DNA of 64,000 bases from Leifsonia sp. 71-9 (GTDB taxonomy: Bacteria; Actinomycetota; Actinomycetes; Actinomycetales; Microbacteriaceae), in contig NZ_MKVJ01000019.1 of assembly GCF_001898805.1 (NCBI RefSeq), positions 9,676-73,675 on the forward strand, given 5' to 3'. Below are positions 1-64,000 of this stretch, in pieces. The notes beneath the pieces were generated by a model. It saw only the letters and a list, made by a program, of their open reading frames with translations. It was not told the DNA's origin and made no database searches. The position numbers and the translations under genes are program-made. Every line of letters begins with the position of its first letter. Position 1 is the stretch's first letter.

Positions 1-209
1 ACGATGTGCAGGTAGAGGGGCAGCCGGTAGGTCGCGTAGGTCTGGACCTGCTCGGGGAAGTAGTAGGTGTTGATCACCGGCCACAGCGGGATCGCGACGC
101 AGTACAGAAGGACCAGCAGCGCGGCGATCACCAGGCTCGGGGTCAGGATGAGCAGGACGATGCGGCGGGAGCCGCGGTCGGTCGGAACAGCCGTTGAAAT
201 GGTCGACAC
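1..209 (-). CDS. Membrane protein, N-terminal fragment (runs off left edge)
   Basis: Reading leftwards from a GTG at 209, an open frame continues to the window edge without a stop. The 69 visible residues have a short polar N-terminus with a basic patch (Arg-Gly-Ser-Arg-Arg), then one strongly hydrophobic stretch at about residues 17-42, which is a likely transmembrane helix or uncleaved signal anchor. After it comes an aromatic-rich extracytoplasmic start (Asn-Thr-Tyr-Tyr-Phe-Pro). A GGAAGG-like ribosome site lies about 10 bases upstream of the GTG. I do not recognise the family from this much sequence, and the function is unknown. It diverges from the small membrane protein at 359. Confidence 0.5.
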   Translation of the reverse strand, partial: MSTISTAVPTDRGSRRIVLLILTPSLVIAALLVLLYCVAIPLWPVINTYYFPEQVQTYATYRLPLYLHI

Positions 210-358
210 CTCCAGGATCGTCCTTCCATCCAACGGGGCGCCCGGGCGGCGCGCAGTGGGGCTACCCCCCGAATCCAGTCGCGATCGGGCACGAGCGGTC
301 TCGGCACGGGCGGACTCCTGTGGCAGACTGGCGGCACATCTCAGTGCTGGAGGTCGCA

Positions 359-577
359 ATGGACGCCTGGGTTCTGGTCGTCATCCCCGTCGCGGCGGTG
401 TGGACGGCCGCCATCGTCTTCGCGTTGGCCACCGTCGCCCGGGAGCGGTCCCTGTCCACGACGGAACGCCGGATCTGGATCGGCGCCGTCCTCGTCGCGC
501 CGTTGCCGGCCGCTCTCGTCTGGTTCGCGCTCGGCCCGCATCCGTTCGGCCTGCGCGTCGGCCGCGACCCGCTCTGA
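359..577 (+). CDS. Small two-helix membrane protein, PLDc_N-like
   Basis: A 72-residue protein. I chose ATG 359 because GGAGG sits 5 bases upstream and the longer frame from 194 has no comparable site. It has two hydrophobic helices (about residues 3-25 and 38-58) separated by a basic, charged loop (Arg-Glu-Arg...Glu-Arg-Arg). The second helix has the Ala-Pro-Leu and small-residue pattern of the 'phospholipase D nuclease N-terminal' (PLDc_N) small membrane proteins common in actinobacteria. No catalytic motif is present and no function is known for these stand-alone versions. Its stop is 6 bases from the convergent LCP gene stop. Confidence 0.6.
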   Translation: MDAWVLVVIPVAAVWTAAIVFALATVARERSLSTTERRIWIGAVLVAPLPAALVWFALGPHPFGLRVGRDPL

Positions 578-583
578 GCCGGG

Positions 584-1846
584 TCAGTTGCCCTTCGTGC
601 AGGTCTGCTCGGCGGCCGTCTGACCGGTGACGTCGGACGGCAGCGCGACGGCGGTGGACGTCGGAGCCGGCGTGGAGGTGGCGCTCGGTGTCGACGCCGA
701 AGCGGTCGGGGCGGGCGTGGCCGTCGGTGTCGCCGTGGGCGTCGCGGCCGGTGCGGCCTCGGTCGCCGACCCGGTGGTGCCCGTGAGCTGGATCGGGGTG
801 TCGGTCGTGAGGGCCTGCTGCAGCGCGTCGACGCCGGTCGGCTCGGGGACGACCCGGTTCGCGTCGTCCGGGTCGGTCATGGTCGGGTACTGCACGAAGA
901 CGAAGTCGGAGAGCGGGACGCTCTTCAGTGCGAGCGCGATGGAGACCAGGGTGGTCGGCGAGTCGAGGGTGTCGGAGAGCTGGATGTTCGAGGTCGCCGA
1001 CTTCGCGAGGCTGTAGAGCGTGAGCGGGTTGCTCAGCACGCCGGCGCTGGTCGCCTTGCGCAGGAGCGCCGAGAGGAACAGCTGCTGGTCGCTGATCCGG
1101 CCGAGGTCGCTGCCGTCGCCCACGCCGTGGCGGCTGCGCACGAAGGCGAGCGCCTGCGCCCCCACCAGGGTCTGCTCCCCGGCCTGCAGGTCCAGCCCGA
1201 CGTACGGGTCGGTCACCGCCGTGGCCAGGCAGACGGTGACGCCGCCGACGGCGTTCGACATCGCGATCACGCCGTCGAACGAGATCTCGGCGGCGTACGG
1301 GATGGTCAGGCCGGTGAGCTGCTGCGCCGCCAGGACGACGCACGACAGTCCCCCGATCGAGAGCGTCGTGTTGAACTGCCCGCTCGAGACCGCCGAGCTC
1401 GGCCCGTTGGACGTCGGGCACGACGGGATGGGCGCCATCAGGTCGCGCGGGATGCTGATCACGGTGGCGTGCTGGTGGTCGGCGGAGAGGTGGAGCACCA
1501 TCGTCACGTCGTTGTTACCGGCGCCCGAACTCCCGGCGAGCTCGTCCGAGGTCGAGAACTGGCCGCCCTGATCGGTGCGGGTGTCCGTGCCGGCGAGCAG
1601 GATGTTGACCGCCCCGGACTCGGCCCCCACCGTCGGAGGCGTGACCGTCTTGCCGGACGCGGAGACGAGGTGGATCGACGGCTTCAGCGAGTGCAGCGTA
1701 TCCCCGACGGCGTAGGCCGTGACGGCCCCCGCAGACACGACCGCGACGGCCACGACAGCGGCGATCAGGCGTGCCAGCGGGCCGCGCGCCGAGCGGGCGG
1801 CGAGGCGGCCATGACGCACGGCGACCGCGTTCGAGGAATGTCTCAC
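584..1846 (-). CDS. LCP (LytR-CpsA-Psr) family cell-wall glycopolymer ligase
   Basis: A 420-residue protein with a short basic cytoplasmic N-terminus, a transmembrane helix at about 22-48, the LCP domain at about 80-330, and a Thr/Ala/Pro-rich, probably disordered C-terminal tail. LCP marks visible are Gly-Thr-Asp-Thr-Arg near residue 90, Ser-Ile-Pro-Arg-Asp-Leu-Met, Ser-Phe-Asp-Gly-Val-Ile, and Phe-Val-Arg-Ser-Arg followed by Gly-Arg-Ile-Ser-Asp-Gln-Gln. These Asp/Arg residues bind the polyprenyl-pyrophosphate donor in characterised members. The family transfers glycopolymers from lipid carriers to peptidoglycan or arabinogalactan outside the membrane. The start is GTG. A TAGCGT hexamer 6 bases upstream (1853-1858) could be a -10 giving a near-leaderless transcript, with no clear -35. 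The acceptor polymer cannot be inferred. Confidence 0.88.
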   Translation of the reverse strand: MRHSSNAVAVRHGRLAARSARGPLARLIAAVVAVAVVSAGAVTAYAVGDTLHSLKPSIHLVSASGKTVTPPTVGAESGAVNILLAGTDTRTDQGGQFSTSDELAGSSGAGNNDVTMVLHLSADHQHATVISIPRDLMAPIPSCPTSNGPSSAVSSGQFNTTLSIGGLSCVVLAAQQLTGLTIPYAAEISFDGVIAMSNAVGGVTVCLATAVTDPYVGLDLQAGEQTLVGAQALAFVRSRHGVGDGSDLGRISDQQLFLSALLRKATSAGVLSNPLTLYSLAKSATSNIQLSDTLDSPTTLVSIALALKSVPLSDFVFVQYPTMTDPDDANRVVPEPTGVDALQQALTTDTPIQLTGTTGSATEAAPAATPTATPTATPAPTASASTPSATSTPAPTSTAVALPSDVTGQTAAEQTCTKGN

Positions 1847-1940
1847 ATCAGGACGCTAGCCGCCCCACCTGCGCGCAGGCTTTCGGACCCATGAGGAAAC
1901 CGAGAGACGATCCTGGGAACGAGCCTTCCCCCGCAACGCG

Positions 1941-1972
1941 CAAGCGCCGCCCGGCGGACCGGGCGGCGCTTG
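1941..1972 (-). terminator. Stem-loop terminator downstream of glpK
   Basis: Perfect 14-bp inverted repeat (arms 1941-1954 and 1959-1972, loop cgga), starting 16 bases beyond the glpK stop. It ends the minus-strand glpF-glpK transcript and separates it from the LCP promoter region. There is no strong U-tract, as is usual in high-GC actinobacteria. Confidence 0.75.
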
Positions 1973-1987
1973 TCGTGCGTGGGCGGA

Positions 1988-3508
1988 TCAGGCGTTCTCG
2001 ACGTCTTCGTCGACCCAGTCGAAGGTCTTCGTGACGGCCTTCTTCCACAGGCGGAGCTGGCGGTCGCGCTCGGCGGCCTCCATCTTCGGCTCCCAGCGGC
2101 TGTCCTCCTGCCAGTTCTTGCGGAGGTCGTCCAGGTTCTCCCAGAAGCCCACCGCGAGACCGGCGGCGTACGCGGCCCCCAGCGCGGTCGTCTCGGCGAC
2201 GACCGGGCGGATGACGGGGACGCCGAGGATGTCGGCCTGGAACTGCATCAGGGTGTTGTTGGCGATCATGCCGCCGTCCACCTTCAGCTCGGTGAGGTCG
2301 ACACCGGAGTCGGCGTTGACCGCGTCGAGCACCTCGCGGGTCTGGAAGGCCGTGGCCTCCAGCGCCGCGCGGGCGATGTGTCCCTTGTTGACGTACCGGG
2401 TGAGGCCGACGAGCGCGCCGCGCGCGTCCGACCGCCAGTACGGCGCGAACAGGCCGGAGAACGCGGGCACGAAGTACGCGCCGCCGTTGTCCTCGACCGT
2501 CTTGGCCAGCTCCTCGATCTCCGGTGCACTGGAGATGAGGCCCAGGTTGTCGCGCAGCCACTGCACCAGCGAACCGGTGACGGCGATCGAGCCCTCCAGG
2601 GCGTAGTGCGGCTTCTCGTCGCCCAGCTTGTAGCCGAGCGTCGTCAGCAGGCCGTTCTTGGAGTGGACGATCTCCTCACCCGTGTTGAAGATGAGGAAGT
2701 TGCCGGTGCCGTAGGTGTTCTTCGACTCGCCCGTGTCGAACGCCGCCTGGCCGAAGGTGGCGGCCTGCTGGTCGCCGAGGATGCCCGCGACGGGCACCTC
2801 GCGGAGCAGGCTCGACGCCTCGACGGTGCCGTAGACCTCGGAGGAGCTCTTGATCTCCGGGAGCATCGACTTCGGGACGTTGAACGCCTCGAGGATGTCG
2901 TCGCGCCAGGTCAGCGTCTCGAGATCCATGAAGAGGGTGCGGGAGGCGTTGGTGACGTCGGTCGCGTGCACGCCGCCGTCGACGCCGCCGGTCAGGTTCC
3001 AGAGGACCCAGCTGTCGGTGGTGCCGAAGAGCAGGTCGCCGCGCTCGGCGCGCTCACGGGCGCCCTCGACGTTCTCCAGGATCCAGACGATCTTGGTGCC
3101 GGAGAAGTAGGTGGCGAGCGGGAGGCCGACGATGGGCTTGAAGCGCTCGACACCGCCGTCTGCGGCGAGACGGTCGACGATCGGCTGGGTGCGGGTGTCC
3201 TGCCAGACGATGGCGTTGTAGACGGGCTCGCCGGTGTTCTTGTCCCAGACCACCGCGGTCTCGCGCTGGTTGGTGATGCCGACCGCGGCGATGTCGTGGC
3301 GGGTCAGGTCGGCCTTCGAGAGCGCCTGTCCGATGACCTCACGGGTGTTGTTCCAGATCTCGACGGGGTTGTGCTCGACCCAGCCCGCCTTGGGGAAGAT
3401 CTGCTCGTGCTCGAGCTGGCCGGTCGAGACGATCGACCCGGACTTGTCGAAGATGATGGCGCGGGTGCTGGTCGTGCCCTGGTCGATAGCGACGACGTAG
3501 TCGGCCAT
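1988..3508 (-). CDS. glpK: Glycerol kinase
   Basis: Phosphorylates glycerol with ATP to sn-glycerol 3-phosphate in the cytoplasm. The protein has 506 residues, the usual GlpK length, in the FGGY fold. The N-terminal phosphate-binding loop is Asp-Gln-Gly-Thr-Thr-Ser-Thr-Arg (about 9-16). Gly-Asp-Gln-Gln-Ala-Ala and the C-terminal Val-Asp-Gly-Gly-Met with downstream Asn-Asn are also in place. The ATG has an AAGGAG site 5-6 bases upstream. It is the second gene of a glpF-glpK operon, separated from glpF by 78 bases containing a strong hairpin. Phosphotransferase-system control by a HPr-phosphorylated His, known for Firmicutes GlpK, cannot be judged here. Confidence 0.97.
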
Positions 3509-3550
3509 AGGTAACTCCTTTGTTCTTTGGGGGTGGTGCTGTGAAGGTAA

Positions 3551-3578
3551 GGGCCGGCCCGGATTCCCGGGCCGGCCC
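3551..3578 (-). terminator. Intra-operon hairpin between glpF and glpK
   Basis: Perfect 12-bp G+C stem (arms 3551-3562 and 3567-3578, loop attc) between the glpF stop (3587) and the glpK start (3508). On the transcribed strand it lacks a U-run, so it may act as a partial terminator, a processing site or an mRNA 3'-end stabiliser that sets the glpF:glpK ratio rather than a full stop. Confidence 0.5.
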
Positions 3579-3586
3579 CCGGAGTG

Positions 3587-4360
3587 CTACTTGATGATCG
3601 GGAGCAGGATGATCGCGAGCCAGCCGGCGAGCAGACCGCCGATGACCGGACCGAGGACCGGGACCCAGGCGTAGGACCAGTCGCTGCTGCCCTTGCCCTT
3701 GATCGGGAGGATGGCGTGGGCGATGCGCGGGCCGAGGTCACGGGCTGGGTTGATGGCGTACCCCGTCGGACCACCGAGGCTCGCGCCGATGCCGATCACG
3801 AGGAGGGCGACGGGCAGAGCACCGAGCGACGCGAGGCCGGAGGCGTCGCCGTTGTGGCCGAAGCCGATCACCACGAAGACCAGCACGAACGTGCCGATGA
3901 TCTCGGTGACGAGGTTCCACGCGTAGCTGCGGATGGCCGGGCCTGTCGAGAAGACGCCGAGCTTGTTGGCCGGGTCCGGCTCCTCGTCGAAGTGCTTCTT
4001 GTACGCCAGCCAGGTGAAGACGGCACCGATGATCGCACCGAGGAGCTGCGCCAGGATGTACAGCGACACCGTGCCGAAGTTGACGTCTACGAGCGTGTGG
4101 GCCGACTTCGATCCGAACTCGGTCGCTCCGTTGGCCACGAGGCCGAGCGTCACCGCCGGGTTCAGATGTGCGCCGGAGTTGTAAGCGACGACGACGCCCG
4201 AGAACACCGCGATGCCCCAGCCGATGTTCACCATCAGGAACCCGCCGTTGAAGCCCTTGTTCTTGATGAGTGCGACGTTAGCCACGACACCGGTACCGAG
4301 GAGGACCAGCATTGCCGTGCCCACCAACTCAGACAGGAAATCTACACCGATATTGTCCAC
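3587..4360 (-). CDS. glpF: Glycerol uptake facilitator (MIP/aquaglyceroporin)
   Basis: A 257-residue six-helix channel for facilitated glycerol diffusion. Both half-helix NPA motifs are present: Asn-Pro-Ala-Val-Thr-Leu in the first half and Asn-Pro-Ala-Arg-Asp-Leu-Gly-Pro-Arg in the second. The Asp after the second NPA-Arg is the mark that separates glycerol facilitators from water-only aquaporins. The start is GTG at 4360 with GGAAGG 5 bases upstream. It is the first gene of glpF-glpK. Its 131-base upstream region ends at the glpD stop and contains the TGCAC-N4-GTGCA dyad, so glycerol-responsive control by the regulator at 6355 is likely (inference). Confidence 0.95.
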   Translation of the reverse strand: MDNIGVDFLSELVGTAMLVLLGTGVVANVALIKNKGFNGGFLMVNIGWGIAVFSGVVVAYNSGAHLNPAVTLGLVANGATEFGSKSAHTLVDVNFGTVSLYILAQLLGAIIGAVFTWLAYKKHFDEEPDPANKLGVFSTGPAIRSYAWNLVTEIIGTFVLVFVVIGFGHNGDASGLASLGALPVALLVIGIGASLGGPTGYAINPARDLGPRIAHAILPIKGKGSSDWSYAWVPVLGPVIGGLLAGWLAIILLPIIK

Positions 4361-4476
4361 GTTGACCTTCCAGTTGTTCGGTTGACCCGCACCCTGTTGT
4401 GCGATGAGGTGTGATCCAAGTCAGGGTGGGCACTTGAACGCTATTGGGCCGTGCCGACCCGGACAAGGACCGTGCT

Positions 4477-4492
4477 ATGCACGTTCGTGCAT
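4477..4492. promoter_or_regulatory. Operator-like dyad upstream of glpF (TGCAC-N4-GTGCA)
   Basis: ATGCACGTTCGTGCAT is a 7-bp perfect inverted repeat with a 2-base centre. It lies between the glpD stop and the glpF start and shares the TGCAC-N4-GTGCA core with the dyad at 6313-6326. It is the likely binding site of the SorC-type regulator at 6355 (inference from repetition and position). Confidence 0.6.
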
Positions 4493-6231
4493 TATCGGAG
4501 CGCCGCGGCTTCGCTCCCGTCCCCGGATACGAGGTGCACCCGGTGGGCGGCGGCCAGTTCCGCTATGAACGCATCTTCCTCCTCGGAACGCCGGTTTGGC
4601 GACCATCCGAGCGCGTTTGCCGTGATTTCGCCGATCTCGCGGACCAGCGGGCCACTGACCGAACCGGTGAACGCCAGGCTCGTGCGGCGCAGGAAGACGT
4701 CGGAGAGGTGCGCGACGTGCTCCGTTCGCACGAGGTAGTCGACCTCGGCGCGCGAGTAGTCGGGAGCAGCGGCGAGCGGAGCGTCGTCACCGTCGGCGCC
4801 GGCGATCGCGTCGATCACGAACGTCGCCGTGGTGCCGTAACGGTGCAGGAGCTGGGCGGCGCGCTCGGCTCCGACGTCGGCGCCGTAGCGGGCGATCCAG
4901 TCGCGTTCGGCCTGCGGGGTGGTCGGGAAGCCCACGCCGCCGCCGATGGCGAGGCCGAGGGTGGAGAGCCGGCGCTCCGTCTTCAGCGCGGCGAGGGTCT
5001 CGTTCGCCAGGTGCTCGGAGAGGGCGCGGAACGTCGTCCACTTGCCGCCGACGAGGCTGAGGACCGTGGTGTCGCCCAGGCCCGCGAGGGTGCCGGGGAC
5101 GATGCGGTAGTCGCGGGAGACGAACCCCGGCGCCGTGTCGTCGTGGTGCGGGAGGGGCCGCACGCCGGAGAAGCTGTAGACGATCTGCTCGCGAGTGACC
5201 GGGATCGATGGGAAAACGTGCGAGACGAGTTCGATGAAGTAGTCGATCTCGTCCTCGGTGCAGACGGCCGGCACGTTCATGTCGGCGTCGATGTCGGTCG
5301 TGCCCACCATGACCCGGCCCTTGAGCGGGTAGATGAGGACGATGCGGCCGTCGTTGTTCTCGAAGAACATCTCGCGGCCCTGGCAGGCCTCGAGCAGGCG
5401 CTCGTTGTCGAGGACGATGTGCGAGCCCTTGGTGCCGCCCATGAAGGTCGTGCCCTGGCCCAGCGCCTCGTTGGTGAGGTCGGTCCAAGGGCCGGAGGCG
5501 TTGACGACGACGTCGGCGGTGATCGCGAACTCCTCGCCGGACTCGCGGTCGCGCACCAGCACGCCGCCGTCCCGGGTGCCGACGGCCTCCACGTAGTTGA
5601 CGGCGCGGGCGTGCGGGCCGGAGGCGAGACCGTCGGCGAGGACGTCGAGGGCGAGCCGCTCCGGGTCGTGCACGGAGGCGTCGAAGTAGGTGGCGGTGTA
5701 CTTGAGGCCCGGGTTCAGCTCGGGGAGCGTCTCGAGGGACTTCTTGCGGCCGTGGAACTTGTGGCGCGGGACGCTGCCGCCGTCGCGCGAGAACGCGTCG
5801 TAGATGGTGAGGCCGGTCTTGATGAGGAACGCGCCGCGCTCCTTCGGCTTGCCCTGCTTGTGCGTGAGGAAGCGCAGCGGCGCGGCGAGGATGCCGGAGA
5901 AGGTGGAGTAGATCGGGATGGTCGTCTGCAGCGGCTTCACGTAGTGCGGAGCGATCTTCAGCAGGCCGTTGCGCTCGGTCACCGACTCCTTCACGAGACG
6001 GAACTCGCCGTTCTCGAGGTAGCGGATGCCGCCGTGGATCATGTGGCTGGAAGCGGCGGACGCGCCGGACACGAAGTCGTTGCGCTCCACGAGCACCACG
6101 TCGACGCCCTGGAGCGCCAGGTCGCGGAAGGTGCCGAGGCCGTTGATGCCGCCGCCGATGATGAGGACCTGGGCGGTGGGACGGTCCTGGAGGCGCTTGA
6201 CCTCGCTGCGGACGCTCGACGTCGCTGTCAC
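4492..6231 (-). CDS. glpD: Aerobic glycerol-3-phosphate dehydrogenase
   Basis: FAD-dependent oxidation of sn-glycerol 3-phosphate to dihydroxyacetone phosphate, feeding electrons to quinone at the membrane. The protein has 579 residues. The N-terminal dinucleotide fold carries Ile-Gly-Gly-Gly-Ile-Asn-Gly-Leu-Gly (about 24-32) and the flavin-proximal Ser-Ser-His-Met-Ile-His-Gly-Gly-Ile-Arg-Tyr-Leu typical of GlpD. The C-terminal DAO_C region completes the family length. The frame is open far upstream, but GTG 6231 is chosen because AGGAG sits 6-7 bases before it and the protein then begins just ahead of the FAD motif. It is transcribed divergently from its presumed regulator, with a 123-base shared control region. 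Confidence 0.95.
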   Translation of the reverse strand: MTATSSVRSEVKRLQDRPTAQVLIIGGGINGLGTFRDLALQGVDVVLVERNDFVSGASAASSHMIHGGIRYLENGEFRLVKESVTERNGLLKIAPHYVKPLQTTIPIYSTFSGILAAPLRFLTHKQGKPKERGAFLIKTGLTIYDAFSRDGGSVPRHKFHGRKKSLETLPELNPGLKYTATYFDASVHDPERLALDVLADGLASGPHARAVNYVEAVGTRDGGVLVRDRESGEEFAITADVVVNASGPWTDLTNEALGQGTTFMGGTKGSHIVLDNERLLEACQGREMFFENNDGRIVLIYPLKGRVMVGTTDIDADMNVPAVCTEDEIDYFIELVSHVFPSIPVTREQIVYSFSGVRPLPHHDDTAPGFVSRDYRIVPGTLAGLGDTTVLSLVGGKWTTFRALSEHLANETLAALKTERRLSTLGLAIGGGVGFPTTPQAERDWIARYGADVGAERAAQLLHRYGTTATFVIDAIAGADGDDAPLAAAPDYSRAEVDYLVRTEHVAHLSDVFLRRTSLAFTGSVSGPLVREIGEITANALGWSPNRRSEEEDAFIAELAAAHRVHLVSGDGSEAAALR

Positions 6232-6266
6232 GGGAGACTCCTGTATTTCTGTCGATCGGGTGAAAC

Positions 6267-6294
6267 GTGCAGCTATAGTCTTGGTTGCCTGCAC
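6267..6294. promoter_or_regulatory. Inverted GTGCAG/CTGCAC half-sites in glpD promoter region
   Basis: GTGCAG (6267-6272) and CTGCAC (6289-6294) form an inverted pair 16 bases apart in the glpD/regulator intergenic region, with the same half-site letters as the compact dyads but the opposite arrangement. The sequence between them on the glpD strand includes TATAGC, a possible -10. This is a candidate secondary operator. Confidence 0.35.
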
Positions 6295-6312
6295 AACTTC
6301 GATCAAGCCGGA

Positions 6313-6326
6313 TGCACATACGTGCA
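6313..6326. promoter_or_regulatory. Operator-like dyad between glpD and its regulator
   Basis: TGCACATACGTGCA carries the same TGCAC-N4-GTGCA core as the site upstream of glpF and lies 29 bases before the regulator ATG. Two matching dyads in the two glycerol control regions make this a probable operator for local control and autoregulation (inference). Confidence 0.6.
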
Positions 6327-6354
6327 GGGCCCCCGAGCCGAGAAGACGACCCCG

Positions 6355-7353
6355 ATGACCTCCCCCGAACCCGACACCCTCACGGACAAGGTGCGCGACG
6401 CCCTCAAGGCCGGGCACCTCTACTACATGCAGGACCTCACCATGGAGGCCATCGCGCACGAGATGCACACGTCGCGATCGAGCGTCTCGCGGCTGCTCAG
6501 CTACGCGCGCGCCTCCGGACTGGTCACGATCCAGATCGCCCAGCCGCACGAGCGGGCCACCCGGATCCAGCAGGAGATCCACGACCGGTACGGCATCGCC
6601 GCGCACATCGTCCCGATGCCCAGCGCGATCAGCGACGTCGACCGGCTCGAGCGCGTCGCCATCTCCGCTGCACGGATTCTCGACCGCTTCATCGACTCGA
6701 ACCAGACCGTCGGGGTCGCCTGGGGCTCCACGATGAGCGCCCTCAGCCGCCACCTCATCCCGAAGGAGCTGCACAACATCGAGTTCGTGCAGCTCAACGG
6801 CGCCGGCAACACCTACACGACCGGCGTGCTCTACGCCTCCGAGATCCTGCGCCGCTTCGGCGACACCTTCTCCGGCACGATCCAGGAGTTCCCGGTGCCC
6901 GCCCTGTTCGACGACCCGCAGACCAAGGTCGCGATGTGGCGCGAGCGCAGCACCCGGCGCATCCTCGACATCCAGGAGCGGATGGACGTCGCCCTGTTCG
7001 GCCTCGGCTCCCCGTTCTCCGAGGTGCGGTCGCACGTCTACGCGGGCGGCTACCTCGGTCAGGAGGACTATGCCTCGCTCGACGAGTCCGGCGTCGTCGG
7101 CGACGTGGCGACCGTGTTCTTCCGCGAGGACGGCAGCCACCATGACATCCCGCTGAACCAGCGCGCCAGCGGCCCCGACATCGATCTGATCAAGCGCGTC
7201 CCGCGCCGCGTCTGCATCGTGTCCGGCCCCTCCAAGGTGCACAGCCTCCGCGGCGCCCTGGCGGCCGGCCTGATCACCGACCTCGTCGTCGACGAGGGGA
7301 CGGCCCGCGCGCTGGTGGCCCGCGAGGATGACGCCGGGTTGCCGCGGGAATAG
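6355..7353 (+). CDS. SorC/DeoR-type sugar-binding transcriptional regulator
   Basis: A 332-residue one-component regulator. The N-terminal winged HTH at about 10-65 (...Met-Glu-Ala-Ile-Ala-His-Glu-Met-His-Thr-Ser-Arg-Ser-Ser-Val-Ser-Arg-Leu-Leu) is followed by the SorC sugar-phosphate-binding fold, with Val-Gly-Val-Ala-Trp-Gly-Ser-Thr-Met at about 120 and the C-terminal Ser-Gly-Pro-Ser-Lys...Ala-Leu segment. ATG 6355 gives the usual domain start. The frame extends back through glpD only as antisense shadow. Its position divergent from glpD and the repeated dyads make it the likely glycerol regulon regulator, perhaps sensing glycerol 3-phosphate or dihydroxyacetone phosphate (inference). Whether it represses or activates is not visible. 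Confidence 0.88.
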   Translation: MTSPEPDTLTDKVRDALKAGHLYYMQDLTMEAIAHEMHTSRSSVSRLLSYARASGLVTIQIAQPHERATRIQQEIHDRYGIAAHIVPMPSAISDVDRLERVAISAARILDRFIDSNQTVGVAWGSTMSALSRHLIPKELHNIEFVQLNGAGNTYTTGVLYASEILRRFGDTFSGTIQEFPVPALFDDPQTKVAMWRERSTRRILDIQERMDVALFGLGSPFSEVRSHVYAGGYLGQEDYASLDESGVVGDVATVFFREDGSHHDIPLNQRASGPDIDLIKRVPRRVCIVSGPSKVHSLRGALAAGLITDLVVDEGTARALVAREDDAGLPRE

Positions 7354-7369
7354 TCCCGCCACGGGGGCG

Positions 7370-7380
7370 TTGACTACACT
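7370..7380 (+). promoter_or_regulatory. Candidate promoter element upstream of the FMN riboswitch
   Basis: TACACT (7375-7380) fits a -10 hexamer and would place the transcript start about 7 bases before the riboswitch P1 stem. It overlaps a TTGACT (7370-7375). No properly spaced -35 for TACACT is seen, so this is tentative. Confidence 0.3.
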
Positions 7381-7394
7381 CGACAACAGAACAA

Positions 7395-7548
7395 CGTGCT
7401 CCGGGGTCGGTGAGAGTCCGAACCGGCGGTCATAGTCCGCGAGCGGGCGGCGTGCGAACGCCACCTGCTGAACCGGTGGAATTCCGGTACCGACGGTAAT
7501 GCGTGCAGGCTCAGGCCCGTGCGCTCAGTCCGGATGGGAGGCAGCACG
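7395..7548 (+). promoter_or_regulatory. FMN riboswitch (RFN element)
   Basis: Matches the RFN consensus in order: tccggggtcggtgagagtcc, then gaaccggcggt...agtccgcgagc, a variable arm, ctgaaccggtggaattccgg, taccgacggtaat, a second variable arm, and agtccggatgggaggcagca. The closing P1 helix pairs cgtgct (7395-7400) with agcacg (7543-7548). FMN binding shuts off expression of the downstream riboflavin operon. The 77-base linker to ribD has no evident U-tract terminator, so control at translation initiation is more likely, but the sequestering helix is not resolved by eye. Confidence 0.95.
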
Positions 7549-7625
7549 AAGCGGTGGTCGGTGACGGCCGCCGCCCGCGCGACCCCGGGACACGTCCGCT
7601 CTTCGACAGACAGGACGACGATCCC

Positions 7626-8669
7626 ATGACCCGGGAAGCAGCGATGCGCACCGCGCTCGAGCTGGCCGCGAACGGCCCGGCCACTGGTGTGAACCCGCGG
7701 GTGGGCTGCGTGATCCTCGCGCCCGACGGCAGCGTGATCGCCGAAGGCTGGCACCGCGGCGCCGGGACCCCGCACGCCGAGGTGGACGCGCTCTCGAAGC
7801 TGCCCGAAGGCGGCGCCCGCGGCGCGACGGCCGTCGTCACGCTCGAGCCGTGCAACCACTGGGGCCTGACCGGTCCGTGCTCCGAGGCGCTGATCGCCGC
7901 CGGCGTGGCCGAGGTGATCTACGGCGTGGACGACCCGGGCCGGAACTCGGGCGGGGGCGCGGAACGGCTGCGCGAGGCCGGGGTCGTCGTCACCGGCGGC
8001 GTGCTCGCGGGTGAGATCGAAGAGTTCCTGGGCGACTGGCTGACCGCCGCCCGGCTCGGCCGGCCGCACATCACCGTCAAGTGGGCGAGCAGCCTGGACG
8101 GCCGCGCTGCCGCCGTCGACGGCACGAGCAAGTGGATCACCGGCACGGCCGCCCGGCAGCGCGTGCACGAGCAGCGCGAGGCCTCCGACGCGATCGTCGT
8201 CGGCACGGGCACCGTGCTCGCCGACGACCCGAGCCTCACCGCGCGCGGCGACGCGGGCGAGCTCCTCGCCGCGCAGCCGACCCCCGTCGTCGTCGGCACC
8301 CGCGCCGTGCCGAACGACGCCGCCGTGTTCCGCCACCCGCGCCCCGTCGTCTTCGAGGGCACCCACGACCTGCACGCCGTGGTCGCCGACCTCCACCAGC
8401 GCGGGTTCCGCCGCGTCTACGTCGAAGGCGGTCCGACCCTGGCGAGCGCCTTCGTCGCCGCCGGCCTGGTCGACGAGTACGCGATCTACCTCGCGCCAAC
8501 GCTCCTCGGCGGCCCCCGCCTCGCGCTCGGCGAGATCGGCGTCGACACGATCGGCGAGCAGCGGCGCCTGCGCATCCTCGGCGTCGAGCATCTCGGCGGC
8601 GACCTCTACATCCGGGCCGTTCCGCTCGCTCCCGCGTCCCCCTCCACCGACTCCGCCCAGGAAGGCTGA
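7626..8669 (+). CDS. ribD: Bifunctional riboflavin biosynthesis deaminase/reductase RibD
   Basis: Performs the deamination and side-chain reduction of the pyrimidine intermediate after GTP cyclohydrolase II. It has 347 residues. The N-terminal cytidine-deaminase-like zinc domain (about 1-145) has His-Ala-Glu and Glu-Pro-Cys-Asn-His...Gly-Pro-Cys. The C-terminal NADPH reductase domain (about 146-335) has Lys-Trp-Ala-Ser-Ser-Leu-Asp-Gly-Arg and Val-Glu-Gly-Gly-Pro-Thr-Leu. ATG 7626 is used because the frame upstream runs into the riboswitch. It is the first gene of ribD-ribE-ribBA-ribH, with 1 base to ribE, all behind the FMN riboswitch. Confidence 0.95.
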   Translation: MTREAAMRTALELAANGPATGVNPRVGCVILAPDGSVIAEGWHRGAGTPHAEVDALSKLPEGGARGATAVVTLEPCNHWGLTGPCSEALIAAGVAEVIYGVDDPGRNSGGGAERLREAGVVVTGGVLAGEIEEFLGDWLTAARLGRPHITVKWASSLDGRAAAVDGTSKWITGTAARQRVHEQREASDAIVVGTGTVLADDPSLTARGDAGELLAAQPTPVVVGTRAVPNDAAVFRHPRPVVFEGTHDLHAVVADLHQRGFRRVYVEGGPTLASAFVAAGLVDEYAIYLAPTLLGGPRLALGEIGVDTIGEQRRLRILGVEHLGGDLYIRAVPLAPASPSTDSAQEG

Positions 8670-8670
8670 C

Positions 8671-9297
8671 ATGTTCACCGGAATCATCGAAGAGCTCGGC
8701 GAGATCACGGCCGTCGACCGCGTCGCCGACGCGGCGCGGATCACCGTCCGCGGGCCGCTCGCGGTCAGCGACGCGAAGCACGGCGACTCCATCTCCGTCA
8801 GCGGGGTCTGCCTGACCGTGATCGGCCAGGATGCACAGACGTTCACGGCCGATGTGATGGCCGAGACCCTCGCGATGAGCACCCTCGACGACGTCGCCCC
8901 GGGACGCCGCGTCAACCTCGAGCGCGCCGCGCAGGTCGGCGACCGGCTCGGCGGCCACATCGTCCAGGGGCACATCGACGGCACCGCGACCGTGCTCTCC
9001 GTCACCGACGGGAGCGCCTGGCGCGTGGTGCGCCTCAGCCTCGACCCGGAGCACGCGGCTCTGGTCGTGCGCAAGGGATCCATCGCGATCGACGGCGTCT
9101 CGCTCACGGTCAGCGAGGTCGGCGGCGGCCGCGAGGACGGCTGGTTCGAGGTGTCCCTCATCCCGGAGACCCTTTCCGCGACCACCCTGGGCGACCGCGT
9201 CGCCGGTGATCGCGTCAACATCGAGACGGACATCCTCGCCCGCCACGTGGAACGCATGCTCGCGCTGGGCGAGCGGAACGAACGGAGTGAGTCATGA
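8671..9297 (+). CDS. ribE: Riboflavin synthase alpha chain
   Basis: Dismutates two 6,7-dimethyl-8-ribityllumazines to riboflavin plus the pyrimidinedione. It has 208 residues made of two homologous lumazine-binding repeats. The first begins Met-Phe-Thr-Gly-Ile-Ile-Glu-Glu and includes Ser-Val-Ser-Gly-Val-Cys-Leu-Thr-Val. The second includes Gly-His-Ile-Val-Gln-Gly-His-Ile-Asp-Gly and Ile-Ala-Ile-Asp-Gly-Val-Ser-Leu-Thr-Val. It starts 1 base after the ribD stop and overlaps ribBA by 4 bases (ATGA), indicating translational coupling. Confidence 0.96.
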   Translation: MFTGIIEELGEITAVDRVADAARITVRGPLAVSDAKHGDSISVSGVCLTVIGQDAQTFTADVMAETLAMSTLDDVAPGRRVNLERAAQVGDRLGGHIVQGHIDGTATVLSVTDGSAWRVVRLSLDPEHAALVVRKGSIAIDGVSLTVSEVGGGREDGWFEVSLIPETLSATTLGDRVAGDRVNIETDILARHVERMLALGERNERSES

Positions 9298-10589
9298 GCC
9301 TCGCCACCATCCCCGAGGCCCTCGCGGAGCTGCGCCTCGGCCGGCCCGTCATCGTGGTCGACAACGAGAGCCGTGAGAACGAGGGCGACGTGGTGATCGC
9401 CGCGGAGCTGGCCAGCCAGGAGTGGATCGCCTGGACGGTCAAGAACTCCTCCGGCTTCATCTGCGCCCCGATGACCAACGAGATCGCCGACCGTCTCGAC
9501 CTGCCGGTCATGGTCGCCAACAACGAGGACGACCGCGGCACGAACTACACGGTGAGCGTCGACGCCGCGAACCGCCTGTCGACCGGCATCAGCGCCGCCG
9601 ACCGCGCGCACACCCTCCGCGTGCTGGCCGACCTGGACTCCACGCCGGCCAGCCTCCACCGCCCCGGCCACATCATGCCGCTGCGTGCGGTGGAGGGCGG
9701 AGTCCGCGAGCGCGACGGCCACACCGAGGCGGCCGTCGACCTCCTCACCCTCGCCGGGCTGACCCCGGTGGGAGCGATCTCGGAGATCGTCGCGGACGAC
9801 GGCGAGATGATGCGCCTGCCCGGCCTCATCGAGCTCGGCGAGCGCGAGGGCGTGCTCGTGGTCACCATCGAGGCGCTGATCGCGTACCTGCAGGAGTTCC
9901 ACTGCGACCAGCCGCTGGAGCCGGTGACGCCCATCCCGGAGTCGTCCCGCGTCATCTTCGAGGTCGAGACCACGGTGCCGACGACGCACGGACCGTTCCG
10001 GATGCGCGCCTACCGCGACCGCATGACCGGGGCCGACCACGTCGCGATCGTCGCGGGCGAGCCCGGAGCCAACGGGACGCTGGTGCGCGTGCACTCGGAG
10101 TGCCTGACCGGGGAGGCCTTCGGCTCGCTGAAGTGCGAGTGCGGCCCGCAGCTCGACGCGGCGCTCGACACGATCCAGCGCGACGGCGGTGTCGTCGTCT
10201 ACCTGCGTGGCCACGAGGGCCGCGGCATCGGCCTCATCAACAAGCTGCGCGCCTACAAGCTCCAGGAGGACGGCCTCGACACCCTCGACGCCAACCTGGC
10301 GCTCGGCCTGCCGATCGACGCCCGCGACTACGGCGCGGCCACGGCCATCCTGCAGGACCTCGGCATCGAGTCGGTGCGCCTGCTGACCAACAACCCGGAG
10401 AAGGTGCGCCAGCTCGAGGAGCACGGCATCGACGTGGACGAGCGCGTGCCGCTCGTGGTCGGCGTCGGCGCCTTCAACGAGGGCTACCTGGAGACCAAGC
10501 GCGACCGGATGGGTCACGCGATCGGGAGCATCGACCAGACCCCGACGGACGAGACGGCTGCGATCGCAGCGGAGAGGACCACACGATGA
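9294..10589 (+). CDS. ribBA: Bifunctional DHBP synthase / GTP cyclohydrolase II
   Basis: Supplies both precursors of the pathway. It has 431 residues. The N-terminal 3,4-dihydroxy-2-butanone 4-phosphate synthase domain (about 1-200) carries the acidic loop Arg-Glu-Asn-Glu-Gly-Asp-Val-Val and a His-Thr-Glu-Ala-Ala-Val-Asp motif. The GTP cyclohydrolase II domain (about 210-410) has [12 protein letters not shown] with the zinc ligands Cys...Cys-Glu-Cys-Gly, and Gly-His-Glu-Gly-Arg-Gly-Ile-Gly. Four-base overlaps join it to ribE upstream and ribH downstream. Confidence 0.96.
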
Positions 10590-11062
10590 GCGGAGCGGGA
10601 GCCCCCAACGCGGCAGCGGCGATCGACGGGAGCGGCCTGAACGTCGTGATCGTCGCCGGCACCTGGCACGAGCAGATCACCGACGGCCTGATCGCGGGAG
10701 CGCAGCGCACCCTCGAAGCGTCCGGCGCCACCTGGTCGCTGGTGCGGGTGCCGGGCAGCTTCGAGCTCCCGGTGGTCAGCAAGACGGCGCTGGAGTCCGG
10801 CGCCGACGCGGTCGTGGCGCTCGGCGTCATCATCCGCGGCGGCACCCCGCACTTCGAGTACGTCTCGGCGGCGGCGACCGACGGACTCACCCGCGTGGCC
10901 CTCGACACCGGCAAGCCGGTCGGCTTCGGCGTGCTCACGCTCGACGACGAGGCCCAGGGCATCGACCGGGCGGGTCTGCCGGGCTCCAAGGAGGACAAGG
11001 GCGAGGAGGCGGCTCACGCCGCGCTCGCGACCGCGATCACCCTCCGCGAGCTGCGCGGCTGA
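10586..11062 (+). CDS. ribH: 6,7-dimethyl-8-ribityllumazine synthase
   Basis: Condenses DHBP with the ribitylamino-pyrimidine to form lumazine. It has 158 residues, the normal subunit length for the icosahedral or pentameric enzyme. Visible marks are Val-Pro-Gly-Ser-Phe-Glu-Leu-Pro, [16 protein letters not shown] (catalytic His in the Thr-Pro-His segment) and Pro-Val-Gly-Phe-Gly-Val-Leu-Thr. The ATG overlaps the ribBA stop by 4 bases, and its stop is 15 bases from the convergent DUF2269-like gene. Confidence 0.96.
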
Positions 11063-11077
11063 GGCGACGGCCTCCCG

Positions 11078-11506
11078 CTACGGCTTCCAGACCATCAGCA
11101 CAACGACGGCGACGAGGAGCAGGGTCGCGACGCCGGAGCCGGCCGCGATGGCCGGGTACTTCGACACCGTCCCGCCCTCGATCGCCTCAGCGGCGCGACG
11201 CATCGTCGGCACCACGAGGAAGAGCGTGAGGGCGAGCGCGACGACGTAGAGGATGATCGACCAGAGGATCCACGGCGTCACGATGCTCAGGTCGTACTTC
11301 TTGTCGGCCAGGCTCATCGCGCCGAACCCGAAGACGATCACCAGCAGCGACAGCAGGGACATGAGGTTCGTCGACTTCGCGAGCACCTGGACCTGCCCGG
11401 CGTTGCCCGCCCGCACGGCGCGCATCGCGGTCATCGGGATGATGGCCATGGGACCGACGATGAAGACGGCCGCGACCACGTGCAGAACGTTGAACAGAGT
11501 ATCCAT
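11078..11506 (-). CDS. DUF2269-like four-helix membrane protein
   Basis: A 142-residue integral membrane protein with four predicted helices (about 3-25, 45-67, 78-101 and 120-140). It begins Met-Asp-Thr-Leu-Phe-Asn-Val-Leu-His-Val-Val-Ala-Ala-Val, and the His in helix 1 is the kind of residue seen in DUF2269-like proteins. A short basic loop (Met-Arg-Ala-Val-Arg) follows helix 1. Function is unknown. It is convergent with ribH and divergent from the MFS gene, with a 179-base region between their starts in which I see no strong regulatory motif. Confidence 0.7.
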   Translation of the reverse strand: MDTLFNVLHVVAAVFIVGPMAIIPMTAMRAVRAGNAGQVQVLAKSTNLMSLLSLLVIVFGFGAMSLADKKYDLSIVTPWILWSIILYVVALALTLFLVVPTMRRAAEAIEGGTVSKYPAIAAGSGVATLLLVAVVVLMVWKP

Positions 11507-11685
11507 GCGGCCAGCCTAGCGATCGGGCGGTTGCGCGGATTCGTGCGCCCCGCGGTCCGCGCATAAGCTGGAAGACGCGCCACAAGCGCTTCCACACACA
11601 CTTTTCCCCGCCTCACCAGCTCCGGACGCCCGATCGACGCCGGCACGCCTCGCGGTCTCGCCTCCCGTCCCGGAAGATTCCACGC

Positions 11686-13089
11686 ATGTCAACGACGGCC
11701 TCCGTCAACCCAACGCCCTCCCCGCAGCCCGCGAACACCCGCGGCCGCGTCATCCTCGCCAGCCTCATCGGCACGTCGATCGAGTTCTACGACTTCTACG
11801 TCTACGCGACCGCCGCCGTCCTGGTCTTCCCCTCGCTGTTCTTCACCAGCGAGGACCCGACCGCCGCGCTGCTGTCGTCGTTCGCCGTCTTCGGCGTCGC
11901 CTTCATCGCCCGTCCCGTCGGCTCCATCCTCTTCGGCCACTTCGGCGACCGGATCGGCCGCAAGGGCACGCTCGTCGGCTCGCTGCTGACGATGGGCATC
12001 GCGACGGTGCTGATCGGCTGCCTCCCCACCGCGCAGACGCCGGGCTGGGAGTTCTGGGCGCCGTTCCTGCTCGTCGTGATGCGCTTCTGCCAGGGCCTCG
12101 GGCTCGGTGGGGAGTGGAGCGGCGCGGCCCTCCTCGCGACCGAGAACGCCCCGGCCGGCAAGCGCGCCATCTACGGGACGTTCCCGCAGCTCGGCGCCCC
12201 GATCGGCTTCATCGTCGCCAACGTGCTGTTCCTCATCCTGAACCTCTCGATGAGCGCAGACGCGTTCGCGGCCTGGGGATGGCGCGTGCCGTTCCTGCTG
12301 AGCGCGGTGCTCGTCATCGTGGGCCTCTACGTGCGGCTCAAGCTGGTGGAGACGCCCGCCTTCCAGAAGGTCGTCGACGACGGCGAGGTCGCCAAGCTCC
12401 CCCTCGCACGCGTCTTCAAGACCAGCTGGTGGCAGATCGTCCTCGGCACGTTCATCATGCTGGCGACCTACGTGCTCTTCTACCTGATGACCGCGTTCAC
12501 CCTCACCTACGGCACCACCGCGGCCTCCACCGACGCAGCGCGTGCCGCGGCGGAGAAGGCCGGCAAGGCGTTCGACCCGTCGACGTTCGTGCCCGGCCTC
12601 GGCTACACGCGCAACGACTTCCTCATCATGCTCATCATCGGCGTGGTCTTCTTCGGCATCTTCACCCTGGTCGCCGGACCGCTCGCCGAGCGCTTCGGGC
12701 GCCGCAAGACGCTGATCTGGGTGACGCTCGGGATCATCGTCTTCGGCCTGCTGTTCGTCCCGCTCTTCGCGGGCGGCACGATCGGCACGATGGCGCTGCT
12801 CATCGTCGGCTTCACGCTCATGGGACTCACCTTCGGCCCCATGGGGGCCGAGCTGCCCGAGCTGTTCCCGACCAACGTGCGGTACACGGGCTCGGCCATC
12901 GCGTACAACCTGTCGAGCGTGCTCGGCGCCGCCGTGGCCCCGACGATCGCGGTCTGGCTGTGGACGGTCGGCGGAGGATCGACCGTCTGGGTCGGCGTCT
13001 ACCTGTCGCTGGCGGGTGTGCTCACCCTGATCGCCCTGCTGCTCTCGAAGGAGACGAAGGACATCGATTTCACCGACAACGTCAGCTGA
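11686..13089 (+). CDS. MFS transporter, metabolite:H+ symporter (MHS/ProP-like) family
   Basis: A 467-residue, 12-helix major facilitator. The loop 2-3 signature Gly-His-Phe-Gly-Asp-Arg-Ile-Gly-Arg-Lys appears near residue 85, and its degenerate repeat Glu-Arg-Phe-Gly-Arg-Arg-Lys appears in the second half. The opening Ile-Gly-Thr-Ser-Ile-Glu-Phe-Tyr-Asp-Phe-Tyr is diagnostic for the MHS group, which imports osmolytes, shikimate, citrate, alpha-ketoglutarate and similar compounds with protons. An Ala/Lys-rich insertion of about 35 residues lies before helix 8. The substrate cannot be assigned. It is a single-gene unit with a terminator directly downstream. Confidence 0.88.
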   Translation: MSTTASVNPTPSPQPANTRGRVILASLIGTSIEFYDFYVYATAAVLVFPSLFFTSEDPTAALLSSFAVFGVAFIARPVGSILFGHFGDRIGRKGTLVGSLLTMGIATVLIGCLPTAQTPGWEFWAPFLLVVMRFCQGLGLGGEWSGAALLATENAPAGKRAIYGTFPQLGAPIGFIVANVLFLILNLSMSADAFAAWGWRVPFLLSAVLVIVGLYVRLKLVETPAFQKVVDDGEVAKLPLARVFKTSWWQIVLGTFIMLATYVLFYLMTAFTLTYGTTAASTDAARAAAEKAGKAFDPSTFVPGLGYTRNDFLIMLIIGVVFFGIFTLVAGPLAERFGRRKTLIWVTLGIIVFGLLFVPLFAGGTIGTMALLIVGFTLMGLTFGPMGAELPELFPTNVRYTGSAIAYNLSSVLGAAVAPTIAVWLWTVGGGSTVWVGVYLSLAGVLTLIALLLSKETKDIDFTDNVS

Positions 13090-13107
13090 CGCGTCGCCGA
13101 ACGACGA

Positions 13108-13138
13108 GAGCCCCGCGGATCCTGGATCCGCGGGGCTC
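13108..13138. terminator. Perfect palindromic terminator after the MFS gene
   Basis: Two 15-base arms (13108-13122 and 13124-13138) around a single base form a near-continuous palindrome 18 bases beyond the MFS stop. It lies between convergent genes, so it may also serve the minus-strand T7SS gene ending at 13164. Confidence 0.7.
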
Positions 13139-13163
13139 GTCTCGTCTCGGGACGCGAACGGCG

Positions 13164-13637
13164 TCAGCCGTGCTCGGCGCCTTGCTTCGACCGGAAGAAC
13201 TCGTTGGCGCTCTGGCCGTCGATGGTCGTCGGCGCAGCAGGCGCCGCCGGCGCCGCCGGGGCGCCGGGTGTCGCCGGTGCAGCGGCCCTGGCCGTCGGCT
13301 TCGGCTGGTCGTCGATCACGGCCTGGAGCGTCTGCGCATCCTCCTTGGCCTTGTCGTCGGCTGCGTTCAGCGTCTTCACCGCGTCGCGCAAGGCGTCGGT
13401 GTTCGAGGCCACCGTCTTGTTGAGCAGCGTGGCGTTGGCGGCGATCGCGTCGAGCGTGCTGCCGAGCTGGGCCACGAAACCCGCGAGAGCGGGCTCGGCC
13501 GAGCCTCCCGAGCTGCCGCCGACCTGGTACTCGGTGACGAGCTTCGGAGCATCGGCGACGGTCGCCGCATCGATCCGCTTGGCGTGGTCGAGCACGGTCT
13601 CGCCGTCGACTCCGACCTTCTTCGCAGAACCGGTCAT
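13164..13637 (-). CDS. T7SS-associated helical protein with Ala/Pro-rich tail
   Basis: A 157-residue protein with no membrane segment. Residues 1-110 are predicted helical, with heptad-like spacing (Phe-Val-Ala-Gln-Leu-Gly-Ser-Thr-Leu-Asp...), followed by a low-complexity Ala-Pro linker and a short charged tail (Ser-Ala-Asn-Glu-Phe-Phe-Arg-Ser-Lys). The start is ATG 13637 with GGGAGG 4 bases upstream. It lies directly downstream of the two WXG100 genes on the same strand. Position and helical character suggest a secreted partner or chaperone-like T7SS protein, but there is no Trp-X-Gly motif. Function is unknown. Confidence 0.6.
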   Translation of the reverse strand: MTGSAKKVGVDGETVLDHAKRIDAATVADAPKLVTEYQVGGSSGGSAEPALAGFVAQLGSTLDAIAANATLLNKTVASNTDALRDAVKTLNAADDKAKEDAQTLQAVIDDQPKPTARAAAPATPGAPAAPAAPAAPTTIDGQSANEFFRSKQGAEHG

Positions 13638-13676
13638 CTGTTCCCTCCCCTCCTCGGGACTACGCGGAAACGCGTT

Positions 13677-13714
13677 CGCGGACCGGCGCCGGAGGAGTCC
13701 GGTGCCGATCCGCG
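13677..13714 (-). terminator. Stem-loop between the WXG100 gene and the downstream helical-protein gene
   Basis: Sixteen-nucleotide arms (13677-13692 and 13699-13714) pair with one G-U and one mismatch on the minus-strand RNA. The stem sits in the 88-base gap after the WXG100 gene at 13726 and may partly terminate transcription so that the two Esx-like proteins are made in excess of the third gene. Confidence 0.45.
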
Positions 13715-13725
13715 AGCGACGTCGT

Positions 13726-14016
13726 TCAGAGCGAGAAGCGCCCGGCGGACGACTTGTCGGACGACACGTAGTGCTGAGAGATCTCGTCGGTCTTGTTCGA
13801 GATCTGCTCGAGCAGGGTGTTCAGCGCGGTGAGGGACTGCGTCCACTTGCGCTGAGCGTCGTCGTACGCGGTCTGCGCCTGGCCGTCCCACGAGGCGCGG
13901 AGCTTGCCGACCTCGGACTCGAGCTGCTCGAGCTGGGACTTGATGCCGTTGGCACCGGTGCGGATCTGACCGGAGAGAGCGGTGAGCTGTCCGGGGTCGA
14001 CTGACATCGACTGCAT
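13726..14016 (-). CDS. WXG100 family T7SS effector/substrate (EsxA-like)
   Basis: A 96-residue helical-hairpin protein of classic Esx size. The turn motif is Trp-Asp-Gly in Ala-Ser-Trp-Asp-Gly-Gln-Ala, at about residues 43-46. Near the C-terminus Tyr-Val-Ser-Ser-Asp matches the Tyr-X-X-X-Asp/Glu secretion signal of actinobacterial T7SS substrates. ATG 14016 is chosen over the TTG at 14022 because AAGGAAGG lies 7 bases before the ATG. It is paired with another WXG100 gene 33 bases upstream, so a heterodimer is expected. It is exported by the EccBCD machinery encoded nearby (established family role). Confidence 0.92.
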   Translation of the reverse strand: MQSMSVDPGQLTALSGQIRTGANGIKSQLEQLESEVGKLRASWDGQAQTAYDDAQRKWTQSLTALNTLLEQISNKTDEISQHYVSSDKSSAGRFSL

Positions 14017-14034
14017 GTTCAAACCTTCCTTATG

Positions 14035-14054
14035 CCTGAGCCGCTGGGCTCAGG
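14035..14054 (-). other. Small hairpin at the junction of the two WXG100 genes
   Basis: CCTGAGCC (14035-14042) and GGCTCAGG (14047-14054) form an 8-bp stem overlapping the stop codon of the upstream WXG100 gene and preceding the ribosome site of the next. It could affect re-initiation or mRNA processing between the pair. Confidence 0.35.
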
Positions 14055-14367
14055 AGCCCATCATCGACGAGAGACCGGAGATCGTCTGCTGGTGCGACTC
14101 CTCCGTGCTGACCTGGTCGCGCTCGGTGCCGCTCAGGGCGTCCTCGAGCGTGATGAGCACGTCGTTCAGCTTGCGCGTCTCGTCGTCCCAGCGGGCCATG
14201 AGCTGCGAGAACGCGCCAGCCGCCTCACCGGTCCAGAAGCCGCGGAGCTGCTCGATCTCGCCGCGGACGAACTTGACCTGCTGGTCGATCCCGGACTTTG
14301 CCGTCCCGACCGCTTGGGCACCGCGCTTGAGCGCGCCCTCTTCTGCTGAGATCACTCCATCAACCAT
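14050..14367 (-). CDS. WXG100 family T7SS protein (EsxB-like partner)
   Basis: A 105-residue helical hairpin. The Trp-X-Gly turn is Phe-Trp-Thr-Gly-Glu-Ala-Ala at about residues 44-50, followed by the typical Ala-Phe-Ser-Gln-Leu-Met-Ala-Arg-Trp helix. The C-terminal Tyr-X-X-X-Asp/Glu motif is absent, so the signal for the pair probably comes from the partner encoded at 13726. GGAG lies about 7 bases before the ATG. It is the first gene of a three-gene minus-strand unit divergent from eccD; the 245-base intergenic region is the likely control region for both. Confidence 0.92.
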   Translation of the reverse strand: MVDGVISAEEGALKRGAQAVGTAKSGIDQQVKFVRGEIEQLRGFWTGEAAGAFSQLMARWDDETRKLNDVLITLEDALSGTERDQVSTEESHQQTISGLSSMMGS

Positions 14368-14612
14368 GACACTCCATTCCTGTTTCCATCACTGGTACGC
14401 ACGGCAAGACCCCCCAAGCTCACCGACATGCAAGTGCACATGAGGTCATGTCGACATCGGCCACGCTATTGGCGTTGGTGCGGGAGTGCAACCTCTCCAG
14501 GGGGATATCAGTGCTAGCACCCATGCGGCCCGGCGGCGTGTCGGCTTGGCTAGGATGAGACGGCGTGGCGGTCGGCACCGCCACCGCGCATACAGGGGGA
14601 GGCACGGACCGG

Positions 14613-15953
14613 GTGAGTCAATCCGTCAGCACACTTCGGGCGCTTCTGCGCATCTCGGTCCAGAGCGAAGGCAGACGACTCGACGTCGGCGTCCCCGCCC
14701 ACCTCCCGCTCATCGAGCTGATGCCCGGCTTCGCCCGCAGCCTCGGCGTCCTCGACCCGACCATGACCCACGTCGGCTACACCCTCCAGCGCGCGGACGG
14801 CAGCACCGTCGACCCCAGCCGGGGCGCGCTCGACCAGGGCATCCAGGAAGGCGAGCTGCTGACGCTCGCCCGCGGCGCCCTGCTCGCCGAGCCCCTCGTC
14901 TACGACGACATCGTGGAGGCCGTGCTCGACGCGACCGCCGAGCAGCACCGGCCGTGGACGCCCGCCGACAACACCCGCACCGCCCTCGCCGTGAGCCTGA
15001 CCATGCTCGGCGTGTGCGCCGTGCTGCTGGTCGCCGCGGGGCACTCCCTCGCCATCGGGATGATCGTCGCGATCTGCGGCGCCGTCCTCCTCCTGACCAC
15101 GTCGGCCGTCCTGTCACGCGTCGGGCAGCCGGAGGCCGGGTGCGGGCTCGGGCTCGCCGCCGCCGCGTTCGGGGCCGTCAGCGGCTACCTCGCCGTGCCG
15201 GGAGGCGAGGCCCTCTGGGGCTGGCCGCTCGCCGCCGCGGGGCTCGGCGCCGTCGTGATCGGCGGCGCGGCCCTCGCCTTGACCCCCTATCGTCCCGAGC
15301 TCCAGCTCGTCCCCGTCGCCACGGGGGCGGCCGTCGGCATCCCGGCCGTGATCACCGGGCTCCTCCCCGACGCCCAGACGGCGGCGTACTCCCTCACGGT
15401 GGCCATCGTCGCCACCCTGGCCAACGCGCTCCCCTGGCTGGCGCTCAGCTCCACGCGTCTGCGGGTGATCAGCCCGCAGAGCGACAGCGAGGTGTTCGCG
15501 AACCCCGCGCCGATCGACGCGGAGGACGTGCGGCGCCGTGCCGCGGCCGGTCACCGCGCCCTCGTCGCGCTGCGGCTCGCGCTCGGCCTCTCCGTGCTGG
15601 CCTCGACGCCGGTCGTCGCCGGCGCGACGCCGCTCGGCGCCGTGCTCTGCGCGCTGGCCTTCCTCGGTCTGATGTTCCCCGCCCGTCAGAGCTATTCGCG
15701 CAGCAACGTACTGACCCTGATGGCGCTCGGGACGGCCGGGATCGCCGTCACCGGACTCACGGTCGCGATCGCCCAGCCCGGGCTCATCCCTGCGCTCCTC
15801 GCGGTGCTCGGGGGCGTGACCGTCATCACGATCGTCATCACCCTCCTCGATCCGCGCGTGCGCGTGCGGCTCGGCCGGCTGGCGGACACCGCTGAGGTGG
15901 TCGTGCTGGCCCTCCTGCTCCCGATCGGCGTCATCGCGGCCGGACTGGCCTGA
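14613..15953 (+). CDS. eccD: Type VII secretion integral membrane protein EccD
   Basis: A 446-residue core T7SS membrane subunit. The N-terminal ubiquitin-like domain (about 8-85) is followed by about eleven transmembrane helices to the C-terminus, the EccD/YukD-fusion layout. In ESX systems two EccD copies line the membrane channel. GTG 14613 is preferred because a GGGGGAGG ribosome site precedes it by 10 bases. An in-frame GTG at 14565 (462 residues) sits 8 bases after a TAGGAT hexamer and could instead be a leaderless start. It is the first gene of eccD-eccB-mycP, with 3 bases to eccB. Confidence 0.9.
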   Translation: MSQSVSTLRALLRISVQSEGRRLDVGVPAHLPLIELMPGFARSLGVLDPTMTHVGYTLQRADGSTVDPSRGALDQGIQEGELLTLARGALLAEPLVYDDIVEAVLDATAEQHRPWTPADNTRTALAVSLTMLGVCAVLLVAAGHSLAIGMIVAICGAVLLLTTSAVLSRVGQPEAGCGLGLAAAAFGAVSGYLAVPGGEALWGWPLAAAGLGAVVIGGAALALTPYRPELQLVPVATGAAVGIPAVITGLLPDAQTAAYSLTVAIVATLANALPWLALSSTRLRVISPQSDSEVFANPAPIDAEDVRRRAAAGHRALVALRLALGLSVLASTPVVAGATPLGAVLCALAFLGLMFPARQSYSRSNVLTLMALGTAGIAVTGLTVAIAQPGLIPALLAVLGGVTVITIVITLLDPRVRVRLGRLADTAEVVVLALLLPIGVIAAGLA

Positions 15954-15956
15954 TCC

Positions 15957-17303
15957 GTGGCGAGCAAGACCGACCTCATCGAGGCGCAGAACTTCTCGCG
16001 CCGCCGACTGCTCACGGCCTTCGTCAGCGGGGCGCCCGGCGGCAAGGAGCTCGAGCCCGCCCGTCCGCTCCGCGCGGTCGTCATCGCCATCGTCCTCACC
16101 GCGGCCGTGCTGCTCGCCGGCGCGTTCTACGGGCTGATCCAGCCCGGCCTGCCGCAGGGCTGGCAGAACGGCCGCATGCTCATCGCCAAGGACACCGGCG
16201 CGCGCTACGTCTCCGTCAAGGGCGTGCTGCACCCGGTCATCAACACGGCGAGCGCGCGGCTCCTCATCCCGTCGTCGAGCTTCGCCGTGATCACGACCGA
16301 CTCGCACGCCCTCTCCGGCATCGCGGTCGCCTCCCCGGTCGGGATCGTAGGGGCGCCGGACGCCCTGCCCGCGCCGGACGCCCTCGTGAACACCGGCTGG
16401 ACGGCCTGCGTCACCGACGACGGCGGCATCGCGACGACCATCGCCACCCGGCCGGCGGCCACCGCGACCTCCCGCGCGGTCGTCGTCGAGAACGGCGGCG
16501 AGCGCTGGGTCGTCGCGGACGGCCTCCGCTACCGGGTGGACGACGAGAACGCGGATGCCGTGCTGCGCGCCGCGGGCATCGACTCCCTCGCACCGGTCCG
16601 GGTCTCGTCCGACTGGCTCAACCTGTTCTCCCCGGGCGCCGCACTGGAGCCGCTGGTCATCACCGATGCCGGCACGCCCGTCCCCGGTGGCGAGCTCGAC
16701 GACGGCCCACTGCTGGTGGGCGAGGTCGTCCACACCTCGGGCAGCCCGGCCGAGCAGCGATTCGTCGTGCAGCCGGACGGGGCGCTCGCCACCCTCAGCC
16801 CGCTGGCCTGGCAGCTCTACCAGCTCGGGTCGGGCCGGACGATGGCGGCCGTGCGCGATGTCTCCGCCGCCGCCGTCGCGGGCCTGCACACCGCCAAGGC
16901 TCCGGCCGGCGGGGCGGATTGGCCCGCCGACGGCTTCACGTCGATCACGGCGAGCGACCGCGCCTGCGCCCTGCTGTCGACCGACTCCGGTGGCACCCGC
17001 ACGGTGCTCGCGACGGCCCCGGCGTCCCGGAAAGCCAGTGCAGGTGTGGCGGTGCAGGCGGGCCACGGCGCCCTCGTCGACGCAGCGGGACGCGGCAGCG
17101 GAAGCGCGGGGATGCTCACCCTGGTCGACGCGACCGGGACGGCCTTCGCCCTGCCCGGCGCCGACGACGAGACCGTCAAGCGGCTGGGGTACACGCCGGA
17201 CGACGTCGGCACGATCGAGCAGAGCTGGGTGGCGCTGCTGAAGAGCGGACCCGAACTGAGCACGTCCGCCGCGGGGGCGACCTCGACCGCGTCCGCCGGA
17301 TGA
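15957..17303 (+). CDS. eccB: Type VII secretion protein EccB
   Basis: A 448-residue single-pass T7SS core component. It has a short cytoplasmic N-terminus with the EccB-type Asn-Phe-Ser-Arg-Arg-Arg-Leu-Leu-Thr-Ala-Phe, one transmembrane helix at about 40-61, and a large extracytoplasmic repeat domain. The periplasmic segment includes Gly-Arg-Met-Leu-Ile-Ala-Lys-Asp-Thr-Gly-Ala-Arg-Tyr, a recognisable EccB start, and Cys residues that may pair. The start is GTG, 3 bases after the eccD stop, and the gene overlaps mycP by 4 bases. In mycobacteria EccB forms the periplasmic part of the core complex with EccC, EccD and EccE; no EccE is seen here. Confidence 0.93.
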   Translation: MASKTDLIEAQNFSRRRLLTAFVSGAPGGKELEPARPLRAVVIAIVLTAAVLLAGAFYGLIQPGLPQGWQNGRMLIAKDTGARYVSVKGVLHPVINTASARLLIPSSSFAVITTDSHALSGIAVASPVGIVGAPDALPAPDALVNTGWTACVTDDGGIATTIATRPAATATSRAVVVENGGERWVVADGLRYRVDDENADAVLRAAGIDSLAPVRVSSDWLNLFSPGAALEPLVITDAGTPVPGGELDDGPLLVGEVVHTSGSPAEQRFVVQPDGALATLSPLAWQLYQLGSGRTMAAVRDVSAAAVAGLHTAKAPAGGADWPADGFTSITASDRACALLSTDSGGTRTVLATAPASRKASAGVAVQAGHGALVDAAGRGSGSAGMLTLVDATGTAFALPGADDETVKRLGYTPDDVGTIEQSWVALLKSGPELSTSAAGATSTASAG

Positions 17304-18613
17304 CCCGCCGTCGCGGACGGCTCGCGATCGCCGGCCTCGCGGGTGCCGCTGCCGTGCTGCTCGCCGCGGCACCGGCCTCCGCCCTGGCCGCACCGGTCGG
17401 CGCGGTCACCGGCGTCCCGGCCTTCTCGACGGTCGCCACCGCGGCCGATACCGGCTGCACGGACGCCGCGACCTTCATCCCCCAGCGTCCCCCCGCTCTG
17501 AACCAGCTCCAGGCGCCCCTCGCGTGGGACACCACCCGCGGTGCCGGCGTGGTCGTCGCCGTCGTCGACTCCGGGGTGGATGCGGCGAATCCGCACTTCG
17601 CCGGGGTCCTCGCGGGCGGCACCGATCTGGTCGGCGACGGAGCCGGGTCGGCCGGCTACGCGGACGGGTACGGCCACGGGACGGCCATCGCGGGCGAGAT
17701 CGCCGCGCAGACGGTGACCGGCTCCGGAGTGGAGGGGCTGGCTCCCGACGCGCGCATCCTGTCCGTGCGGGTCTTCGCCGGCACCGACGACCAGGCCGTC
17801 GCCGCCGGCATGGGCCCGAGCATCTCCCGCCTCGCCGCCGGCATCCGCTTCGCGGCGGACGCCCACGCCCAGGTGATCAACGTCTCGCTGTCGACCGCGG
17901 TCGACGATGCCGCCCTCCGCGACGCCGTGTCGTACGCGACCGCGCACGGCAGCCTGATCGTCGCGAGCTCGGGCAACCGCGACTCGTCCCTGGCGGTCGA
18001 GAAGGACCAGCAGGACGGCGTGCGCTACCCGGCCGGCTACCCCGGCGTCCTCGGGGTCGCCGCGACCGGCGCGAGCGGCGTCGTGACCGACGACAGCATC
18101 CACGGCGCACAGGTGGCGCTGAGCGCGCCCGGCCAGAACGTGCTGACGGCGGCGAACACCGGTGGCGACTGCGTCTACGCCTCCAGTGCACCGGCGACGA
18201 GCTTCGCCACCGCCTACGTGTCCGCGGCGGCCGCGCTCGTCGCCTCCGCCCACCCCGACGAGACGCCGGCCCAGTGGGCCTACCGGCTCACCGCGAGCGC
18301 CATCCGCGCGCACCCGGACGCACGCGACGACGATTCCGGGTGGGGAGTCGTGCAGCCGTACGAGGCGATCGTGCTCGTCCCCGGCTCCGAGACCGCCGGC
18401 CCGGTCAATCCCTTCGCCACCGCTTCTCCGTCGGCGGGAGGCCCCGCAGCGGCCTCGACGGTGAGCGTGCGGGCCAACGACGACAGCCAGGCCCGGCAGT
18501 CGGCCATCGCCGTGGCGGTCTCCGTCGTGGGGGCGAGCCTGCTGGCGGCCATCGCCGCGCTGAGCATCCTCTTCGCACGGCGGAGACGGGCCGCGGCGAC
18601 GGCGGACGTCTAG
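17300..18613 (+). CDS. mycP: Type VII secretion mycosin (subtilase, S8 family)
   Basis: A 437-residue membrane-anchored subtilisin-like protease. The signal peptide is at about 1-31, the catalytic Asp is in Val-Val-Asp-Ser-Gly-Val, the His in Gly-His-Gly-Thr-Ala-Ile-Ala-Gly, the oxyanion Asn in Ser-Ser-Gly-Asn-Arg-Asp, and the Ser in Ala-Thr-Ser-Phe-Ala-Thr-Ala-Tyr-Val-Ser. The residue before Thr-Ser is Ala where Gly is usual. A C-terminal helix at about 400-425 precedes a basic cytoplasmic tail. Mycosins stabilise the ESX membrane complex and process some substrates. The ATG overlaps eccB by 4 bases. Its TAG stop overlaps head-to-head with the stop of the minus-strand gene at 18610. Confidence 0.93.
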   Translation: MTRRRGRLAIAGLAGAAAVLLAAAPASALAAPVGAVTGVPAFSTVATAADTGCTDAATFIPQRPPALNQLQAPLAWDTTRGAGVVVAVVDSGVDAANPHFAGVLAGGTDLVGDGAGSAGYADGYGHGTAIAGEIAAQTVTGSGVEGLAPDARILSVRVFAGTDDQAVAAGMGPSISRLAAGIRFAADAHAQVINVSLSTAVDDAALRDAVSYATAHGSLIVASSGNRDSSLAVEKDQQDGVRYPAGYPGVLGVAATGASGVVTDDSIHGAQVALSAPGQNVLTAANTGGDCVYASSAPATSFATAYVSAAAALVASAHPDETPAQWAYRLTASAIRAHPDARDDDSGWGVVQPYEAIVLVPGSETAGPVNPFATASPSAGGPAAASTVSVRANDDSQARQSAIAVAVSVVGASLLAAIAALSILFARRRRAAATADV

Positions 18614-19944
18614 CCGCCGAAGACCACCGCCGCGATCCCGATCAGGCCGCCGACCGAGACGGCGCAGGCGGCGACGACACCCGCGACGGTGACCCATCCC
18701 GCCTTCCGGCTGGCACGGCCCACCGAGCTCATCGACGGCGCCTCTGCGCGGGTGGCCTCCGGCCCCGTGCCGAGATCCGGCCCCGGAGCGGGCGGCGCCG
18801 GGATCGGACGCGGTTCGTACACGTCGACCGCGTTCGCGCCGACCGCCTCGACCGCGCGGGTCGACGCCGGCAGCCCGGTGGGCAGCACGATCGGGGTGCG
18901 CTGTGCGCGCAACGAGCGACGGGTGCGGGGCACCGGCGTGCGCGGCGGGACGGCGGGGGTGCCGGGGTGATCGGGGTCCGCGGTCGGCGTGGGGCGGGCG
19001 ATGATGGTGTCGTCCGCGTCGCCGGGGGCGCTGGGGTCGATCGCGGCGCTGGGGCTGCTGGGTTCGCGGGGCGCCTCCTCCGCGTCGTCCGGACGGTGGA
19101 CGACGCGCGTCGCCGCGACCGGGTCGTCGTCGTCGCGGTGGACCACACGGGTGGCGTCCAGAGCCGGGTCGCCGACACGGCGCGGGCTGACGATCGTGTC
19201 GTCGAGCTCCGCCGCCGGCTCGGGATCGGGCTGGGGCTGGGGCTGGGGCTGCAGCTGCGGCTCGGGCTGAGGCTGCGGCTGCGGCTGCGGCTGCGGCTGC
19301 GGCGCGGGGTGGGGCTGCGGCTGCGGCGCGGGGTGGGGCTGCGGCTCAGGCTGGGTCTGCGGCCCGGGGTTTGGCTCAGGCTCCCTGTCCGGCCCGGGAT
19401 TTGGCTCAGGCTCCCTGTCCGGCTCGGGGTCGAACGGAGGGGCGGGCTCGGGCTCGGTCGGCGCCGGCGCGGCCGTCTGCGGGTCGGGGCGGACGGGCTC
19501 GACAGGAGGCGCCGGTGGGGCGAACGGCGCGACGGGAGTTCCCCGGTCGAGTGGCGACTCCGCGGAACTCGACGTTCGGCGCACGATGACGGTCTCATCC
19601 AGTCCCTCGGGCTCGGGCTCGGGCTCGGGGGCGGGGCGCTCCACCACAACGGTCTCGTCCAGAGGCTCCGGACGCTCCACCACGACCGTCTCATCCAGAG
19701 GCTCATCCAGAGTCTCGTCCGCGGACTCCGGCCGCTCAACCACGACCGTCTCGTCCAGAGGCTCCGGCCGCTGGACGACCACCGTCTCGTCGACCGGTTC
19801 GGGATCGGGGTCGGGATCGGGGTCGGGCTCGGTGCGGCGGACGATCACCGTCTCATCCAGCTCCTCGAGCTCGACCCGGTCGTCGAGCTCCGGCTGCTGC
19901 TCCTGCTCCCGCTGCTCCTGCTCGCGCTGCTCCTCGCGACTCAT
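18610..19944 (-). CDS. Tail-anchored protein with tandem Asp-Glu-Thr-Val (FHA-ligand-like) motifs
   Basis: A 444-residue protein; the start overlaps the PP2C stop (ATGA). The order is: Glu/Gln-rich N-terminus (1-20); an array of Leu-Asp-Glu-Thr-Val-Val-Val-Glu-Arg-Pro-type repeats with Thr at residues 32, 54, 66, 78, 86, 98 and 118; a Pro/Gln linker (about 130-245, including a Gln-Pro run); four looser repeats with Thr at 250, 265, 279 and 313; a basic region; and one C-terminal helix (about 417-442) that would tail-anchor it with the array in the cytoplasm. Acidic residues just before Thr with hydrophobic residues after resemble GarA/FhaA-type phosphothreonine sites (family knowledge). A multivalent phospho-scaffold for the locus FHA proteins is my inference. 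No enzymatic domain is seen. Confidence 0.8.
   Translation of the reverse strand: MSREEQREQEQREQEQQPELDDRVELEELDETVIVRRTEPDPDPDPDPEPVDETVVVQRPEPLDETVVVERPESADETLDEPLDETVVVERPEPLDETVVVERPAPEPEPEPEGLDETVIVRRTSSSAESPLDRGTPVAPFAPPAPPVEPVRPDPQTAAPAPTEPEPAPPFDPEPDREPEPNPGPDREPEPNPGPQTQPEPQPHPAPQPQPHPAPQPQPQPQPQPQPEPQLQPQPQPQPDPEPAAELDDTIVSPRRVGDPALDATRVVHRDDDDPVAATRVVHRPDDAEEAPREPSSPSAAIDPSAPGDADDTIIARPTPTADPDHPGTPAVPPRTPVPRTRRSLRAQRTPIVLPTGLPASTRAVEAVGANAVDVYEPRPIPAPPAPGPDLGTGPEATRAEAPSMSSVGRASRKAGWVTVAGVVAACAVSVGGLIGIAAVVFGG
19216..19359. repeat. Low-complexity Gln-Pro coding repeat
   Basis: Hexanucleotide-like ggctgc iterations (purest at about 19271-19301) encode a Gln-Pro-rich run at residues 196-243 of the motif-array protein. 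It is a flexible linker and a likely site of replication-slippage length variation. Confidence 0.7.
19583..19860 (-). repeat. Tandem 36-bp coding repeats (Asp-Glu-Thr-Val array)
   Basis: Diverged copies of a unit of about 36 bp (core on the plus strand: accgtctcgtccagaggctc) encode seven Asp-Glu-Thr motifs. Spacing between the Thr residues is 22, 12, 12, 8, 12 and 20 residues, so the unit is 12 residues with some truncated or expanded copies. Confidence 0.8.
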
Positions 19945-20756
19945 ACGGGCACCGTGTCCCCGTCGTCGGTCCATCCGGCGGGCTCGCGGGTGTCGGCGGG
20001 TCCGGCCGTGCCGGGGTCGCCTCCGGCGAGCACGTCCACGACGACGGCAGTGACGTTGTCCCGTCCCCCGGCGCGGTTCGCCGCCTGGATCAGGGCCGCC
20101 GTGGTCGCCGGCGGACGCCCTCCCGCGACGAGGATCTCGCGGAGCTGCTCGTCGCTGAGCTCGCCGTGCAGGCCGTCGGAGCACACCAGGAGGCGCTCTC
20201 CGGTGGTCACGGGCATCAGCCAGCTGTCTGCGCGCGCGTCCACGGAGCCGAGGGCGCGGGTGATCACGTTCTTGTCCGGGGCGGAGGCTCTCTCGTCGTC
20301 GCGGAGCACGCCGGCGTCGATCCGCTCCTGAACGAGCGAGTGGTCGACGGTCAGCTGCTCGAGGTAGCCGCCGATGAGGCGGTACACGCGCGAATCCCCG
20401 ACGTTGACGATGAGCCAGTGCGGCCGTCCCTCGTGCACGACCAGGATGACGCCGCTGAGCGTGCTGCCCGCCCCGCGCGCCGTCGTGGCGGCGAGCGCGG
20501 TCGCGCGACGCGAGGCCTCGTCGATCGCCGTCGACACCTGCAGCAGGTCGACGACCCCGCCGGTGCACAACGTGTCGCGGAGCGCCCCGATGACCGCGGC
20601 GCTGGCCTGGGCGCCCGCTTCGTGACCGCCCATCCCGTCGGCGACGGCGAAGACGGGTGCGACGGCGAGGCAGGAATCCTCGTTGGCCGCGCGGCGTCGG
20701 CCCACGTCGCTGCGGGCGTCCGCGCTCAGCTGCACGCCGGAGACGACGGCGGTCAT
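19941..20756 (-). CDS. PP2C-family Ser/Thr protein phosphatase
   Basis: A 271-residue metal-dependent phosphatase with the full PP2C signature: Asn-Glu-Asp-Ser near residue 26, Ala-Asp-Gly-Met-Gly-Gly-His (metal Asp), Val-Asn-Val-Gly-Asp-Ser-Arg-Val-Tyr-Arg, Val-Cys-Ser-Asp-Gly-Leu, and Gly-Arg-Asp-Asn-Val-Thr-Ala. No transmembrane segment, so it is soluble, like the catalytic half of mycobacterial PstP. It overlaps the FHA gene upstream and the motif-array gene downstream by 4 bases each. The likely role is to reverse the phosphorylation set by the kinase at 32897, with the neighbouring Thr-rich protein as a candidate substrate (inference). Confidence 0.93.
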   Translation of the reverse strand: MTAVVSGVQLSADARSDVGRRRAANEDSCLAVAPVFAVADGMGGHEAGAQASAAVIGALRDTLCTGGVVDLLQVSTAIDEASRRATALAATTARGAGSTLSGVILVVHEGRPHWLIVNVGDSRVYRLIGGYLEQLTVDHSLVQERIDAGVLRDDERASAPDKNVITRALGSVDARADSWLMPVTTGERLLVCSDGLHGELSDEQLREILVAGGRPPATTAALIQAANRAGGRDNVTAVVVDVLAGGDPGTAGPADTREPAGWTDDGDTVPV

Positions 20757-21940
20757 CGGCCGTCCTCCCGTTCGATGCGCAGGCCGACGGTCCCCAGCAG
20801 GAGTCGCCCGGACACCGGGGCGGAGTCGCCGGGGGCGAGCTGGCGCTCCACGCCGTCGAGGTCGAGGAACACCCCGTTCGTCGACTGGAGGTCGGTGACG
20901 ACCCAGCCGTCGCCGTCCCGGGTGAGGCAGGCGTGCTGCTTCGAGAGGGTGCGGGAGGTGTCGGGGACGGCGAGATACTGCACGCCGTGCTCCTCCCCCG
21001 CGGGGCGGCGACCCAGGACGACCACGTCGGCCTCCAGCGGATGCCGGCCGCCGTCGTCGGTGACGAGCGTCCAGGTGGCGACGGCGCGACGCTCGACCAC
21101 GATGGTCTCGGCCGCCTCGTCGTCGAGGTCGATGCCATTTTCGATCGGCTCAGGCGCGGGCTCGGGCGCCGACTCGGGCATGGGCTCGGGATCGGGCACG
21201 GCGACCTCCGGGGTCGGGATGTCCGCGGGGGCATCCATGAACGGCGTGCGGATCGGCGCCGGATCGGCGACGGGTTCCGCCGGCGGGGCGACAGGCGCGT
21301 ACGGGGCGCCTGGTTCCGTTGGCGGAGAGACGGGTTCCGCGGGCAGGGCGACGGGTTCCGCTGGCGGGGCGACAGGTTCCGCGACCGGAGCGGCGGCCTC
21401 CACGAGCGAGGCCGGAGCCGCGGGCGGCACCTCAGCCGTCGGCGGCGCGACAGGCACCGCCGGAGCCACCGCGACGGGAGGCTCGACGATCGTCGCCACG
21501 GCGCCGAAATCCGGCTCCGGCTCGGGCTCGGGAGGCGCGGTCCGCGCGGGCGGAGCCTCCGCGGTCGCCACGGGCTCGCGGGTGGACGCCAGCACGGTGG
21601 CCCAGACCGGCGGCAGCAGCACGGCCAGCGCGGTGGAGCCCGCGCCGCGGCCGAACGTACGGCCGATCCGGTTCGCGGCGAGGGCGCGCAGGACGATCGC
21701 GTAGACGCAGACGACGGGGATGAAGAAGAACACGACCGTCCAGGCGGGGCGCCCGCCGAGCCGGAGGATCTCCGCCTCGTTCAGCACGGGCACCCACGCG
21801 CGCCACGGTTCCACGTTCCGCCGGGCGAACACCCGGGAGAGTGCGGCGGCGTACCAGAGGAAGACCGCCAGCCCGATGATGAGGCCGACGAGACCCGCGA
21901 CGAGCGCGAGGACGACGAGGGTGGCGGTGCTGTCGGTCAT
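20753..21940 (-). CDS. DUF5684-like membrane protein fused to a C-terminal FHA domain
   Basis: A 395-residue protein. N-terminal helices at about 8-30, 60-80 and 95-112 follow a DUF5684-like pattern (Trp-Arg-Ala-Trp-Val-Pro-Val-Leu-Asn-Glu-Ala-Glu-Ile-Leu...Phe-Phe-Phe-Ile-Pro-Val-Val). A long Pro/Ala/Glu-rich linker (about 118-265) follows. Next comes an acidic Glu-Thr-Ile-Val-Val-Glu-Arg-Arg motif (Thr279), and then an FHA domain (about 295-388) with Gly-Arg-Arg, Ser-Lys-Gln-His and Thr-Asn-Gly-Val. FHA domains bind phosphothreonine. The Thr279 motif copies the motif array of the downstream gene and could allow self-binding, as in GarA. Four-base overlaps join it to its neighbours. Confidence 0.88.
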   Translation of the reverse strand: MTDSTATLVVLALVAGLVGLIIGLAVFLWYAAALSRVFARRNVEPWRAWVPVLNEAEILRLGGRPAWTVVFFFIPVVCVYAIVLRALAANRIGRTFGRGAGSTALAVLLPPVWATVLASTREPVATAEAPPARTAPPEPEPEPDFGAVATIVEPPVAVAPAVPVAPPTAEVPPAAPASLVEAAAPVAEPVAPPAEPVALPAEPVSPPTEPGAPYAPVAPPAEPVADPAPIRTPFMDAPADIPTPEVAVPDPEPMPESAPEPAPEPIENGIDLDDEAAETIVVERRAVATWTLVTDDGGRHPLEADVVVLGRRPAGEEHGVQYLAVPDTSRTLSKQHACLTRDGDGWVVTDLQSTNGVFLDLDGVERQLAPGDSAPVSGRLLLGTVGLRIEREDGR

Positions 21941-24480
21941 GCGCTCGCCTTCCGGGTTCGGGGCGCCGTGAGCAGTCGCCAGGAGAGCCGCAGGCGCGGG
22001 CGCCCGAGGGCACGCACGAAGGAGGCGGGATTGATCGCGGCGAGCAGCGAGCGCACCGGTCCGCGGTCGGCGCGCAGGCGCGCCCGCTCGGTATCGAGGA
22101 GCTCCCAGGCCCGCTCGGCAGCCTCCCGCGTGGGCGGGTGCTCGGCGAAGACGGCGATGTCGGTGAGCGCGGCCAGCTCGATGGCGGCGGGAGAGCCGAT
22201 CGCGGCCGCGACATCGCGACGCGTCCCCGGGAGGGCCGGATCGCCGCCATCGGTGCGGGCATCCATCAGCTCGGCCCAGGCCCCCACGACGGCGACCTCC
22301 GGCACGGGTGCACGGCGACGACGTCCGCGCCGCATCCGCTTGGCGATCAGGAGCACGAGGAAAGGCAGCGTCAGCAGCAGGAGGGTCGCCACGGCGAGGC
22401 CGACGATCGCCAGCACGCGCAGCAGCACTGTCACCCACTCGGGCTGCTCCTGCACGACCGCGCGGGTCGCATCCCGGTCGTCGTGCTGGGCGGCGGGCGG
22501 CAGCACCGTGCCGACCTGAGGCTGCTCGGGGACGGTCGGGTTCTTGGGCAGCTGGTGGTCGAGCGAGATCAGCGTCGGGGCCTTCTCGAACTGCGGCTCG
22601 ACGTCGACGGTCGTCCACTCCCCCGCTCCCGGCGCGCGCACCTCGATCCAGGCGGCCAGGTTGGCGCCCGTGCACTTTCTGGAGCAGGCCGGGATGCCGC
22701 CGGTCTCGCCCGTGCCCATCCGCACGCCCACCACGACCCGCGACTCGTAGCCGACCGCCCGCGCGAGCAGGGCGCCCGCCGCCGCGAACTGCTCGTCGTC
22801 GCCGACGCCCGCGACCAGCAGGTCCGCGCTGGAGGCGCTCCCGACGCGGTTCTGCTGCTCCAGCAGCTGAGCGAAGAGCGCCTCGATGCGTGCGGTCGAG
22901 TGGCCGGCGAAGCTCGACTCGAACGGGTAGGCGGACTGGCTGCGCAGGGCGGCGATCCAGGTGGCGGCCTGGTCGTCCTCCGCCAGGGAGTGGCTGAGGT
23001 AGCCGCGGTCGCGCAGGCGGGAGATGAGCTCCTGGAATCCGGCGGCCGTCCGCGGCTGCGCCTGCGCCTCCAACCACGCCGCCAGCTCGGGATGGGCTTT
23101 CAGATCGACGAGGCTGCTGGTGCCCGGATCCGTCAGCGGGACGGCCGGCGTCCCGGTCCCCTGCACCTCGTAGCTGTCGCCGCTGCGCACGCCGCGCGCG
23201 CCGTCGGCGGCCTGAGTGGTGTCGATTCCCGCGCCGGTCTGCTTGTCCAGGTAGAAGGCGTCGGCCAGCGCCGCCGCGCGGGGTCCGCCGAAGGTCGGGG
23301 AGGTGCGGGCGTCCGCCGGCATCGGCAGCCAGATGCCCGAGTAGCCGTCGGCGATCGTGACGGTCATGGTCCGCGCGCCGGGAGCGGGCGAGCCGCCGGG
23401 CAGGCGCGAGAAGCGGGTGTCCCCCGAGACGAGGAAGTGCTCGCCGTCCCAGTCGTCCAGGGTCGCCAGCCGCAGGCGGTCGATGCTGGACCCGGCTCCC
23501 GAGACGGAGAACAGCTCGCGGTCGTACGCGCCCTTCTCGAAGGACGCGCGGTAGCGGCCGAGCGGGGTGGTCTGCTGCTGCACCACCAGCAGAGGCTCGG
23601 TCGAGGTGCGCAGTGTCTCGCGCGTGCTGGTGCCGGCGAGCGCCGGACCGGCGGTGAAGCCGGCGACCAGAGCGACCACCAGGAGGCCGGCGCCCAGCAG
23701 CCGGCGACGGACCGCGGCGCCGGCCGAGGCCGACCCCTGCCGCACGACGCCGACGGTGCCGCGGGCGGCGGCCAGCGCAGCGCGGCGTCGCAGCCGCGCC
23801 CGGAGGGTCAGCCAGACGAGCGACGCCGCGACCAGCAGCAGGCCGAGCAGAACTTCGCGGGGCGCGTCGATGCGGATGCCCAGCAGGAGGAGCGGAGCGC
23901 CGGGGTCGGTGGCCCCGAAGGCGATGCCGAAGACGCCCATCCCCAGCACGACCGGGACCGCCGCGGCCGCGCGGCGTTCGGGCGAGAGGGCCAGAGCCGC
24001 GGCGAGCGCGGATCCGATCAGGAAGAGCGCGTAGACCGGCACGAGCACCGCCTGGTACTGGCCGACCGGCAGGTCGAGGGTGAGCAGCTGCTTCCAGCCC
24101 AGGACGATGCCCGTCACCCCGTCGAGGAGGCCGCGCAGCACCTCGAGCGGGGAGACCAGCGCCGAGGGCACGGCGAGAGGAACGACGCCGACGATGTAGA
24201 GGCCGGCGACGACGAGGATGTGCACCCACGCGGGCCACCGCCGCAGCCGTGCGACGACGGCGGTCCCGACTCCCACGACACCGGCGTAGGCCGCGACCGC
24301 GACGAGGCGCGGCGTCTCGTACAGCGGCCACGCGAGCGCGCAGGCGAGCGCGAGGCCGACCAGGACGTAGGCGGCGGCCAGGACCGTCTGCGGCACATCC
24401 AGCCGGAGCGCTGCCGCCCGCTGCGAGCGGGCCCGACGAGCCGCCGCCCGAGCGCCGTCGCCTCCCACCGGCGCGCTCAC
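21937..24480 (-). CDS. Transglutaminase-fold membrane protein lacking catalytic Cys and His
   Basis: An 847-residue protein. N-terminal helices (about 30-230) are followed by a large extracytoplasmic region, a transglutaminase-like core (about 500-640), a helix at about 685-710, and a cytoplasmic tail. This is the DUF3488/TgpA-type layout usually encoded beside MoxR and DUF58, as here. Where the active-site Cys of Gly-Asp-Cys-Glu-Gln-Phe should be, the protein has Gly-Asp-Asp-Glu-Gln-Phe (Asp562). The His of His-Ala-Trp-Val-Glu is Ala609 in Ala-Ala-Trp-Ile-Glu. The third-residue Asp (Val-Asp-Val-Glu-Pro) remains. By my alignment it should be inactive. GTG 24480 overlaps the DUF58 stop and is preferred to the longer antisense-overlapping frame. 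Confidence 0.87.
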   Translation of the reverse strand: MSAPVGGDGARAAARRARSQRAAALRLDVPQTVLAAAYVLVGLALACALAWPLYETPRLVAVAAYAGVVGVGTAVVARLRRWPAWVHILVVAGLYIVGVVPLAVPSALVSPLEVLRGLLDGVTGIVLGWKQLLTLDLPVGQYQAVLVPVYALFLIGSALAAALALSPERRAAAAVPVVLGMGVFGIAFGATDPGAPLLLLGIRIDAPREVLLGLLLVAASLVWLTLRARLRRRAALAAARGTVGVVRQGSASAGAAVRRRLLGAGLLVVALVAGFTAGPALAGTSTRETLRTSTEPLLVVQQQTTPLGRYRASFEKGAYDRELFSVSGAGSSIDRLRLATLDDWDGEHFLVSGDTRFSRLPGGSPAPGARTMTVTIADGYSGIWLPMPADARTSPTFGGPRAAALADAFYLDKQTGAGIDTTQAADGARGVRSGDSYEVQGTGTPAVPLTDPGTSSLVDLKAHPELAAWLEAQAQPRTAAGFQELISRLRDRGYLSHSLAEDDQAATWIAALRSQSAYPFESSFAGHSTARIEALFAQLLEQQNRVGSASSADLLVAGVGDDEQFAAAGALLARAVGYESRVVVGVRMGTGETGGIPACSRKCTGANLAAWIEVRAPGAGEWTTVDVEPQFEKAPTLISLDHQLPKNPTVPEQPQVGTVLPPAAQHDDRDATRAVVQEQPEWVTVLLRVLAIVGLAVATLLLLTLPFLVLLIAKRMRRGRRRRAPVPEVAVVGAWAELMDARTDGGDPALPGTRRDVAAAIGSPAAIELAALTDIAVFAEHPPTREAAERAWELLDTERARLRADRGPVRSLLAAINPASFVRALGRPRLRLSWRLLTAPRTRKASA

Positions 24481-25850
24481 TGAAGCGCTCCCCGCGCGAT
24501 GAGCTTGCCGAGGTCGTCGAGGGCGCCGACGGTGAGGACGCTCATGGGGCCGAAGCGCCGGAACGCCGGGTCGGCGCCGAGCTCGCAACGCACGGCGACG
24601 CACTGCGTGTCGGGGCCGAAGGCGATGGAGGCTCCGCGCAGCCGGCCCAGCGGCGTGTGCGCGCCCGTGACCAGGAAGACGACCGACAGGTTCGGATTCG
24701 ACTGGGCGGTGAGCTTCGCGACGTCCTCGAGGCGGCTCGCCCGCTCGGCCAGCTCGATCTCCGAGAAGCCGTCGAGCATCGCCGCCGCGTTGCGCGTCGG
24801 CAGCGTGCGGATCGTCACGACCTCGCCGCGCACCAGTTCCGGGCGCTCGGCGCTCGTCGTCACCACCAGGTCGCGACCGTCGCGGACGGCCTGGAGGCTG
24901 AGCGACGCGGCCACGCTGACAGCGAGCTCGAACTCGTCGTCCGACTCGTATTCCTCCTCGGCGGTGATGCCGATGGTCACGGCGATGCGCGAGTGCCGCG
25001 CCTCCTCGTACTGGCGCACCATGAGCCGACCGGTCTTCGCGGTCGACTTCCAGTGGACGTGGCGCCGGGAGTCGCCCGGCACGTAGTCGCGGATGGCGTG
25101 GAACGCGAGGTCCGCATCGACGATCGTGCTCGTCGGGAGACCCTCGAGGTCGCGGATGAGGCCGGCGCTCGTACCCGGGATGACCGCGGTCACGGGATGG
25201 ACGTGGAGCGTGTGCACCTCCGGCCAGAGCGCCTCGCGCCGCAGCAGCCCGATCGGGTCGCCGCGGGAGACCGAGACCGGGCCGACGTCGATGACGCCGC
25301 GTCGGGCGGCCGCGATCGACAGCCGCTCGGTGTGCTCGGCTCCCGCCGCGAGGAGCGGCACGTACGCCTCGGCGAGTCCGGACCCGATGGGCACGTCCAC
25401 CCGCCCGGGCAACGACGCGCGGCTTCCCGCGTTGCGGACCACGAGCCGCCCGGTCACGTCGTCGCCCGCGACGACCCGCTCCCGGTCCAGGGCGAGCTGC
25501 ACCCGGTAATCGTGGGAGCCCAGGAGGAAGGGGATGCAGACGACGATCAGCGCTGCGGCGGCCGCAGCGACGATCCAGCCGAGGCTCCAGCCGGCGACCC
25601 AGCCCGCGATCGCTCCGGCGACGAGCACGCAGACGACCAGCCAGCCCGGCGCGGTGACGGTCTCCACCAGCCAGCGCACGGAGGCGCGCAGCGCCGAGCC
25701 GACGGCCGCCGCGGCCGCACGGCCCCAGAAGACGCCGTCCTCGACGATGCCGGTGCTGCTCCTCGTGACGCTCGTGACCGTCGAGGCACGCGTGCGCGTG
25801 CCGGTGACGGTTCGCGTCAGCCGCGAGGAGGTGTCGTCGTACTCTGCCAT
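24477..25850 (-). CDS. DUF58 domain protein
   Basis: A 457-residue protein with two close hydrophobic helices (about 55-105) and a cytoplasmic or membrane-proximal DUF58 domain. Its signature is Ile-Arg-Asp-Tyr-Val-Pro-Gly-Asp-Ser-Arg-Arg-His-Val-His-Trp-Lys-Ser-Thr-Ala-Lys-Thr-Gly (about 250-272), which opens a von Willebrand A-like fold. DUF58 proteins are routinely encoded with MoxR ATPases and transglutaminase-like proteins and are thought to act with them in protein assembly or maturation. It starts 5 bases after the moxR stop and overlaps the next gene by 4 bases. Confidence 0.92.
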   Translation of the reverse strand: MAEYDDTSSRLTRTVTGTRTRASTVTSVTRSSTGIVEDGVFWGRAAAAAVGSALRASVRWLVETVTAPGWLVVCVLVAGAIAGWVAGWSLGWIVAAAAAALIVVCIPFLLGSHDYRVQLALDRERVVAGDDVTGRLVVRNAGSRASLPGRVDVPIGSGLAEAYVPLLAAGAEHTERLSIAAARRGVIDVGPVSVSRGDPIGLLRREALWPEVHTLHVHPVTAVIPGTSAGLIRDLEGLPTSTIVDADLAFHAIRDYVPGDSRRHVHWKSTAKTGRLMVRQYEEARHSRIAVTIGITAEEEYESDDEFELAVSVAASLSLQAVRDGRDLVVTTSAERPELVRGEVVTIRTLPTRNAAAMLDGFSEIELAERASRLEDVAKLTAQSNPNLSVVFLVTGAHTPLGRLRGASIAFGPDTQCVAVRCELGADPAFRRFGPMSVLTVGALDDLGKLIARGALQ

Positions 25851-25855
25851 CCGCC

Positions 25856-26821
25856 TCAGGCCGCTCCGTTCTCCACGGGCGCCTCGACGTCCAGCAGGAT
25901 CTGCCCGATCACGGCGTCGGGCGTCACGCCGTCGAACTCCGCGTCGGGGTTGAGGACGAGGCGGTGCGCGAGCACGGGCAGCGCGAGGTCGCGCACGTCG
26001 TCGGGGGTGACGAAGCTGCGTCCGTGGGCGACGGCCCAGGTGGCGGCGAGGCGGGCCAGGGCGAGGCCGCCGCGCACGCTGACGCCGAGCTTGACCTCGC
26101 TCGCCCGGCGGGTGGCCGCGATCAGCCGCATGATGTAGTCGAGCACCAGCGGGCTGCTGTAGACCCCGGCGACCAGGTCGGACATCGTCACGATCAGCTG
26201 GGCGTCGACGATCTCGGGCACCTCGCGGCGCGGGTGCATCGCGCCCTGCAGGATCCGCAGGGTCGACGCATCGTCGGGGTAGCCGATGGAGGCGCGGATC
26301 ATGAAGCGGTCGAGCTGCGCCTCCGGCAGCCGGTAGGTGCCCGCCTGCTCCACCGGGTTCTGCGTCGCGATCACCACGAACGGGACGCCGACCGGGCGGG
26401 TGACGCCGTCGACGGTGACGCGGCCCTCCTCCATCACCTCGAGCAGCGCCGACTGGGTCTTCGGGCTGGCGCGGTTGATCTCGTCGGCCAGGACCACGTT
26501 GGCGAAGATCGGGCCGGTGTGGAACTCGAACTCGCCGCGCTTCTGGTCGTAGACCGTGATGCCGGTCACGTCGCCGGGCAGCAGGTCCGGGGTGAACTGG
26601 ATGCGCGTCGACGTGCCGCGGATGGTCTGGCCGAGGGCGCGGGCGAGCGCCGTCTTGCCGGTGCCGGGGACGTCCTCGAGGAGGATGTGGCCCTCGCTCA
26701 GCAGGGTCGCGAACACGAGCTCGACGATGTGGCGCTTGCCGAGCACCGCCTGCTCGACGTTCTCCACGAGCTGGGCGAAGGTCGACTGGAACCAGGCGGT
26801 CTGTTCGGGGGTGATGGTCAT
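25856..26821 (-). CDS. MoxR-family AAA+ ATPase
   Basis: A 321-residue cytoplasmic AAA+ ATPase of the MoxR/RavA group. Walker A is Gly-Thr-Gly-Lys-Thr-Ala within Glu-Asp-Val-Pro-Gly-Thr-Gly-Lys (about 44-54), Walker B is Val-Val-Leu-Ala-Asp-Glu-Ile-Asn-Arg (about 109-117), sensor 1 lies in Val-Ile-Ala-Thr-Gln-Asn-Pro, and the arginine finger region is Leu-Asp-Arg-Phe. ATG 26821 overlaps the stop of a 20-codon minicistron and is preferred over the ATG at 26908, which would overlap the Ig-protein gene by 32 bases. MoxR ATPases act as chaperone-like remodelers with their DUF58/VWA partners; the partner is next in the operon. Confidence 0.93.
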   Translation of the reverse strand: MTITPEQTAWFQSTFAQLVENVEQAVLGKRHIVELVFATLLSEGHILLEDVPGTGKTALARALGQTIRGTSTRIQFTPDLLPGDVTGITVYDQKRGEFEFHTGPIFANVVLADEINRASPKTQSALLEVMEEGRVTVDGVTRPVGVPFVVIATQNPVEQAGTYRLPEAQLDRFMIRASIGYPDDASTLRILQGAMHPRREVPEIVDAQLIVTMSDLVAGVYSSPLVLDYIMRLIAATRRASEVKLGVSVRGGLALARLAATWAVAHGRSFVTPDDVRDLALPVLAHRLVLNPDAEFDGVTPDAVIGQILLDVEAPVENGAA

Positions 26822-26880
26822 GCGTCTTCCTCGGTCGTCGGTCGCGGTCGTGGCGGTCTCGATGTCATGGCGTCGCTCAT
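26818..26880 (-). CDS. 20-codon minicistron linking the Ig-protein gene to moxR
   Basis: ATG 26880 overlaps the stop of the giant Ig-protein gene (ATGA) and the TGA at 26818 overlaps the moxR ATG (ATGA). The predicted peptide is MSDAMTSRPPRPRPTTEEDA. It is too short and Pro/Arg-rich for a stable fold. The double overlap suggests that terminating ribosomes are handed from gene to gene, so the reading frame rather than the peptide may matter. It could also be chance. Confidence 0.4.
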   Translation of the reverse strand: MSDAMTSRPPRPRPTTEEDA

Positions 26881-29800
26881 CCGCCCGTCCCGCCGGTGCC
26901 GCCGGCACCTGGGTCGGGGTTGGTCGGCGCTGCGACGCCGCAGCGGGTCAGGGTCCGTTCGCCGAGCGCCTGGTACGCGCCGGTGAAGGTGATCTTGTAG
27001 CTCACGGTCCGGGTCGCGGGGTCGATCGAGACGTCGGTCGTGTACGCCCCCGCCGACTTGACCGCGCCCGAGAACACGATGTCGTCCTTCGTCGGTGCGA
27101 CCGTGCAGTCCGTCGGCACGTTGACGGTGACCGTCGTCGGGATGGTCGTCGGCGTCACAGGCGCGTTCGCCCCGCACGAACTGGTGCTGTCGAGGAAGCA
27201 GTAGCTGTAGGTGATCTGGCCCGGATCGCTGTCCTTCGACAGCGCGAAGTCGTGGGTGAGATTGCCGTTGATCCGGTAGTAGACGCCGAACAGCGACCGC
27301 GGCGGCACGTTCGGCGCCGTCACGCTGAGGAACTCGTATCCGCTGGTGAAGGCGCCGGAGGTGATGGTGCGCGACGGGTCGACGCCGACCGTGTAGGTGA
27401 CGCCGGGGCCGCCGGGCGAGATCGTGAAGGTGTACGCCGACTGCGTGCCGGTGGCGACCGCGCCGAAACCGTTCGCGGCGCACGCCTGCCCGAAGTACCT
27501 GGTGTACTCCTGCAGTCCGCCGAAGTTGTTCGAGGCCTGTCCTCCGGGCATCACCGGGTTGCCGTTGCCGTCCATCGAGCACGACGGCTGCGGCGCCCCC
27601 TCCCGCCACACCGCGTAGAGCACGTTGACGCCCTTGGCGCTGTGGTTCGGGTCCACCCCGACGTCCTTCAGCTGCAGCGCCGTGTTCGACGACGCGACGA
27701 GCGATCCGTTGGACGTGACGATCGGCGCACCCGACACCTGCACGGACTGCGCCCACGCCGAACCGGTGTTGCCCGATCCGAGCGGCGGCTGGAACTGGCT
27801 GACGGGGATGACGGAGATGTTCCGTGATCCCGGGGAGGCCGTCCCCGTCCACGTGGTCGTCGCACCGGTGCGCGGCACCTGGGCGACGGGGTTGCCGTCG
27901 ATGCTGATCTGGAACCCGCTGGTGTCGTCGCTCGACTGGATCGAGAGCGAGATCACGCCCAGCGTCGCCGTCGTGCGCGCCGGGTCGTAGACGGTGCCGC
28001 TGCTGCCGCCGCTGATGACCGGGGGCTGGTACGCCCAGGTGACCACCGGCGTCGTGTCGAGCGACTCGCCCACGGCGTTGACCGCCCGCGCGGTGAAGGT
28101 GTGGCGCTGCCCGTTCACGAGACCGCCGACGGTGCAGGAGTAGGTGCCCGCCGCGCCGGCGGAGCAGCTCGACGGCACCTGCTGGCCGTTCTCGTAGATC
28201 GCGACGCCGCGCAGCCCGGGGTGCGCGAGGGCAGCCTCGCCGAGCGTGACGAGGAGCGTCACGCTCGATCCGGTGAAGCCCGTGGTCGTCACGGAGCTGG
28301 GCTGCGCCGGATAGCCCTGGACGTCGAGGGTGAGGGTGCCGCCGCCGGTGCGGCCCTGCGCGTCGGCGACGGTGTACGGGACGATGCAGCTGCCGCCGGC
28401 CGGCTTCGGTCCGCCCGGCCAGGTGGCGGTGATCGCGCTGGTCCCGGAGGCGGAGATCGACGCGACCGCGCAGGTCGTCTGCCCGAGGCCCACGAGCTTG
28501 AGGCCGGAGCCCTGCTTGCCCTGGAACGGGTCGTACTCCCCCGCCACGCCGATGACCGTGACGGAGCAGGACGGTCCGCCGCTCACCGAGCACGACTGGG
28601 TGAAGGTGGCGGCGCGCGGGGCGTCCGGCGGCGCCGCTCCCACGACGAGCGTGACGTTGGCGGTGAGGCCGCCGAACGAGGTCACCTTGACGGTGACGTT
28701 CTCGCGGGCGCCGGGGTGCGCATCCGCCCTCGCCGTCGCGGTCAGCGTGCGCCCGGACTGGGTGACGGCGAAGTTGGTCCCCGAATACACGATCGCGTAG
28801 TCGAGCGCGCCCTGGTCGCCGACGCGGCCGCCCTCCCAGCTGGTCAGGTCGGCGTACAGGTCGATGGTCTGGGAGGCGCCCGGAGCGACCGTACGGCTGA
28901 CCGAGTTGAGCTGGGCCTGCGGGCTCTTGGGCTGGATGACGACCGGCACCGGCAGGGCGGTCCAGGTGCTCTGCCCGGCCAGGCGCACCTGTACCGTGCA
29001 GGTGTCGGTCCACGGCGCCTCGCGGCCGGCCGCGTATGTTGCGCTGGAACCGCCGCCGGGCGTGCACCGGGCGTTCGCGCGCTGGACGGCGAACGAGTTG
29101 TCGTCGCGCACCTGCAGGGCATCCCCGGAGACCAGGTCGACGGCCTCCTTCAGCGGGATGGATACCGACTGCTCCTCTCCGACCTTGTAGGCGGTGAGCC
29201 CGCCCGCGAGCTGCAGGCGCATGTCGTCGAACGCGGGGATGCGCAGGAAGCCGTAGCCGACCGACTTGCGGCCGGTCTGGTCGATCCCGGTCAGCGCGAA
29301 GGGCACGAGCGCGCCGTCGCGAGGGACCGGCCCGCTGATCCGGTGCCCCGTCACGGTGTACGACGACGCCGACGGCCCCCAGATCGAGAGCGTGAGGTCG
29401 GAGATGCTGCCGGAGCTCCACACGGTCTTGCCCGCGACCACGTCGATCCCCGTCGCGAGCTCGCTGCGGTCGCGGGTGCCGACCACGGTGTCCGTCACGA
29501 CGGGCACGTCGGTCGCGGCCTCCGCCGTCACGGTCACGACGATGAGACCCTGCGCGGTGCTGGAGGTCGCCGAGGACTTCACGGTGTAGATGTACGACTG
29601 CACACCCTCCACGTCGCCCGGGAGCAGGCGGACCGTCCCCGACTTCAGGTCGGTGCCGGAGGCGATCAGGCCCTTCAGGCGGTTGTACTCGCTGGAGCCG
29701 GGGAGCTCGGGCGCGTTGGGCACGACGGAGACGAGGCTGAGCATGCCGCCCGCCGGGTCGCGGTCGTTCAGGAGCGGCTGCACCGTGAGCGGCGTGGTCG

Positions 29801-32800
29801 AGCCCTTCACCGTGCGCACCGCGTCGCTGTAGGTGATCGGCGCGACGTCGGCGTCCGCGCTGCCGAGGACGGCGATGCGGATGACCCCGTCTCCGGTGGC
29901 GCCCGCCGGATCGCGCAGGGTGTAGCCGAACGACACCTGGCCGCCGCTGACGCCGCCGCCGGGCGCCGTGTAGACGATCGATCGGCCGTCCGGCCCGATG
30001 GTCGCGGCGCCCGACCCGGCCTTCGGCTGGGCGAGCGACGAGAGCACCGTGGCGTCGCCGTCCGGGTCCTGGCCGGCCGAGGGAACGGCGAGGGTGACGG
30101 TCCCGCCGGCGCGGACGCGGGCGGTCAGGGTCGACGGCTCCGGCGCGCGGTTGGCGCCGTCGGCGATGACGGTGACCGTGATCTCCGTCGAGTCGAGGCG
30201 GCTCGGGTCCGATTCGACGTAGTCCGAGTAGTGGAGCGTGTAGACGCCCGCCTTGGTCGGCGCGAGGTAGCGCACGGTGTCGCCGGCGGCGAAGACGAGC
30301 TCGCCCGGGGCCCCCGAGCCCTCGATCTGCGAGGAGAGCACGAGGCGCTCACCGCGCGGCGCGATGTCGTTGGCGGTGACCGGGATGTCGACCTGCGTGC
30401 CCGCCCGCACCGTCACGGCGTCGGGGCGCGCGATCGGTCCGATGCCGGTCGCCGGGTCGACGAGGAAGACCGTGATCTCGCCCTGGACGGTCTGCCCGGC
30501 GCCGTCGCCGATCGTCACCGTGGCGGTGCCGATGCGTCCGGGCCTGCCGTCCGCCGTGGTGCCGCTGACGCGGACCTGGGCGTTGTCGACGACGCTCGCC
30601 GACAGGCGGTCCTCGTCCGCCGTGACCGACTGGACGGCGAGGACGCGGCCCGACGTGTTCTGGACGGCCGGGAGCACGTCGAGCGTCGTGTCCTCCTGCG
30701 CGCGGGCGAAGGCGACGAGCGGCGGGATGGTGAGCGCCCGGCCTCCCGCCACCACGCTGAAGCGGAGCACGCCGGTCTGCTCGGCCTTGGTCTGCGCGTC
30801 CTGCACGGTGTAGCCGACGAAGTACTCGCCCGCGGCCTTCGCCGTGAGCTGGATGGTGCCGGCCGCGCCGTTCGGCGTCACCGTCGCGTAGTCCTTGTCG
30901 CCGGTGGTGATGACCGCGTCGGTGAGCCGGTACGAGCCGGAGCCGCCCTCGACGTGGTCCGCGATCGCCTCCGTGCGCGGCTCGCCGACGCCGGTGACGA
31001 CGGCGGCGGGCACCGTGGTGAGCGCCGGATCGGCCGCGACCGAGACGACGAGCTCCTTCGTCGTCTGGGCGCCGCGCGCATCCACCACCGTCACGGTCAC
31101 CGCGTAGGTGCCCGCGCCGGCGTTCGGGTCGGTGTGGCGGACGGCGACCCGGCCGTCCGCGGTCGCGACGACGCGGATCGGGGCGGCGGCGTCCGTCTTG
31201 CGGGCATCGGCCAGGGCGATCGGATCGCCGTCCGGATCCACCCACGCGGAGAGCACCGGGACCGAGACGGTGCCGCCCGGCGCGAGCGACACGGTCGGCC
31301 AGGTCTGCATGCAGTTGTCGATGCCGCACCAGGCCGGGGCGCTGTTGTCCGCGTCCGCCACGACGTGCAGCGTGACGGTCGCCGGCTGGGACTGCATGAG
31401 TCCGTCGGTCACCACGTAGCTGAACGTCGCGGTGCCGCTCTGCGCGCGCACGTGGATCGCGAGCTGCTGGTCGTCGGCCGTCAGCGACAGGTCGCCGAAG
31501 CCCGGATCGCTGAGGCCGCCCCCGAGCGAGTCGGGCACGATCGAGAGCACGGCGCGCTTCACGGGCGAGTGCGCGTTGAGGAGCACGGGGAGGATGGCGG
31601 TCGCGCCCGCGCGCACGCCGAAACTCGACGGCTGCGCCACCGGCGGCATCTCCTGGGTGACCTCCTCGACCTGCGTCGTGGTCTCGGTCTCCTGGGTCTT
31701 CTTCTCGTCGTCGGCGTTCCACTGGGACGGCGGGATGAGCGTTCCGTCCGGGATGGTCCAGAGCGTCCCCGACTCGGTCTCGTCGAGCACGGCGCGCTGG
31801 CCGTTGCTCAGGATCTGGGGCGCGAGCGAGCGGGCGTCCTCGAGCGTGCCCTGGGGCACCTCCAGCGTCGTGGTGCCCCCGGTGGACGACCAGAGGCGCC
31901 CGGCGGTGGTGGAGAGCCACGCGCCGTAGACGGTGCCCGCCACCTCGGTCGGCGCGGCGGGAGTGCCGGATGCGTCGACGGTGCGGCCGGACTGACCGCT
32001 GCGCACCTGCACGGCCACGAGCCCGGAGCCGTCGGCGAAGTAGGCGGCGGCGCCGTCGGAGGTGCTCCCGGCGATCGCGTCGCTGCCGAGGCGCACGTCG
32101 ACCGCGGCATCGCGTCCGGCGATCCACGCCTTGCTCTGCGCGGGCGCGGCGAGCACCCAGGTGCCGCCCGCGAGCGCGAGCGCGACCTTGGCCGAGGCCG
32201 GCGGCGAGGAGGCGAGCTTCGCGGCGTCGCCCGTCCAGGTGCCGCGCGCGGCGTCGTAGACGCGCACCGCGCGCTCCTTCGCCGAGTACAGGGCGACCGT
32301 GCCGTCCGCCCCCACGGCGACGGCCGTCGCGACGTAGCCCTCGGCGCCCTTCGTGGTGCGCTCCTGCTGCAGCGGGTCGATCGGGACCGGCTTGCCGGCG
32401 GATCCCTGCGCGGAGAGCTGTTGCACGTACACCGTGCCCGCGTCGGTGAGGTACGCGGCCCAGTCGCCGTTCGAGAGCACCTGCCGGGTGCCGCTCGGGG
32501 TGGAGGCGCCGGTCGAGCCGCCCGACGACGATCCCGAGGCCCCGGACGAGGACGCGGCCTCGGCCGTCGACCCCTCGACGAGCGCCTTCGGGTCGGCCGG
32601 ATCGACCTCCCACGCCTGGCGGAAGCCCTGCGTGAAGACGATGCCCTGGGAGCCGTGCTGCACGACGCCGCTCGGATCCTCCGCATCCCGCACCGTGCTG
32701 AGCTGCTTGAGGTCGGTGTCGACGCGCGCGTACTGGCCGGAGGCCTTCGTCACCCAGACGGAGCTCTCGACGGCCTCCGACTTCTGGGTGTCGTACCCCT

Positions 32801-32900
32801 GCGCGATGACGGCGCCCGTCACCACGAGCGCGATGGCGGCGACGACCGCGGTCACGGCGGTGGCGCGGCCGAAGCGGCGACGAGGTGCCCGCTGCTTCAC
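26877..32900 (-). CDS. Giant Ig-like/FN3 repeat membrane protein of the T7SS locus
   Basis: A 2007-residue protein (about 200 kDa). A basic N-terminus and one transmembrane helix (about 14-36) export the rest. Residues about 40-430 contain repeated Gly-Asp-Trp/Ala-Tyr-Leu-type beta segments that look propeller-like, and an acidic Lys-Lys-Thr-Gln-Glu-Thr-Glu stretch near 430. From about 440 to 1500 come successive Ig/cadherin-like domains marked by Pro-Asp-Gly-Asp or Asp-Pro-Asp-Gly-Asp and Asn-Arg-Ala-Pro starts. Fibronectin-III-like and Cys-containing domains follow to a Gly-rich end. It is probably a surface or wall-associated scaffold. GTG 32900 overlaps the kinase stop (GTGA); the frame upstream is antisense shadow. 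No enzymatic motif is seen. Confidence 0.87.
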   Translation of the reverse strand: MKQRAPRRRFGRATAVTAVVAAIALVVTGAVIAQGYDTQKSEAVESSVWVTKASGQYARVDTDLKQLSTVRDAEDPSGVVQHGSQGIVFTQGFRQAWEVDPADPKALVEGSTAEAASSSGASGSSSGGSTGASTPSGTRQVLSNGDWAAYLTDAGTVYVQQLSAQGSAGKPVPIDPLQQERTTKGAEGYVATAVAVGADGTVALYSAKERAVRVYDAARGTWTGDAAKLASSPPASAKVALALAGGTWVLAAPAQSKAWIAGRDAAVDVRLGSDAIAGSTSDGAAAYFADGSGLVAVQVRSGQSGRTVDASGTPAAPTEVAGTVYGAWLSTTAGRLWSSTGGTTTLEVPQGTLEDARSLAPQILSNGQRAVLDETESGTLWTIPDGTLIPPSQWNADDEKKTQETETTTQVEEVTQEMPPVAQPSSFGVRAGATAILPVLLNAHSPVKRAVLSIVPDSLGGGLSDPGFGDLSLTADDQQLAIHVRAQSGTATFSYVVTDGLMQSQPATVTLHVVADADNSAPAWCGIDNCMQTWPTVSLAPGGTVSVPVLSAWVDPDGDPIALADARKTDAAAPIRVVATADGRVAVRHTDPNAGAGTYAVTVTVVDARGAQTTKELVVSVAADPALTTVPAAVVTGVGEPRTEAIADHVEGGSGSYRLTDAVITTGDKDYATVTPNGAAGTIQLTAKAAGEYFVGYTVQDAQTKAEQTGVLRFSVVAGGRALTIPPLVAFARAQEDTTLDVLPAVQNTSGRVLAVQSVTADEDRLSASVVDNAQVRVSGTTADGRPGRIGTATVTIGDGAGQTVQGEITVFLVDPATGIGPIARPDAVTVRAGTQVDIPVTANDIAPRGERLVLSSQIEGSGAPGELVFAAGDTVRYLAPTKAGVYTLHYSDYVESDPSRLDSTEITVTVIADGANRAPEPSTLTARVRAGGTVTLAVPSAGQDPDGDATVLSSLAQPKAGSGAATIGPDGRSIVYTAPGGGVSGGQVSFGYTLRDPAGATGDGVIRIAVLGSADADVAPITYSDAVRTVKGSTTPLTVQPLLNDRDPAGGMLSLVSVVPNAPELPGSSEYNRLKGLIASGTDLKSGTVRLLPGDVEGVQSYIYTVKSSATSSTAQGLIVVTVTAEAATDVPVVTDTVVGTRDRSELATGIDVVAGKTVWSSGSISDLTLSIWGPSASSYTVTGHRISGPVPRDGALVPFALTGIDQTGRKSVGYGFLRIPAFDDMRLQLAGGLTAYKVGEEQSVSIPLKEAVDLVSGDALQVRDDNSFAVQRANARCTPGGGSSATYAAGREAPWTDTCTVQVRLAGQSTWTALPVPVVIQPKSPQAQLNSVSRTVAPGASQTIDLYADLTSWEGGRVGDQGALDYAIVYSGTNFAVTQSGRTLTATARADAHPGARENVTVKVTSFGGLTANVTLVVGAAPPDAPRAATFTQSCSVSGGPSCSVTVIGVAGEYDPFQGKQGSGLKLVGLGQTTCAVASISASGTSAITATWPGGPKPAGGSCIVPYTVADAQGRTGGGTLTLDVQGYPAQPSSVTTTGFTGSSVTLLVTLGEAALAHPGLRGVAIYENGQQVPSSCSAGAAGTYSCTVGGLVNGQRHTFTARAVNAVGESLDTTPVVTWAYQPPVISGGSSGTVYDPARTTATLGVISLSIQSSDDTSGFQISIDGNPVAQVPRTGATTTWTGTASPGSRNISVIPVSQFQPPLGSGNTGSAWAQSVQVSGAPIVTSNGSLVASSNTALQLKDVGVDPNHSAKGVNVLYAVWREGAPQPSCSMDGNGNPVMPGGQASNNFGGLQEYTRYFGQACAANGFGAVATGTQSAYTFTISPGGPGVTYTVGVDPSRTITSGAFTSGYEFLSVTAPNVPPRSLFGVYYRINGNLTHDFALSKDSDPGQITYSYCFLDSTSSCGANAPVTPTTIPTTVTVNVPTDCTVAPTKDDIVFSGAVKSAGAYTTDVSIDPATRTVSYKITFTGAYQALGERTLTRCGVAAPTNPDPGAGGTGGTGG

Positions 32901-34033
32901 AGCACCCCGCCCGCGATCAGGGCGACGCCCACGCCGACGACGGCGACGACCGCCACCCCGGCGCCGATGAGGGCGGGGACGATCGGGTTGCCGGCCCAGC
33001 GGCGCTCGCGCACGACGAGGCCGTCGCGGTCGCGCTTGGCCTCCGCCGCGGCCTCGGCCTGCTTGGCCTCGCGCTGCGCACGCCGCGAGTCGGGGTTGAC
33101 GGTGGAGACGACGGGGCCGCGGCGGTCGCGGTCGTCGAGGTCGATCAGGCCGGCGGCGCGCGCCCACTCGGGCGAGGCGACCTCGATCGCCGTCGGCGGG
33201 ATGCCGAGCTCGTACTGCACCCAGCGCAGCTCCTCGGCGAACGCCTGCGCGGAGGCGAAGCGGCGGGCCGGATCCTTCGACAGCGCGGTCCGCAGCGCCT
33301 CCTCCAAGCGCGGCGGCACGTCGTCGCGGCCGGTCGGCGTGTAGACGGCCTTCAGGATGCGGCCGGTCATCAGGTCGCGCGTGTTCGCCTGGCGGCGGTC
33401 CGACTCGAACGGGCTGCGCCCGGTGAGCAGGGTGTAGACGGTGGCCGCGAGGCTCCACACCTCGCTCGCGATCGTGCCGTTCGTGGTCTCCTGCAGGACT
33501 TCCGGCGCCGACCACGGGACCGACATCGCGACGTCGCCGTCCTCGTCGTCCGCGGCGGCGATGCCGAAGTCGGCGAGCACGGCCGAGCCGAGCGCCGTGA
33601 TGAGGATGTTGGAGGGCTTGATGTCGCGGTGCAGCAGGCCGGCGCGGTGCACGGTCTCGACGGCGCCCGCGATCCGCACACCGGTCTCGAGCACGGTCGT
33701 CAGCGCGAGGGAGTCGCGTCGGAGCCGCGCGCTCATCGTGTCGGGGCAGTACTCCATCACGAAGAACGGGCGGCCGTCCGACGAGATGCTCGCGAGGTGC
33801 ACGGTGACGATCGCGGGATGCGCGCTCAGCCGGGCGAGGATGTCCGCCTCGGCGTTGAACGCCCGCAGGGTGTCGTCGTTCACCGCCTCCGCGGCCAGCA
33901 CCTTCACCGCGACCACACGGCGCGGGAGGTCCTGCTCGTACAGGAAGACGTCGGCGAAGCCGCCGGATCCGAGCGGTCGGATGACGGCGTACCCGGGCAG
34001 CACGGGCGGGGAGGCGATGGCTCGTCTGCTCAC
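32897..34033 (-). CDS. Membrane-anchored Ser/Thr protein kinase (PknB-type)
   Basis: A 378-residue protein with an N-terminal kinase domain (about 12-275): glycine loop Gly-Ser-Gly-Gly-Phe-Ala-Asp-Val, Val-Ala-Val-Lys-Val, His-Arg-Asp-Ile-Lys-Pro-Ser-Asn, Ala-Asp-Phe-Gly-Ile-Ala, Trp-Ser-Ala-Pro-Glu. A charged Arg/Glu/Ala linker follows, and one helix at about 352-374 ends the protein with almost no extracellular domain. All catalytic residues are present. The activation segment lacks the Thr-X-Thr pair of PknB. The GTG start has GGAGGG 8 bases upstream and overlaps an 11-codon upstream ORF. It is the probable source of phosphothreonine for the locus FHA domains (inference). Confidence 0.93.
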   Translation of the reverse strand: MSRRAIASPPVLPGYAVIRPLGSGGFADVFLYEQDLPRRVVAVKVLAAEAVNDDTLRAFNAEADILARLSAHPAIVTVHLASISSDGRPFFVMEYCPDTMSARLRRDSLALTTVLETGVRIAGAVETVHRAGLLHRDIKPSNILITALGSAVLADFGIAAADDEDGDVAMSVPWSAPEVLQETTNGTIASEVWSLAATVYTLLTGRSPFESDRRQANTRDLMTGRILKAVYTPTGRDDVPPRLEEALRTALSKDPARRFASAQAFAEELRWVQYELGIPPTAIEVASPEWARAAGLIDLDDRDRRGPVVSTVNPDSRRAQREAKQAEAAAEAKRDRDGLVVRERRWAGNPIVPALIGAGVAVVAVVGVGVALIAGGVL

Positions 34034-34065
34034 GCCTCGGCCCTCCGCTCGTTACGACCGGGCAT
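34030..34065 (-). CDS. 11-codon minicistron upstream of and overlapping the kinase start
   Basis: ATG 34065 has a very strong ribosome site (GGGGGAGAGG, 6 bases upstream) and encodes MPGRNERRAEA. Its TGA overlaps the kinase GTG (GTGA). The better ribosome site belongs to this tiny frame, and the kinase has its own GGAGGG inside it. It may load ribosomes for the kinase gene by coupling. Confidence 0.4.
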   Translation of the reverse strand: MPGRNERRAEA

Positions 34066-34169
34066 CACGGTCCTCTCCCCCGACGAACCGGATCGTGCGG
34101 CCCCGGTCTGGTCACAGGGCCACCGGAACCCCGGCGTCCTCACCAGCCTATTCGATTCCATCCGCCGGA

Positions 34170-37100
34170 TCATCGCCCCGTTCGGGTCGCAGGGAGGGCG
34201 AGCTGGGCGGAGAACAGACCGCGCTCGCGGCTGACGACCTGAGCGCGTCCCGGCACCGACGGGATGGGCTTCACCCGGTCGATCAGGGCGCCCTCCTCCG
34301 GGTTGCCGCCGAGGATGATGCCGGTCACGCCGAGGTCGGTGAACCCCTGGATGATCGGGTCGTACGCCTGACGGCTCGCACCGCCGGTGCGCCGCGTGAT
34401 GATGACGTGGAGGCCGACGTCGGCCGCCTGGGCGAGCAGCGGGCGAAGCGCCGCCACCGGGTTGCCCTGGCTGGTCGCGACGAGGTCGTAGTCGTCCACG
34501 ATCACGAAGCCCTCCGCGCCCTTCCACCACGAACGGTCGCGCAGCTGCTCGGTCGTCACGTCCTGGCCCGGGAGGCGGCCGGAGAAGAACTGGGCGAGCT
34601 CGCCCACGCCCGACATCGCCTGGTCGTGCGACGTGATGTACGCGCCGAGGTACTCGCTCGGGATCTCGCCCAGCAGGGCGCGCCGGTAGTCGATCGCGAA
34701 GATCTTGGCCTGCTCCGGGGTGTAGAGCCGGCCGATCTCCTGCACGATGCCGCGCAGGAACGAGGACTTGCCCATCCCGGAGTCGCCGTAGAGGTAGAGG
34801 TGCGACTCGGCGGCCAGGTCGATGCCGAAGGGGGCGAGCTGGGCCTCGTCGACACCGAGGAGCAGCCGGCGGTCGCCCGCGGGCGCCTGGGCGCGCACCT
34901 CGTCGAGCGAGATGTCCTCCGGCAGGAGCCGCAGCTTCGGGCCCGCCGGTCCGCGCCAGGCGTTCGAGACGCGGTCGACGAGGTCGTCGACGCCGTCGAC
35001 GAGGCGCGACGCGTCTCCCGAGCCGTCGATGCGCGGCAGGGCGCCGAGCATGTGCAGCTTGCTCGGCGCGAGACCGCGGCCGGGGGCGTCGGCGGGGACG
35101 TTCGCGGCGGCCTTGCGGTCGATCTCGGAGTCGCTCGCGTCGCCCTGGCGCAGCTCCACGCGGGTCTGCAGGAGGTCCTTCAGGCTCGAGCGGATCTCGA
35201 GCCACCGGTTCGTGGTGACGACGAGGTGCACGCCGAAGCTGAGTCCGCGCGCCGCGATGGCCTGGATGCGCGGTTCGAGCGCCTCGTACTCGGTCCGCAG
35301 CGTCGACCAGCTGTCCACCACGAGGAACACGTCGCCCCAGCCGTCGTCGACCAGGCCCTCGGCGCGGCGCTGCCGGTAGGTGTCGATCGAGTCGATGCCG
35401 TGCTGGCGGAAGTACAGCTCGCGGGCATCCAGGATCGACTCCACCTCGGCGACCGTGCGGCGCACGGACTCCTCCTCGGTGCGGGTCGCGACGCCGGCGA
35501 CATGCGGCAGCCGCTGCATGCCGACGAAGCTGCCGCCGCCGAAGTCGAGCACGTAGAACTGCAGCTCGAGCGGCGTTCCGGTGAGAGCGAGGGACGCCAC
35601 CAGCGTCCTGACGAGCGTGGACTTGCCGCTGAGCGGTCCGCCGACGATCGCCACGTGACCGCCCGCGCCGCCGAGGGAGACGACGAGCTGCTCGCGCCGC
35701 TGCTCCAGCGGCACATCGACGACGCCCAGCGGGACGGTGAGCGAACCCGCCGCGCGCCACGACGGCGACACGAGCCCGAGGGCCGGGTCGACCGCGAGGT
35801 CGGGCATGAGCCGGTCGAGCGGTTCGGGATCGCGCAGCGGCGGCAACCAGACCTGGTGCGCCGCGGGACCGCGGCCGCTCATCCGCTCGACCGCGATCTG
35901 GAACGTGCTGCGCTCCTCCACCGGCTCGACGGCGGTCGTCACGATCGGAGCGTCGGTGGACTCCGGCAGTTCGAGCGGCTGCGCGGCCGCCGTGAAGAGG
36001 GCGACGTCCGCGGCGGTCGCCGTCACGGGGCCGTCGCCGCCGCCGGCACGGCGGCGCGTCTTCGGCGGACCCGAGACGTAGGCCGCGCGGAACTGCGTCA
36101 TCGACTCGGTGTCGGCCTTGAGGTAGCCGACGCCCGGCTCCTGCGGGAGCGTGTACGCGTCCGGGACGCCGAGGACCGTGCGCGACTCGGCCGCGGAGAA
36201 CGTGCGCAGACCGATCCGGTACGAGAGGTAGGTGTCGAGGCCGCGGAGCTTGCCCTCCTCCAACCGCTGCGAGGCGAGCAGGAGGTGGATCTGGAGCGAG
36301 CGGCCCACGCGGCCGATGCTCACGAAGCTCTCGACGAACTCCGGCTTCGCGGCGAGCAGCTCCGAGAACTCGTCCGCCACGATCAGGAGCGCGGGGAGCG
36401 GCTCGAGGTCGGTGCGGCCGTTGCGGCGCGCCTTCTCGTAGTCCGACACGTTCGCGAAGTTGCCGGCGGCGCGCAGCAGTTCCTGCCGCCGCACGACCTC
36501 GCCCTGCAGCGCGTCCTGGAACCGGTCGACGAGGGCGAGCTCGCTGCCGAGGTTGGTGATGATGGCCGACACGTGGGGCATCCCCGCCATCCCGGCGAAG
36601 GTCGCGCCGCCCTTGAAGTCGACGAGCACGAAATTGAGCTGCTCGGGAGAGTGGGTCAGGGCGAGCGCGAGCACCAGGGTGCGGAGCACCTCGGACTTGC
36701 CGGAACCGGTGGCGCCGATGAGCACACCGTGCGGTCCCATGCCCTGCTGCGCGGCCTCCTTGAGGTCGAGCACCAGGGTGGCGCCGTCGGTGTCCTGTCC
36801 GATCGGGACGCGCAGGCGGTCGCGCTCCAGGCGCCCCGCCCAGGCGCGGTCGAGGTCGACCTCGCGCACGTCCGGGAGGCCGAGCAGCTCGACGAGCTCC
36901 AGCTGCGCCCGGGTGGTGCCGCCGTCGGTGGCGGCGACCGGCCCGGCGTAGAGGGGCAGGAGCCGGCGTGCGGTGGCTTCCGCCTCGACCACCGAGACGG
37001 TGTCCGGGGTGAACACGCGCGTGTCGGACTGGAGGTCGATGGCCTCGGCCCGGTCGGCGGGCGCGGCCGGGTCGCCGGGCAGCGCGAGCCGGAGCACGTC

Positions 37101-38138
37101 CGTGTCCTCCAGGGCGCCCCAGCGGGTCGGCAGCTCGATGACGGTCACCCCGGCGACGCCGTCGCCGCCCACGAGCGGATCGCCCGCCGGCACGCGTGCG
37201 CCGTCGACCACGAGGATGACGTGCGGAGCGGCCTTCGCCCCCGGCGAGAACCGCGGGCGCTCGCGCAGTTCGGCGGGCAGCATCCTGGCGAGCTCGTCGA
37301 TGGAGGAGGAGATCGCGCGCGCCGGGCCGAGCCGGTCCTCCACGCGGACGGACTGGACGTGCGGGAGCCACTTGGCCCACTCCCACTGCGAGAGCTGGCC
37401 GTCGCCCGCGAGCACCGCGATGCGCACGTCGTCGGGCGACTGCATCGTGGCGATCCCGAGCAGCATCGAGCGGGCGAGGGATCGCACGGCGTTCTCGTCG
37501 CCGCCGGTGATCTCCACCCGCGAGTAGTCGGTGAGCGGCACGGCCAGCGGCAGGCGCGGCTGCACCTCGTGCGTCAGCATGAAGCGGTGCGCGGCGGAGG
37601 CCGCGACCGGGTCGAGCTGCGCGAGCGGCGGCAGCTCGGGGGCCTCCAGCGTCACGCACAGCGGCTGGTCCGAGACGCCGATGCGGGCGAGCAGGAAGTC
37701 CTCGTCGGAGGCGATCCGCTCCCACACGCGCGTGCGGTCCTCGGTGATGAACGGGAGCGCCGACGGGGCCGGGTTCACCCAGTTGCCGTACCGGCGCTGC
37801 TGACGGGCCGCCGTGCGGACGGTGTCGCGCAGCTCGGAGAGGTACGCCAGGTACTCCCGCCGGCTCCCGAGCACCTGCGACGTGCGCTGCGACCGCTGAC
37901 GCCAGCCGTTCACGGCCACGAAGCCGAGGGAGGAGAGCAGGAACATGCCGCCGGTGATGAAGCCGGTCGGGCCGGCGTTCGAGATGGTGACCATCACGAT
38001 CGCGCCGATGCTGCCGAGCATGGGCAGCAGCGACGTGATGAGGCCGCCGCTCTCGCTCGGGACGAGCTCGGGTGGAGCCTGCACGACGATCTTGCCGCCG
38101 GGGACGCGCGGGGGTGCGAGCCGGGGACCAGCGCTCAT
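34170..38138 (-). CDS. eccC: Type VII secretion FtsK/SpoIIIE-type ATPase EccC (fused Ca-Cb)
   Basis: A 1322-residue motor of the T7SS. Two N-terminal helices (about 38-80) are followed by the DUF region and three RecA-like ATPase domains. Walker A motifs are Gly-Ala-Thr-Gly-Ser-Gly-Lys-Ser (about 475), Gly-Gly-Pro-Leu-Ser-Gly-Lys-Ser (about 833) and Gly-Asp-Ser-Gly-Met-Gly-Lys-Ser (about 1118). Walker B is Val-Ala-Asp-Glu in domain 1 and Val-Asp-Asp in domain 3. Domain 2 has Leu-Val-Val-Asp-Ser-Trp, lacking the second acid, so it is probably weakly active or inactive. The three domains are fused in one chain, as in many non-mycobacterial systems. ATG 38138 overlaps the FHA/RDD gene by 4 bases. 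Confidence 0.96.
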   Translation of the reverse strand: MSAGPRLAPPRVPGGKIVVQAPPELVPSESGGLITSLLPMLGSIGAIVMVTISNAGPTGFITGGMFLLSSLGFVAVNGWRQRSQRTSQVLGSRREYLAYLSELRDTVRTAARQQRRYGNWVNPAPSALPFITEDRTRVWERIASDEDFLLARIGVSDQPLCVTLEAPELPPLAQLDPVAASAAHRFMLTHEVQPRLPLAVPLTDYSRVEITGGDENAVRSLARSMLLGIATMQSPDDVRIAVLAGDGQLSQWEWAKWLPHVQSVRVEDRLGPARAISSSIDELARMLPAELRERPRFSPGAKAAPHVILVVDGARVPAGDPLVGGDGVAGVTVIELPTRWGALEDTDVLRLALPGDPAAPADRAEAIDLQSDTRVFTPDTVSVVEAEATARRLLPLYAGPVAATDGGTTRAQLELVELLGLPDVREVDLDRAWAGRLERDRLRVPIGQDTDGATLVLDLKEAAQQGMGPHGVLIGATGSGKSEVLRTLVLALALTHSPEQLNFVLVDFKGGATFAGMAGMPHVSAIITNLGSELALVDRFQDALQGEVVRRQELLRAAGNFANVSDYEKARRNGRTDLEPLPALLIVADEFSELLAAKPEFVESFVSIGRVGRSLQIHLLLASQRLEEGKLRGLDTYLSYRIGLRTFSAAESRTVLGVPDAYTLPQEPGVGYLKADTESMTQFRAAYVSGPPKTRRRAGGGDGPVTATAADVALFTAAAQPLELPESTDAPIVTTAVEPVEERSTFQIAVERMSGRGPAAHQVWLPPLRDPEPLDRLMPDLAVDPALGLVSPSWRAAGSLTVPLGVVDVPLEQRREQLVVSLGGAGGHVAIVGGPLSGKSTLVRTLVASLALTGTPLELQFYVLDFGGGSFVGMQRLPHVAGVATRTEEESVRRTVAEVESILDARELYFRQHGIDSIDTYRQRRAEGLVDDGWGDVFLVVDSWSTLRTEYEALEPRIQAIAARGLSFGVHLVVTTNRWLEIRSSLKDLLQTRVELRQGDASDSEIDRKAAANVPADAPGRGLAPSKLHMLGALPRIDGSGDASRLVDGVDDLVDRVSNAWRGPAGPKLRLLPEDISLDEVRAQAPAGDRRLLLGVDEAQLAPFGIDLAAESHLYLYGDSGMGKSSFLRGIVQEIGRLYTPEQAKIFAIDYRRALLGEIPSEYLGAYITSHDQAMSGVGELAQFFSGRLPGQDVTTEQLRDRSWWKGAEGFVIVDDYDLVATSQGNPVAALRPLLAQAADVGLHVIITRRTGGASRQAYDPIIQGFTDLGVTGIILGGNPEEGALIDRVKPIPSVPGRAQVVSRERGLFSAQLALPATRTGR

Positions 38139-39421
38139 GACGCACCTCCGAGAAGTCTGCTGATGGTGAAGACGCGGTTGCCGAGCTGCACGCGGACGCC
38201 GTCCTCGACGAGGGTCCGCACGCCGGGCTCCAGGCGCCGGGAGGCTCCGGTCTCGTCGAGGAGCTCGGTGCCGTTGGTCGATCCGCCGTCCGTGATCCAC
38301 GTGCCCGAGAATGAGTGCTCGAGGCGCGCGTGCGTCTTGGACACCGTGTGCTCGGGGTCGCGGACGACGACGAGACGATCGCCGGGATCGGTTCCCGCGG
38401 GGGCACGGCCGAGGTTGACCGCCACCGGGACGGGCAGCTGCTCCCGCTGCCCCGTGTCGAAGATCAGGAGGAGCTCGCCGCCGGTCTCGCCGCCGACGAC
38501 GCCTCCTGCCGCCTCCACCGGCACGGGGCCGGGTGCACCCGGTGTGCCGGTCCCCGTTCCCGTCCCGGTGCCCGTGTCTGCGGACCGGCCGGTGTCGCCG
38601 ACGACACCGCGCACGTCGCGGGACGGGATGACCTGGGGCGGTGCGAGGACGGGCGCGGACGGCGCCGCAGGGGCGGCCGGCGGCGCCGGAGCGATGGTCG
38701 GCGCGGCGCCGGGGAGCACCGTCACCTGCTCGGAGAGATCGAAGGAGACGCCTCCGGGCAGTGGAGGCGCGACGATCGACGGCGCGGCCGGGGCAGCGGA
38801 CTCCGTTGCGACGCGGCGCGGGACGGCGACCACGACGGTGCCCGCGGCGCGGTCCGCCCAGGAGCGGCGTTTCGCACCCCGGTCCCAGGCCGACGATGCT
38901 TCGACGATCCACGCGCCGACCCCCAGGGCGAGCGAGCCCGCGCCGACGAGGAAGGAGCGCACGAACGCGCGACCCAGTCCCGGGGAGAACGGGGCGTCGC
39001 TGCGCGAGACGCGCAGGCGCAGGAGGGCGTTCCCGAGGCCGAGGCCGGTGCGCGCCTGCAGGACGAGCAGCCCGGCGGCGAGCTCGACGACGGCGAGGGC
39101 GGTCAGGACGGCGGAGCGGGTCAGCGCGGCGACGACGACGGCGACGACGGCGACCGCGACGACATCGATCGTGAAGGCCGCGAGTCGAGCGCCGACGGCT
39201 GCCGGGTTGCCGGCGAACTCCGGGCCGAGCGGGGACGCGTCACGGGCGACGACGCGAGATGCCGTGGGGAGCGCGCCCACGGCCGGCACGTCTCCCGTGG
39301 CAGGTGCGCCTGCCGGGGCGGGCGCGGACGGGCGGCGGTCCTGCGGCACGCCGCAGGACGGGCAGCGGGCGGTCCCGTCGGGAAGCGTCTGCCCGCAGTT
39401 CCAGCACGAGACAGCGCTCAT
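38135..39421 (-). CDS. Zinc-ribbon / RDD / FHA domain membrane protein
   Basis: A 428-residue protein. An N-terminal zinc ribbon (Cys-Trp-Asn-Cys...Cys-Pro-Ser-Cys, residues 6-24) is followed by an RDD-type membrane domain with helices at about 75-185, a long Pro/Ala/Gly/Thr linker with a Gly-Thr run, and a C-terminal FHA domain (about 330-420). The FHA domain has Leu-Gly-Arg, Val-Ser-Lys-Thr-His-Ala-Arg-Leu and Ser-Thr-Asn-Gly-Thr. The FHA residues that contact phosphothreonine are present. Lying between the second EccD-like gene and eccC and overlapping both, it could dock phosphorylated regulators on the secretion complex (inference). ATG 39421 shares one base with the preceding stop. Confidence 0.88.
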   Translation of the reverse strand: MSAVSCWNCGQTLPDGTARCPSCGVPQDRRPSAPAPAGAPATGDVPAVGALPTASRVVARDASPLGPEFAGNPAAVGARLAAFTIDVVAVAVVAVVVAALTRSAVLTALAVVELAAGLLVLQARTGLGLGNALLRLRVSRSDAPFSPGLGRAFVRSFLVGAGSLALGVGAWIVEASSAWDRGAKRRSWADRAAGTVVVAVPRRVATESAAPAAPSIVAPPLPGGVSFDLSEQVTVLPGAAPTIAPAPPAAPAAPSAPVLAPPQVIPSRDVRGVVGDTGRSADTGTGTGTGTGTPGAPGPVPVEAAGGVVGGETGGELLLIFDTGQREQLPVPVAVNLGRAPAGTDPGDRLVVVRDPEHTVSKTHARLEHSFSGTWITDGGSTNGTELLDETGASRRLEPGVRTLVEDGVRVQLGNRVFTISRLLGGAS

Positions 39422-40809
39422 CACGCCATCACCCCTCTCATCAGGTCGATGACGCCGGCGGCGACGAGGCCGGCCGGAAGCGCGAAGACCACGCACAGCG
39501 CCTCGACGAGATCGGCGAGGCGGGACCAGAACAGCGAGCTCGCCCCGCGGCCGACCGCGACGAGCACGGCCGAGGTCGCGATCCCGATCAGGAGCAGACC
39601 GGCCGCGGCGACGCTAAGGCCGAGCGCGCCGGACGCGAGCATCGCCGCGACGACGACGGAGAGCACGACCACGGCGGCCGAGGCGCGGGGAACCCAGCGC
39701 AGCAGCCGCACCGACGAGCGGCGGGCGCCGAGCACGAGGGCGAGGGAGGCGGTCGCGGCCAGGACGAGCTGGCCCCAGAACCGCAGCGGATCGGCCGGCT
39801 GGAGCGGGATGAGCGCCACCGGGGCGGAGATCGCCGCCATCCCGGCGATCTGGACCGTCGCCGTCCGCAGGCGTGCCGTCGACTGGCCCGCGATGCGACG
39901 CGCACCGGTCAGGGTGACGGGTTCCCCCGGCTCGGGCACGCGCTCGCGCACGGCCCAGCGGGTCGACTGATAGCGCTGGTAGTCGATGAACATCCCGGGC
40001 GGCACGTCGAGGAGCATCGTCGGGAGGGCGCGCAGCGCGACGGGCGCGGCGCCGAGGGTGATCGCCGCGGCGCCCTGCGCGGGCATCCCGAGCAGCAGAG
40101 CCAGGGCCCAGATCGCCCCGAGGATGAGCAGCACGACGGCGGCGGCGCCCGCGGAGTCCCTTACCTGCTCGGAGGAGGCCACGAGGGCGATGACGGCGGC
40201 GAGCACCGCGGCCGCCGCGAGGCCGGTGAGGACCACGAGCGGGATGCTGTGAGCCGAGGCCGGGATGGCCGCGGCACCGGCCGCGAACGCGAGTGCGAGC
40301 GGTCCGAGTGCGGCGGCGGGGGAAGCGGTCGTGGTCGCCTTCGGGTCGGCGAGGTCGTCCCGCGTGCGCACGGACCAGGTGATCCCGACGATCAGGGCGG
40401 CGACCCCGAGCCCGACGGCGCCGCCGATCCGGATGCCGGCCGGGAGGGAGTCCGCACCCCCGAGCACGAGTGCGCTGACCAGCACGCCGACGGCGCCGAG
40501 AATCCACCAGGCGACCGTCTCGGTCGTGACGGCGGCGCCGGAGGCGGTAGCGCTGCGTCTGCCCGGCTGCGGGCGGTCACGGAGGTCGACCACCGAGAGG
40601 AGCGCGCCGTCGTCGAGGCGCCACGCGGGCTGGTCGATGGCGACCTCGCGTCCCGTGCGCTCCACGAGGACCTGCTGTCCGGCCTGCAGGCGGAGGCCGA
40701 TCCCGTCGAGCGCCGTCTCGAGCAGCGTGCCCGCGGGGACGACGATCTCGTGCACGCGTGCACCGTCGACGATCGCGAGACGACGCCGCTCGGTCACGCC
40801 CGTCGGCAC
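39421..40809 (-). CDS. Second EccD-like T7SS membrane protein
   Basis: A 462-residue protein. It has a ubiquitin-like N-terminal segment (about 8-75) ending in Leu-Leu-Ser-Val-Val-Asp-Leu-Arg-Asp-Arg, then about ten or eleven helices. A cytoplasmic loop (Phe-Ile-Asp-Tyr-Gln-Arg-Tyr-Gln-Ser-Thr-Arg-Trp-Ala-Val-Arg-Glu-Arg-Val) matches the EccD middle loop. It is distinct from the EccD at 14613 and lies in the eccC operon, so the locus may use a heteromeric EccD pair in place of the usual homodimer (inference). GTG 40809 has a poor ribosome site. GTG 40797, four codons later, overlaps a 12-codon upstream frame and is an alternative start. Confidence 0.8.
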   Translation of the reverse strand: MPTGVTERRRLAIVDGARVHEIVVPAGTLLETALDGIGLRLQAGQQVLVERTGREVAIDQPAWRLDDGALLSVVDLRDRPQPGRRSATASGAAVTTETVAWWILGAVGVLVSALVLGGADSLPAGIRIGGAVGLGVAALIVGITWSVRTRDDLADPKATTTASPAAALGPLALAFAAGAAAIPASAHSIPLVVLTGLAAAAVLAAVIALVASSEQVRDSAGAAAVVLLILGAIWALALLLGMPAQGAAAITLGAAPVALRALPTMLLDVPPGMFIDYQRYQSTRWAVRERVPEPGEPVTLTGARRIAGQSTARLRTATVQIAGMAAISAPVALIPLQPADPLRFWGQLVLAATASLALVLGARRSSVRLLRWVPRASAAVVVLSVVVAAMLASGALGLSVAAAGLLLIGIATSAVLVAVGRGASSLFWSRLADLVEALCVVFALPAGLVAAGVIDLMRGVMA

Positions 40810-40832
40810 GGTTCAGTCGAGATCGTGTTCAC
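40794..40832 (-). CDS. Possible 12-codon minicistron before the EccD-like gene
   Basis: GTG 40832 follows AAGGA by about 7 bases and reads 12 codons to a TGA that overlaps the in-frame GTG 40797 of the EccD-like gene. It repeats the pattern at 34030 and 26818 but overlaps the annotated EccD-like start, so only one reading can be right. Confidence 0.2.
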   Translation of the reverse strand: MNTISTEPCRRA

Positions 40833-40872
40833 GCCCGCATCCTTCAGCACCTGGTCGGTCGACGTCCGCGGC

Positions 40873-42204
40873 TCAGCCGCGGCCGCCGGGACCGGCCGAC
40901 GCCGACCGGGGTCCGCGCTCCTGGTCCTCGTCGATCTTTGGAGCGATGGGACCGCCGAGCCCGCGGCCCTGCCGCTTCTCGTCCGATCGGCCCGCCCCGC
41001 CCGCGCCGCCCATCATGCCCGCGCCGGCACCACCGCGCGCGGCGGCCCCTTCGCCTGCCGCTCCGGCAGCGCCCGAGCCCGAACCGGATCCGAGCAGTCC
41101 GCCGGTTCCGGCGCGTCCCGCGCCCGCGAGCGAGCCGGAGCGCGCCGCAGCGGACTCCGCCGCACCGCTCAGACCGCCGAGCTTGCCGCCCGCGCCACCG
41201 GCGCCGAGCGAGCCCACCTTGGCGTTGAGACCCGAGCCGAGCATCGATCCACCGCGCGCGGCGACGAGCTTCGCCCCGCCGAGCGCGAGCGCCCCGCCCG
41301 CACCGGCCGCCAGGCCAGGAGTCGAGCCGAGACCGCCGCCGTTGCCGCCGCCGAGACCGCTGCCGCTGCCACCCGAACCCAACCCGGGCGTCGTCGAACC
41401 GCCCGAGATCGGACCGTCCGGCGTGATGGAGCCGTCGATGCCGGTACCCGGCGTCACGCCGGTCCCGGTGTGCCCGCCACCGGTCGAACCGCCGGTGTGC
41501 GGGAAGCTGATGACGCCGCCGGTGTCGACCTGCGAGAGCGGCTCGATGTGCGCGCCGGGGTAGGTGCTGAAGGAGCCGCCGGCGGGGATGCCGCCGCGGG
41601 GGCCGCCACCAGTGCTGTCGCGCGATGTCGACGAGCTCGAAGACGTCCCGTCCTTGTCGCGATTGTTCTCGGGCGCCGGGACTCGGGCCGGGGGCTCCGG
41701 TGCCATGTCGTCCATCACCTCGCCGATGCGCTGGACCGCCTCTCGCGCGTGGCTCTCGCGGTTCGCAGCGAGAAAGTTGTTGACGATCCCCACTGCGCCG
41801 GCCCCGGCCACGATCGACAGCGGACCGAAGGTGAAAAGTGCGCCGCTCACCGCGGACTGGAGGATGTTCGCCTCGGTGCCCGACAGCGATGCAGGGGCCT
41901 TCTGATCGAGAGAGTTGATCTCGTGGTGGGCCAGATCACGCCGTCGCTCGTTTGCGTGCTCGACCGCGTTCTGGACGGATTCGAGAGACGCGCTCACGTT
42001 GGCGGCCCTGGTCGACACGCTCGACAGCGCCGTAGTCGCCGCCTCATCGGCCTGCCCCTGGAGTCCGCTCTGGCTCGCCGCCTTATCCAACGCCGACTTC
42101 AGATCGTCGAACTGCTGCCTGATCCGGTCCGCTGCTGGCAGCTGGACATCCGTCGCCGTCGTGGAAAGCGCGCGAAGGCGTGTCTCCCAGGTTCCGTTGC
42201 TCAT
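40873..42204 (-). CDS. Putative T7SS substrate: helical N-terminus, Gly-rich body, conserved-type tail
   Basis: A 443-residue protein. Residues 1-110 form a long predicted helical or coiled region beginning Met-Ser-Asn-Gly-Thr-Trp-Glu-Thr-Arg. A hydrophobic, Gly/Ala-rich segment follows at about 112-147. The rest is Gly/Ser-rich and ends in a charged tail (...Arg-Gly-Leu-Gly-Gly-Pro-Ile-Ala-Pro-Lys-Ile-Asp-Glu-Asp...) preceded by Gly-Met-Met-Gly-Gly. This resembles the PPE/EspB-like and Gly-rich secreted proteins carried by actinobacterial T7SS loci. No Tyr-X-X-X-Asp/Glu signal is obvious. It overlaps the second mycosin by 4 bases, so it may be that protease's substrate (inference). Confidence 0.7.
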   Translation of the reverse strand: MSNGTWETRLRALSTTATDVQLPAADRIRQQFDDLKSALDKAASQSGLQGQADEAATTALSSVSTRAANVSASLESVQNAVEHANERRRDLAHHEINSLDQKAPASLSGTEANILQSAVSGALFTFGPLSIVAGAGAVGIVNNFLAANRESHAREAVQRIGEVMDDMAPEPPARVPAPENNRDKDGTSSSSSTSRDSTGGGPRGGIPAGGSFSTYPGAHIEPLSQVDTGGVISFPHTGGSTGGGHTGTGVTPGTGIDGSITPDGPISGGSTTPGLGSGGSGSGLGGGNGGGLGSTPGLAAGAGGALALGGAKLVAARGGSMLGSGLNAKVGSLGAGGAGGKLGGLSGAAESAAARSGSLAGAGRAGTGGLLGSGSGSGAAGAAGEGAAARGGAGAGMMGGAGGAGRSDEKRQGRGLGGPIAPKIDEDQERGPRSASAGPGGRG

Positions 42205-43463
42205 GCGATACCCCCTGTTGTCTTCTTTTTGCGTCGGCCGCCGAGGACGACCACCACCACGATCACACCCGCGACGACGAGCACACCGACCACGATCCCC
42301 ACGATAAGCGGGACAGAAACCCCGCCGCCGCTCTGCGGCTGAACCGCCGCCCCGGGTGTCGCCGACGGGGCAGCCGTCGCCGCCGTGCCCGCATCCGCGA
42401 TCTGCTTCGCCGTCGGCTCACCCGAGGCCTTGTCCAGCAGCGGATTCTTGTCCGGATACTGCGACGGGTCCACCGCCAAGAGATGAGTAAGTGAGACCGG
42501 CCCGTAGCCGAACCCGCCCGTCTCGTCCCGCGCGAGCGGGTGATCCTCCGGCGTCGTGTTGTGAATCAGCGACTGGATCAACTGGTTCGCCGTCGCCTTC
42601 GGATACTTCTGCTTCGCAACCGCCAACATGCCCGCGACGATAGGAGTCGCGAGAGAAGCGCCCGACGTCGAGGTCGCAGTCCAGCTGCCGGCTTCGACGT
42701 CGCCGATTCCTGCAAGCCCCTCGCCTGCAGCGACAACAGTCACCTCGTCGACGATGTTGGGGACGCTCGGATTGTTCTCCGATGGCTGGATTGCGCCTGT
42801 GCTGGTGACCGAGTTCACGGCGACCACCCCGTTCGAGGCTGCCGGAAAAGCGGTGTTCTGGCTGGGATCGTTGTTGGTCGAGCCGACGACGACGACCCCA
42901 TGCGCAATCGCCTTCGCAAGCTCCGTGACGTCGCCCGAGGTAAGCGAATCCCAGGCGACGGAGGTGGTGACGATGCTGTTCCCATCGGCGACGGCCGCAT
43001 GAAGCGCCTGACCGAAGTCGCTCAGATCACGTCCGTCGACGACCTCCGTGGAGCATTTCTGTCCGTCGCCAAGACCATAGAAGGTGACGTCGGCCTTCGG
43101 GGAGATGCCTTTCACCGCGCTCGGACCTTGCCCGTTGCCGATGAGCTGCGAGGTGATGTTCGTGCCGTGCCGGGAGTTACTGGTCACCGTCGTCGTGGTC
43201 ACCGGCGACGCACAAGACATGGCGTCGGAGACGGTCAACGACGTTCCCTGGAACACGGGGAGGTCCGGATTGATCTGTCTGTCGATCACCGCGACCTTCA
43301 CCCCCTTGCCCGTCCACCCCTCGGACTGGACCTGGCCGACCTTGTAGAAGTCGTACCACCAGCTCGACCCGGTATCGGCCATCGCCGAAACCGCAGGAAC
43401 CGTCGCCAACGCCACAGCGAGCACGCCCGCGAACATGCCCCGCAGGGCTCCCCTCGACTTCAT
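42201..43463 (-). CDS. Second mycosin-like S8 serine protease of the T7SS locus
   Basis: A 420-residue membrane-anchored subtilase. It has a signal peptide (about 1-34), Asp in Val-Ala-Val-Ile-Asp-Arg-Gln, His in Ser-Arg-His-Gly-Thr-Asn, oxyanion Asn in Gly-Ser-Thr-Asn-Asn-Asp, and Ser in Thr-Ser-Gly-Ala-Ser-Leu-Ala-Thr-Pro. A Thr/Ala/Pro linker and a C-terminal helix (about 384-408) with a Lys/Arg-rich tail end it. The triad is complete; Arg follows the catalytic Asp where Thr or Ser is usual. ATG 43463 gives the signal peptide; the frame upstream adds only non-signal sequence. First gene of the long minus-strand T7SS operon. Confidence 0.9.
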   Translation of the reverse strand: MKSRGALRGMFAGVLAVALATVPAVSAMADTGSSWWYDFYKVGQVQSEGWTGKGVKVAVIDRQINPDLPVFQGTSLTVSDAMSCASPVTTTTVTSNSRHGTNITSQLIGNGQGPSAVKGISPKADVTFYGLGDGQKCSTEVVDGRDLSDFGQALHAAVADGNSIVTTSVAWDSLTSGDVTELAKAIAHGVVVVGSTNNDPSQNTAFPAASNGVVAVNSVTSTGAIQPSENNPSVPNIVDEVTVVAAGEGLAGIGDVEAGSWTATSTSGASLATPIVAGMLAVAKQKYPKATANQLIQSLIHNTTPEDHPLARDETGGFGYGPVSLTHLLAVDPSQYPDKNPLLDKASGEPTAKQIADAGTAATAAPSATPGAAVQPQSGGGVSVPLIVGIVVGVLVVAGVIVVVVVLGGRRKKKTTGGIA

Positions 43464-43755
43464 CGCACCCCATCCTGCAACCGTCGCGCACACCGCGCAT
43501 CCGTGCGGCCACTGCCTTTCGGGTCTCGCAGCGTCGGCGCCGGCGGCATCCCCCGAGACTCCACCCACAAGTATCACGGATGGTTCGTCTACCGCCAATC
43601 ATGGAGCGGACCAACCGGGCTCAATCGAGGACGAGCGCGCGGACGCTTCCGAAAGACCGCCCGGACGGCACGATCGCAATCGGCCACCGAGGGCGGCCGG
43701 AATAGGGTGCGGGCACGGTGGTGGGAGCTTCCGGGCGTCGGTATCGTCGGGGCGT
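43464..43755. promoter_or_regulatory. Divergent control region between the second mycosin and the effector gene
   Basis: This 292-base region lies between divergently transcribed T7SS genes and is the longest gene-free stretch in the window. It must hold promoters for the long minus-strand operon and for the effector-lipoprotein operon. By eye I find no convincing -35/-10 pair or dyad in it. Frames crossing it on both strands are extensions of neighbouring genes without ribosome sites. Confidence 0.4.
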
Positions 43756-45333
43756 ATGGGGGAATACGTTGCAAAGCTCGCGGCGCTCGCGGGCGCTCCG
43801 CGATACGGGATGGGGTCGGCGTTCACGAAGGCCGGCGAGGCTCTCGGGGAGGTCGCTCACGCAGCGCAACGCGCACGCTCGGATGTGGGGTTCAGCGGAG
43901 AGGCGGGGCACGCCGCCGAGTCACTGCTGGAGAGCCGCCGCCGGGCGCTCATCACGATCGCCGACGGGGCGTCGAAGGTCCCGGCACTGATCACCCGGGC
44001 GAACGACCAACTCGACCATGCACGCCGTGTCGCGAACGAGATCGGCGCCCGCACGGCGCCGCCGATGCGCGCCGAAGCTGCGGCTGCGGCGAAGGCCGCG
44101 CTCGAACGCTCCAACGAACAGGATGCCAAGCGCGCGTACACGGCGGTCGTGAAGGAGCTGCGCGCTCTGGCGGCGGAGCTGAAACCGCTGGTCGCGGACC
44201 TGTCGTCGGGTTCGTTCCCTGGCACGACCCAAGCGGGCCAGGCGAACGCTCCCGGGGGCCTGCGCGCGCTCAGTCAGCTCACACCCGCTCAGCTGGCAGC
44301 GCTGTCGACGGCCCAGCAGATCCGGCTGGCTGCGATGCTGTCGAAAGACCCGGACAAGGTCTGGGGATGGTGGATCACCCTGAGCGACGCCCAGCGCGCC
44401 ACGTTCCTGACACACCTCGCCCCGTTCCTCGGCCGGCTCGACGGGCTGCCGCCGGCGGTGCGCGTGGCGGCGAACCGGACGAATGCCGGGACCGATCTGG
44501 CGGCCAACGAAGCGGAGCTGGCTCGGCTTCGCGCGCTTCCCGGAAGCCCCGAGAACACTCACAAGATCGCCCTGCTCGAGACGGAGAACGACTACCTGAA
44601 GCGCGCGGTCGACGGCTCGGTGCAGCTGTACCTCTACGACCGCGACGCTTCGCGGGTGATCGAAGTGGTCGGCGATCTCTCGCAGACGCCCACCAACGTG
44701 ATCTACTACAACCCCGGGACGTTCACCGGGATGCCGGACTTCTGGAAGGGCGGGGTGCAGGCGATGGCGGGGTCGCTCGTGCAGGACCATCCGGGAGCTC
44801 TCGTCTTCGTCACCAAGGACGGCGCCTTCCCCGGCGAAAACGACACGAACCTCGGTGAACCGGACATGACGCGCATCCTGGAAGCGAACTCGGCGACATC
44901 CACCACGACGACCGCGGAACGGCTGGCATCGCTGCAACGCGGCGTCACCGCGAATCCGCAGTACACGTACGCGCAGGCCACGGCCATCGGCCACAGCTGG
45001 GGACTGGCGAACATCACCGCCTCGGAAGAGGCGGGAGCGCACTACGACCAGGTCATCTCCCTCTCCGGCGCCTGGATGCCGAAGGGATGGACCCCTGACC
45101 CGTCCACTACGTACCGGGACTACTCCTACCCGGACATCCTCCAGTACGCGCAGGAGTTCGGCGTCGTCGGTGAGAACCACGTCCCGCGCCGACCGGACAG
45201 CGGCTTCTCCTACGACCCGTACTACGAAGCACCTTCGGCGTTCGACTTCTTCGGCAACCACAACCTGATCACGACGGACTCGCAAGCGAACAAGTCCCTT
45301 CTGAACGACGTCAGGTGGGAGATCTTCGGGTGA
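43756..45333 (+). CDS. Predicted T7SS effector with C-terminal alpha/beta-hydrolase (DUF1023-like) domain
   Basis: A 525-residue protein without signal peptide. Residues 1-150 are helical and WXG/Esx-like in character (Ala-Phe-Thr-Lys-Ala-Gly-Glu-Ala-Leu...). A Leu-rich middle (Pro-Ala-Gln-Leu-Ala-Ala-Leu...Trp-Gly-Trp-Trp-Ile-Thr-Leu-Ser) leads to the hydrolase domain (about 300-525). The nucleophile elbow is Gly-His-Ser-Trp-Gly (Ser414), as in DUF1023, and a candidate catalytic His is His502 in Gly-Asn-His-Asn. The substrate is unknown; lipid ester or peptidoglycan-associated bonds are possible. It sits at the end of the T7SS locus and overlaps a lipoprotein gene, the arrangement of T7SS effector plus immunity pairs (inference). 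ATG 43756 is used, with GGGG 4 bases upstream. Confidence 0.75.
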   Translation: MGEYVAKLAALAGAPRYGMGSAFTKAGEALGEVAHAAQRARSDVGFSGEAGHAAESLLESRRRALITIADGASKVPALITRANDQLDHARRVANEIGARTAPPMRAEAAAAAKAALERSNEQDAKRAYTAVVKELRALAAELKPLVADLSSGSFPGTTQAGQANAPGGLRALSQLTPAQLAALSTAQQIRLAAMLSKDPDKVWGWWITLSDAQRATFLTHLAPFLGRLDGLPPAVRVAANRTNAGTDLAANEAELARLRALPGSPENTHKIALLETENDYLKRAVDGSVQLYLYDRDASRVIEVVGDLSQTPTNVIYYNPGTFTGMPDFWKGGVQAMAGSLVQDHPGALVFVTKDGAFPGENDTNLGEPDMTRILEANSATSTTTTAERLASLQRGVTANPQYTYAQATAIGHSWGLANITASEEAGAHYDQVISLSGAWMPKGWTPDPSTTYRDYSYPDILQYAQEFGVVGENHVPRRPDSGFSYDPYYEAPSAFDFFGNHNLITTDSQANKSLLNDVRWEIFG

Positions 45334-45851
45334 TGAAACGCGTATCGAAACTACTGATGGTTCTCGTGCTTGCCACCACCATGACTGCTTGCACCGGCAA
45401 CACAGGAAAGGGTCTGACACCGATGGAGACATTCGATTCGGCGCGCACGCCGCAGGAGGGCAAGGCCCAGTCGCTGGAGATGCAGGACGAACTCGTCGGC
45501 CTGATCCCCTCGGACTGGATCGCGAAACGCTCGACCGAGCAGGTATCGCACGTTCGCAAGTGCGGGCCGAGTGACGCCTACTCCTGGATGGGGCTGACCT
45601 CCCTGACGTTCACGTCCCCCCGTGACACCGACGAACTGGTCGATTCGATCGCCGAGCACTACAAAGATTCAAGATTCACCGTTTCGATCGGCAAGAATCC
45701 CTCCGGGTACCGCCGCGTGGACCTCACGGGTGTCGACGGCGAGGGATATCTCGTCGCGCCCGCCTCGAAGGACCTGACCAAACTGACCATCGATGCCTGG
45801 TCCCCCTGCTTCCTCCTGCCCGACGGCATGTCGGCGCTGGACAAGTTCTGA
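45333..45851 (+). CDS. Lipoprotein, possible immunity partner of the upstream effector
   Basis: A 172-residue protein. A basic N-terminus and hydrophobic core end in Met-Thr-Ala-Cys (Cys20), an acceptable actinobacterial lipobox, so it should be a membrane-anchored extracytoplasmic lipoprotein. The mature part has two further Cys (in Arg-Lys-Cys-Gly and Ser-Pro-Cys-Phe) that could form a disulfide, and no domain that I recognise. The ATG overlaps the hydrolase stop (TGATG); a GTG 3 bases earlier is equally possible. An outward-facing lipoprotein beside a secreted hydrolase fits immunity or an export accessory role, as proposed for TslA/TilA in Staphylococcus (analogy only). Confidence 0.75.
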   Translation: MKRVSKLLMVLVLATTMTACTGNTGKGLTPMETFDSARTPQEGKAQSLEMQDELVGLIPSDWIAKRSTEQVSHVRKCGPSDAYSWMGLTSLTFTSPRDTDELVDSIAEHYKDSRFTVSIGKNPSGYRRVDLTGVDGEGYLVAPASKDLTKLTIDAWSPCFLLPDGMSALDKF

Positions 45852-45860
45852 GGCGCGGGC

Positions 45861-46163
45861 ATGAGGCGGATCACGGCTGATCGCCGCACGGCGGCGGAGG
45901 CGGCGAGCGGAATCGCCGACACCCTGCCGTTGGTGCGGGAGTCGGCGACGCGTTTCCCCGGGGGTATCGCCGCCGGCGTAGAAGGAACGGAGGACTTCGA
46001 CGGGGCGTTCAACGACGCGACGAGCGCGATCGCGAACACGCTGCCGTCGGTCGCGTCGCTGATGAAGAGCACCTCCGACGCCATCGTCGCGACCGTCGAC
46101 GATCTGCTCGGAGCGGACCAGCAGAGCGCGACGGATCTGCGCGCGATCGACCGGGCGTTCTGA
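45861..46163 (+). CDS. Small helical EspC-like T7SS protein
   Basis: A 100-residue protein, 9 bases after the lipoprotein stop. It has two predicted amphipathic helices separated by a Gly/Asp-containing turn (Gly-Gly-Ile-Ala-Ala-Gly-Val-Glu-Gly-Thr-Glu-Asp-Phe). It is Esx-sized with no signal peptide and no Trp-X-Gly. It resembles EspC/type VII target proteins in size and composition. It may pair with the effector's N-terminal helical domain for export, or it may be a separate substrate. Identity is uncertain. Confidence 0.6.
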   Translation: MRRITADRRTAAEAASGIADTLPLVRESATRFPGGIAAGVEGTEDFDGAFNDATSAIANTLPSVASLMKSTSDAIVATVDDLLGADQQSATDLRAIDRAF

Positions 46164-46195
46164 CGCGGAGGACCGACAGCGTCCCGCAGCGATCC

Positions 46196-47026
46196 TCAGT
46201 CGAGGAAGAGCGCGCGGAGTCGTCGCGTGGTGAGGATGAGGCCGAGGACGACCATCACCACGAAGTAGAGGACGTGCCACAGCATCCCGAGGTCGACGGC
46301 TCCGGTCGTGAGCCCGCGGACGAGCTCGACGCCGTGCCAGAGCGGGAGGCAGCGGATGACCCACTGGATCGCCTCCGGGTAGACCGTGATCGGGTAGAAG
46401 GTCGCCGACAGCAGGAACATCGGCAGCAGCACGAAGTTGATCCAGTCCATCTGCTGGAAGGTCTTCATGTAGCTGGTGACGCCCATCCCAAAGCTGGCGA
46501 AGCCGAAGGCGATGAGGAGCACGGCCGGGAGCGCGAGCAGCGCCCACCACGACAGGTTGAGGCCGAGCGCCTGCATGACGAGCATGAAGCCGAGGGCGTA
46601 GAGGGCACCGCGGGCGAGTGCGAGCAGGATCTCGCCGAGGGCGACGTCGAGCGGCCCGAGGGAGGTGGAGAGCATCCCCTCGTACAGCTTGGCGAAGTGC
46701 ATCTTGAAGAAGACGTTCCAGGTGGAGTCGTACACCGCGCCGTTCATGGCGGCGGTCGCCAGGAGGGCCGGGGCGATGAAGGCGGCGTACGAGACCGGCT
46801 GCCCGGTCGAGGTGTGCACGTCGCCGACGAGCTTTCCGAGCCCGATGCCGAGCGAGAGCAGGTAGAAGATCGGCTCGAAGAAGCCGGACACGATGACGAG
46901 CCAGTTCGTGCTGCGGGTCGCGCGCCAGCCGCGCTGCATCACCGAGGTCGCGTTGCCGGCGTAGAGGGCGCGCAGCGGGCGGGAGCGGGAGACGGTCGCC
47001 GTCATCCGGTCGTCGGTCGCGGTCAT
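46196..47026 (-). CDS. ABC-2 type transporter permease (NodJ/DrrB-like), second subunit
   Basis: A 276-residue, six-helix ABC-2 permease with a cytoplasmic basic N-terminus (Trp-Arg-Ala-Thr-Arg-Ser-Thr-Asn-Trp) and the amphipathic coupling region before helix 1. It includes a Phe-Glu-Pro-Ile-Phe-Tyr-Leu-Leu motif near helix 1 and the Leu-Pro-Met-Phe-Leu-Leu-Ser-Ala-Thr-Phe-Tyr-Pro segment between helices 5 and 6 characteristic of drug/polysaccharide exporter permeases. It overlaps the preceding permease by 4 bases (ATGA). Together the two permeases and the ATPase form an exporter of NodIJ/DrrAB type; the cargo is not apparent. Confidence 0.9.
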   Translation of the reverse strand: MTATDDRMTATVSRSRPLRALYAGNATSVMQRGWRATRSTNWLVIVSGFFEPIFYLLSLGIGLGKLVGDVHTSTGQPVSYAAFIAPALLATAAMNGAVYDSTWNVFFKMHFAKLYEGMLSTSLGPLDVALGEILLALARGALYALGFMLVMQALGLNLSWWALLALPAVLLIAFGFASFGMGVTSYMKTFQQMDWINFVLLPMFLLSATFYPITVYPEAIQWVIRCLPLWHGVELVRGLTTGAVDLGMLWHVLYFVVMVVLGLILTTRRLRALFLD

Positions 47027-47874
47027 TTGTTCAGCCTCCGCCCGGTGATCCGGCGCGCCCACAGCCAGAACACGACCGCGAGCGCGGCCAGGTAGACGAC
47101 GTGCACGATCGTGAGCCACAGCGGCTCGGGCGAGCCGTAGGCGAACACGCGGGAGAGCTCGGTGGCGTGCCAGAGCGGGGAGATCCAGCCTATCCATTGG
47201 AGGTAGTCGGGCATGTTGGTCAGCGGGAAGAAGGTGCCGGAGAACAGCGTCATCGGCAGCAGCACGAAGCGCATCAGCATGGCGATCTGGCCGGTGTCCT
47301 GCTCGAGGGTCGCGACGTAGGCCATGACCGGGGCGCCGAAAGCCAGGCCGGCGAGCGTCGCGACGAACACGGTCACCCACCCCCACGGCCCGGGGACGGC
47401 GCCGAAGAGCAGCATGAACGCGTAGTAGACGATGCTCGTGCCGAGCAGGCGCGCGATCACGGAGATGACGATGCCGTCGATGATCTGACCCGGGGCGATC
47501 GGAGCGGCGTTCATGCCGAAGAAGGTGGGGTTCCACTTGAAGCCGAGCATCACCGGGTAGGTGAACTCCTCGCTCGCGACGGTGACCGCGGCGGTGCAGA
47601 GCAGCGCGGGCGCGACGAACGCGAGATAGCTGACGCCGTCGATGGCGTTCGGCCCGGTGTTCGCGCTGATCAGGCTCCCGAGGCCGACGCCCATCGCGAA
47701 GAGGTACACGAGCGGGTTGCCGAAGCCGGTGACCAGCAGCGTCTGCAGGTACGACCGCATGACACGGAAGCGGTGCTCGGCCACGTACCAGGCGCCGAAC
47801 CGCCGCGGACGCACGGCTGCGGCGAGCGCCTCCCGCGCGTCGCCGGACGTTCCCACACCGGTCTCGGCGCTCAT
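47023..47874 (-). CDS. ABC-2 type transporter permease (NodJ/DrrB-like), first subunit
   Basis: A 283-residue, six-helix ABC-2 permease paralogous to its downstream neighbour. It has Gly-Phe-Gly-Asn-Pro-Leu-Val-Tyr-Leu-Phe-Ala-Met-Gly-Val-Gly-Leu-Gly near helix 1 and Leu-Pro-Met-Thr-Leu-Phe-Ser-Gly-Thr-Phe-Phe-Pro before the last helix. Four-base overlaps join it to the ATPase upstream and the second permease downstream. The two different permeases probably form a heterodimer with an ATPase homodimer. Confidence 0.9.
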   Translation of the reverse strand: MSAETGVGTSGDAREALAAAVRPRRFGAWYVAEHRFRVMRSYLQTLLVTGFGNPLVYLFAMGVGLGSLISANTGPNAIDGVSYLAFVAPALLCTAAVTVASEEFTYPVMLGFKWNPTFFGMNAAPIAPGQIIDGIVISVIARLLGTSIVYYAFMLLFGAVPGPWGWVTVFVATLAGLAFGAPVMAYVATLEQDTGQIAMLMRFVLLPMTLFSGTFFPLTNMPDYLQWIGWISPLWHATELSRVFAYGSPEPLWLTIVHVVYLAALAVVFWLWARRITGRRLNK

Positions 47875-48797
47875 TCGATCAGGCTCCGGCCGGTGAGCCG
47901 CAGGAACACGTCCTCCAGGCTCGACCGGCGGACGAGGCTCGTGAGGGGATGGAGGCCGCGGTCGGTGATCCGCGCGAGCTCGGCCTCGCCATCCTCGCTG
48001 TAGACCAGGATGCGGTCGGGCAGCACCTCCACCCGCTCGCCGATGCCGCCGAGCTGCCCGGCGACCTCGGCGTTGCGTTCGGAGCCGAACCGCACCTCCA
48101 GCACCTCGCGGGTCGAGTACTCGCGGATGAGGGCGGCCGGCGAGCCCTCGGCCATGATCCTGCCCTTGTCCACGACGACCAGCCGGTCGCAGAGCTGCTC
48201 GGCCTCGTCCATGTAGTGCGTGGTGAGGACCAGCGTCGTGCCCTGCTCCTTCAGGCGGAAGAGGCGGTCCCAGAGGATGTGCCGCGCCTGCGGGTCGAGG
48301 CCGGTGGTCGGTTCGTCCAGCAGCAGGATGCGCGGGTCGTTGATGAGCGCCCGCGCGATCGTCAGTCTCCGCTTCATGCCGCCGGAGAGGTCGTCGACCT
48401 TGGCCTTCGCCTTGTCCTCCAGCTGGGCGAACTCGAGGAGCTCGTCGGCGCGACGGCGCACGCGGGCGGACGGCAGGCCGAAGTAGCGGCCGTAGACGAT
48501 GAGGTTGTCGCGCACGCGCAGTTCGGTGTCGAGGTTGTCCGCCTGCGGCACGACGCCGAGCTGCGAGCGGATCTCGGGGCCGTACCGGTCGGGGTCGAGC
48601 CCCAGGATGCTGAGGTCGCCGCCCGTGCGGGTGGAGACGGCGCCCACCATCCGCATCGTCGTGGACTTGCCGGCGCCGTTGGGGCCGAGCAGCCCGAACG
48701 ACTCCCCCGCCTCCACCTGGAAGCTGATGCCGTCGACCGCGGGGAAGTCCCTGTACGTCTTGACGAGGTCGGTGGCGGTGATGACGGGCGTCGGCAT
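47871..48797 (-). CDS. ABC exporter ATP-binding protein (DrrA/NodI-like)
   Basis: A 308-residue ATPase. Walker A is Gly-Pro-Asn-Gly-Ala-Gly-Lys-Ser-Thr (about 38-46), the signature Leu-Ser-Gly-Gly-Met-Lys-Arg-Arg (about 137-144), Walker B Leu-Leu-Leu-Asp-Glu-Pro-Thr (about 157-163), and the switch His is in Leu-Thr-Thr-His-Tyr-Met-Asp-Glu-Ala. The C-terminal extension of about 70 residues is typical of the DrrA/CcmA-like exporters. It is the first gene of a three-gene operon. A TACAGT hexamer (48806-48811) lies 8 bases upstream of the ATG, consistent with a near-leaderless transcript. The divergent HTH gene and its operators lie 95 bases away. Confidence 0.94.
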   Translation of the reverse strand: MPTPVITATDLVKTYRDFPAVDGISFQVEAGESFGLLGPNGAGKSTTMRMVGAVSTRTGGDLSILGLDPDRYGPEIRSQLGVVPQADNLDTELRVRDNLIVYGRYFGLPSARVRRRADELLEFAQLEDKAKAKVDDLSGGMKRRLTIARALINDPRILLLDEPTTGLDPQARHILWDRLFRLKEQGTTLVLTTHYMDEAEQLCDRLVVVDKGRIMAEGSPAALIREYSTREVLEVRFGSERNAEVAGQLGGIGERVEVLPDRILVYSEDGEAELARITDRGLHPLTSLVRRSSLEDVFLRLTGRSLIE

Positions 48798-48845
48798 AGT
48801 TCAGCACTGTAGCCCCGGCCGGGGACATCCCGGCGATCCAAGGGA

Positions 48846-48861
48846 GTCAATCTAGGTTGAC
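48846..48861. promoter_or_regulatory. Operator-like dyad 1 (GTCAAT-CTAG-GTTGAC)
   Basis: An imperfect copy (one mismatch) of the perfect dyad at 48874-48889, with starts 28 bases apart. It overlaps the -35 hexamer TTGACG of the small HTH gene and lies between that gene and the divergent ABC exporter operon. Confidence 0.6.
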
Positions 48862-48885
48862 GATGGAGCCGACGTCAACTATGGT
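48857..48885 (+). promoter_or_regulatory. Sigma70-type promoter of the small HTH gene (leaderless)
   Basis: TTGACG (48857-48862), 17-base spacer, TATGGT (48880-48885): consensus-like spacing. Seven bases later the ATG at 48893 begins, so the transcript is expected to start at or beside the initiation codon, i.e. leaderless. Both hexamers lie within GTCAA/GTTGAC dyads. Confidence 0.65.
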
Positions 48886-48889
48886 TGAC
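48874..48889. promoter_or_regulatory. Operator-like dyad 2 (GTCAAC-TATG-GTTGAC)
   Basis: Perfect 6-bp inverted repeat centred on the -10 hexamer of the small HTH gene. With dyad 1 it forms a tandem operator pair placed to block RNA polymerase. Autoregulation by the encoded HTH protein is likely (inference). Confidence 0.65.
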
Positions 48890-48892
48890 CGC

Positions 48893-49108
48893 ATGGACAG
48901 CAGCACCCTCCGCACCCTCGCCGGCGACGCCGGGTCCGACGACCCGATCGTCGCCCTGCGCGCCATCTCCCGGATGCACCGCGAACTCGACCAGATCGAG
49001 GCGGTCGCCGTGCGGCGCGCACGCAACGCCAACGCCACCTGGCAGCTCATCGCCCTGGCCCTCGGTGTCAGCAAACAGGCAGTCCACAAGAAGTACGGTC
49101 GGATGTAG
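48893..49108 (+). CDS. Small helix-turn-helix protein, probable autoregulator
   Basis: A 71-residue protein. An N-terminal helix (about 15-38, Leu-Arg-Ala-Ile-Ser-Arg-Met-His-Arg-Glu-Leu) is followed by a C-terminal HTH (about 46-68, Trp-Gln-Leu-Ile-Ala-Leu-Ala-Leu-Gly-Val-Ser-Lys-Gln-Ala-Val-His). There is no ligand domain. ATG 48893 is chosen because promoter spacing puts the transcript start there; longer starts at 48857, 48863 and 48881 fall inside the promoter and operators. It is divergent from the ABC exporter and 56 bases upstream of the fused ABC exporter, so either or both could be its targets (inference). Confidence 0.75.
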   Translation: MDSSTLRTLAGDAGSDDPIVALRAISRMHRELDQIEAVAVRRARNANATWQLIALALGVSKQAVHKKYGRM

Positions 49109-49164
49109 ACCGCCACCCGTCTGCCCTCCCCTCGTCGCAACCGAAGCACCCCGAACGGAAGACC

Positions 49165-51138
49165 ATGACCACCGAGCAGCCCACCGCGTCCCCCCGACGC
49201 CGCTCCCCCTTCTCCCGGCGCCCCGACGACGCCGGCCCCCGCGCCCGTTTCAGCCAGCTCCTCCCGTACCTGCTCGAGCACAAGAAGGTGCTCGCGTTCG
49301 TCGTCGTGCTGAGCGTGCTCGGCGCAGCGGCGAGCCTGGCCCAGCCGCTGCTCGTCAGCCAGGTGATCGACATCGTCGGCAAGGGCCAGGCCCTCGGCGG
49401 CATCGTCTGGGGCCTGGTCGCGCTCGTGGTGGTCTCGGGCCTGATCTCCGGCTACCAGCACTACCTCCTCCAGCGCACGGGCGAGGGCGTCGTGCTCTCC
49501 TCCCGCCGCAAGCTCGTCGGGCGGATGCTGCGCCTGCCGATCAGCGAGTTCGACACCCGCCGCACCGGCGACCTCGTCTCCCGGGTCGGCTCGGACACCA
49601 CCCTCCTGCGCGCGGTGCTGACCCAGGGCCTCGTCGAGGCGATCGGCGGGGCGCTCGCCTTCGTCGGCGCGCTCATCGCGATGCTGATCATCGACCCGGT
49701 GCTCCTCGGGCTCACGGTGCTCGTGGTCGCGGTGTCGATCGTGGTCGTCACGCTGCTCTCGGGCCGCATCCGGGTCGCCAGCCAGAAGGCGCAGAACAAG
49801 GTCGGCGACCTGGCCGCGGCGGTCGAGCGGGCGATCAGCTCGGTGCGGACCATCCGCGCGGCCAACGCGACCGACCGGGAGATCGCCGCCGTCGACGAGA
49901 ACGCCACCGGCGCCTACAAGATGGGCATCCAGGTCGCGAAGATCTCGGCGCTCGTCGTGCCCGTCGCCGGGATCGCCATGCAGGTGTCGTTCCTGGTCGT
50001 GCTCGGCGTCGGCGGGTTCCGCGTCGCCAGCGGTGCGATCACGGTCGCGAACCTGGTGGCGTTCATCCTCTTCCTCTTCATGATGATCCTGCCGCTCGGC
50101 CAGGCGTTCGGCGCCATCGCCGCCGTCAACTCGGCCCTCGGCGCGCTGGGACGCATCCAGGAGATCCTCGACCTGCCGACCGAGGACCAGCGCGACCGCG
50201 AGATCGCGCCGCTGGCCTGGACCGTCGGAGCCGCGAACGAAGGCCTCGCTCCGGAGGCCCCGGCCATCGAGTTCGCGGACGTGCACTTCGCGTATCCCGA
50301 GCACGACGAGGCGACGACGGGTGACGCCGGGTCGCCCGCCTCCGCTCCGAAGTCGGTCGAGCGCGTCGCCGTGGAGGCGTTCGGCGGTGTGGACGTCGTC
50401 GCCGAGGCCGAGGTCGCCGCGGGCGCCGGGGCCGATGGGGAGTCGGCCGCCCCGCACGGCGGTGTGCTGCACGGCGTGAGCTTCACCGTGCCGCGCGGCA
50501 AGCGCACCGCGCTGGTCGGGCCGTCCGGTGCGGGCAAGTCGACCATCCTGGCGCTGATCGAGCGCTTCTACGACGTCGACGCGGGCGAGGTGCGGTTCGG
50601 CGGCCTCGACGTGCGGAGCCTGGAGCGCACTCCCCTGCGCGAGCAGATCGGCTACGTGGAGCAGGACGCCCCCGTGCTCGCCGGCTCGCTGCGCGACAAC
50701 CTCACCCTTTCGGCGCCGTACGCGACCGACCAGGCCTGCATCGATGTGCTGCACGCGGTCAACCTCACCGAGGTGCTCGAGCGCAGCGAGCTCGGACTGG
50801 CGGCCCCGGTCGGCGAGGACGGGATCATGCTTTCCGGCGGCGAGCGCCAGCGTCTCGCGATCGCACGGGCCCTGCTCGCGGCGCCGCCCGTGCTGCTGCT
50901 CGACGAGTCGACCTCCAGCCTCGACGGCCGCAACGAGCAGCTGATGCGGGAGGCCATCGACGCCGTCGCGGAGGACCGCACCCTGCTCGTGATCGCGCAC
51001 CGGCTCTCCACCGTCGTCGACTCCGACCAGATCGTCGTGCTCGACCACGGCCGGGTCGTCGGCGTCGGCACGCACTCCGAGCTGGTCGCCAGCACCCCGC
51101 TCTACCGCGACCTCGCCAAGCACCAACTCCTCGTCTAA
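49165..51138 (+). CDS. Fused ABC exporter (MsbA/MDR-like half-transporter) with NBD insertion
   Basis: A 657-residue protein: six-helix exporter membrane domain (about 30-330), then a nucleotide-binding domain with Walker A Gly-Pro-Ser-Gly-Ala-Gly-Lys-Ser-Thr (about 452-460), signature Leu-Ser-Gly-Gly-Glu-Arg-Gln-Arg, Walker B Leu-Leu-Leu-Asp-Glu-Ser-Thr-Ser-Ser-Leu-Asp, and switch His in Ile-Ala-His-Arg-Leu. About 50 extra Ala/Glu/Gly-rich residues (about 379-432) split the first NBD strand (Phe-Ala-Tyr-Pro) from Val-Leu-His-Gly-Val-Ser-Phe, where a few residues are normal. It should act as a dimer exporting hydrophobic compounds; the substrate is unknown. A strong bidirectional terminator follows. 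Confidence 0.92.
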   Translation: MTTEQPTASPRRRSPFSRRPDDAGPRARFSQLLPYLLEHKKVLAFVVVLSVLGAAASLAQPLLVSQVIDIVGKGQALGGIVWGLVALVVVSGLISGYQHYLLQRTGEGVVLSSRRKLVGRMLRLPISEFDTRRTGDLVSRVGSDTTLLRAVLTQGLVEAIGGALAFVGALIAMLIIDPVLLGLTVLVVAVSIVVVTLLSGRIRVASQKAQNKVGDLAAAVERAISSVRTIRAANATDREIAAVDENATGAYKMGIQVAKISALVVPVAGIAMQVSFLVVLGVGGFRVASGAITVANLVAFILFLFMMILPLGQAFGAIAAVNSALGALGRIQEILDLPTEDQRDREIAPLAWTVGAANEGLAPEAPAIEFADVHFAYPEHDEATTGDAGSPASAPKSVERVAVEAFGGVDVVAEAEVAAGAGADGESAAPHGGVLHGVSFTVPRGKRTALVGPSGAGKSTILALIERFYDVDAGEVRFGGLDVRSLERTPLREQIGYVEQDAPVLAGSLRDNLTLSAPYATDQACIDVLHAVNLTEVLERSELGLAAPVGEDGIMLSGGERQRLAIARALLAAPPVLLLDESTSSLDGRNEQLMREAIDAVAEDRTLLVIAHRLSTVVDSDQIVVLDHGRVVGVGTHSELVASTPLYRDLAKHQLLV

Positions 51139-51159
51139 CCCGACTCACGCCGCGGCCAG

Positions 51160-51230
51160 CAGCCGCCGAGCACAGGAAAAGGGTCCGTTTCGACGATCGA
51201 AACGGACCCTTTTCCTGTGCTCGGCGGCTG
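51160..51230. terminator. 34-bp perfect inverted repeat, bidirectional terminator
   Basis: Arms 51160-51193 and 51197-51230 are exact reverse complements across a 3-base loop, sitting between the convergent ABC exporter and pckG. Runs of A and T inside the arms (aaaaggg/ccctttt) would give partial U-tracts in both directions. Its stop-to-stop position supports termination of both transcripts. Confidence 0.8.
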
Positions 51231-51240
51231 GCGGGGCGGG

Positions 51241-53121
51241 TTAGGCGCGCAGGTGGTAGCGGAGGGAGGCGAGCTCGGCGTGCAGGGCCGCGGGGACGCG
51301 GTTGCCGAAGCGGTCGAAGAACGCGTCGGTGAGGTCGCACTCGGCCAGCCAGCTGTCGCGGTCGACCTCGAACAGCGCCTCGACGTCCTTCGCCGGGAGG
51401 TCGAGTCCGTCGAGATCGAGCTCGTCGATGCGCGGGAGGCGGCCGATGGGAGACTCCACGGCTCCGGCACTGCCCTCCACGCGGCGGGCGATCCACTCGA
51501 TCACCCGGGCGTTCTCGCTGAACCCGGGCCAGAGGAAGCCGCCGTCCTCGCCCTTGCGGAACCAGTTGACCTGGAACACGGCCGGGGCGTCGGCGCCGAG
51601 CTTCTCGCCGATCTCGAGCCAGTGACCCCAGTAGTCGGCCATGTTGTAACCGCAGAACGGGAGCATCGCGAACGGGTCGCGGCGCAGCTCGCCGACCGCG
51701 CCCTCGGCGGCGGCGGTCTGCTCGGACGAGATCGTCGCGCCGATGAAGACCCCGTGCTTCCAGTCGCGGGCCTGCGCCACGAGCGGCACGTTGGTCGCGC
51801 GGCGCCCGCCGAAGAGGATGGCGTCGATCGGCACGCCGTCGAAGGCGTCCCAGTCGTCCGCGATCGCCGGGCACTGGGCGGCGGACACGGTGAACCGCGA
51901 GTTCGGGTGTGCCGCGGGGCGACCGGACTCGGGCGTCCACTCGTTGCCCTCCCAGTCGATCAGGTGCGCGGGCGGCTCCTCGGTCAGCCCCTCCCACCAC
52001 ACGTCGCCGTCGTCGCGGAGCGCCACGTTCGTGAAGATCGTGTTGCCCCAGAGCGTCTCGACCGCGGTCGCGTTGGTGAGCTCGCCGGTGCCGGGCGCGA
52101 CGCCGAAGAAGCCCGCCTCGGGGTTGATGGCGCGCAGGCGGCCGTCGGGACCCTGGCGCAGCCAGGCGATGTCGTCGCCGACGGTCTCGACCGTCCAGCC
52201 CGGGATGCTCGGCTTCAGCATGGCGAGATTCGTCTTGCCGCACGCGGACGGGAAGGCCGCGGCGAAGTGGAACGCGCGCCCCTCGGGCGACGTCACCTTG
52301 ACGATGAGCATGTGCTCGGCCAGCCAGCCCTCGTCGCGCGCCATGACCGAGGCGATCCGCAGGGCGAAGCACTTCTTGGCCAGGATGGCGTTGCCGCCGT
52401 AGCCGGAACCGTACGACCAGACCTCGCGCGTCTCGGGGAACTGCACGATGTACTTGGTCTCATTGCACGGCCACGCGACGTCGTCGCGGCGGTGACCGGC
52501 CTCGTCGATGAGCGGAGCACCCACGCTGTGCACGGTCGGCACCCACGGCTGCCCGGCCGCGATGAGGTCGAGGACGGTGTTCGTGACGCGGGTCATCATC
52601 CCCATGCTGACCGCGACGTATGCCGAGTCGGTGAGCTGGATGCCGACCTGCGAGATGGGGCCGCCGACCGGGCCCATGGAGAACGGGACGACGTACATCG
52701 TGCGGCCGCGCATGCTGCCGGCGAAGACGTCGCGCAGCTCCGCGCGCATCCCCTCGGGCTCGCGCCAGTTGTTCGTGGGGCCGGCGTCGGCCTCGTCGAC
52801 CGAGCAGATGAACGTGCGGTCCTCGACCCGGGCGACGTCGCCGGGGTCTGTGCGCGCGAGGAAGCTGTTCGGGCGCCACTCCGGGTTCAGCCGGATGAGC
52901 TTGCCCTCGGCGACGAGCTGCTTGGTGAGGCGGTCGGCCTCCCCCAGGGAGCCGTCGCACCAGACGATCTCCTCCGGCTCGGTGAGCGCCGCGATGTCGG
53001 CCACCCAGGCGTGCAGGGCGGCGAGGCCGGCGGTGGCGTCGTACGTGGCGTCGTCGCGGATGGCGTCGCGGTCCGCGTCGGTGCGGCCGGTCTCGGTCAG
53101 CGGAAGCTCGGCGATGGTCAT
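51241..53121 (-). CDS. pckG: Phosphoenolpyruvate carboxykinase (GTP)
   Basis: Converts oxaloacetate plus GTP to phosphoenolpyruvate, CO2 and GDP, the entry step of gluconeogenesis. It has 626 residues, typical of the GTP class used by actinobacteria. Visible marks are the kinase loop Phe-Pro-Ser-Ala-Cys-Gly-Lys-Thr-Asn (reactive Cys, about residue 290), Gly-Asp-Asp-Ile-Ala-Trp, Tyr-Gly-Ser-Gly-Tyr-Gly-Gly-Asn, and Phe-Gly-Gly-Arg-Arg in the C-terminal half. It is divergent from a RamB/ScfR-type regulator over a 116-base region holding a 20-bp palindrome, which suggests carbon-source control (inference). Confidence 0.97.
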
Positions 53122-53203
53122 TCCCGTCGTCCTCTCGGTCGGAAAGAAGTGCTGTGAATCCAGCTTCCGCGACCTTCTGGGGGTCGAGCGGGTCGAAAGG
53201 GTG

Positions 53204-53223
53204 GAAAGAATCGCGATTCTTTC
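53204..53223. promoter_or_regulatory. 20-bp perfect palindrome between pckG and the RamB-type regulator
   Basis: GAAAGAATCGCGATTCTTTC reads identically on both strands. It ends 14 bases before the regulator ATG and 2 bases before TATCGT (53226-53231), a possible -10 that sits 6 bases from the ATG. Placement suggests an autoregulatory operator, possibly also affecting pckG. Confidence 0.6.
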
Positions 53224-53237
53224 GCTATCGTGAACGC

Positions 53238-54692
53238 ATGGAGCCGTTCACCGCCGAATCGGGCGCCGACATCGCCACCCTCGGCCACCGCATCCGCCAC
53301 TTCCGCACGAACCGCGGGCTCACGCTCGACGAGCTGGGGGCGGAGGTCGGTGTCGCGCCGAGCCAGCTCTCCCTCATCGAGAACGGCAAGCGCGAACCGC
53401 GGGTCACGCTGCTCGTCACGCTCGCGAACGCCCTGGGCGTCCAGCTCGCCGATCTGCTGTCGGCCGAGCCGCCGGACGAGCGCGCCGCCCTCGAGATCGA
53501 ACTCGCCCGGGCGCAGCGCGGCACCCTCTACGGCTCGCTCGGCCTGCCCGCGGTGAAGCCGACCAAGGGCACCCCGACCGAGACCCTGGAGGCCCTGGTC
53601 GGCCTGCACCGCGAGCTCTCCCGCCGCGCGTCCGAGGCGATCGCCACCCCGGAGGAGGCCCGCCGCGCCAACACCGAGCTGCGGGAGCGGATGCGCGCCC
53701 AGAACAACTACATCCCCGCCATCGAGGAGCTCGCCGAGGAGCGCGTGCGCGCCTCCGGGCACACCCGCGGCGCCCTCACGCACCGCGAGGTGAGCGTGAT
53801 GGCGGAGCAGCTGGGCTTCGAGCTGATCTACGCCAGCGACCTCCCGCGCTCCACCCGCTCCATCACCGACCTGGAGAACGGCCGCATCTACCTGCCGCCG
53901 GCCTCCATCCCGGGCGGCCACGGGCTGCGGTCGATGGCGCTGCAGGCGATGGCGCACCGCCTCCTCGGCCACGAGCGGCCGGACAGCTACGCGGACTTCC
54001 TGCGGCAGCGGCTCGAGATCAACTACTTCGCCGCCTGCTGCCTCATGCCGCGGGATGCCGCCGTCGCGTTCCTCGCGGAGGCCAAGAAGGAGAAGGACCT
54101 CGCCGTCGAGGACTTCCGCGACGCGTTCGGCGTCACCCACGAGGCGGCGGCCCTGCGCCTGACGAACCTCGCCACCGCCCACCTCGACATGACCCTCCAC
54201 TTCCTGCGGGTCGGCGACGACGGCGCCCTCTACAAGGGCTACGAGAACGACGGCCTGCCGCTGCCGACCGACGTCACCGGCTCCATCGAGGGGCAGGTCG
54301 TCTGCCGCAAGTGGGGCGCGCGCGGGGCGTTCACGCACACCAACCGGACCACCGAGCTCTACCAGTACACCGACACCCCGGTCGGGACCTACTGGTGCGC
54401 GACCCAGGTCGGCTCGACCGCCGAGGGCGGCTACTCGATCAGTGTCGGCGCGCCCTTCGACCAGGCCAAATGGTTCCGCGGGCGCGAGACGACCGTGCGG
54501 GCCGAGTCCCGCTGCCCGGACGAATCGTGCTGCAAGCGGGCGCCGTCCGAGCTGTCGGGCCGCTGGTCGGGCAAGGCGTGGCCCAGCGCCCGGCTGCACG
54601 CGCACATCCTGTCGCCGCTGCCGTCCGGCTCGTTCCCGGGCGTCGACGACTCGGACGTGTACCGGTTCCTGCAGCAGCACTCCGGGGCGTAG
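53238..54692 (+). CDS. RamB/ScfR-type regulator (XRE HTH + IrrE-like + DUF2083)
   Basis: A 484-residue regulator of the short-chain fatty-acyl/acetate family. The N-terminal XRE HTH (about 16-70) includes [20 protein letters not shown]. The middle has an ImmA/IrrE-like segment in which the metal helix is altered (Ala-His-Arg-Leu-Leu-Gly-His-Glu). The C-terminal DUF2083 domain has Cys pairs (Cys-Pro-Asp-Glu-Ser-Cys-Cys-Lys-Arg). In Corynebacterium, RamB controls glyoxylate-cycle and acetate genes. Being divergent from pckG fits gluconeogenic control. A near-leaderless start is possible, as there is no good ribosome site before ATG 53238. Confidence 0.88.
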
Positions 54693-54703
54693 CGCCGGCG
54701 GCC

Positions 54704-54773
54704 GCGACTGCGGTGCGTGGGTACGTTTGCGCGCCGGCGAGCGAGTGCAGTCGTACCGCGGGGCCGCAGTCGC
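54704..54773. terminator. Weak large-loop inverted repeat between convergent genes
   Basis: GCGACTGCGG (54704-54713) and CCGCAGTCGC (54764-54773) are exact inverted 10-mers with a 50-base G+C-rich loop, in the 111-base gap between the RamB-type gene and the convergent SDR gene. It may help termination in either direction. Confidence 0.35.
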
Positions 54774-54803
54774 GCGGCGGCGCGGCGGCAAGCCGGCCGC
54801 GGG

Positions 54804-55577
54804 CTACTTCGGCTGCATGCGGATCGCGCCGTCGAGGCGGATGGTCTCGCCGTTGAGCATGGCGTTCTCGACGATGTGACGCACCAAGGCCGCATACTCG
54901 GCGGGCTTGCCGAGGCGGGAGGGGTGCGGGACCTGGGCGGCGAGCGAGTCCTGCGCAGCCTGCGGCAGGCCCGCCATCATCGGGGTCTCGAAGATGCCCG
55001 GGGCGATGGTGACGACGCGCACGAGGCTGCGGGCGAGCTCCCGGGCGATCGGGAGGGTCATGGCCGCGACCCCGCCCTTGGACGCCGCGTAGGCGGGCTG
55101 GCCGATCTGCCCGTCGAACGCGGCGACGGAGGCGGTGTTGACGATGACGCCGCGCTCCGGGCCGAACTCGCCCTCGAGCGGCTCGGTGGTCACCATGGCC
55201 GCGGCGGCGAGGCGCGTGACGTTGAAGGTGCCGATCAGGTTCACGCGCACGACGCGCTCGAAGTCCTCGAGCGGGAGGACGCCGTCGCGGCCGAGCATGC
55301 GGGCGGCGGTCGCGATACCGGCGCAGTTGACGACGATGCGGAGCGAAGCGAGCTCGGACGCCGCGTCGACCGCCACCTGCACCTGGTCGCCGTCGGTCAC
55401 GTCCCCGGGCACGAACCGCGCGGTCGGGCCGAGGGCGGTCGCGGCCTTCTCCCCCTGCGAGCTGGGGAGGTCGAGCAGCACGACGCGAGCGCCCGCGTCG
55501 GTGAGCGCGCGCGCCGTGGCGTTGCCGAGGCCGCTCGCGCCTCCGGTGACGAGGGCCGAGCATCCGTCGATCAGCAT
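54804..55577 (-). CDS. SDR-family 3-hydroxyacyl-CoA dehydrogenase-like protein
   Basis: A 257-residue short-chain dehydrogenase. The NAD fold is Thr-Gly-Gly-Ala-Ser-Gly-Leu-Gly (about 11-18), with Asn-Cys-Ala-Gly-Ile-Ala, the catalytic Ser region (Asn-Thr-Ala-Ser-Val-Ala-Ala-Phe), and Tyr-Ala-Ala-Ser-Lys. The final Asp-Gly-Ala-Ile-Arg-Met and overall pattern match the type-2 (HSD17B10-like) 3-hydroxyacyl-CoA dehydrogenases. It is the last gene of an Lrp-aldehyde dehydrogenase-thiolase-SDR unit, 22 bases after the thiolase. With the thiolase it could carry out the last two steps of a beta-oxidation spiral or of branched-chain amino-acid breakdown (inference). Confidence 0.9.
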
Positions 55578-55599
55578 GGTTCTCCTTCCGGTGCGCGCG

Positions 55600-56790
55600 T
55601 CAGCGCAGCACCTCGATCAGGGTCGCGTTGGCGGTCCCTCCGCCTTCGCACATGGTCTGCAGGCCGTACCGGCCGCCGGTCGCCTCCAACTCGTTCAGCA
55701 GCGTCCCGAGCAGACGCGTACCCGAGGAGCCGAGCGCGTGCCCGAGGGCGATGGCCCCGCCGCGCGGGTTGAGCCGGGCGGGGTCCGCGTCGAACTCGCG
55801 CTGCCAGAACAGCGGGACGGAGGCGAACGCCTCGTTCACCTCGTAGGCGTCGATCTCGCCGAAGCGCACCCCGCTGCGGTCGAGCAGTTTGCGGGTGGCG
55901 GGCAGGATGCCGGTCAGCATGAAGAGCGGGTCGCTCCCGGCGACCGCGAACGAGTGGAACCGGGCGCGGGGGCGCAGGCCGAGCCGGGCCGCGGCCTCCT
56001 GGCTCATGATCAGCGCTGCCGAGGCGCCGTCGGTGAGCGGGGAGGAGTTGCCCGGCGTGATCCGCCAGTCGAGCTGGGGGAAGCGCGCGGCGAGCTCGTC
56101 CGTGCGGAACGCCGGCGAGAGGCCCGCGAGCCTCTCGGCGGTCGTACCGGGCCGGATGGTCTCGTCGGCGACGACGCTTCCGCTGTCCGGCGTCGGGACG
56201 GGGACGAGCTCGCCCTCGAACGCCCCGCTCGCCGCCGCCTCCGCCGCACGCTGGTGCGAGGTCACCGCGAAGGCGTCCAGCTCGGCCCGGGAGATGTCCC
56301 AGCGCTCGGCGATCAGCTCCGCCGAGACGCCCTGCCCGACGAGCCCCTCCGGGTAGCGGGCGTGCATGAGCGCCCCGCCGCGGGAGGCGCTGCCGACGTT
56401 CGAGCCGAGCGGCGCCCGACTCATCGACTCCACGCCGCACGCGATGACCACGTCATACGCGCCCGAGATCACGCCCTGGGCGGCGAAGGCCGTGGCCTGC
56501 TGGCTCGACCCGCACTGCCGGTCGATCGTGACCGCGGGCACGCTCTCGGGGAATCCCGCGCTCAGTACCGCCGTGCGCGTGATGTTCGCGGCCTGCTCGC
56601 CCGACTGCGTGACGCAGCCGCCGATGACGTCGTCCACGATCGCCGGGTCGATCCCGGTGCGGGCGACGAGCTCCATCAGCACCCCGGCGAGCAGGTCGGC
56701 GGGGTGGATGCCCGACAGCTCCCCGTCCGGCTTGCCGCGGCCGGACGGGGTGCGGACGACGTCGACGATGACGGCTTCGCTGCGCGGCAT
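55600..56790 (-). CDS. Thiolase (acetyl-CoA acyltransferase)
   Basis: A 396-residue thiolase, family length. The acyl-accepting Cys93 is in Asp-Arg-Gln-Cys-Gly-Ser-Ser. Asn-Glu-Ala-Phe-Ala appears near residue 320, Gly-His-Ala-Leu-Gly-Ser-Ser-Gly contains the catalytic His (Ala replaces the usual Pro), and Met-Cys-Glu-Gly-Gly-Gly contains the second Cys near the C-terminus. It cleaves 3-ketoacyl-CoA with CoA or runs in the biosynthetic direction; chain-length preference is not visible. ATG 56790 is 1 base after the aldehyde dehydrogenase stop, so they are co-translated. Confidence 0.93.
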
Positions 56791-56791
56791 G

Positions 56792-58255
56792 TCAGGCTCC
56801 GAACGGGTCCGGGGTGAGCGTGTACTTCGTGCTGAGGTACTCGTGGATGCCCTCGAGGCCGCCCTCGCGCCCGAGACCGGACTGCTTGACGCCGCCGAAC
56901 GGCGCGGCCGCATTGGAGAGGACGCCCACGTTCAGGCCCATCATCCCGGTCTGCAACCGCTCGATCATGCGCTGCCCGCGCGCGAGGTCCTTGGTGAACA
57001 CGTAGGAGACGAGCCCGAACTCCGTGTCGTTCGCCATGCGCACGGCGTCGTCCTCGGTCGAGAACCGCACGATCGAGAGCACCGGCCCGAAGATCTCCTG
57101 GCGCAGGATGTCGCTGCCCGCCTGCACGTCGGTGACGACGGTGGGCTGGTAGAACGTGCCCTGCCCTTCCACCCGCGAGCCGCCGGTGAGGACGGAGGCG
57201 CCCCGGGCGACGGCGTCCGCGACGAGCGCCGCGGCCTTGTCGACGGCGTCGGAGTCGATCAGCGGGCCGATCGTCACGCCCTCCTCGGTGCCCCGGCCGA
57301 CGCGCATCCCGTTGACGCGCTCCGTGACGCGGCGGGCGAACTCGTCGGCGACGTCCTCGTGCACGATGAACCGGTTGGCGGCGGTGCAGGCCTCGCCGAT
57401 GTTGCGGAACTTGGCCAGCATCGCGCCGTCGACGGCCTTGTCGAGGTCGGCGTCCTCGAAGACGACGAACGGGGCGTTGCCGCCCAGCTCCATCGACGTG
57501 CGGAGGACGTTCTCCGACGCCTGCTTCAGCAGCGAGCGGCCGACCTCGGTCGAGCCGGTGAACGACAGCTTGCGCAGGCGCGGGTCGGCGATGATCGGCC
57601 CGGAGACCTTCCCGGAGGTGGAGGTCGTGATCACGTTCAGCACGCCGGCCGGGAGGCCCGCATCCTCCAGCAACCGGGCGAAGTACAGGGTGGTGAGGGG
57701 CGTCAGCGCGGCCGGCTTGACGACCACGGTGCAACCCGCCGCGAGTGCCGGCGCGATCTTGCGGGTCGCCATCGCGAGCGGGAAGTTCCACGGCGTGATC
57801 AGGAAGCACGGGCCGACGGGATGCTGGGAGACGATCATCCGCCCGGTGCCCTCCGGGTTGGTGCCGTACCGGCCCGCGATGCGCACGGCCTCCTCGGAGA
57901 ACCAGCGGAGGAACTCGCCGCCGTAGGTGACCTCGCCGCTCGCCTCCGCCAGGGGCTTGCCCATCTCGAGCGTCATCAGCAGAGCGAACTCGTCGCGGCG
58001 CTCCTGCAGCAGGTCGAACGCGCGGCGCAGGATCTCACCGCGTGCGCGGGGCGCGGTGGCGGCCCAGTCGTCCGCTGCGGCGACGGCGGCGTCGAGAGCA
58101 CGCGCGCCGTCCTCAGGGGAGGCGTCGGCGATCGTCTTGATCAGGTCGCCGGTCGCCGGGTCGTAGACCGGCAGGGTGCCGGCCGAACCGGACGTCCACT
58201 CCCCTCCGATGAACAGTCCGTCGGGGACCCGGTCGAGCAGGGCCTTCTCATCCAT
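56792..58255 (-). CDS. NAD(P)-dependent succinate-semialdehyde-type aldehyde dehydrogenase
   Basis: A 487-residue ALDH. The N-terminal Pro-Trp-Asn-Phe-Pro (about 155), Phe-Thr-Gly-Ser-Thr-Glu-Val-Gly, Glu-Leu-Gly-Gly-Asn-Ala (catalytic Glu) and the nucleophile Cys290 in Gly-Glu-Ala-Cys-Thr-Ala-Ala-Asn-Arg are all present. The Cys-Thr-Ala-Ala-Asn-Arg pattern and the overall sequence place it in the GabD-like group, but in a thiolase/SDR operon it may serve another aldehyde. It overlaps the Lrp regulator gene by 8 bases. A gabD label would be an assumption, so no symbol is given. Confidence 0.9.
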   Translation of the reverse strand: MDEKALLDRVPDGLFIGGEWTSGSAGTLPVYDPATGDLIKTIADASPEDGARALDAAVAAADDWAATAPRARGEILRRAFDLLQERRDEFALLMTLEMGKPLAEASGEVTYGGEFLRWFSEEAVRIAGRYGTNPEGTGRMIVSQHPVGPCFLITPWNFPLAMATRKIAPALAAGCTVVVKPAALTPLTTLYFARLLEDAGLPAGVLNVITTSTSGKVSGPIIADPRLRKLSFTGSTEVGRSLLKQASENVLRTSMELGGNAPFVVFEDADLDKAVDGAMLAKFRNIGEACTAANRFIVHEDVADEFARRVTERVNGMRVGRGTEEGVTIGPLIDSDAVDKAAALVADAVARGASVLTGGSRVEGQGTFYQPTVVTDVQAGSDILRQEIFGPVLSIVRFSTEDDAVRMANDTEFGLVSYVFTKDLARGQRMIERLQTGMMGLNVGVLSNAAAPFGGVKQSGLGREGGLEGIHEYLSTKYTLTPDPFGA

Positions 58256-58742
58256 AGCGTCGTTCCTCTCCGTTGTCGTCCGTCACCGCCGACTGCACCA
58301 GCGGCACCGATCGGTGGTCGATGGTGGTGGCCAATGCGATGACGGTGGATGTGCGGGTGATGCCGGGGCCGCTGACGACCAGGTCGATCACCCGCTGCAG
58401 GTCGGCGTTCGAGCGCGCGACCGCGCGGATCAGCAGGTCGCCCGGCCCCGTGATCGTGTGCACCTCGAGCACCTCGGGGATGCCGCGCAGGTGGTCGACG
58501 ACGGTCACCCGGCCATCGCCCTGCGCCACCTCGGCGGTGACGAAGGCCGTGACCGGATAGCCGAGCCGCTCGCTGTCGATGGTGGGCGCGAAGTCCTTCA
58601 CCACGCCGGAGCGCTGCAGCCGGTCGAGCCGGGCCTGCACCGTGCCGCGGGCGACGCCCAGCCGGCGGGAGGCCTCGAAGACGCCCAGCCGCGGTTCCTC
58701 GGTCAGGAGCGCGATCAGGTCGGCGTCCAGCTTGTCGATCAT
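58248..58742 (-). CDS. Lrp/AsnC-family transcriptional regulator
   Basis: A 164-residue regulator with an N-terminal winged HTH (about 2-60, Val-Phe-Glu-Ala-Ser-Arg-Arg-Leu-Gly-Val-Ala-Arg-Gly-Thr-Val-Gln-Ala-Arg) and a C-terminal RAM ligand domain (about 70-145, with Gly-Pro-Gly-Asp-Leu-Leu-Ile). ATG 58742 is preferred to the ATG at 58766 because AAGGAGG lies 3-4 bases upstream. It overlaps the aldehyde dehydrogenase start by 8 bases and leads the operon, so it probably controls it in response to an amino acid or derived metabolite (inference). Confidence 0.93.
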   Translation of the reverse strand: MIDKLDADLIALLTEEPRLGVFEASRRLGVARGTVQARLDRLQRSGVVKDFAPTIDSERLGYPVTAFVTAEVAQGDGRVTVVDHLRGIPEVLEVHTITGPGDLLIRAVARSNADLQRVIDLVVSGPGITRTSTVIALATTIDHRSVPLVQSAVTDDNGEERRYG

Positions 58743-58790
58743 CGGCCTCCTTCGGTCCTCGCACATCGTACGACCCGCACGGGCGGCTTC

Positions 58791-59543
58791 CTACAGGCTG
58801 GCGGGAATCCCCAGGAACGGGAGGGCAGCCTGCTTGAAGGCGCGCGCGCTGAGCGTGGTGATGTGGTCGCGACGCGGCACACGCACGAGGCGGGCGCCCA
58901 GGATCTCCGCCGCCGCCTCGGCGTCCTCCGCGACGGGGTCGATCTCCCCCGCGACGAGGAGGGTCGGCAACCCGGTCGGCCCGAGCGGGAGCGGATGCGT
59001 CCCCATCCCCTGCACGCACGCGGCCAGGGCCTCGGTGTCGACGCCGGGCGCGCGGCGAAGGGAGGCCAGCAGCGGCCCGAGCGGGAACTCGGCCGCCGGC
59101 ATCTCCACGCCGTCGCGCACGACCGCCTGGACGGCCGAGATGCCCCAGTGGCCGAACTGCTCGACGGTGCCGATCCCGCCGACGATCAACCGGCGCACGC
59201 GGCCCGCCGGGATCTCGGGGACCAGCCCGGCGAGCGCGAGCGAGACCCAGCTGCCCATCGAGTAGCCGATCACATCGACCGTGCCGAGCCCCTCCGCGTC
59301 GAGTACGGCGCGCAGATCGGCGGCCAGGAGCGCGGGCGAGTAGGCGGCGGGCTCGTGCGGAGCCTCGCTGCCGCCGTGCCCGCGCAGATCGGGGACGAGG
59401 GCGCCGCGTCCCGCTGCGGCGAGCGCCTCCACCCAGCCCGTCGACTCCCAGGTCAACGCGCCGGTGGTGGCGAAGCCGTGCACGAGCAGCACGGGATCGG
59501 GGCCGGGGTGGCGGGTGACGTGGAGGCGGACGGGACCGGTCAT
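58791..59543 (-). CDS. Alpha/beta-hydrolase
   Basis: A 250-residue alpha/beta-hydrolase. The oxyanion region is His-Gly-Phe-Ala (about 23-26), then Asp-Leu-Arg-Gly-His-Gly-Gly-Ser, the nucleophile elbow Gly-Tyr-Ser-Met-Gly (about 97), the acid in Gly-Glu-Ile-Asp-Pro-Val, and the His in Arg-Arg-Asp-His. The triad is complete. The substrate is unknown. It lies 48 bases beyond the Lrp gene start on the same strand and 34 bases downstream of the E1-alpha-like gene, so it may be expressed with that gene. Confidence 0.88.
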   Translation of the reverse strand: MTGPVRLHVTRHPGPDPVLLVHGFATTGALTWESTGWVEALAAAGRGALVPDLRGHGGSEAPHEPAAYSPALLAADLRAVLDAEGLGTVDVIGYSMGSWVSLALAGLVPEIPAGRVRRLIVGGIGTVEQFGHWGISAVQAVVRDGVEMPAAEFPLGPLLASLRRAPGVDTEALAACVQGMGTHPLPLGPTGLPTLLVAGEIDPVAEDAEAAAEILGARLVRVPRRDHITTLSARAFKQAALPFLGIPASL

Positions 59544-59577
59544 GCCCCCATCCTCCCCCTCCGCCGAGTGGCGCGCG

Positions 59578-60351
59578 TCACGCTCGGGCGGTGCGGACCC
59601 GGCCGAGCACGGCGTCGGCCAGGGTGTCGACGGTGTCGGCGGCCTCGGCGAAGAAGTCGTCGTCGACGGTTCCCGTCTCGCGCAGGAGCTGCTCGCACAC
59701 GAGCAGCGGATCGCGGCCGGACCAGGCTCCGGGCTCCGCCAGGACCGGCTCGACGACGCTCGGGCCGCCTCCGCGACGGGCGCGGTCGAGCGCGCGCACG
59801 GTGGCGTCGTGGACGGCGAGGGCATCGGCTCCGTCGACCAGTTGCACGGGCATCCCCTGCACGCGGGAGGATCCAGCCGCCCCGACGAAGACGACCGGCA
59901 GCCGGGAGACGGCGGCCGTCGTCATCGCCTCGTCGATCTCGCGGGCCGTGCTCCCCGGGCCGAGCAGCACCAGGGCGACGCCGCCCGTGCGGTCGAGCTT
60001 GGCGCCGAGCGCCCAGGCGACCGCGTGTGTGACCGGGGAGCCGTCGGCGGCGCGCGCGAGGCGGGACTGCAGGGCGAGGGAGGCGTCGGCGCCCGTCGTG
60101 ACGGCGACGCCGAGGTCGCGCGCGGCGGGGAAGGCGAGGTCGCGCGCCGGGTCGAGGGCGGCCGCGCTGCCGACCTGGACGGCCTCGCGACCGGAAACGG
60201 AGCGGTACCCGGGCAGGTCCCCGCGGCGTTCCAGCACCCGGGCGCCCGCGTCGATGCGGCGGACGGTCGCCAGGGTGCGGTAGAGGCGGCGCAGGAGTGC
60301 CGGGAGGCCCACGGGCGCGACGGTCACCGTCTCGAGGGTGGTCAAAGGCAT
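59578..60351 (-). CDS. Degenerate, short thiamin-diphosphate E1-alpha-like protein
   Basis: A 257-residue protein resembling the alpha subunit of 2-oxo acid dehydrogenases (Arg-Arg-Ile-Asp near residue 32, Ser-Val-Ser-Gly-Arg-Glu-Ala-Val-Gln-Val-Gly, Leu-Pro-Val-Val-Phe-Val, and an Asp-Gly-Ala-Asp-Ala-Leu-Ala-Val-His-Asp motif). It is about 120 residues shorter than normal E1-alpha. The thiamin-diphosphate Gly-Asp-Gly...Asn motif is replaced by Leu-Leu-Gly-Pro-Gly-Ser with no following Asn, and the middle helices are missing. It probably does not bind cofactor. No E1-beta or E2 gene is adjacent. Possible decayed paralogue, though the frame is intact and codon use looks normal. Confidence 0.65.
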   Translation of the reverse strand: MPLTTLETVTVAPVGLPALLRRLYRTLATVRRIDAGARVLERRGDLPGYRSVSGREAVQVGSAAALDPARDLAFPAARDLGVAVTTGADASLALQSRLARAADGSPVTHAVAWALGAKLDRTGGVALVLLGPGSTAREIDEAMTTAAVSRLPVVFVGAAGSSRVQGMPVQLVDGADALAVHDATVRALDRARRGGGPSVVEPVLAEPGAWSGRDPLLVCEQLLRETGTVDDDFFAEAADTVDTLADAVLGRVRTARA

Positions 60352-60419
60352 GGCGACCACTCTCGCCCACCGGCGCGGACCGGGCAACGCGGGCGGGAAT
60401 CGCCCGTCAGATTGTCCAG

Positions 60420-62621
60420 CTAGTCGCCGACTCCGGCCCTTTCGCTGTGCAATGTGCTCTTCGCGAGCCGCGACGGCCACCAGATCGCGCGGCCGATGTC
60501 GTACGACAGCGCGGGCACGAGCAGGGTCCGCACGACCACCGTGTCGAGCAGCACCCCGAACGCGACGATGAAAGCGATCTGCACCAGGAACAGGATGGGG
60601 ATGACCGCGAGGGCCGCGAACGTCGCCGCGAGCACGATGCCGGCCGAGGTGATGACGCTCCCGGTGACGCCGAGGCCGCGCAGGATCCCGGGGCGGCTGC
60701 CGATCCGCAGGGACTCCTCCCGTACCCGGGTCATCAGGAAGATGTTGTAGTCCACCCCCAGCGCGACGAGGAACACGAAGCCGAAGAGCGGCACGGTCGC
60801 GTCCGCTCCCGGGAACCCGAAGACGTGGTTGAACACGAGCGCCGAGACGCCGAGCGCCGCCCCGTACGAGAGCACGACGCTGCCGATGAGCAGCACGGGC
60901 GCGAGGATCGAGCGCAGCAGGAGCATCAGGATGAGGAGGATCACGCCGAGCACGATCGGGATGATCTTGGCGAGGTCGCTCTGGGCGGTGTCGTTCGTGT
61001 CGAGCGCGATGGCCGTGACGCCGCCCACGAGCACGTCCGGGTCCTCCGCGGGGAGCGTCGAGCGCAGGGTGCGCACGACCTGCTCGGCGGCGGCCGAGTC
61101 CGGCTCGGCCGAGAGGGTCGCCTGCACGAGCACGCGGCCGTCCTTCACGATCGGGTCGGCCGGGGCCCCGGACTGCGCGGGGCGCACGTTGCCGGCGTAG
61201 AGGGTGGCCGTGGCGATGCCGTCGGTCTTCTTCGCCGCGGCGAGCACGGCGTCCGCGTGCGCCTCCCGGGTCACGATGAGCACGGGCGAGCCGGAGCCGG
61301 CGTCGAAGTGCTCGGCGAGCACCTTCTGGCCGTCGGCGGCGTCGGACTGCGAGAGCACGAGGTCGGTCTGCTCCACACCGTTGGCCTTGAGCTGCGTGAG
61401 GCCGAGCGCGCACGCGGCGAGCAGCACGAACGACACCAGCCAGGTGACGCGCGGGCGGCGGGCGATGAGTCGCCCGACGCGCAGCCAGATGCCGCGGATG
61501 CCCTCGAGGCCCGCGATGCGGGGGCCCGCCTCGTGCTCGTGCCGGTGGTCGTGCTCGCCGATGACCTTCGGCCGGAACGGCCAGAACGACGCGCGGCCGA
61601 ACACGGCGAGCAGCGTGGGCAGCAGGGTGAGCGCGGCGAGCAGCGAGAACACGATGCCGATCGCGGCGATCGGCCCGAGGCTCTTGTTCGAGTTGAGGTC
61701 GGAGAAGAGCAGGCACAGCAGGGCCAGGATGACGGTCGCCCCGGAGGCCGCGATCGGCTCCAGCGCCGCCTTCCATGCCCGGAGGATGGCGACCCAGCGG
61801 GAGTCGACCTGCTCCAGCGCCTCCCGGTAGCGGGCGACCATCAGGAGCGAGTAGTCCGTCGCCGCTCCGATGACCAGGATCGACAGGATGCCCTGGCTCT
61901 GCCCGCTCAGCTTGATCCAGCCCCAGAGGGCGAAGAAGTAGACGACGAGGATCGCGGCGCAGAGCGCGAACACCGAGGTCAGCAGCACCAGGAACGGCAG
62001 CAGCAGCGCCCGGTAGACCAGCAGCAGGATGACGAAGACGGCCGCGACCGCGACGAGCAGAAGGATACCGTCGATGCCGCCGAAGGCGTTCACCAGGTCG
62101 GCGGTCAGCCCCGCGGGGCCGGTGACCCAGCCCTGGGTGCCGCTCGGGAGGTTGTCGTGCAGCGTCGTGCGCAGGTCGGCGACGACGGTCTTGACCGAAT
62201 CCGAGTCGGCGATGGGGACGATGAACTCGACCGCCAGGCCGTCTTCCGACGGGATGGGGCCGGCGACGCTGGTCGTCTGGTCGCCTTCGGGCGCCTGCAC
62301 GCCCTTCACCTCGCCGAGCTTCGCGCCCAGCGCGGCGTAGTCGGCGAGCGCGGACGACGGGATCGCGCTGTCGGAGCGCACGACCACGATCGCCGGGATC
62401 GCGTTGGAGTCGGTGAACTTCTGCTGCCAGTCCTGGACGGCGGTGGATTCGGCGCTGGCCGGCAGGAACGCGGCCTGGTCGTTGCTCGAGACGCCCGAGA
62501 GCTTGCCGAAGGTGGGGCCGCCCAGCCCTGCCAGCACCAGCCAGACCAGGATGAGGACCGTGGGCAGCACGATGCGCAGCCAGAGGGGCGGCCGCGCCTG
62601 GGTCTTCGTCGGCTCCGTCAC
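60420..62621 (-). CDS. MMPL-family RND transporter
   Basis: A 733-residue protein with about 12 helices in two halves, each with an extracytoplasmic loop domain. Helix-4-type motifs are Ala-Thr-Asp-Tyr-Ser-Leu-Leu-Met-Val-Ala-Arg-Tyr-Arg-Glu in the first half and Val-Asp-Tyr-Asn-Ile-Phe-Leu-Met-Thr-Arg-Val-Arg-Glu-Glu in the second, both typical of MMPL exporters of lipids or drugs. GTG 62621 is used with GGAG 5 bases upstream. It is a single gene whose A+T-rich upstream region holds possible repressor half-sites. The substrate is unknown. Confidence 0.93.
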   Translation of the reverse strand: MTEPTKTQARPPLWLRIVLPTVLILVWLVLAGLGGPTFGKLSGVSSNDQAAFLPASAESTAVQDWQQKFTDSNAIPAIVVVRSDSAIPSSALADYAALGAKLGEVKGVQAPEGDQTTSVAGPIPSEDGLAVEFIVPIADSDSVKTVVADLRTTLHDNLPSGTQGWVTGPAGLTADLVNAFGGIDGILLLVAVAAVFVILLLVYRALLLPFLVLLTSVFALCAAILVVYFFALWGWIKLSGQSQGILSILVIGAATDYSLLMVARYREALEQVDSRWVAILRAWKAALEPIAASGATVILALLCLLFSDLNSNKSLGPIAAIGIVFSLLAALTLLPTLLAVFGRASFWPFRPKVIGEHDHRHEHEAGPRIAGLEGIRGIWLRVGRLIARRPRVTWLVSFVLLAACALGLTQLKANGVEQTDLVLSQSDAADGQKVLAEHFDAGSGSPVLIVTREAHADAVLAAAKKTDGIATATLYAGNVRPAQSGAPADPIVKDGRVLVQATLSAEPDSAAAEQVVRTLRSTLPAEDPDVLVGGVTAIALDTNDTAQSDLAKIIPIVLGVILLILMLLLRSILAPVLLIGSVVLSYGAALGVSALVFNHVFGFPGADATVPLFGFVFLVALGVDYNIFLMTRVREESLRIGSRPGILRGLGVTGSVITSAGIVLAATFAALAVIPILFLVQIAFIVAFGVLLDTVVVRTLLVPALSYDIGRAIWWPSRLAKSTLHSERAGVGD

Positions 62622-62627
62622 GTCATC

Positions 62628-62660
62628 TCCAATTAGCTAGCCAAGTTAGTAATCAGCTTA
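62628..62660. promoter_or_regulatory. A+T-rich dyad-like region upstream of the MMPL gene
   Basis: Locally low G+C sequence (caattagctagccaagttag, then taatcagctta) containing imperfectly inverted CTAGC/GTTAG and TTAGC half-sites just before the MMPL ribosome site. It is the kind of site bound by MarR/TetR repressors of exporters, but no such regulator gene is in the window. Confidence 0.35.
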
Positions 62661-62687
62661 GCGCCGAGTTCACGCCGACGCCACACT

Positions 62688-62710
62688 ACCCCGGATCGGC
62701 GATCCGGGGT
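62688..62710 (-). terminator. Stem-loop downstream of the nicotinamidase gene
   Basis: Perfect 10-bp stem (62688-62697 with 62701-62710, loop ggc), 27 bases past the minus-strand nicotinamidase stop. It probably isolates that transcript from the MMPL promoter region. Confidence 0.6.
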
Positions 62711-62736
62711 GGGCGAGGACGGCGGGGAGCCGCGCG

Positions 62737-63318
62737 TCAGGAGGCGGCGACGAGCTCCGCGCCGGCATGCGCCATCTCCGCGAGGGCGGCGTCGGAGGAC
62801 TCGGCGGCGACGCCCGCCACCAGTCCGGTCAGGACCCGCACGTGCTGGCCCTGGGCGAGCGCGTCGAGCGCCGACGCCCGCACGCAGTAGTCGGTCGCGA
62901 TCCCCGCGACGTCGACGGTGTCGATGCCGTGCTCGTCGAGCAGATTGTGCACGGTCGAACCGGCCTCGGTGCGGCCCTCGAAGATCGAGTACGCCGGAAC
63001 GCCCTGGCCCTTGAGCACGTGGTAGTCGACCCGGGAGGTGTCGAGCGCGGGGTGGTACTCGGCCCCGGCCGTGCCGGCGACGCAGTGCGCGGGCCAGGTG
63101 TCGACGAAGTCGGGCTCGGCCGCCGTGGCGAAGTGGCCGCCGTTGTCGGTGTCGCCGTCGTGCCAGTCGCGGCTGGCGAGGACGATCGTGTACTCGTCGC
63201 CGTGCTCGGCCAGGTACCGGGTCAGGCGTTCGGCGACGGCCGCTCCCCCGGCGACGCCGAGCGCGCCGCCCTCCGTGAAGTCGTTCTGCACGTCGATGAT
63301 GAACAGCGCCTTGCCCAT
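62737..63318 (-). CDS. pncA: Nicotinamidase / isochorismatase-family amidohydrolase
   Basis: A 193-residue cysteine hydrolase. The triad is Asp9 (Ile-Ile-Asp-Val-Gln-Asn-Asp), Lys (His-Val-Leu-Lys-Gly-Gln, about 105) and Cys (Ala-Thr-Asp-Tyr-Cys-Val, about 145). The metal-site region Asp-Trp-His-Asp...Gly-Gly-His-Phe and the Trp-Pro-Ala-His-Cys-Val-Ala-Gly-Thr segment are typical of PncA. It deamidates nicotinamide to nicotinate for NAD salvage. The ATG is 39 bases after the upstream carboxypeptidase gene stop. Confidence 0.92.
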   Translation of the reverse strand: MGKALFIIDVQNDFTEGGALGVAGGAAVAERLTRYLAEHGDEYTIVLASRDWHDGDTDNGGHFATAAEPDFVDTWPAHCVAGTAGAEYHPALDTSRVDYHVLKGQGVPAYSIFEGRTEAGSTVHNLLDEHGIDTVDVAGIATDYCVRASALDALAQGQHVRVLTGLVAGVAAESSDAALAEMAHAGAELVAAS

Positions 63319-63357
63319 GCGGGCCTCCCTCGGCTGGTCAGGGTTCGGAATGGCCGA

Positions 63358-64000
63358 TCAGGTGTTCGACAGGTTGTCGCCGCACTTGTACACGCCGGTG
63401 ACGAGGGTGTCGATCGCCTGCTTGGCATTGTCGCCCACGTTGCCGAGAGCGTACACGGCGAAGGTGAGCGGGGTGCCGTCGGCGGAGTCGATGATGCCGG
63501 AGAGCGTGTAGCCGTTGTCGATCCAGCCGGTCTTGGCGTGCACCGCGCCCTGGGCGGCGGAGTTGGCTCCGGTGAACCGGTTGTATCCCGGGCCGAGCGT
63601 GCCGGACTGGCCGGAGACCGGCAGGCCGTCGTAGATCACGCCGAGGCCGTTCTCGCGGTTGAGCACCTTGATGAAGAGCCGGGTCATGTACGACGGGGGC
63701 ACGGCGTTGTTCGCGCTGAGCCCCGAACCGTCGGCGATGTGGAGGCCGGCGGTGTCGATCCCGTAGCCCTTCAGCCCGGCGAGCACGCCGGCGTTCTCGG
63801 CGTCGAAGGTGTTGCCGGCGCCGTTCTTGATCGACACGAGGCGGGCGAGCTCCTCCATGATCGTGTTGTCGGAGTACTTCATCGCCTGCTGGATGAGCGT
63901 CGTCACCGGCTGCGACTGCACGGCCGCGAGCTGGCGGGCGCCGGCGGGCGCGGTGCCCTCGGTCACCGGGACGCTCGTGCCGAGGTACTGCTGGAAGTAC
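63358..64000 (-). CDS. dacB: D-alanyl-D-alanine carboxypeptidase/endopeptidase (PBP4/DacB type), C-terminal part
   Basis: The last 214 residues of a minus-strand gene that continues past the right edge; the frame is open to base 64000. Penicillin-binding motifs are the second motif Tyr-Ser-Asp-Asn (SXN) and the third motif His-Ala-Lys-Thr-Gly-Trp, spaced as in class C (PBP4/S13) enzymes. The intermediate segment Asp-Gly-Ser-Gly-Leu-Ser is also typical. The N-terminal signal peptide and Ser-X-X-Lys motif lie outside the window. It removes terminal D-Ala from or cleaves peptide crosslinks in peptidoglycan outside the membrane. The Asn-Leu-Ser-Asn-Thr end is complete. Confidence 0.88.
   Translation of the reverse strand, partial: YFQQYLGTSVPVTEGTAPAGARQLAAVQSQPVTTLIQQAMKYSDNTIMEELARLVSIKNGAGNTFDAENAGVLAGLKGYGIDTAGLHIADGSGLSANNAVPPSYMTRLFIKVLNRENGLGVIYDGLPVSGQSGTLGPGYNRFTGANSAAQGAVHAKTGWIDNGYTLSGIIDSADGTPLTFAVYALGNVGDNAKQAIDTLVTGVYKCGDNLSNT

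Follow-up and report, generated by a model that had tools for sequence, protein, structure and literature searches.

GarA and OdhI, FHA regulators of the TCA cycle, carry a phosphorylatable acidic-Thr motif ahead of the FHA domain, which can be bound in cis. To our knowledge, a dedicated multi-site scaffold for Ser/Thr kinases is a device known chiefly from eukaryotes. The human DNA-damage scaffold MDC1, with its TQXF and acidic phospho-repeats, is described as holding several copies of short Thr motifs that are read by FHA proteins (PMC11884936). The threonine phosphorylation pathway of T6SS (PpkA, Fha and TssL) is described as control of an envelope machine by a kinase and an FHA protein (PMC3953482; PMC11217815). 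The proteins TsdH and TseK are reported to possess a single transmembrane helix and an unstructured cytoplasmic stretch and to be encoded beside kinase and Ig-like genes, and T7SSe is reported to have phosphatase and FHA genes too (PMC11217815). The juxtamembrane domain of StkP is described as disordered and membrane-proximal, with seven phosphothreonines, and its phosphomimetic form favours partner recruitment (PMC12077195). The PFNA operon of Bifidobacterium is composed of pkb2-fn3-aaa-atp-duf58-tgm-prpC-hypothetical-fha, and in Bifidobacterium MoxR has been reported as a substrate of Pkb2, the kinase of the cluster (PMC8430577; PMC6803598).

The window, that is, the whole stretch of 64,000 nucleotides of Leifsonia sp. 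71-9 (contig NZ_MKVJ01000019.1) that was analysed here, contains a cluster with the same gene types as the PFNA operon. On the minus strand and in one order lie a Ser/Thr kinase with a C-terminal hydrophobic segment, the proposed writer (32897..34033), a giant repeat surface-type protein of the Ig/FN3 position (26877..32888; tandem-95 repeat, under its cut-off), a MoxR-type AAA ATPase (25856..26821), a DUF58 protein (24477..25850), a transglutaminase-domain protein with hydrophobic segments (21937..24501), the FHA protein FHA1 (20753..21940) and a PP2C-type phosphatase (19941..20756). This order of kinase, giant, MoxR, DUF58 and transglutaminase, followed by PP2C, was found in 29 of 40 genus and family loci, while no FN3 domain was matched in the giant protein of the window by NCBIfam. 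A second FHA protein, FHA2 (38135..39421, minus strand), combines a zinc ribbon, an RDD membrane domain and an FHA domain, so that the kinase, the PP2C and the two FHA proteins of the initial annotation are all present on the same strand. PP2C and FHA genes, optional in PFNA clusters, are present, but the slot of the hypothetical gene is filled by different genes, here by the protein under study (18610..19944, minus strand), referred to below as the scaffold, whose ATG shares four bases (ATGA) with the PP2C stop codon. The published accounts of the Bifidobacterium operon that were consulted describe no array protein. The scaffold accompanies a PFNA-type module of kinase, phosphatase, FHA, MoxR, DUF58, transglutaminase and Ig proteins, and T7SS genes are nearby often, not always.

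The scaffold has 444 aa, is mostly disordered and ends in a membrane helix. Its open reading frame is exactly the one read earlier, and the disorder and single C-terminal helix proposed with it agree with AlphaFold2, which gave low confidence for most of the chain and helices just at residues 3-16 and 408-443. Pfam and NCBIfam searches of the protein returned nothing above cut-off, and the Pfam family Trypan_PARP (16.6 bits, cut-off 100) was rejected as a match of composition only. From the N-terminus, the main motif array (residues 29-124; 19573..19860, minus strand, as are all parts of this gene) holds Thr32, 54, 66, 78, 86, 98 and 118, each preceded by Asp-Glu as had been listed. The 12-residue repeat proposed for them holds for the intervals 54-66, 66-78 and 86-98 and fails for the other three of six (22, 8 and 20 residues). 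A Pro/Gln/Glu-rich linker (residues 130-245; 19210..19557) is built on DNA repeats of 6, 24 and 30 bases. The four looser Thr motifs were located where expected, at Thr250, 265, 279 and 313, in a second cluster (residues 246-321; 18982..19209) with the same motif types in the three genus relatives that have this cluster. The juxtamembrane segment (residues 340-407; 18724..18927) is conserved in an alignment of the window protein with 19 of 48 references, where R379 is invariant and R342, P355, Y376, P385 and S407 are kept in at least 90%; the C-terminal helix, including the hydrophobic stretch, follows (residues 408-443; 18616..18723).

Repeated, conserved Thr motifs within disorder are thus shared with MDC1, but MDC1 is eukaryotic and chromatin-bound and uses another motif and other kinases, whereas the window protein is bacterial and membrane-tethered and its phospho-sites are putative. 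In StkP the disordered stretch belongs to the kinase itself, and its sites are described as not fitting the predicted StkP substrate motif. The T6SS pathway places its docking site on TssL, a protein of the machine itself, instead of using a dedicated array of many sites, and TsdH, TseH and TseK (T7SSd/T7SSe) differ by their description, being short and mentioned with no Thr-motif array.

The array exceeds what the composition of the protein would give. In 20,000 shuffles of the window scaffold with composition kept, DET occurred 0.27 times on average and at most four times (seven observed), DETV[VI]V at most once (six observed) and the strict motif 0.18 times on average and at most three times (eight observed). 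The one DET outside the DETV[VI]V form, at Thr78 (ADETLDEPL), has neither the hydrophobic nor the Arg context. Among the six full copies, 135 codon comparisons gave 55 synonymous and 24 non-synonymous differences. Since synonymous differences exceed non-synonymous ones, the copies are not products of recent DNA slippage, and an origin of the array by slippage only is ruled out by this comparison together with conservation across genera.

Conservation was followed in 80 loci collected through the transglutaminase of the cluster, from Leifsonia, Microbacterium, Agromyces, Leucobacter, Demequina and others; this set overlaps the other locus sets examined, and counts are not additive. The PP2C gene was located in 56 of the 80, after exclusion of two false places (an Ig tail in both L277 and L285). 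The remaining 24 had none in the available stretch, several being short contigs, and in eight of the 24 an array protein was seen at another place of the locus. For each locus we chose, in any frame, the ORF richest in motifs close to the PP2C stop; by this rule, 53 of 56 loci had beside PP2C a tail-anchored protein carrying one or more strict motifs (at least two in 48), and all 53 had the C-terminal hydrophobic helix. The exceptions were L298, L303 and L288, the last stopping at the contig edge. A single strict motif was found in five of the 53, and likewise in some loci of other sets, e.g., L063 and L064. The initial annotation had made its proposal depend on conservation of both repeat number and motif in orthologues; the motif is conserved, whereas its copy number ranges from 1 to 15. 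The consensus across loci is [DE]-x-T-[VR]-[VIL]-[VSA]-x-R, and Arg stood at +5 in 215 of 231 motifs, under a search definition satisfied by R or K at any position between +3 and +7. In 13 of 14 pairs of relatives, not all independent, motifs were better preserved than linkers (window versus L. aquatica, 0.78 and 0.40); the sole reverse case was L069/L072. The motif is kept in Microbacteriaceae and Demequina despite linker divergence. Motif density in the scaffolds of this set was 16.8 per 1000 aa, compared with 0.73 in shuffled copies and 0-0.66 in seven other protein types (PP2C, transglutaminase, DUF58, MoxR, Ig, EccB and mycosin; kinase and FHA1 left out); open-ended ORFs were excluded here and from the PP2C-tail and co-tuning analyses below.

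A similar motif is found on the partner protein FHA1, which has 395 aa with N-terminal hydrophobic segments, a Pro-rich linker and a C-terminal FHA domain. Its pre-FHA motif (residues 271-287, DLDDEAAETIVVERRAV, Thr279; 21080..21130, minus strand) has counterparts 18-33 residues ahead of the GR of the FHA domain in 57 of 59 loci, by a pattern admitting D, E, G or Q upstream and with 21 of the 80 loci lacking a recognised FHA. Arg stood at +5 in 55 of these 57 motifs. This survey is the independent count; in the alignment of the window FHA1 with 34 of 52 candidate references Arg comes out as invariant partly by design, because the selection pattern favoured Arg at +5. In those 35 aligned sequences the FHA residues G40, R41, S63, H66 and N85 are invariant. 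The FHA domain matched FhaA, GarA and OdhI by fold and profile, and the FHA domains of DgcB and MDC1 by fold. FHA1 resembles GarA and OdhI in its acidic-Thr motif shortly ahead of an FHA domain with phospho-competent residues, but it differs from these small soluble proteins (19 bits against the OdhI family, cut-off 200) in its hydrophobic N-terminus, its long Pro-rich linker and the separate array protein that accompanies it. The PP2C ends in a further acidic-Thr motif (GWTDDGDTVPV; 19944-19976, minus strand); such a tail occurs in 52 of 53 loci, compared with 27% of windows in the rest of the protein, and 34 of the 53 fit the narrower form T(x)[VIL]P, compared with 0.2%. Scaffold and FHA1 motifs were more similar within their own locus than between loci (0.498 versus 0.476, permutation p=0.018, relatedness not yet controlled). 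We do not claim co-tuning, because the partial Mantel p was 0.145 over 43 loci once relatedness was controlled; the first pre-FHA Thr was used, which in several loci (e.g., L238) is a second, more distant motif.

With these comparative data, the phosphothreonine-scaffold reading gains support. We think that the protein is probably a multivalent phosphothreonine docking scaffold that gathers FHA1 at the membrane; the motif, its conservation, the neighbourhood and the FHA fold are observed, and from them we infer phosphorylation, binding, clustering and output. The disordered part would be cytoplasmic and tethered by the one C-terminal helix, and the cluster kinase would phosphorylate the Thr of the acidic-x-T-hydrophobic-x-x-x-R motifs, each of which could then hold one FHA domain, mainly that of FHA1. 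Because a like motif lies directly ahead of its own FHA domain, FHA1 may alternate between a closed form with its own site bound in cis, chains of FHA1 copies and docking on the scaffold. The PP2C would remove the phospho-marks, and the looser motif on its tail may dock too. The motif count would determine the number of FHA1 molecules gathered, by which kinase activity would be turned into a membrane-localised cluster acting on the MoxR-DUF58-transglutaminase-Ig module, and also on T7SS where one exists. The recurrence of this design in many related bacteria suggests that kinase signalling in bacteria uses a kind of scaffold not described before. If this holds, bacterial Ser/Thr kinases gain a dedicated multi-site scaffold protein, and reader, writer, eraser and scaffold would be defined in a single operon, with a valency that could be varied at will.

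Other explanations fit parts of the same data. The array could be a phosphate sink or timer which, once phosphorylated, competes with the site of FHA1 for kinase, phosphatase and FHA and sets a threshold while recruiting no complex. The like motifs in scaffold and FHA1, the looser one in the PP2C tail and the free variation in copy number, expected of a tunable dose, all agree with such a role, yet a sink needs no membrane tether and both the C-terminal helix and the juxtamembrane segment are conserved; we consider this role unlikely. It is very improbable that the motifs need no phosphate and simply serve kinase, MoxR or DUF58 as docking peptides: in most loci the acidic-Thr motifs neighbour genes for kinase, PP2C and FHA, the phospho-binding residues of FHA are conserved and acidic-Thr motifs also sit on MoxR, itself reported as a kinase substrate (PMC8430577), although the conserved Arg at +5 and hydrophobic positions +1 to +3 could suit any peptide groove. 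A functionless low-complexity expansion, to which the repetitive DNA and variable copy number might point, is hardly credible given the excess of synonymous differences between copies and the retention of the motif in Microbacteriaceae and Demequina while linkers diverged.

The initial annotation had proposed a T7SS role for the scaffold, as a dedicated regulator whose phospho-array would switch or cluster the secretion machine. The scaffold of the window does sit between convergent T7SS genes on the plus strand (14565..18613), namely EccD (14565-15953), EccB (15957-17303) and a mycosin (~17300-18613; match under its cut-off), and the operon bearing the T7SS ATPase EccC (34170..38228, minus strand; EccCa and EccCb both over cut-off). 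A T7SS homologue is present in 21 of 53 scaffold loci. In G166, G217 and G148 an EssC-like ATPase lies about 4 kb or less from the kinase of the cluster, and it bears an FHA in G166 and G148, the two scanned; in G414 a homologue adjoins the cluster at its scaffold end. However, the other 32 of 53 loci have none in their stretches, which extend no further than the kinase. Of 20 scaffold genomes searched in full, two (G335 and G348) yielded no EccC over cut-off and no EssC-like ATPase at E<=1e-60. A core component of T7SSa would occur only with T7SSa, but EccB was present in 3 of these 20 genomes and absent from 17; because the set was chosen mainly for the lack of a neighbouring T7SSa, this shows independence from T7SSa and is not a rate. 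The neighbourhood survey and whole-genome family searches thus weaken a T7SS-only reading, the assignment as a T7SS component is not supported, and we judge a role as dedicated T7SS regulator quite improbable.

For the docking-scaffold reading, a wider form can be proposed, tentatively and with more doubt than trust: Actinobacteria would share a portable multivalent phosphothreonine code, in arrays of a single motif type whose copies, variable in count, would resemble one another more inside one protein than across species. A dedicated membrane-tethered scaffold (Microbacteriaceae, Demequina) or MoxR (Bifidobacteriaceae-like) would carry these arrays, which would drive kinase-controlled membrane FHA clusters, also by chaining through the FHA protein's own motif. 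If true, the PFNA cluster of probiotic bifidobacteria would get a testable phosphorylation logic, with the MoxR N-terminal motifs as candidate Pkb2 target. Ten clusters, assigned to Bifidobacteriaceae-like bacteria from gene order, were scanned, and their stretches held no tail-anchored array ORF. The published PFNA hypothetical gene was ruled out as the scaffold, its slot being taken by an LRV_2 protein in the one such genome scanned. Unlike in the window, the acidic-Thr motifs of these clusters sit on MoxR, where two to six looser copies, mostly without the Arg, were found on the N-terminus, clear in seven clusters and weak in three. For seven loci the shuffled N-terminal extension reached the observed count in <2% of cases, for the other three in 5-9%, which makes the wider reading slightly less probable, and under a tighter +1/+2 definition (at least three motifs within 60 aa) the MoxR array was retained in five of the ten clusters.

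The ORF of the candidate scaffold lies at 18610-19944 on the minus strand, where the initial annotation had placed it, and encodes a protein of 444 aa. Its ATG overlaps the PP2C stop codon by four bases, and its own stop overlaps the end of a convergent mycosin ORF. The protein contains 96 Pro and 50 Glu, with a single Lys and a single Trp, and no model in Pfam or NCBIfam fits it. In the AlphaFold2 model (alignment of 20 sequences; mean pLDDT 55.7), helices are found at residues 3-16 and 408-443 only. Since the basic residues RASRKAGW precede the C-terminal hydrophobic stretch, the array most likely lies on the cytoplasmic side according to the positive-inside rule. The seven DET motifs reported initially were all counted again and compare with a maximum of 4 in 20,000 shuffles. 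In shuffle sets of the same size, the six copies of DETV[VI]V compare with a maximum of 1, and the eight copies of the strict acidic-Thr-hydrophobic-basic motif with a mean of 0.18 and a maximum of 3. Among the motif copies, codon differences are 55 synonymous versus 24 non-synonymous (n=135 comparisons).

The array is conserved among relatives. The gene order PP2C-transglutaminase-DUF58-MoxR-Ig-kinase occurs in 29 of 40 genus and family loci, and in 26 of these 29 PP2C and transglutaminase flank an FHA gene. When 98 stretches were scanned (56 from family group f1, 21 from f10, 10 from the Bifidobacteriaceae-like group f4 and 11 others), 56 contained a tail-anchored protein bearing the strict motif in 1-15 copies; f4 contributed none, since its sequences were not matched by the PP2C pattern. 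In the named set, the best 80 of 286 relatives, PP2C was found in 56 loci; the scaffold is present in 53 of them, at least two motifs in 48, and all 53 scaffolds end in a hydrophobic helix. The motif varies from locus to locus, for example DETVVTGR (L086), EATVFVxR-type (L084; 15 copies), DATRIVRR (L074), ERTVIVDR (L066) and DHTVMSTR (L146), and the likeness of motif 9-mers is 0.63 within one protein versus 0.45 between proteins. Among 231 motifs, Asp/Glu is found at -2 in 222 and Val or Arg is most frequent at +1, preferences that the motif definition partly imposes, while Arg at +5 (215 motifs) is not imposed. In families f12, f6 and f9 (L149, L150, L160-L166), a long different protein follows PP2C, starting GTWxxxGPATLVVRE or LRYxxGDWLALV.

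FHA1 (20753-21940, minus strand), encoded between PP2C and transglutaminase, carries DDEAAETIVVERR just N-terminal to its FHA domain. A scaffold-like motif precedes the FHA domain in 57 of the 59 named loci in which an FHA was recognised, with Arg at +5 in 55 of the 57. The pThr-binding residues are conserved in the alignment, and the structure predicted for motif and FHA together (pLDDT 87.5) matches FHA structures of CEP170, FhaA, ArnA, GarA, OdhI, MDC1 and DgcB; because the motif part itself is of low confidence, no cis contact is claimed. The PP2C end (19944-19976) also holds an acidic-Thr motif, in 52 of 53 loci versus 27% of windows in the rest of the protein. In several loci of scaffold-less families PP2C likewise ends in such a motif, there of the DEDTLPR type.

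The kinase would be the writer of Thr phosphorylation on the motifs, FHA1 the reader and PP2C the eraser, while the scaffold would set valency and place. GarA and OdhI have an FHA domain that closes on its own site, and FHA1, carrying its own site, could likewise close on itself or chain. A test for co-tuned motif letters in scaffold and FHA1 gave no support once relatedness was controlled. The best guess for the output would be MoxR, DUF58, transglutaminase and the Ig protein, which are constant neighbours, with the T7SS added in some genomes.

The initial annotation had tied the array to type VII secretion; a T7SS-specific reading of it is not supported by the comparison. A T7SS homologue lies within the stretch in 21 of 53 named scaffold loci and is absent within it in 32, these stretches ending before the kinase. 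Twenty scaffold genomes, chosen mostly for the absence of adjacent T7SSa, were searched whole, and EccB was found in 3 and EccCb over the cut-off in 8. In G166 and G148, an EssC-like ATPase carrying an FHA domain at its N-terminus is encoded about 4 kb or less from the cluster kinase; a close homologue is similarly placed in G217, a more distant one lies by the cluster in G414, and further homologues sit away from it. At 1e-60, EssC-like matches occur in 17 of 30 genomes and in 1 of 10 among f4. G335 and G348 carry the scaffold with neither EccC over the cut-off nor an EssC-like ATPase at 1e-60. Overall, scaffold and T7SS are linked frequently but not obligatorily. In Microbacteriaceae, FHA-bearing EssC-like ATPases near the cluster kinase were located at L216:1891-6387 and L226:4834-9330; the L216 ORFs beyond the ATPase resemble rpoC and rpoB. 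This is possibly a T7SSd/e-like system.

The locus in the window is a T7SSa adjoining a cluster of the PFNA operon type, described in Bifidobacterium (PMC8430577). Its strand order is scaffold, PP2C, FHA1, transglutaminase, DUF58, MoxR, Ig-type giant, kinase, EccC, FHA2 (zinc ribbon/RDD/FHA) and EccD-like. EccCa and EccCb matches are over the cut-off, as are EccB and one EccD on the opposite strand, where mycosin is below it. The nearest named relative among the best 80 of 286 is Leifsonia aquatica DSM 20146 (transglutaminase 94%). The window-type PP2C, at 83% identity or more, is present in 4 of 28 genus genomes, the window's own included, and another PP2C, 46-49% identical to it, in 28 of 28.

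In ten f4 genomes the five core PFNA genes follow the published order. PP2C was recognised in six of these genomes and an FHA gene in four, and the ten stretches yielded no tail-anchored array ORF. Under the looser definition, in which the basic residue is not required, the MoxR N-terminus holds 2-6 acidic-Thr motifs in all ten; the counts stand out clearly from shuffles in seven loci and weakly in three. W-D-[SG]-T-V-L-S precedes the FHA domain in all four genomes having the FHA protein. In Bifidobacterium, Pkb2 is reported to phosphorylate the PFNA-cluster MoxR, at sites that the passages cited do not give (PMC8430577; PMC6803598). This phosphorylation, of a protein other than the scaffold, is the nearest to experimental support. 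In the one f4 genome scanned, an LRV_2 repeat protein (L194:2704-3306) occupies the position where the published PFNA operon has its hypothetical seventh gene.

Phosphothreonine/FHA pathways are a known kind, and the new element here is a candidate multivalent scaffold, so far undescribed. No bacterial array of this kind appears among the matches listed from open-access full texts (titles and abstract starts), a scope that excludes subscription papers. The single-helix components TsdH, TseH and TseK of related gene sets (Garrett et al., 2024; PMC11217815) resemble the scaffold in their one helix, whereas the passages that describe them, the basis of this comparison, mention no Thr array.

Beside the operon lie a second mycosin-like protease (42201-43598), scoring below the cut-off, and a Gly-rich protein of 443 aa (40873-42204) without NCBIfam match, which may be a secreted substrate. 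The DUF58 protein (24477-25850, minus strand) has a Thr/Arg-rich N-terminus, LTRTVTGTRTRASTVTSVTRSS, possibly a further kinase target. There is a second PFNA-like cluster in the window's genome (L203 and L213; G000:C1:300000-334000), made up of FHA, PP2C, kinase, Ig, MoxR, DUF58, transglutaminase and a small zinc-ribbon FHA protein with a DTTIVER motif; no array protein was seen in it. The start of a cluster of this type is also present in G002 and G014 (L204, L205).
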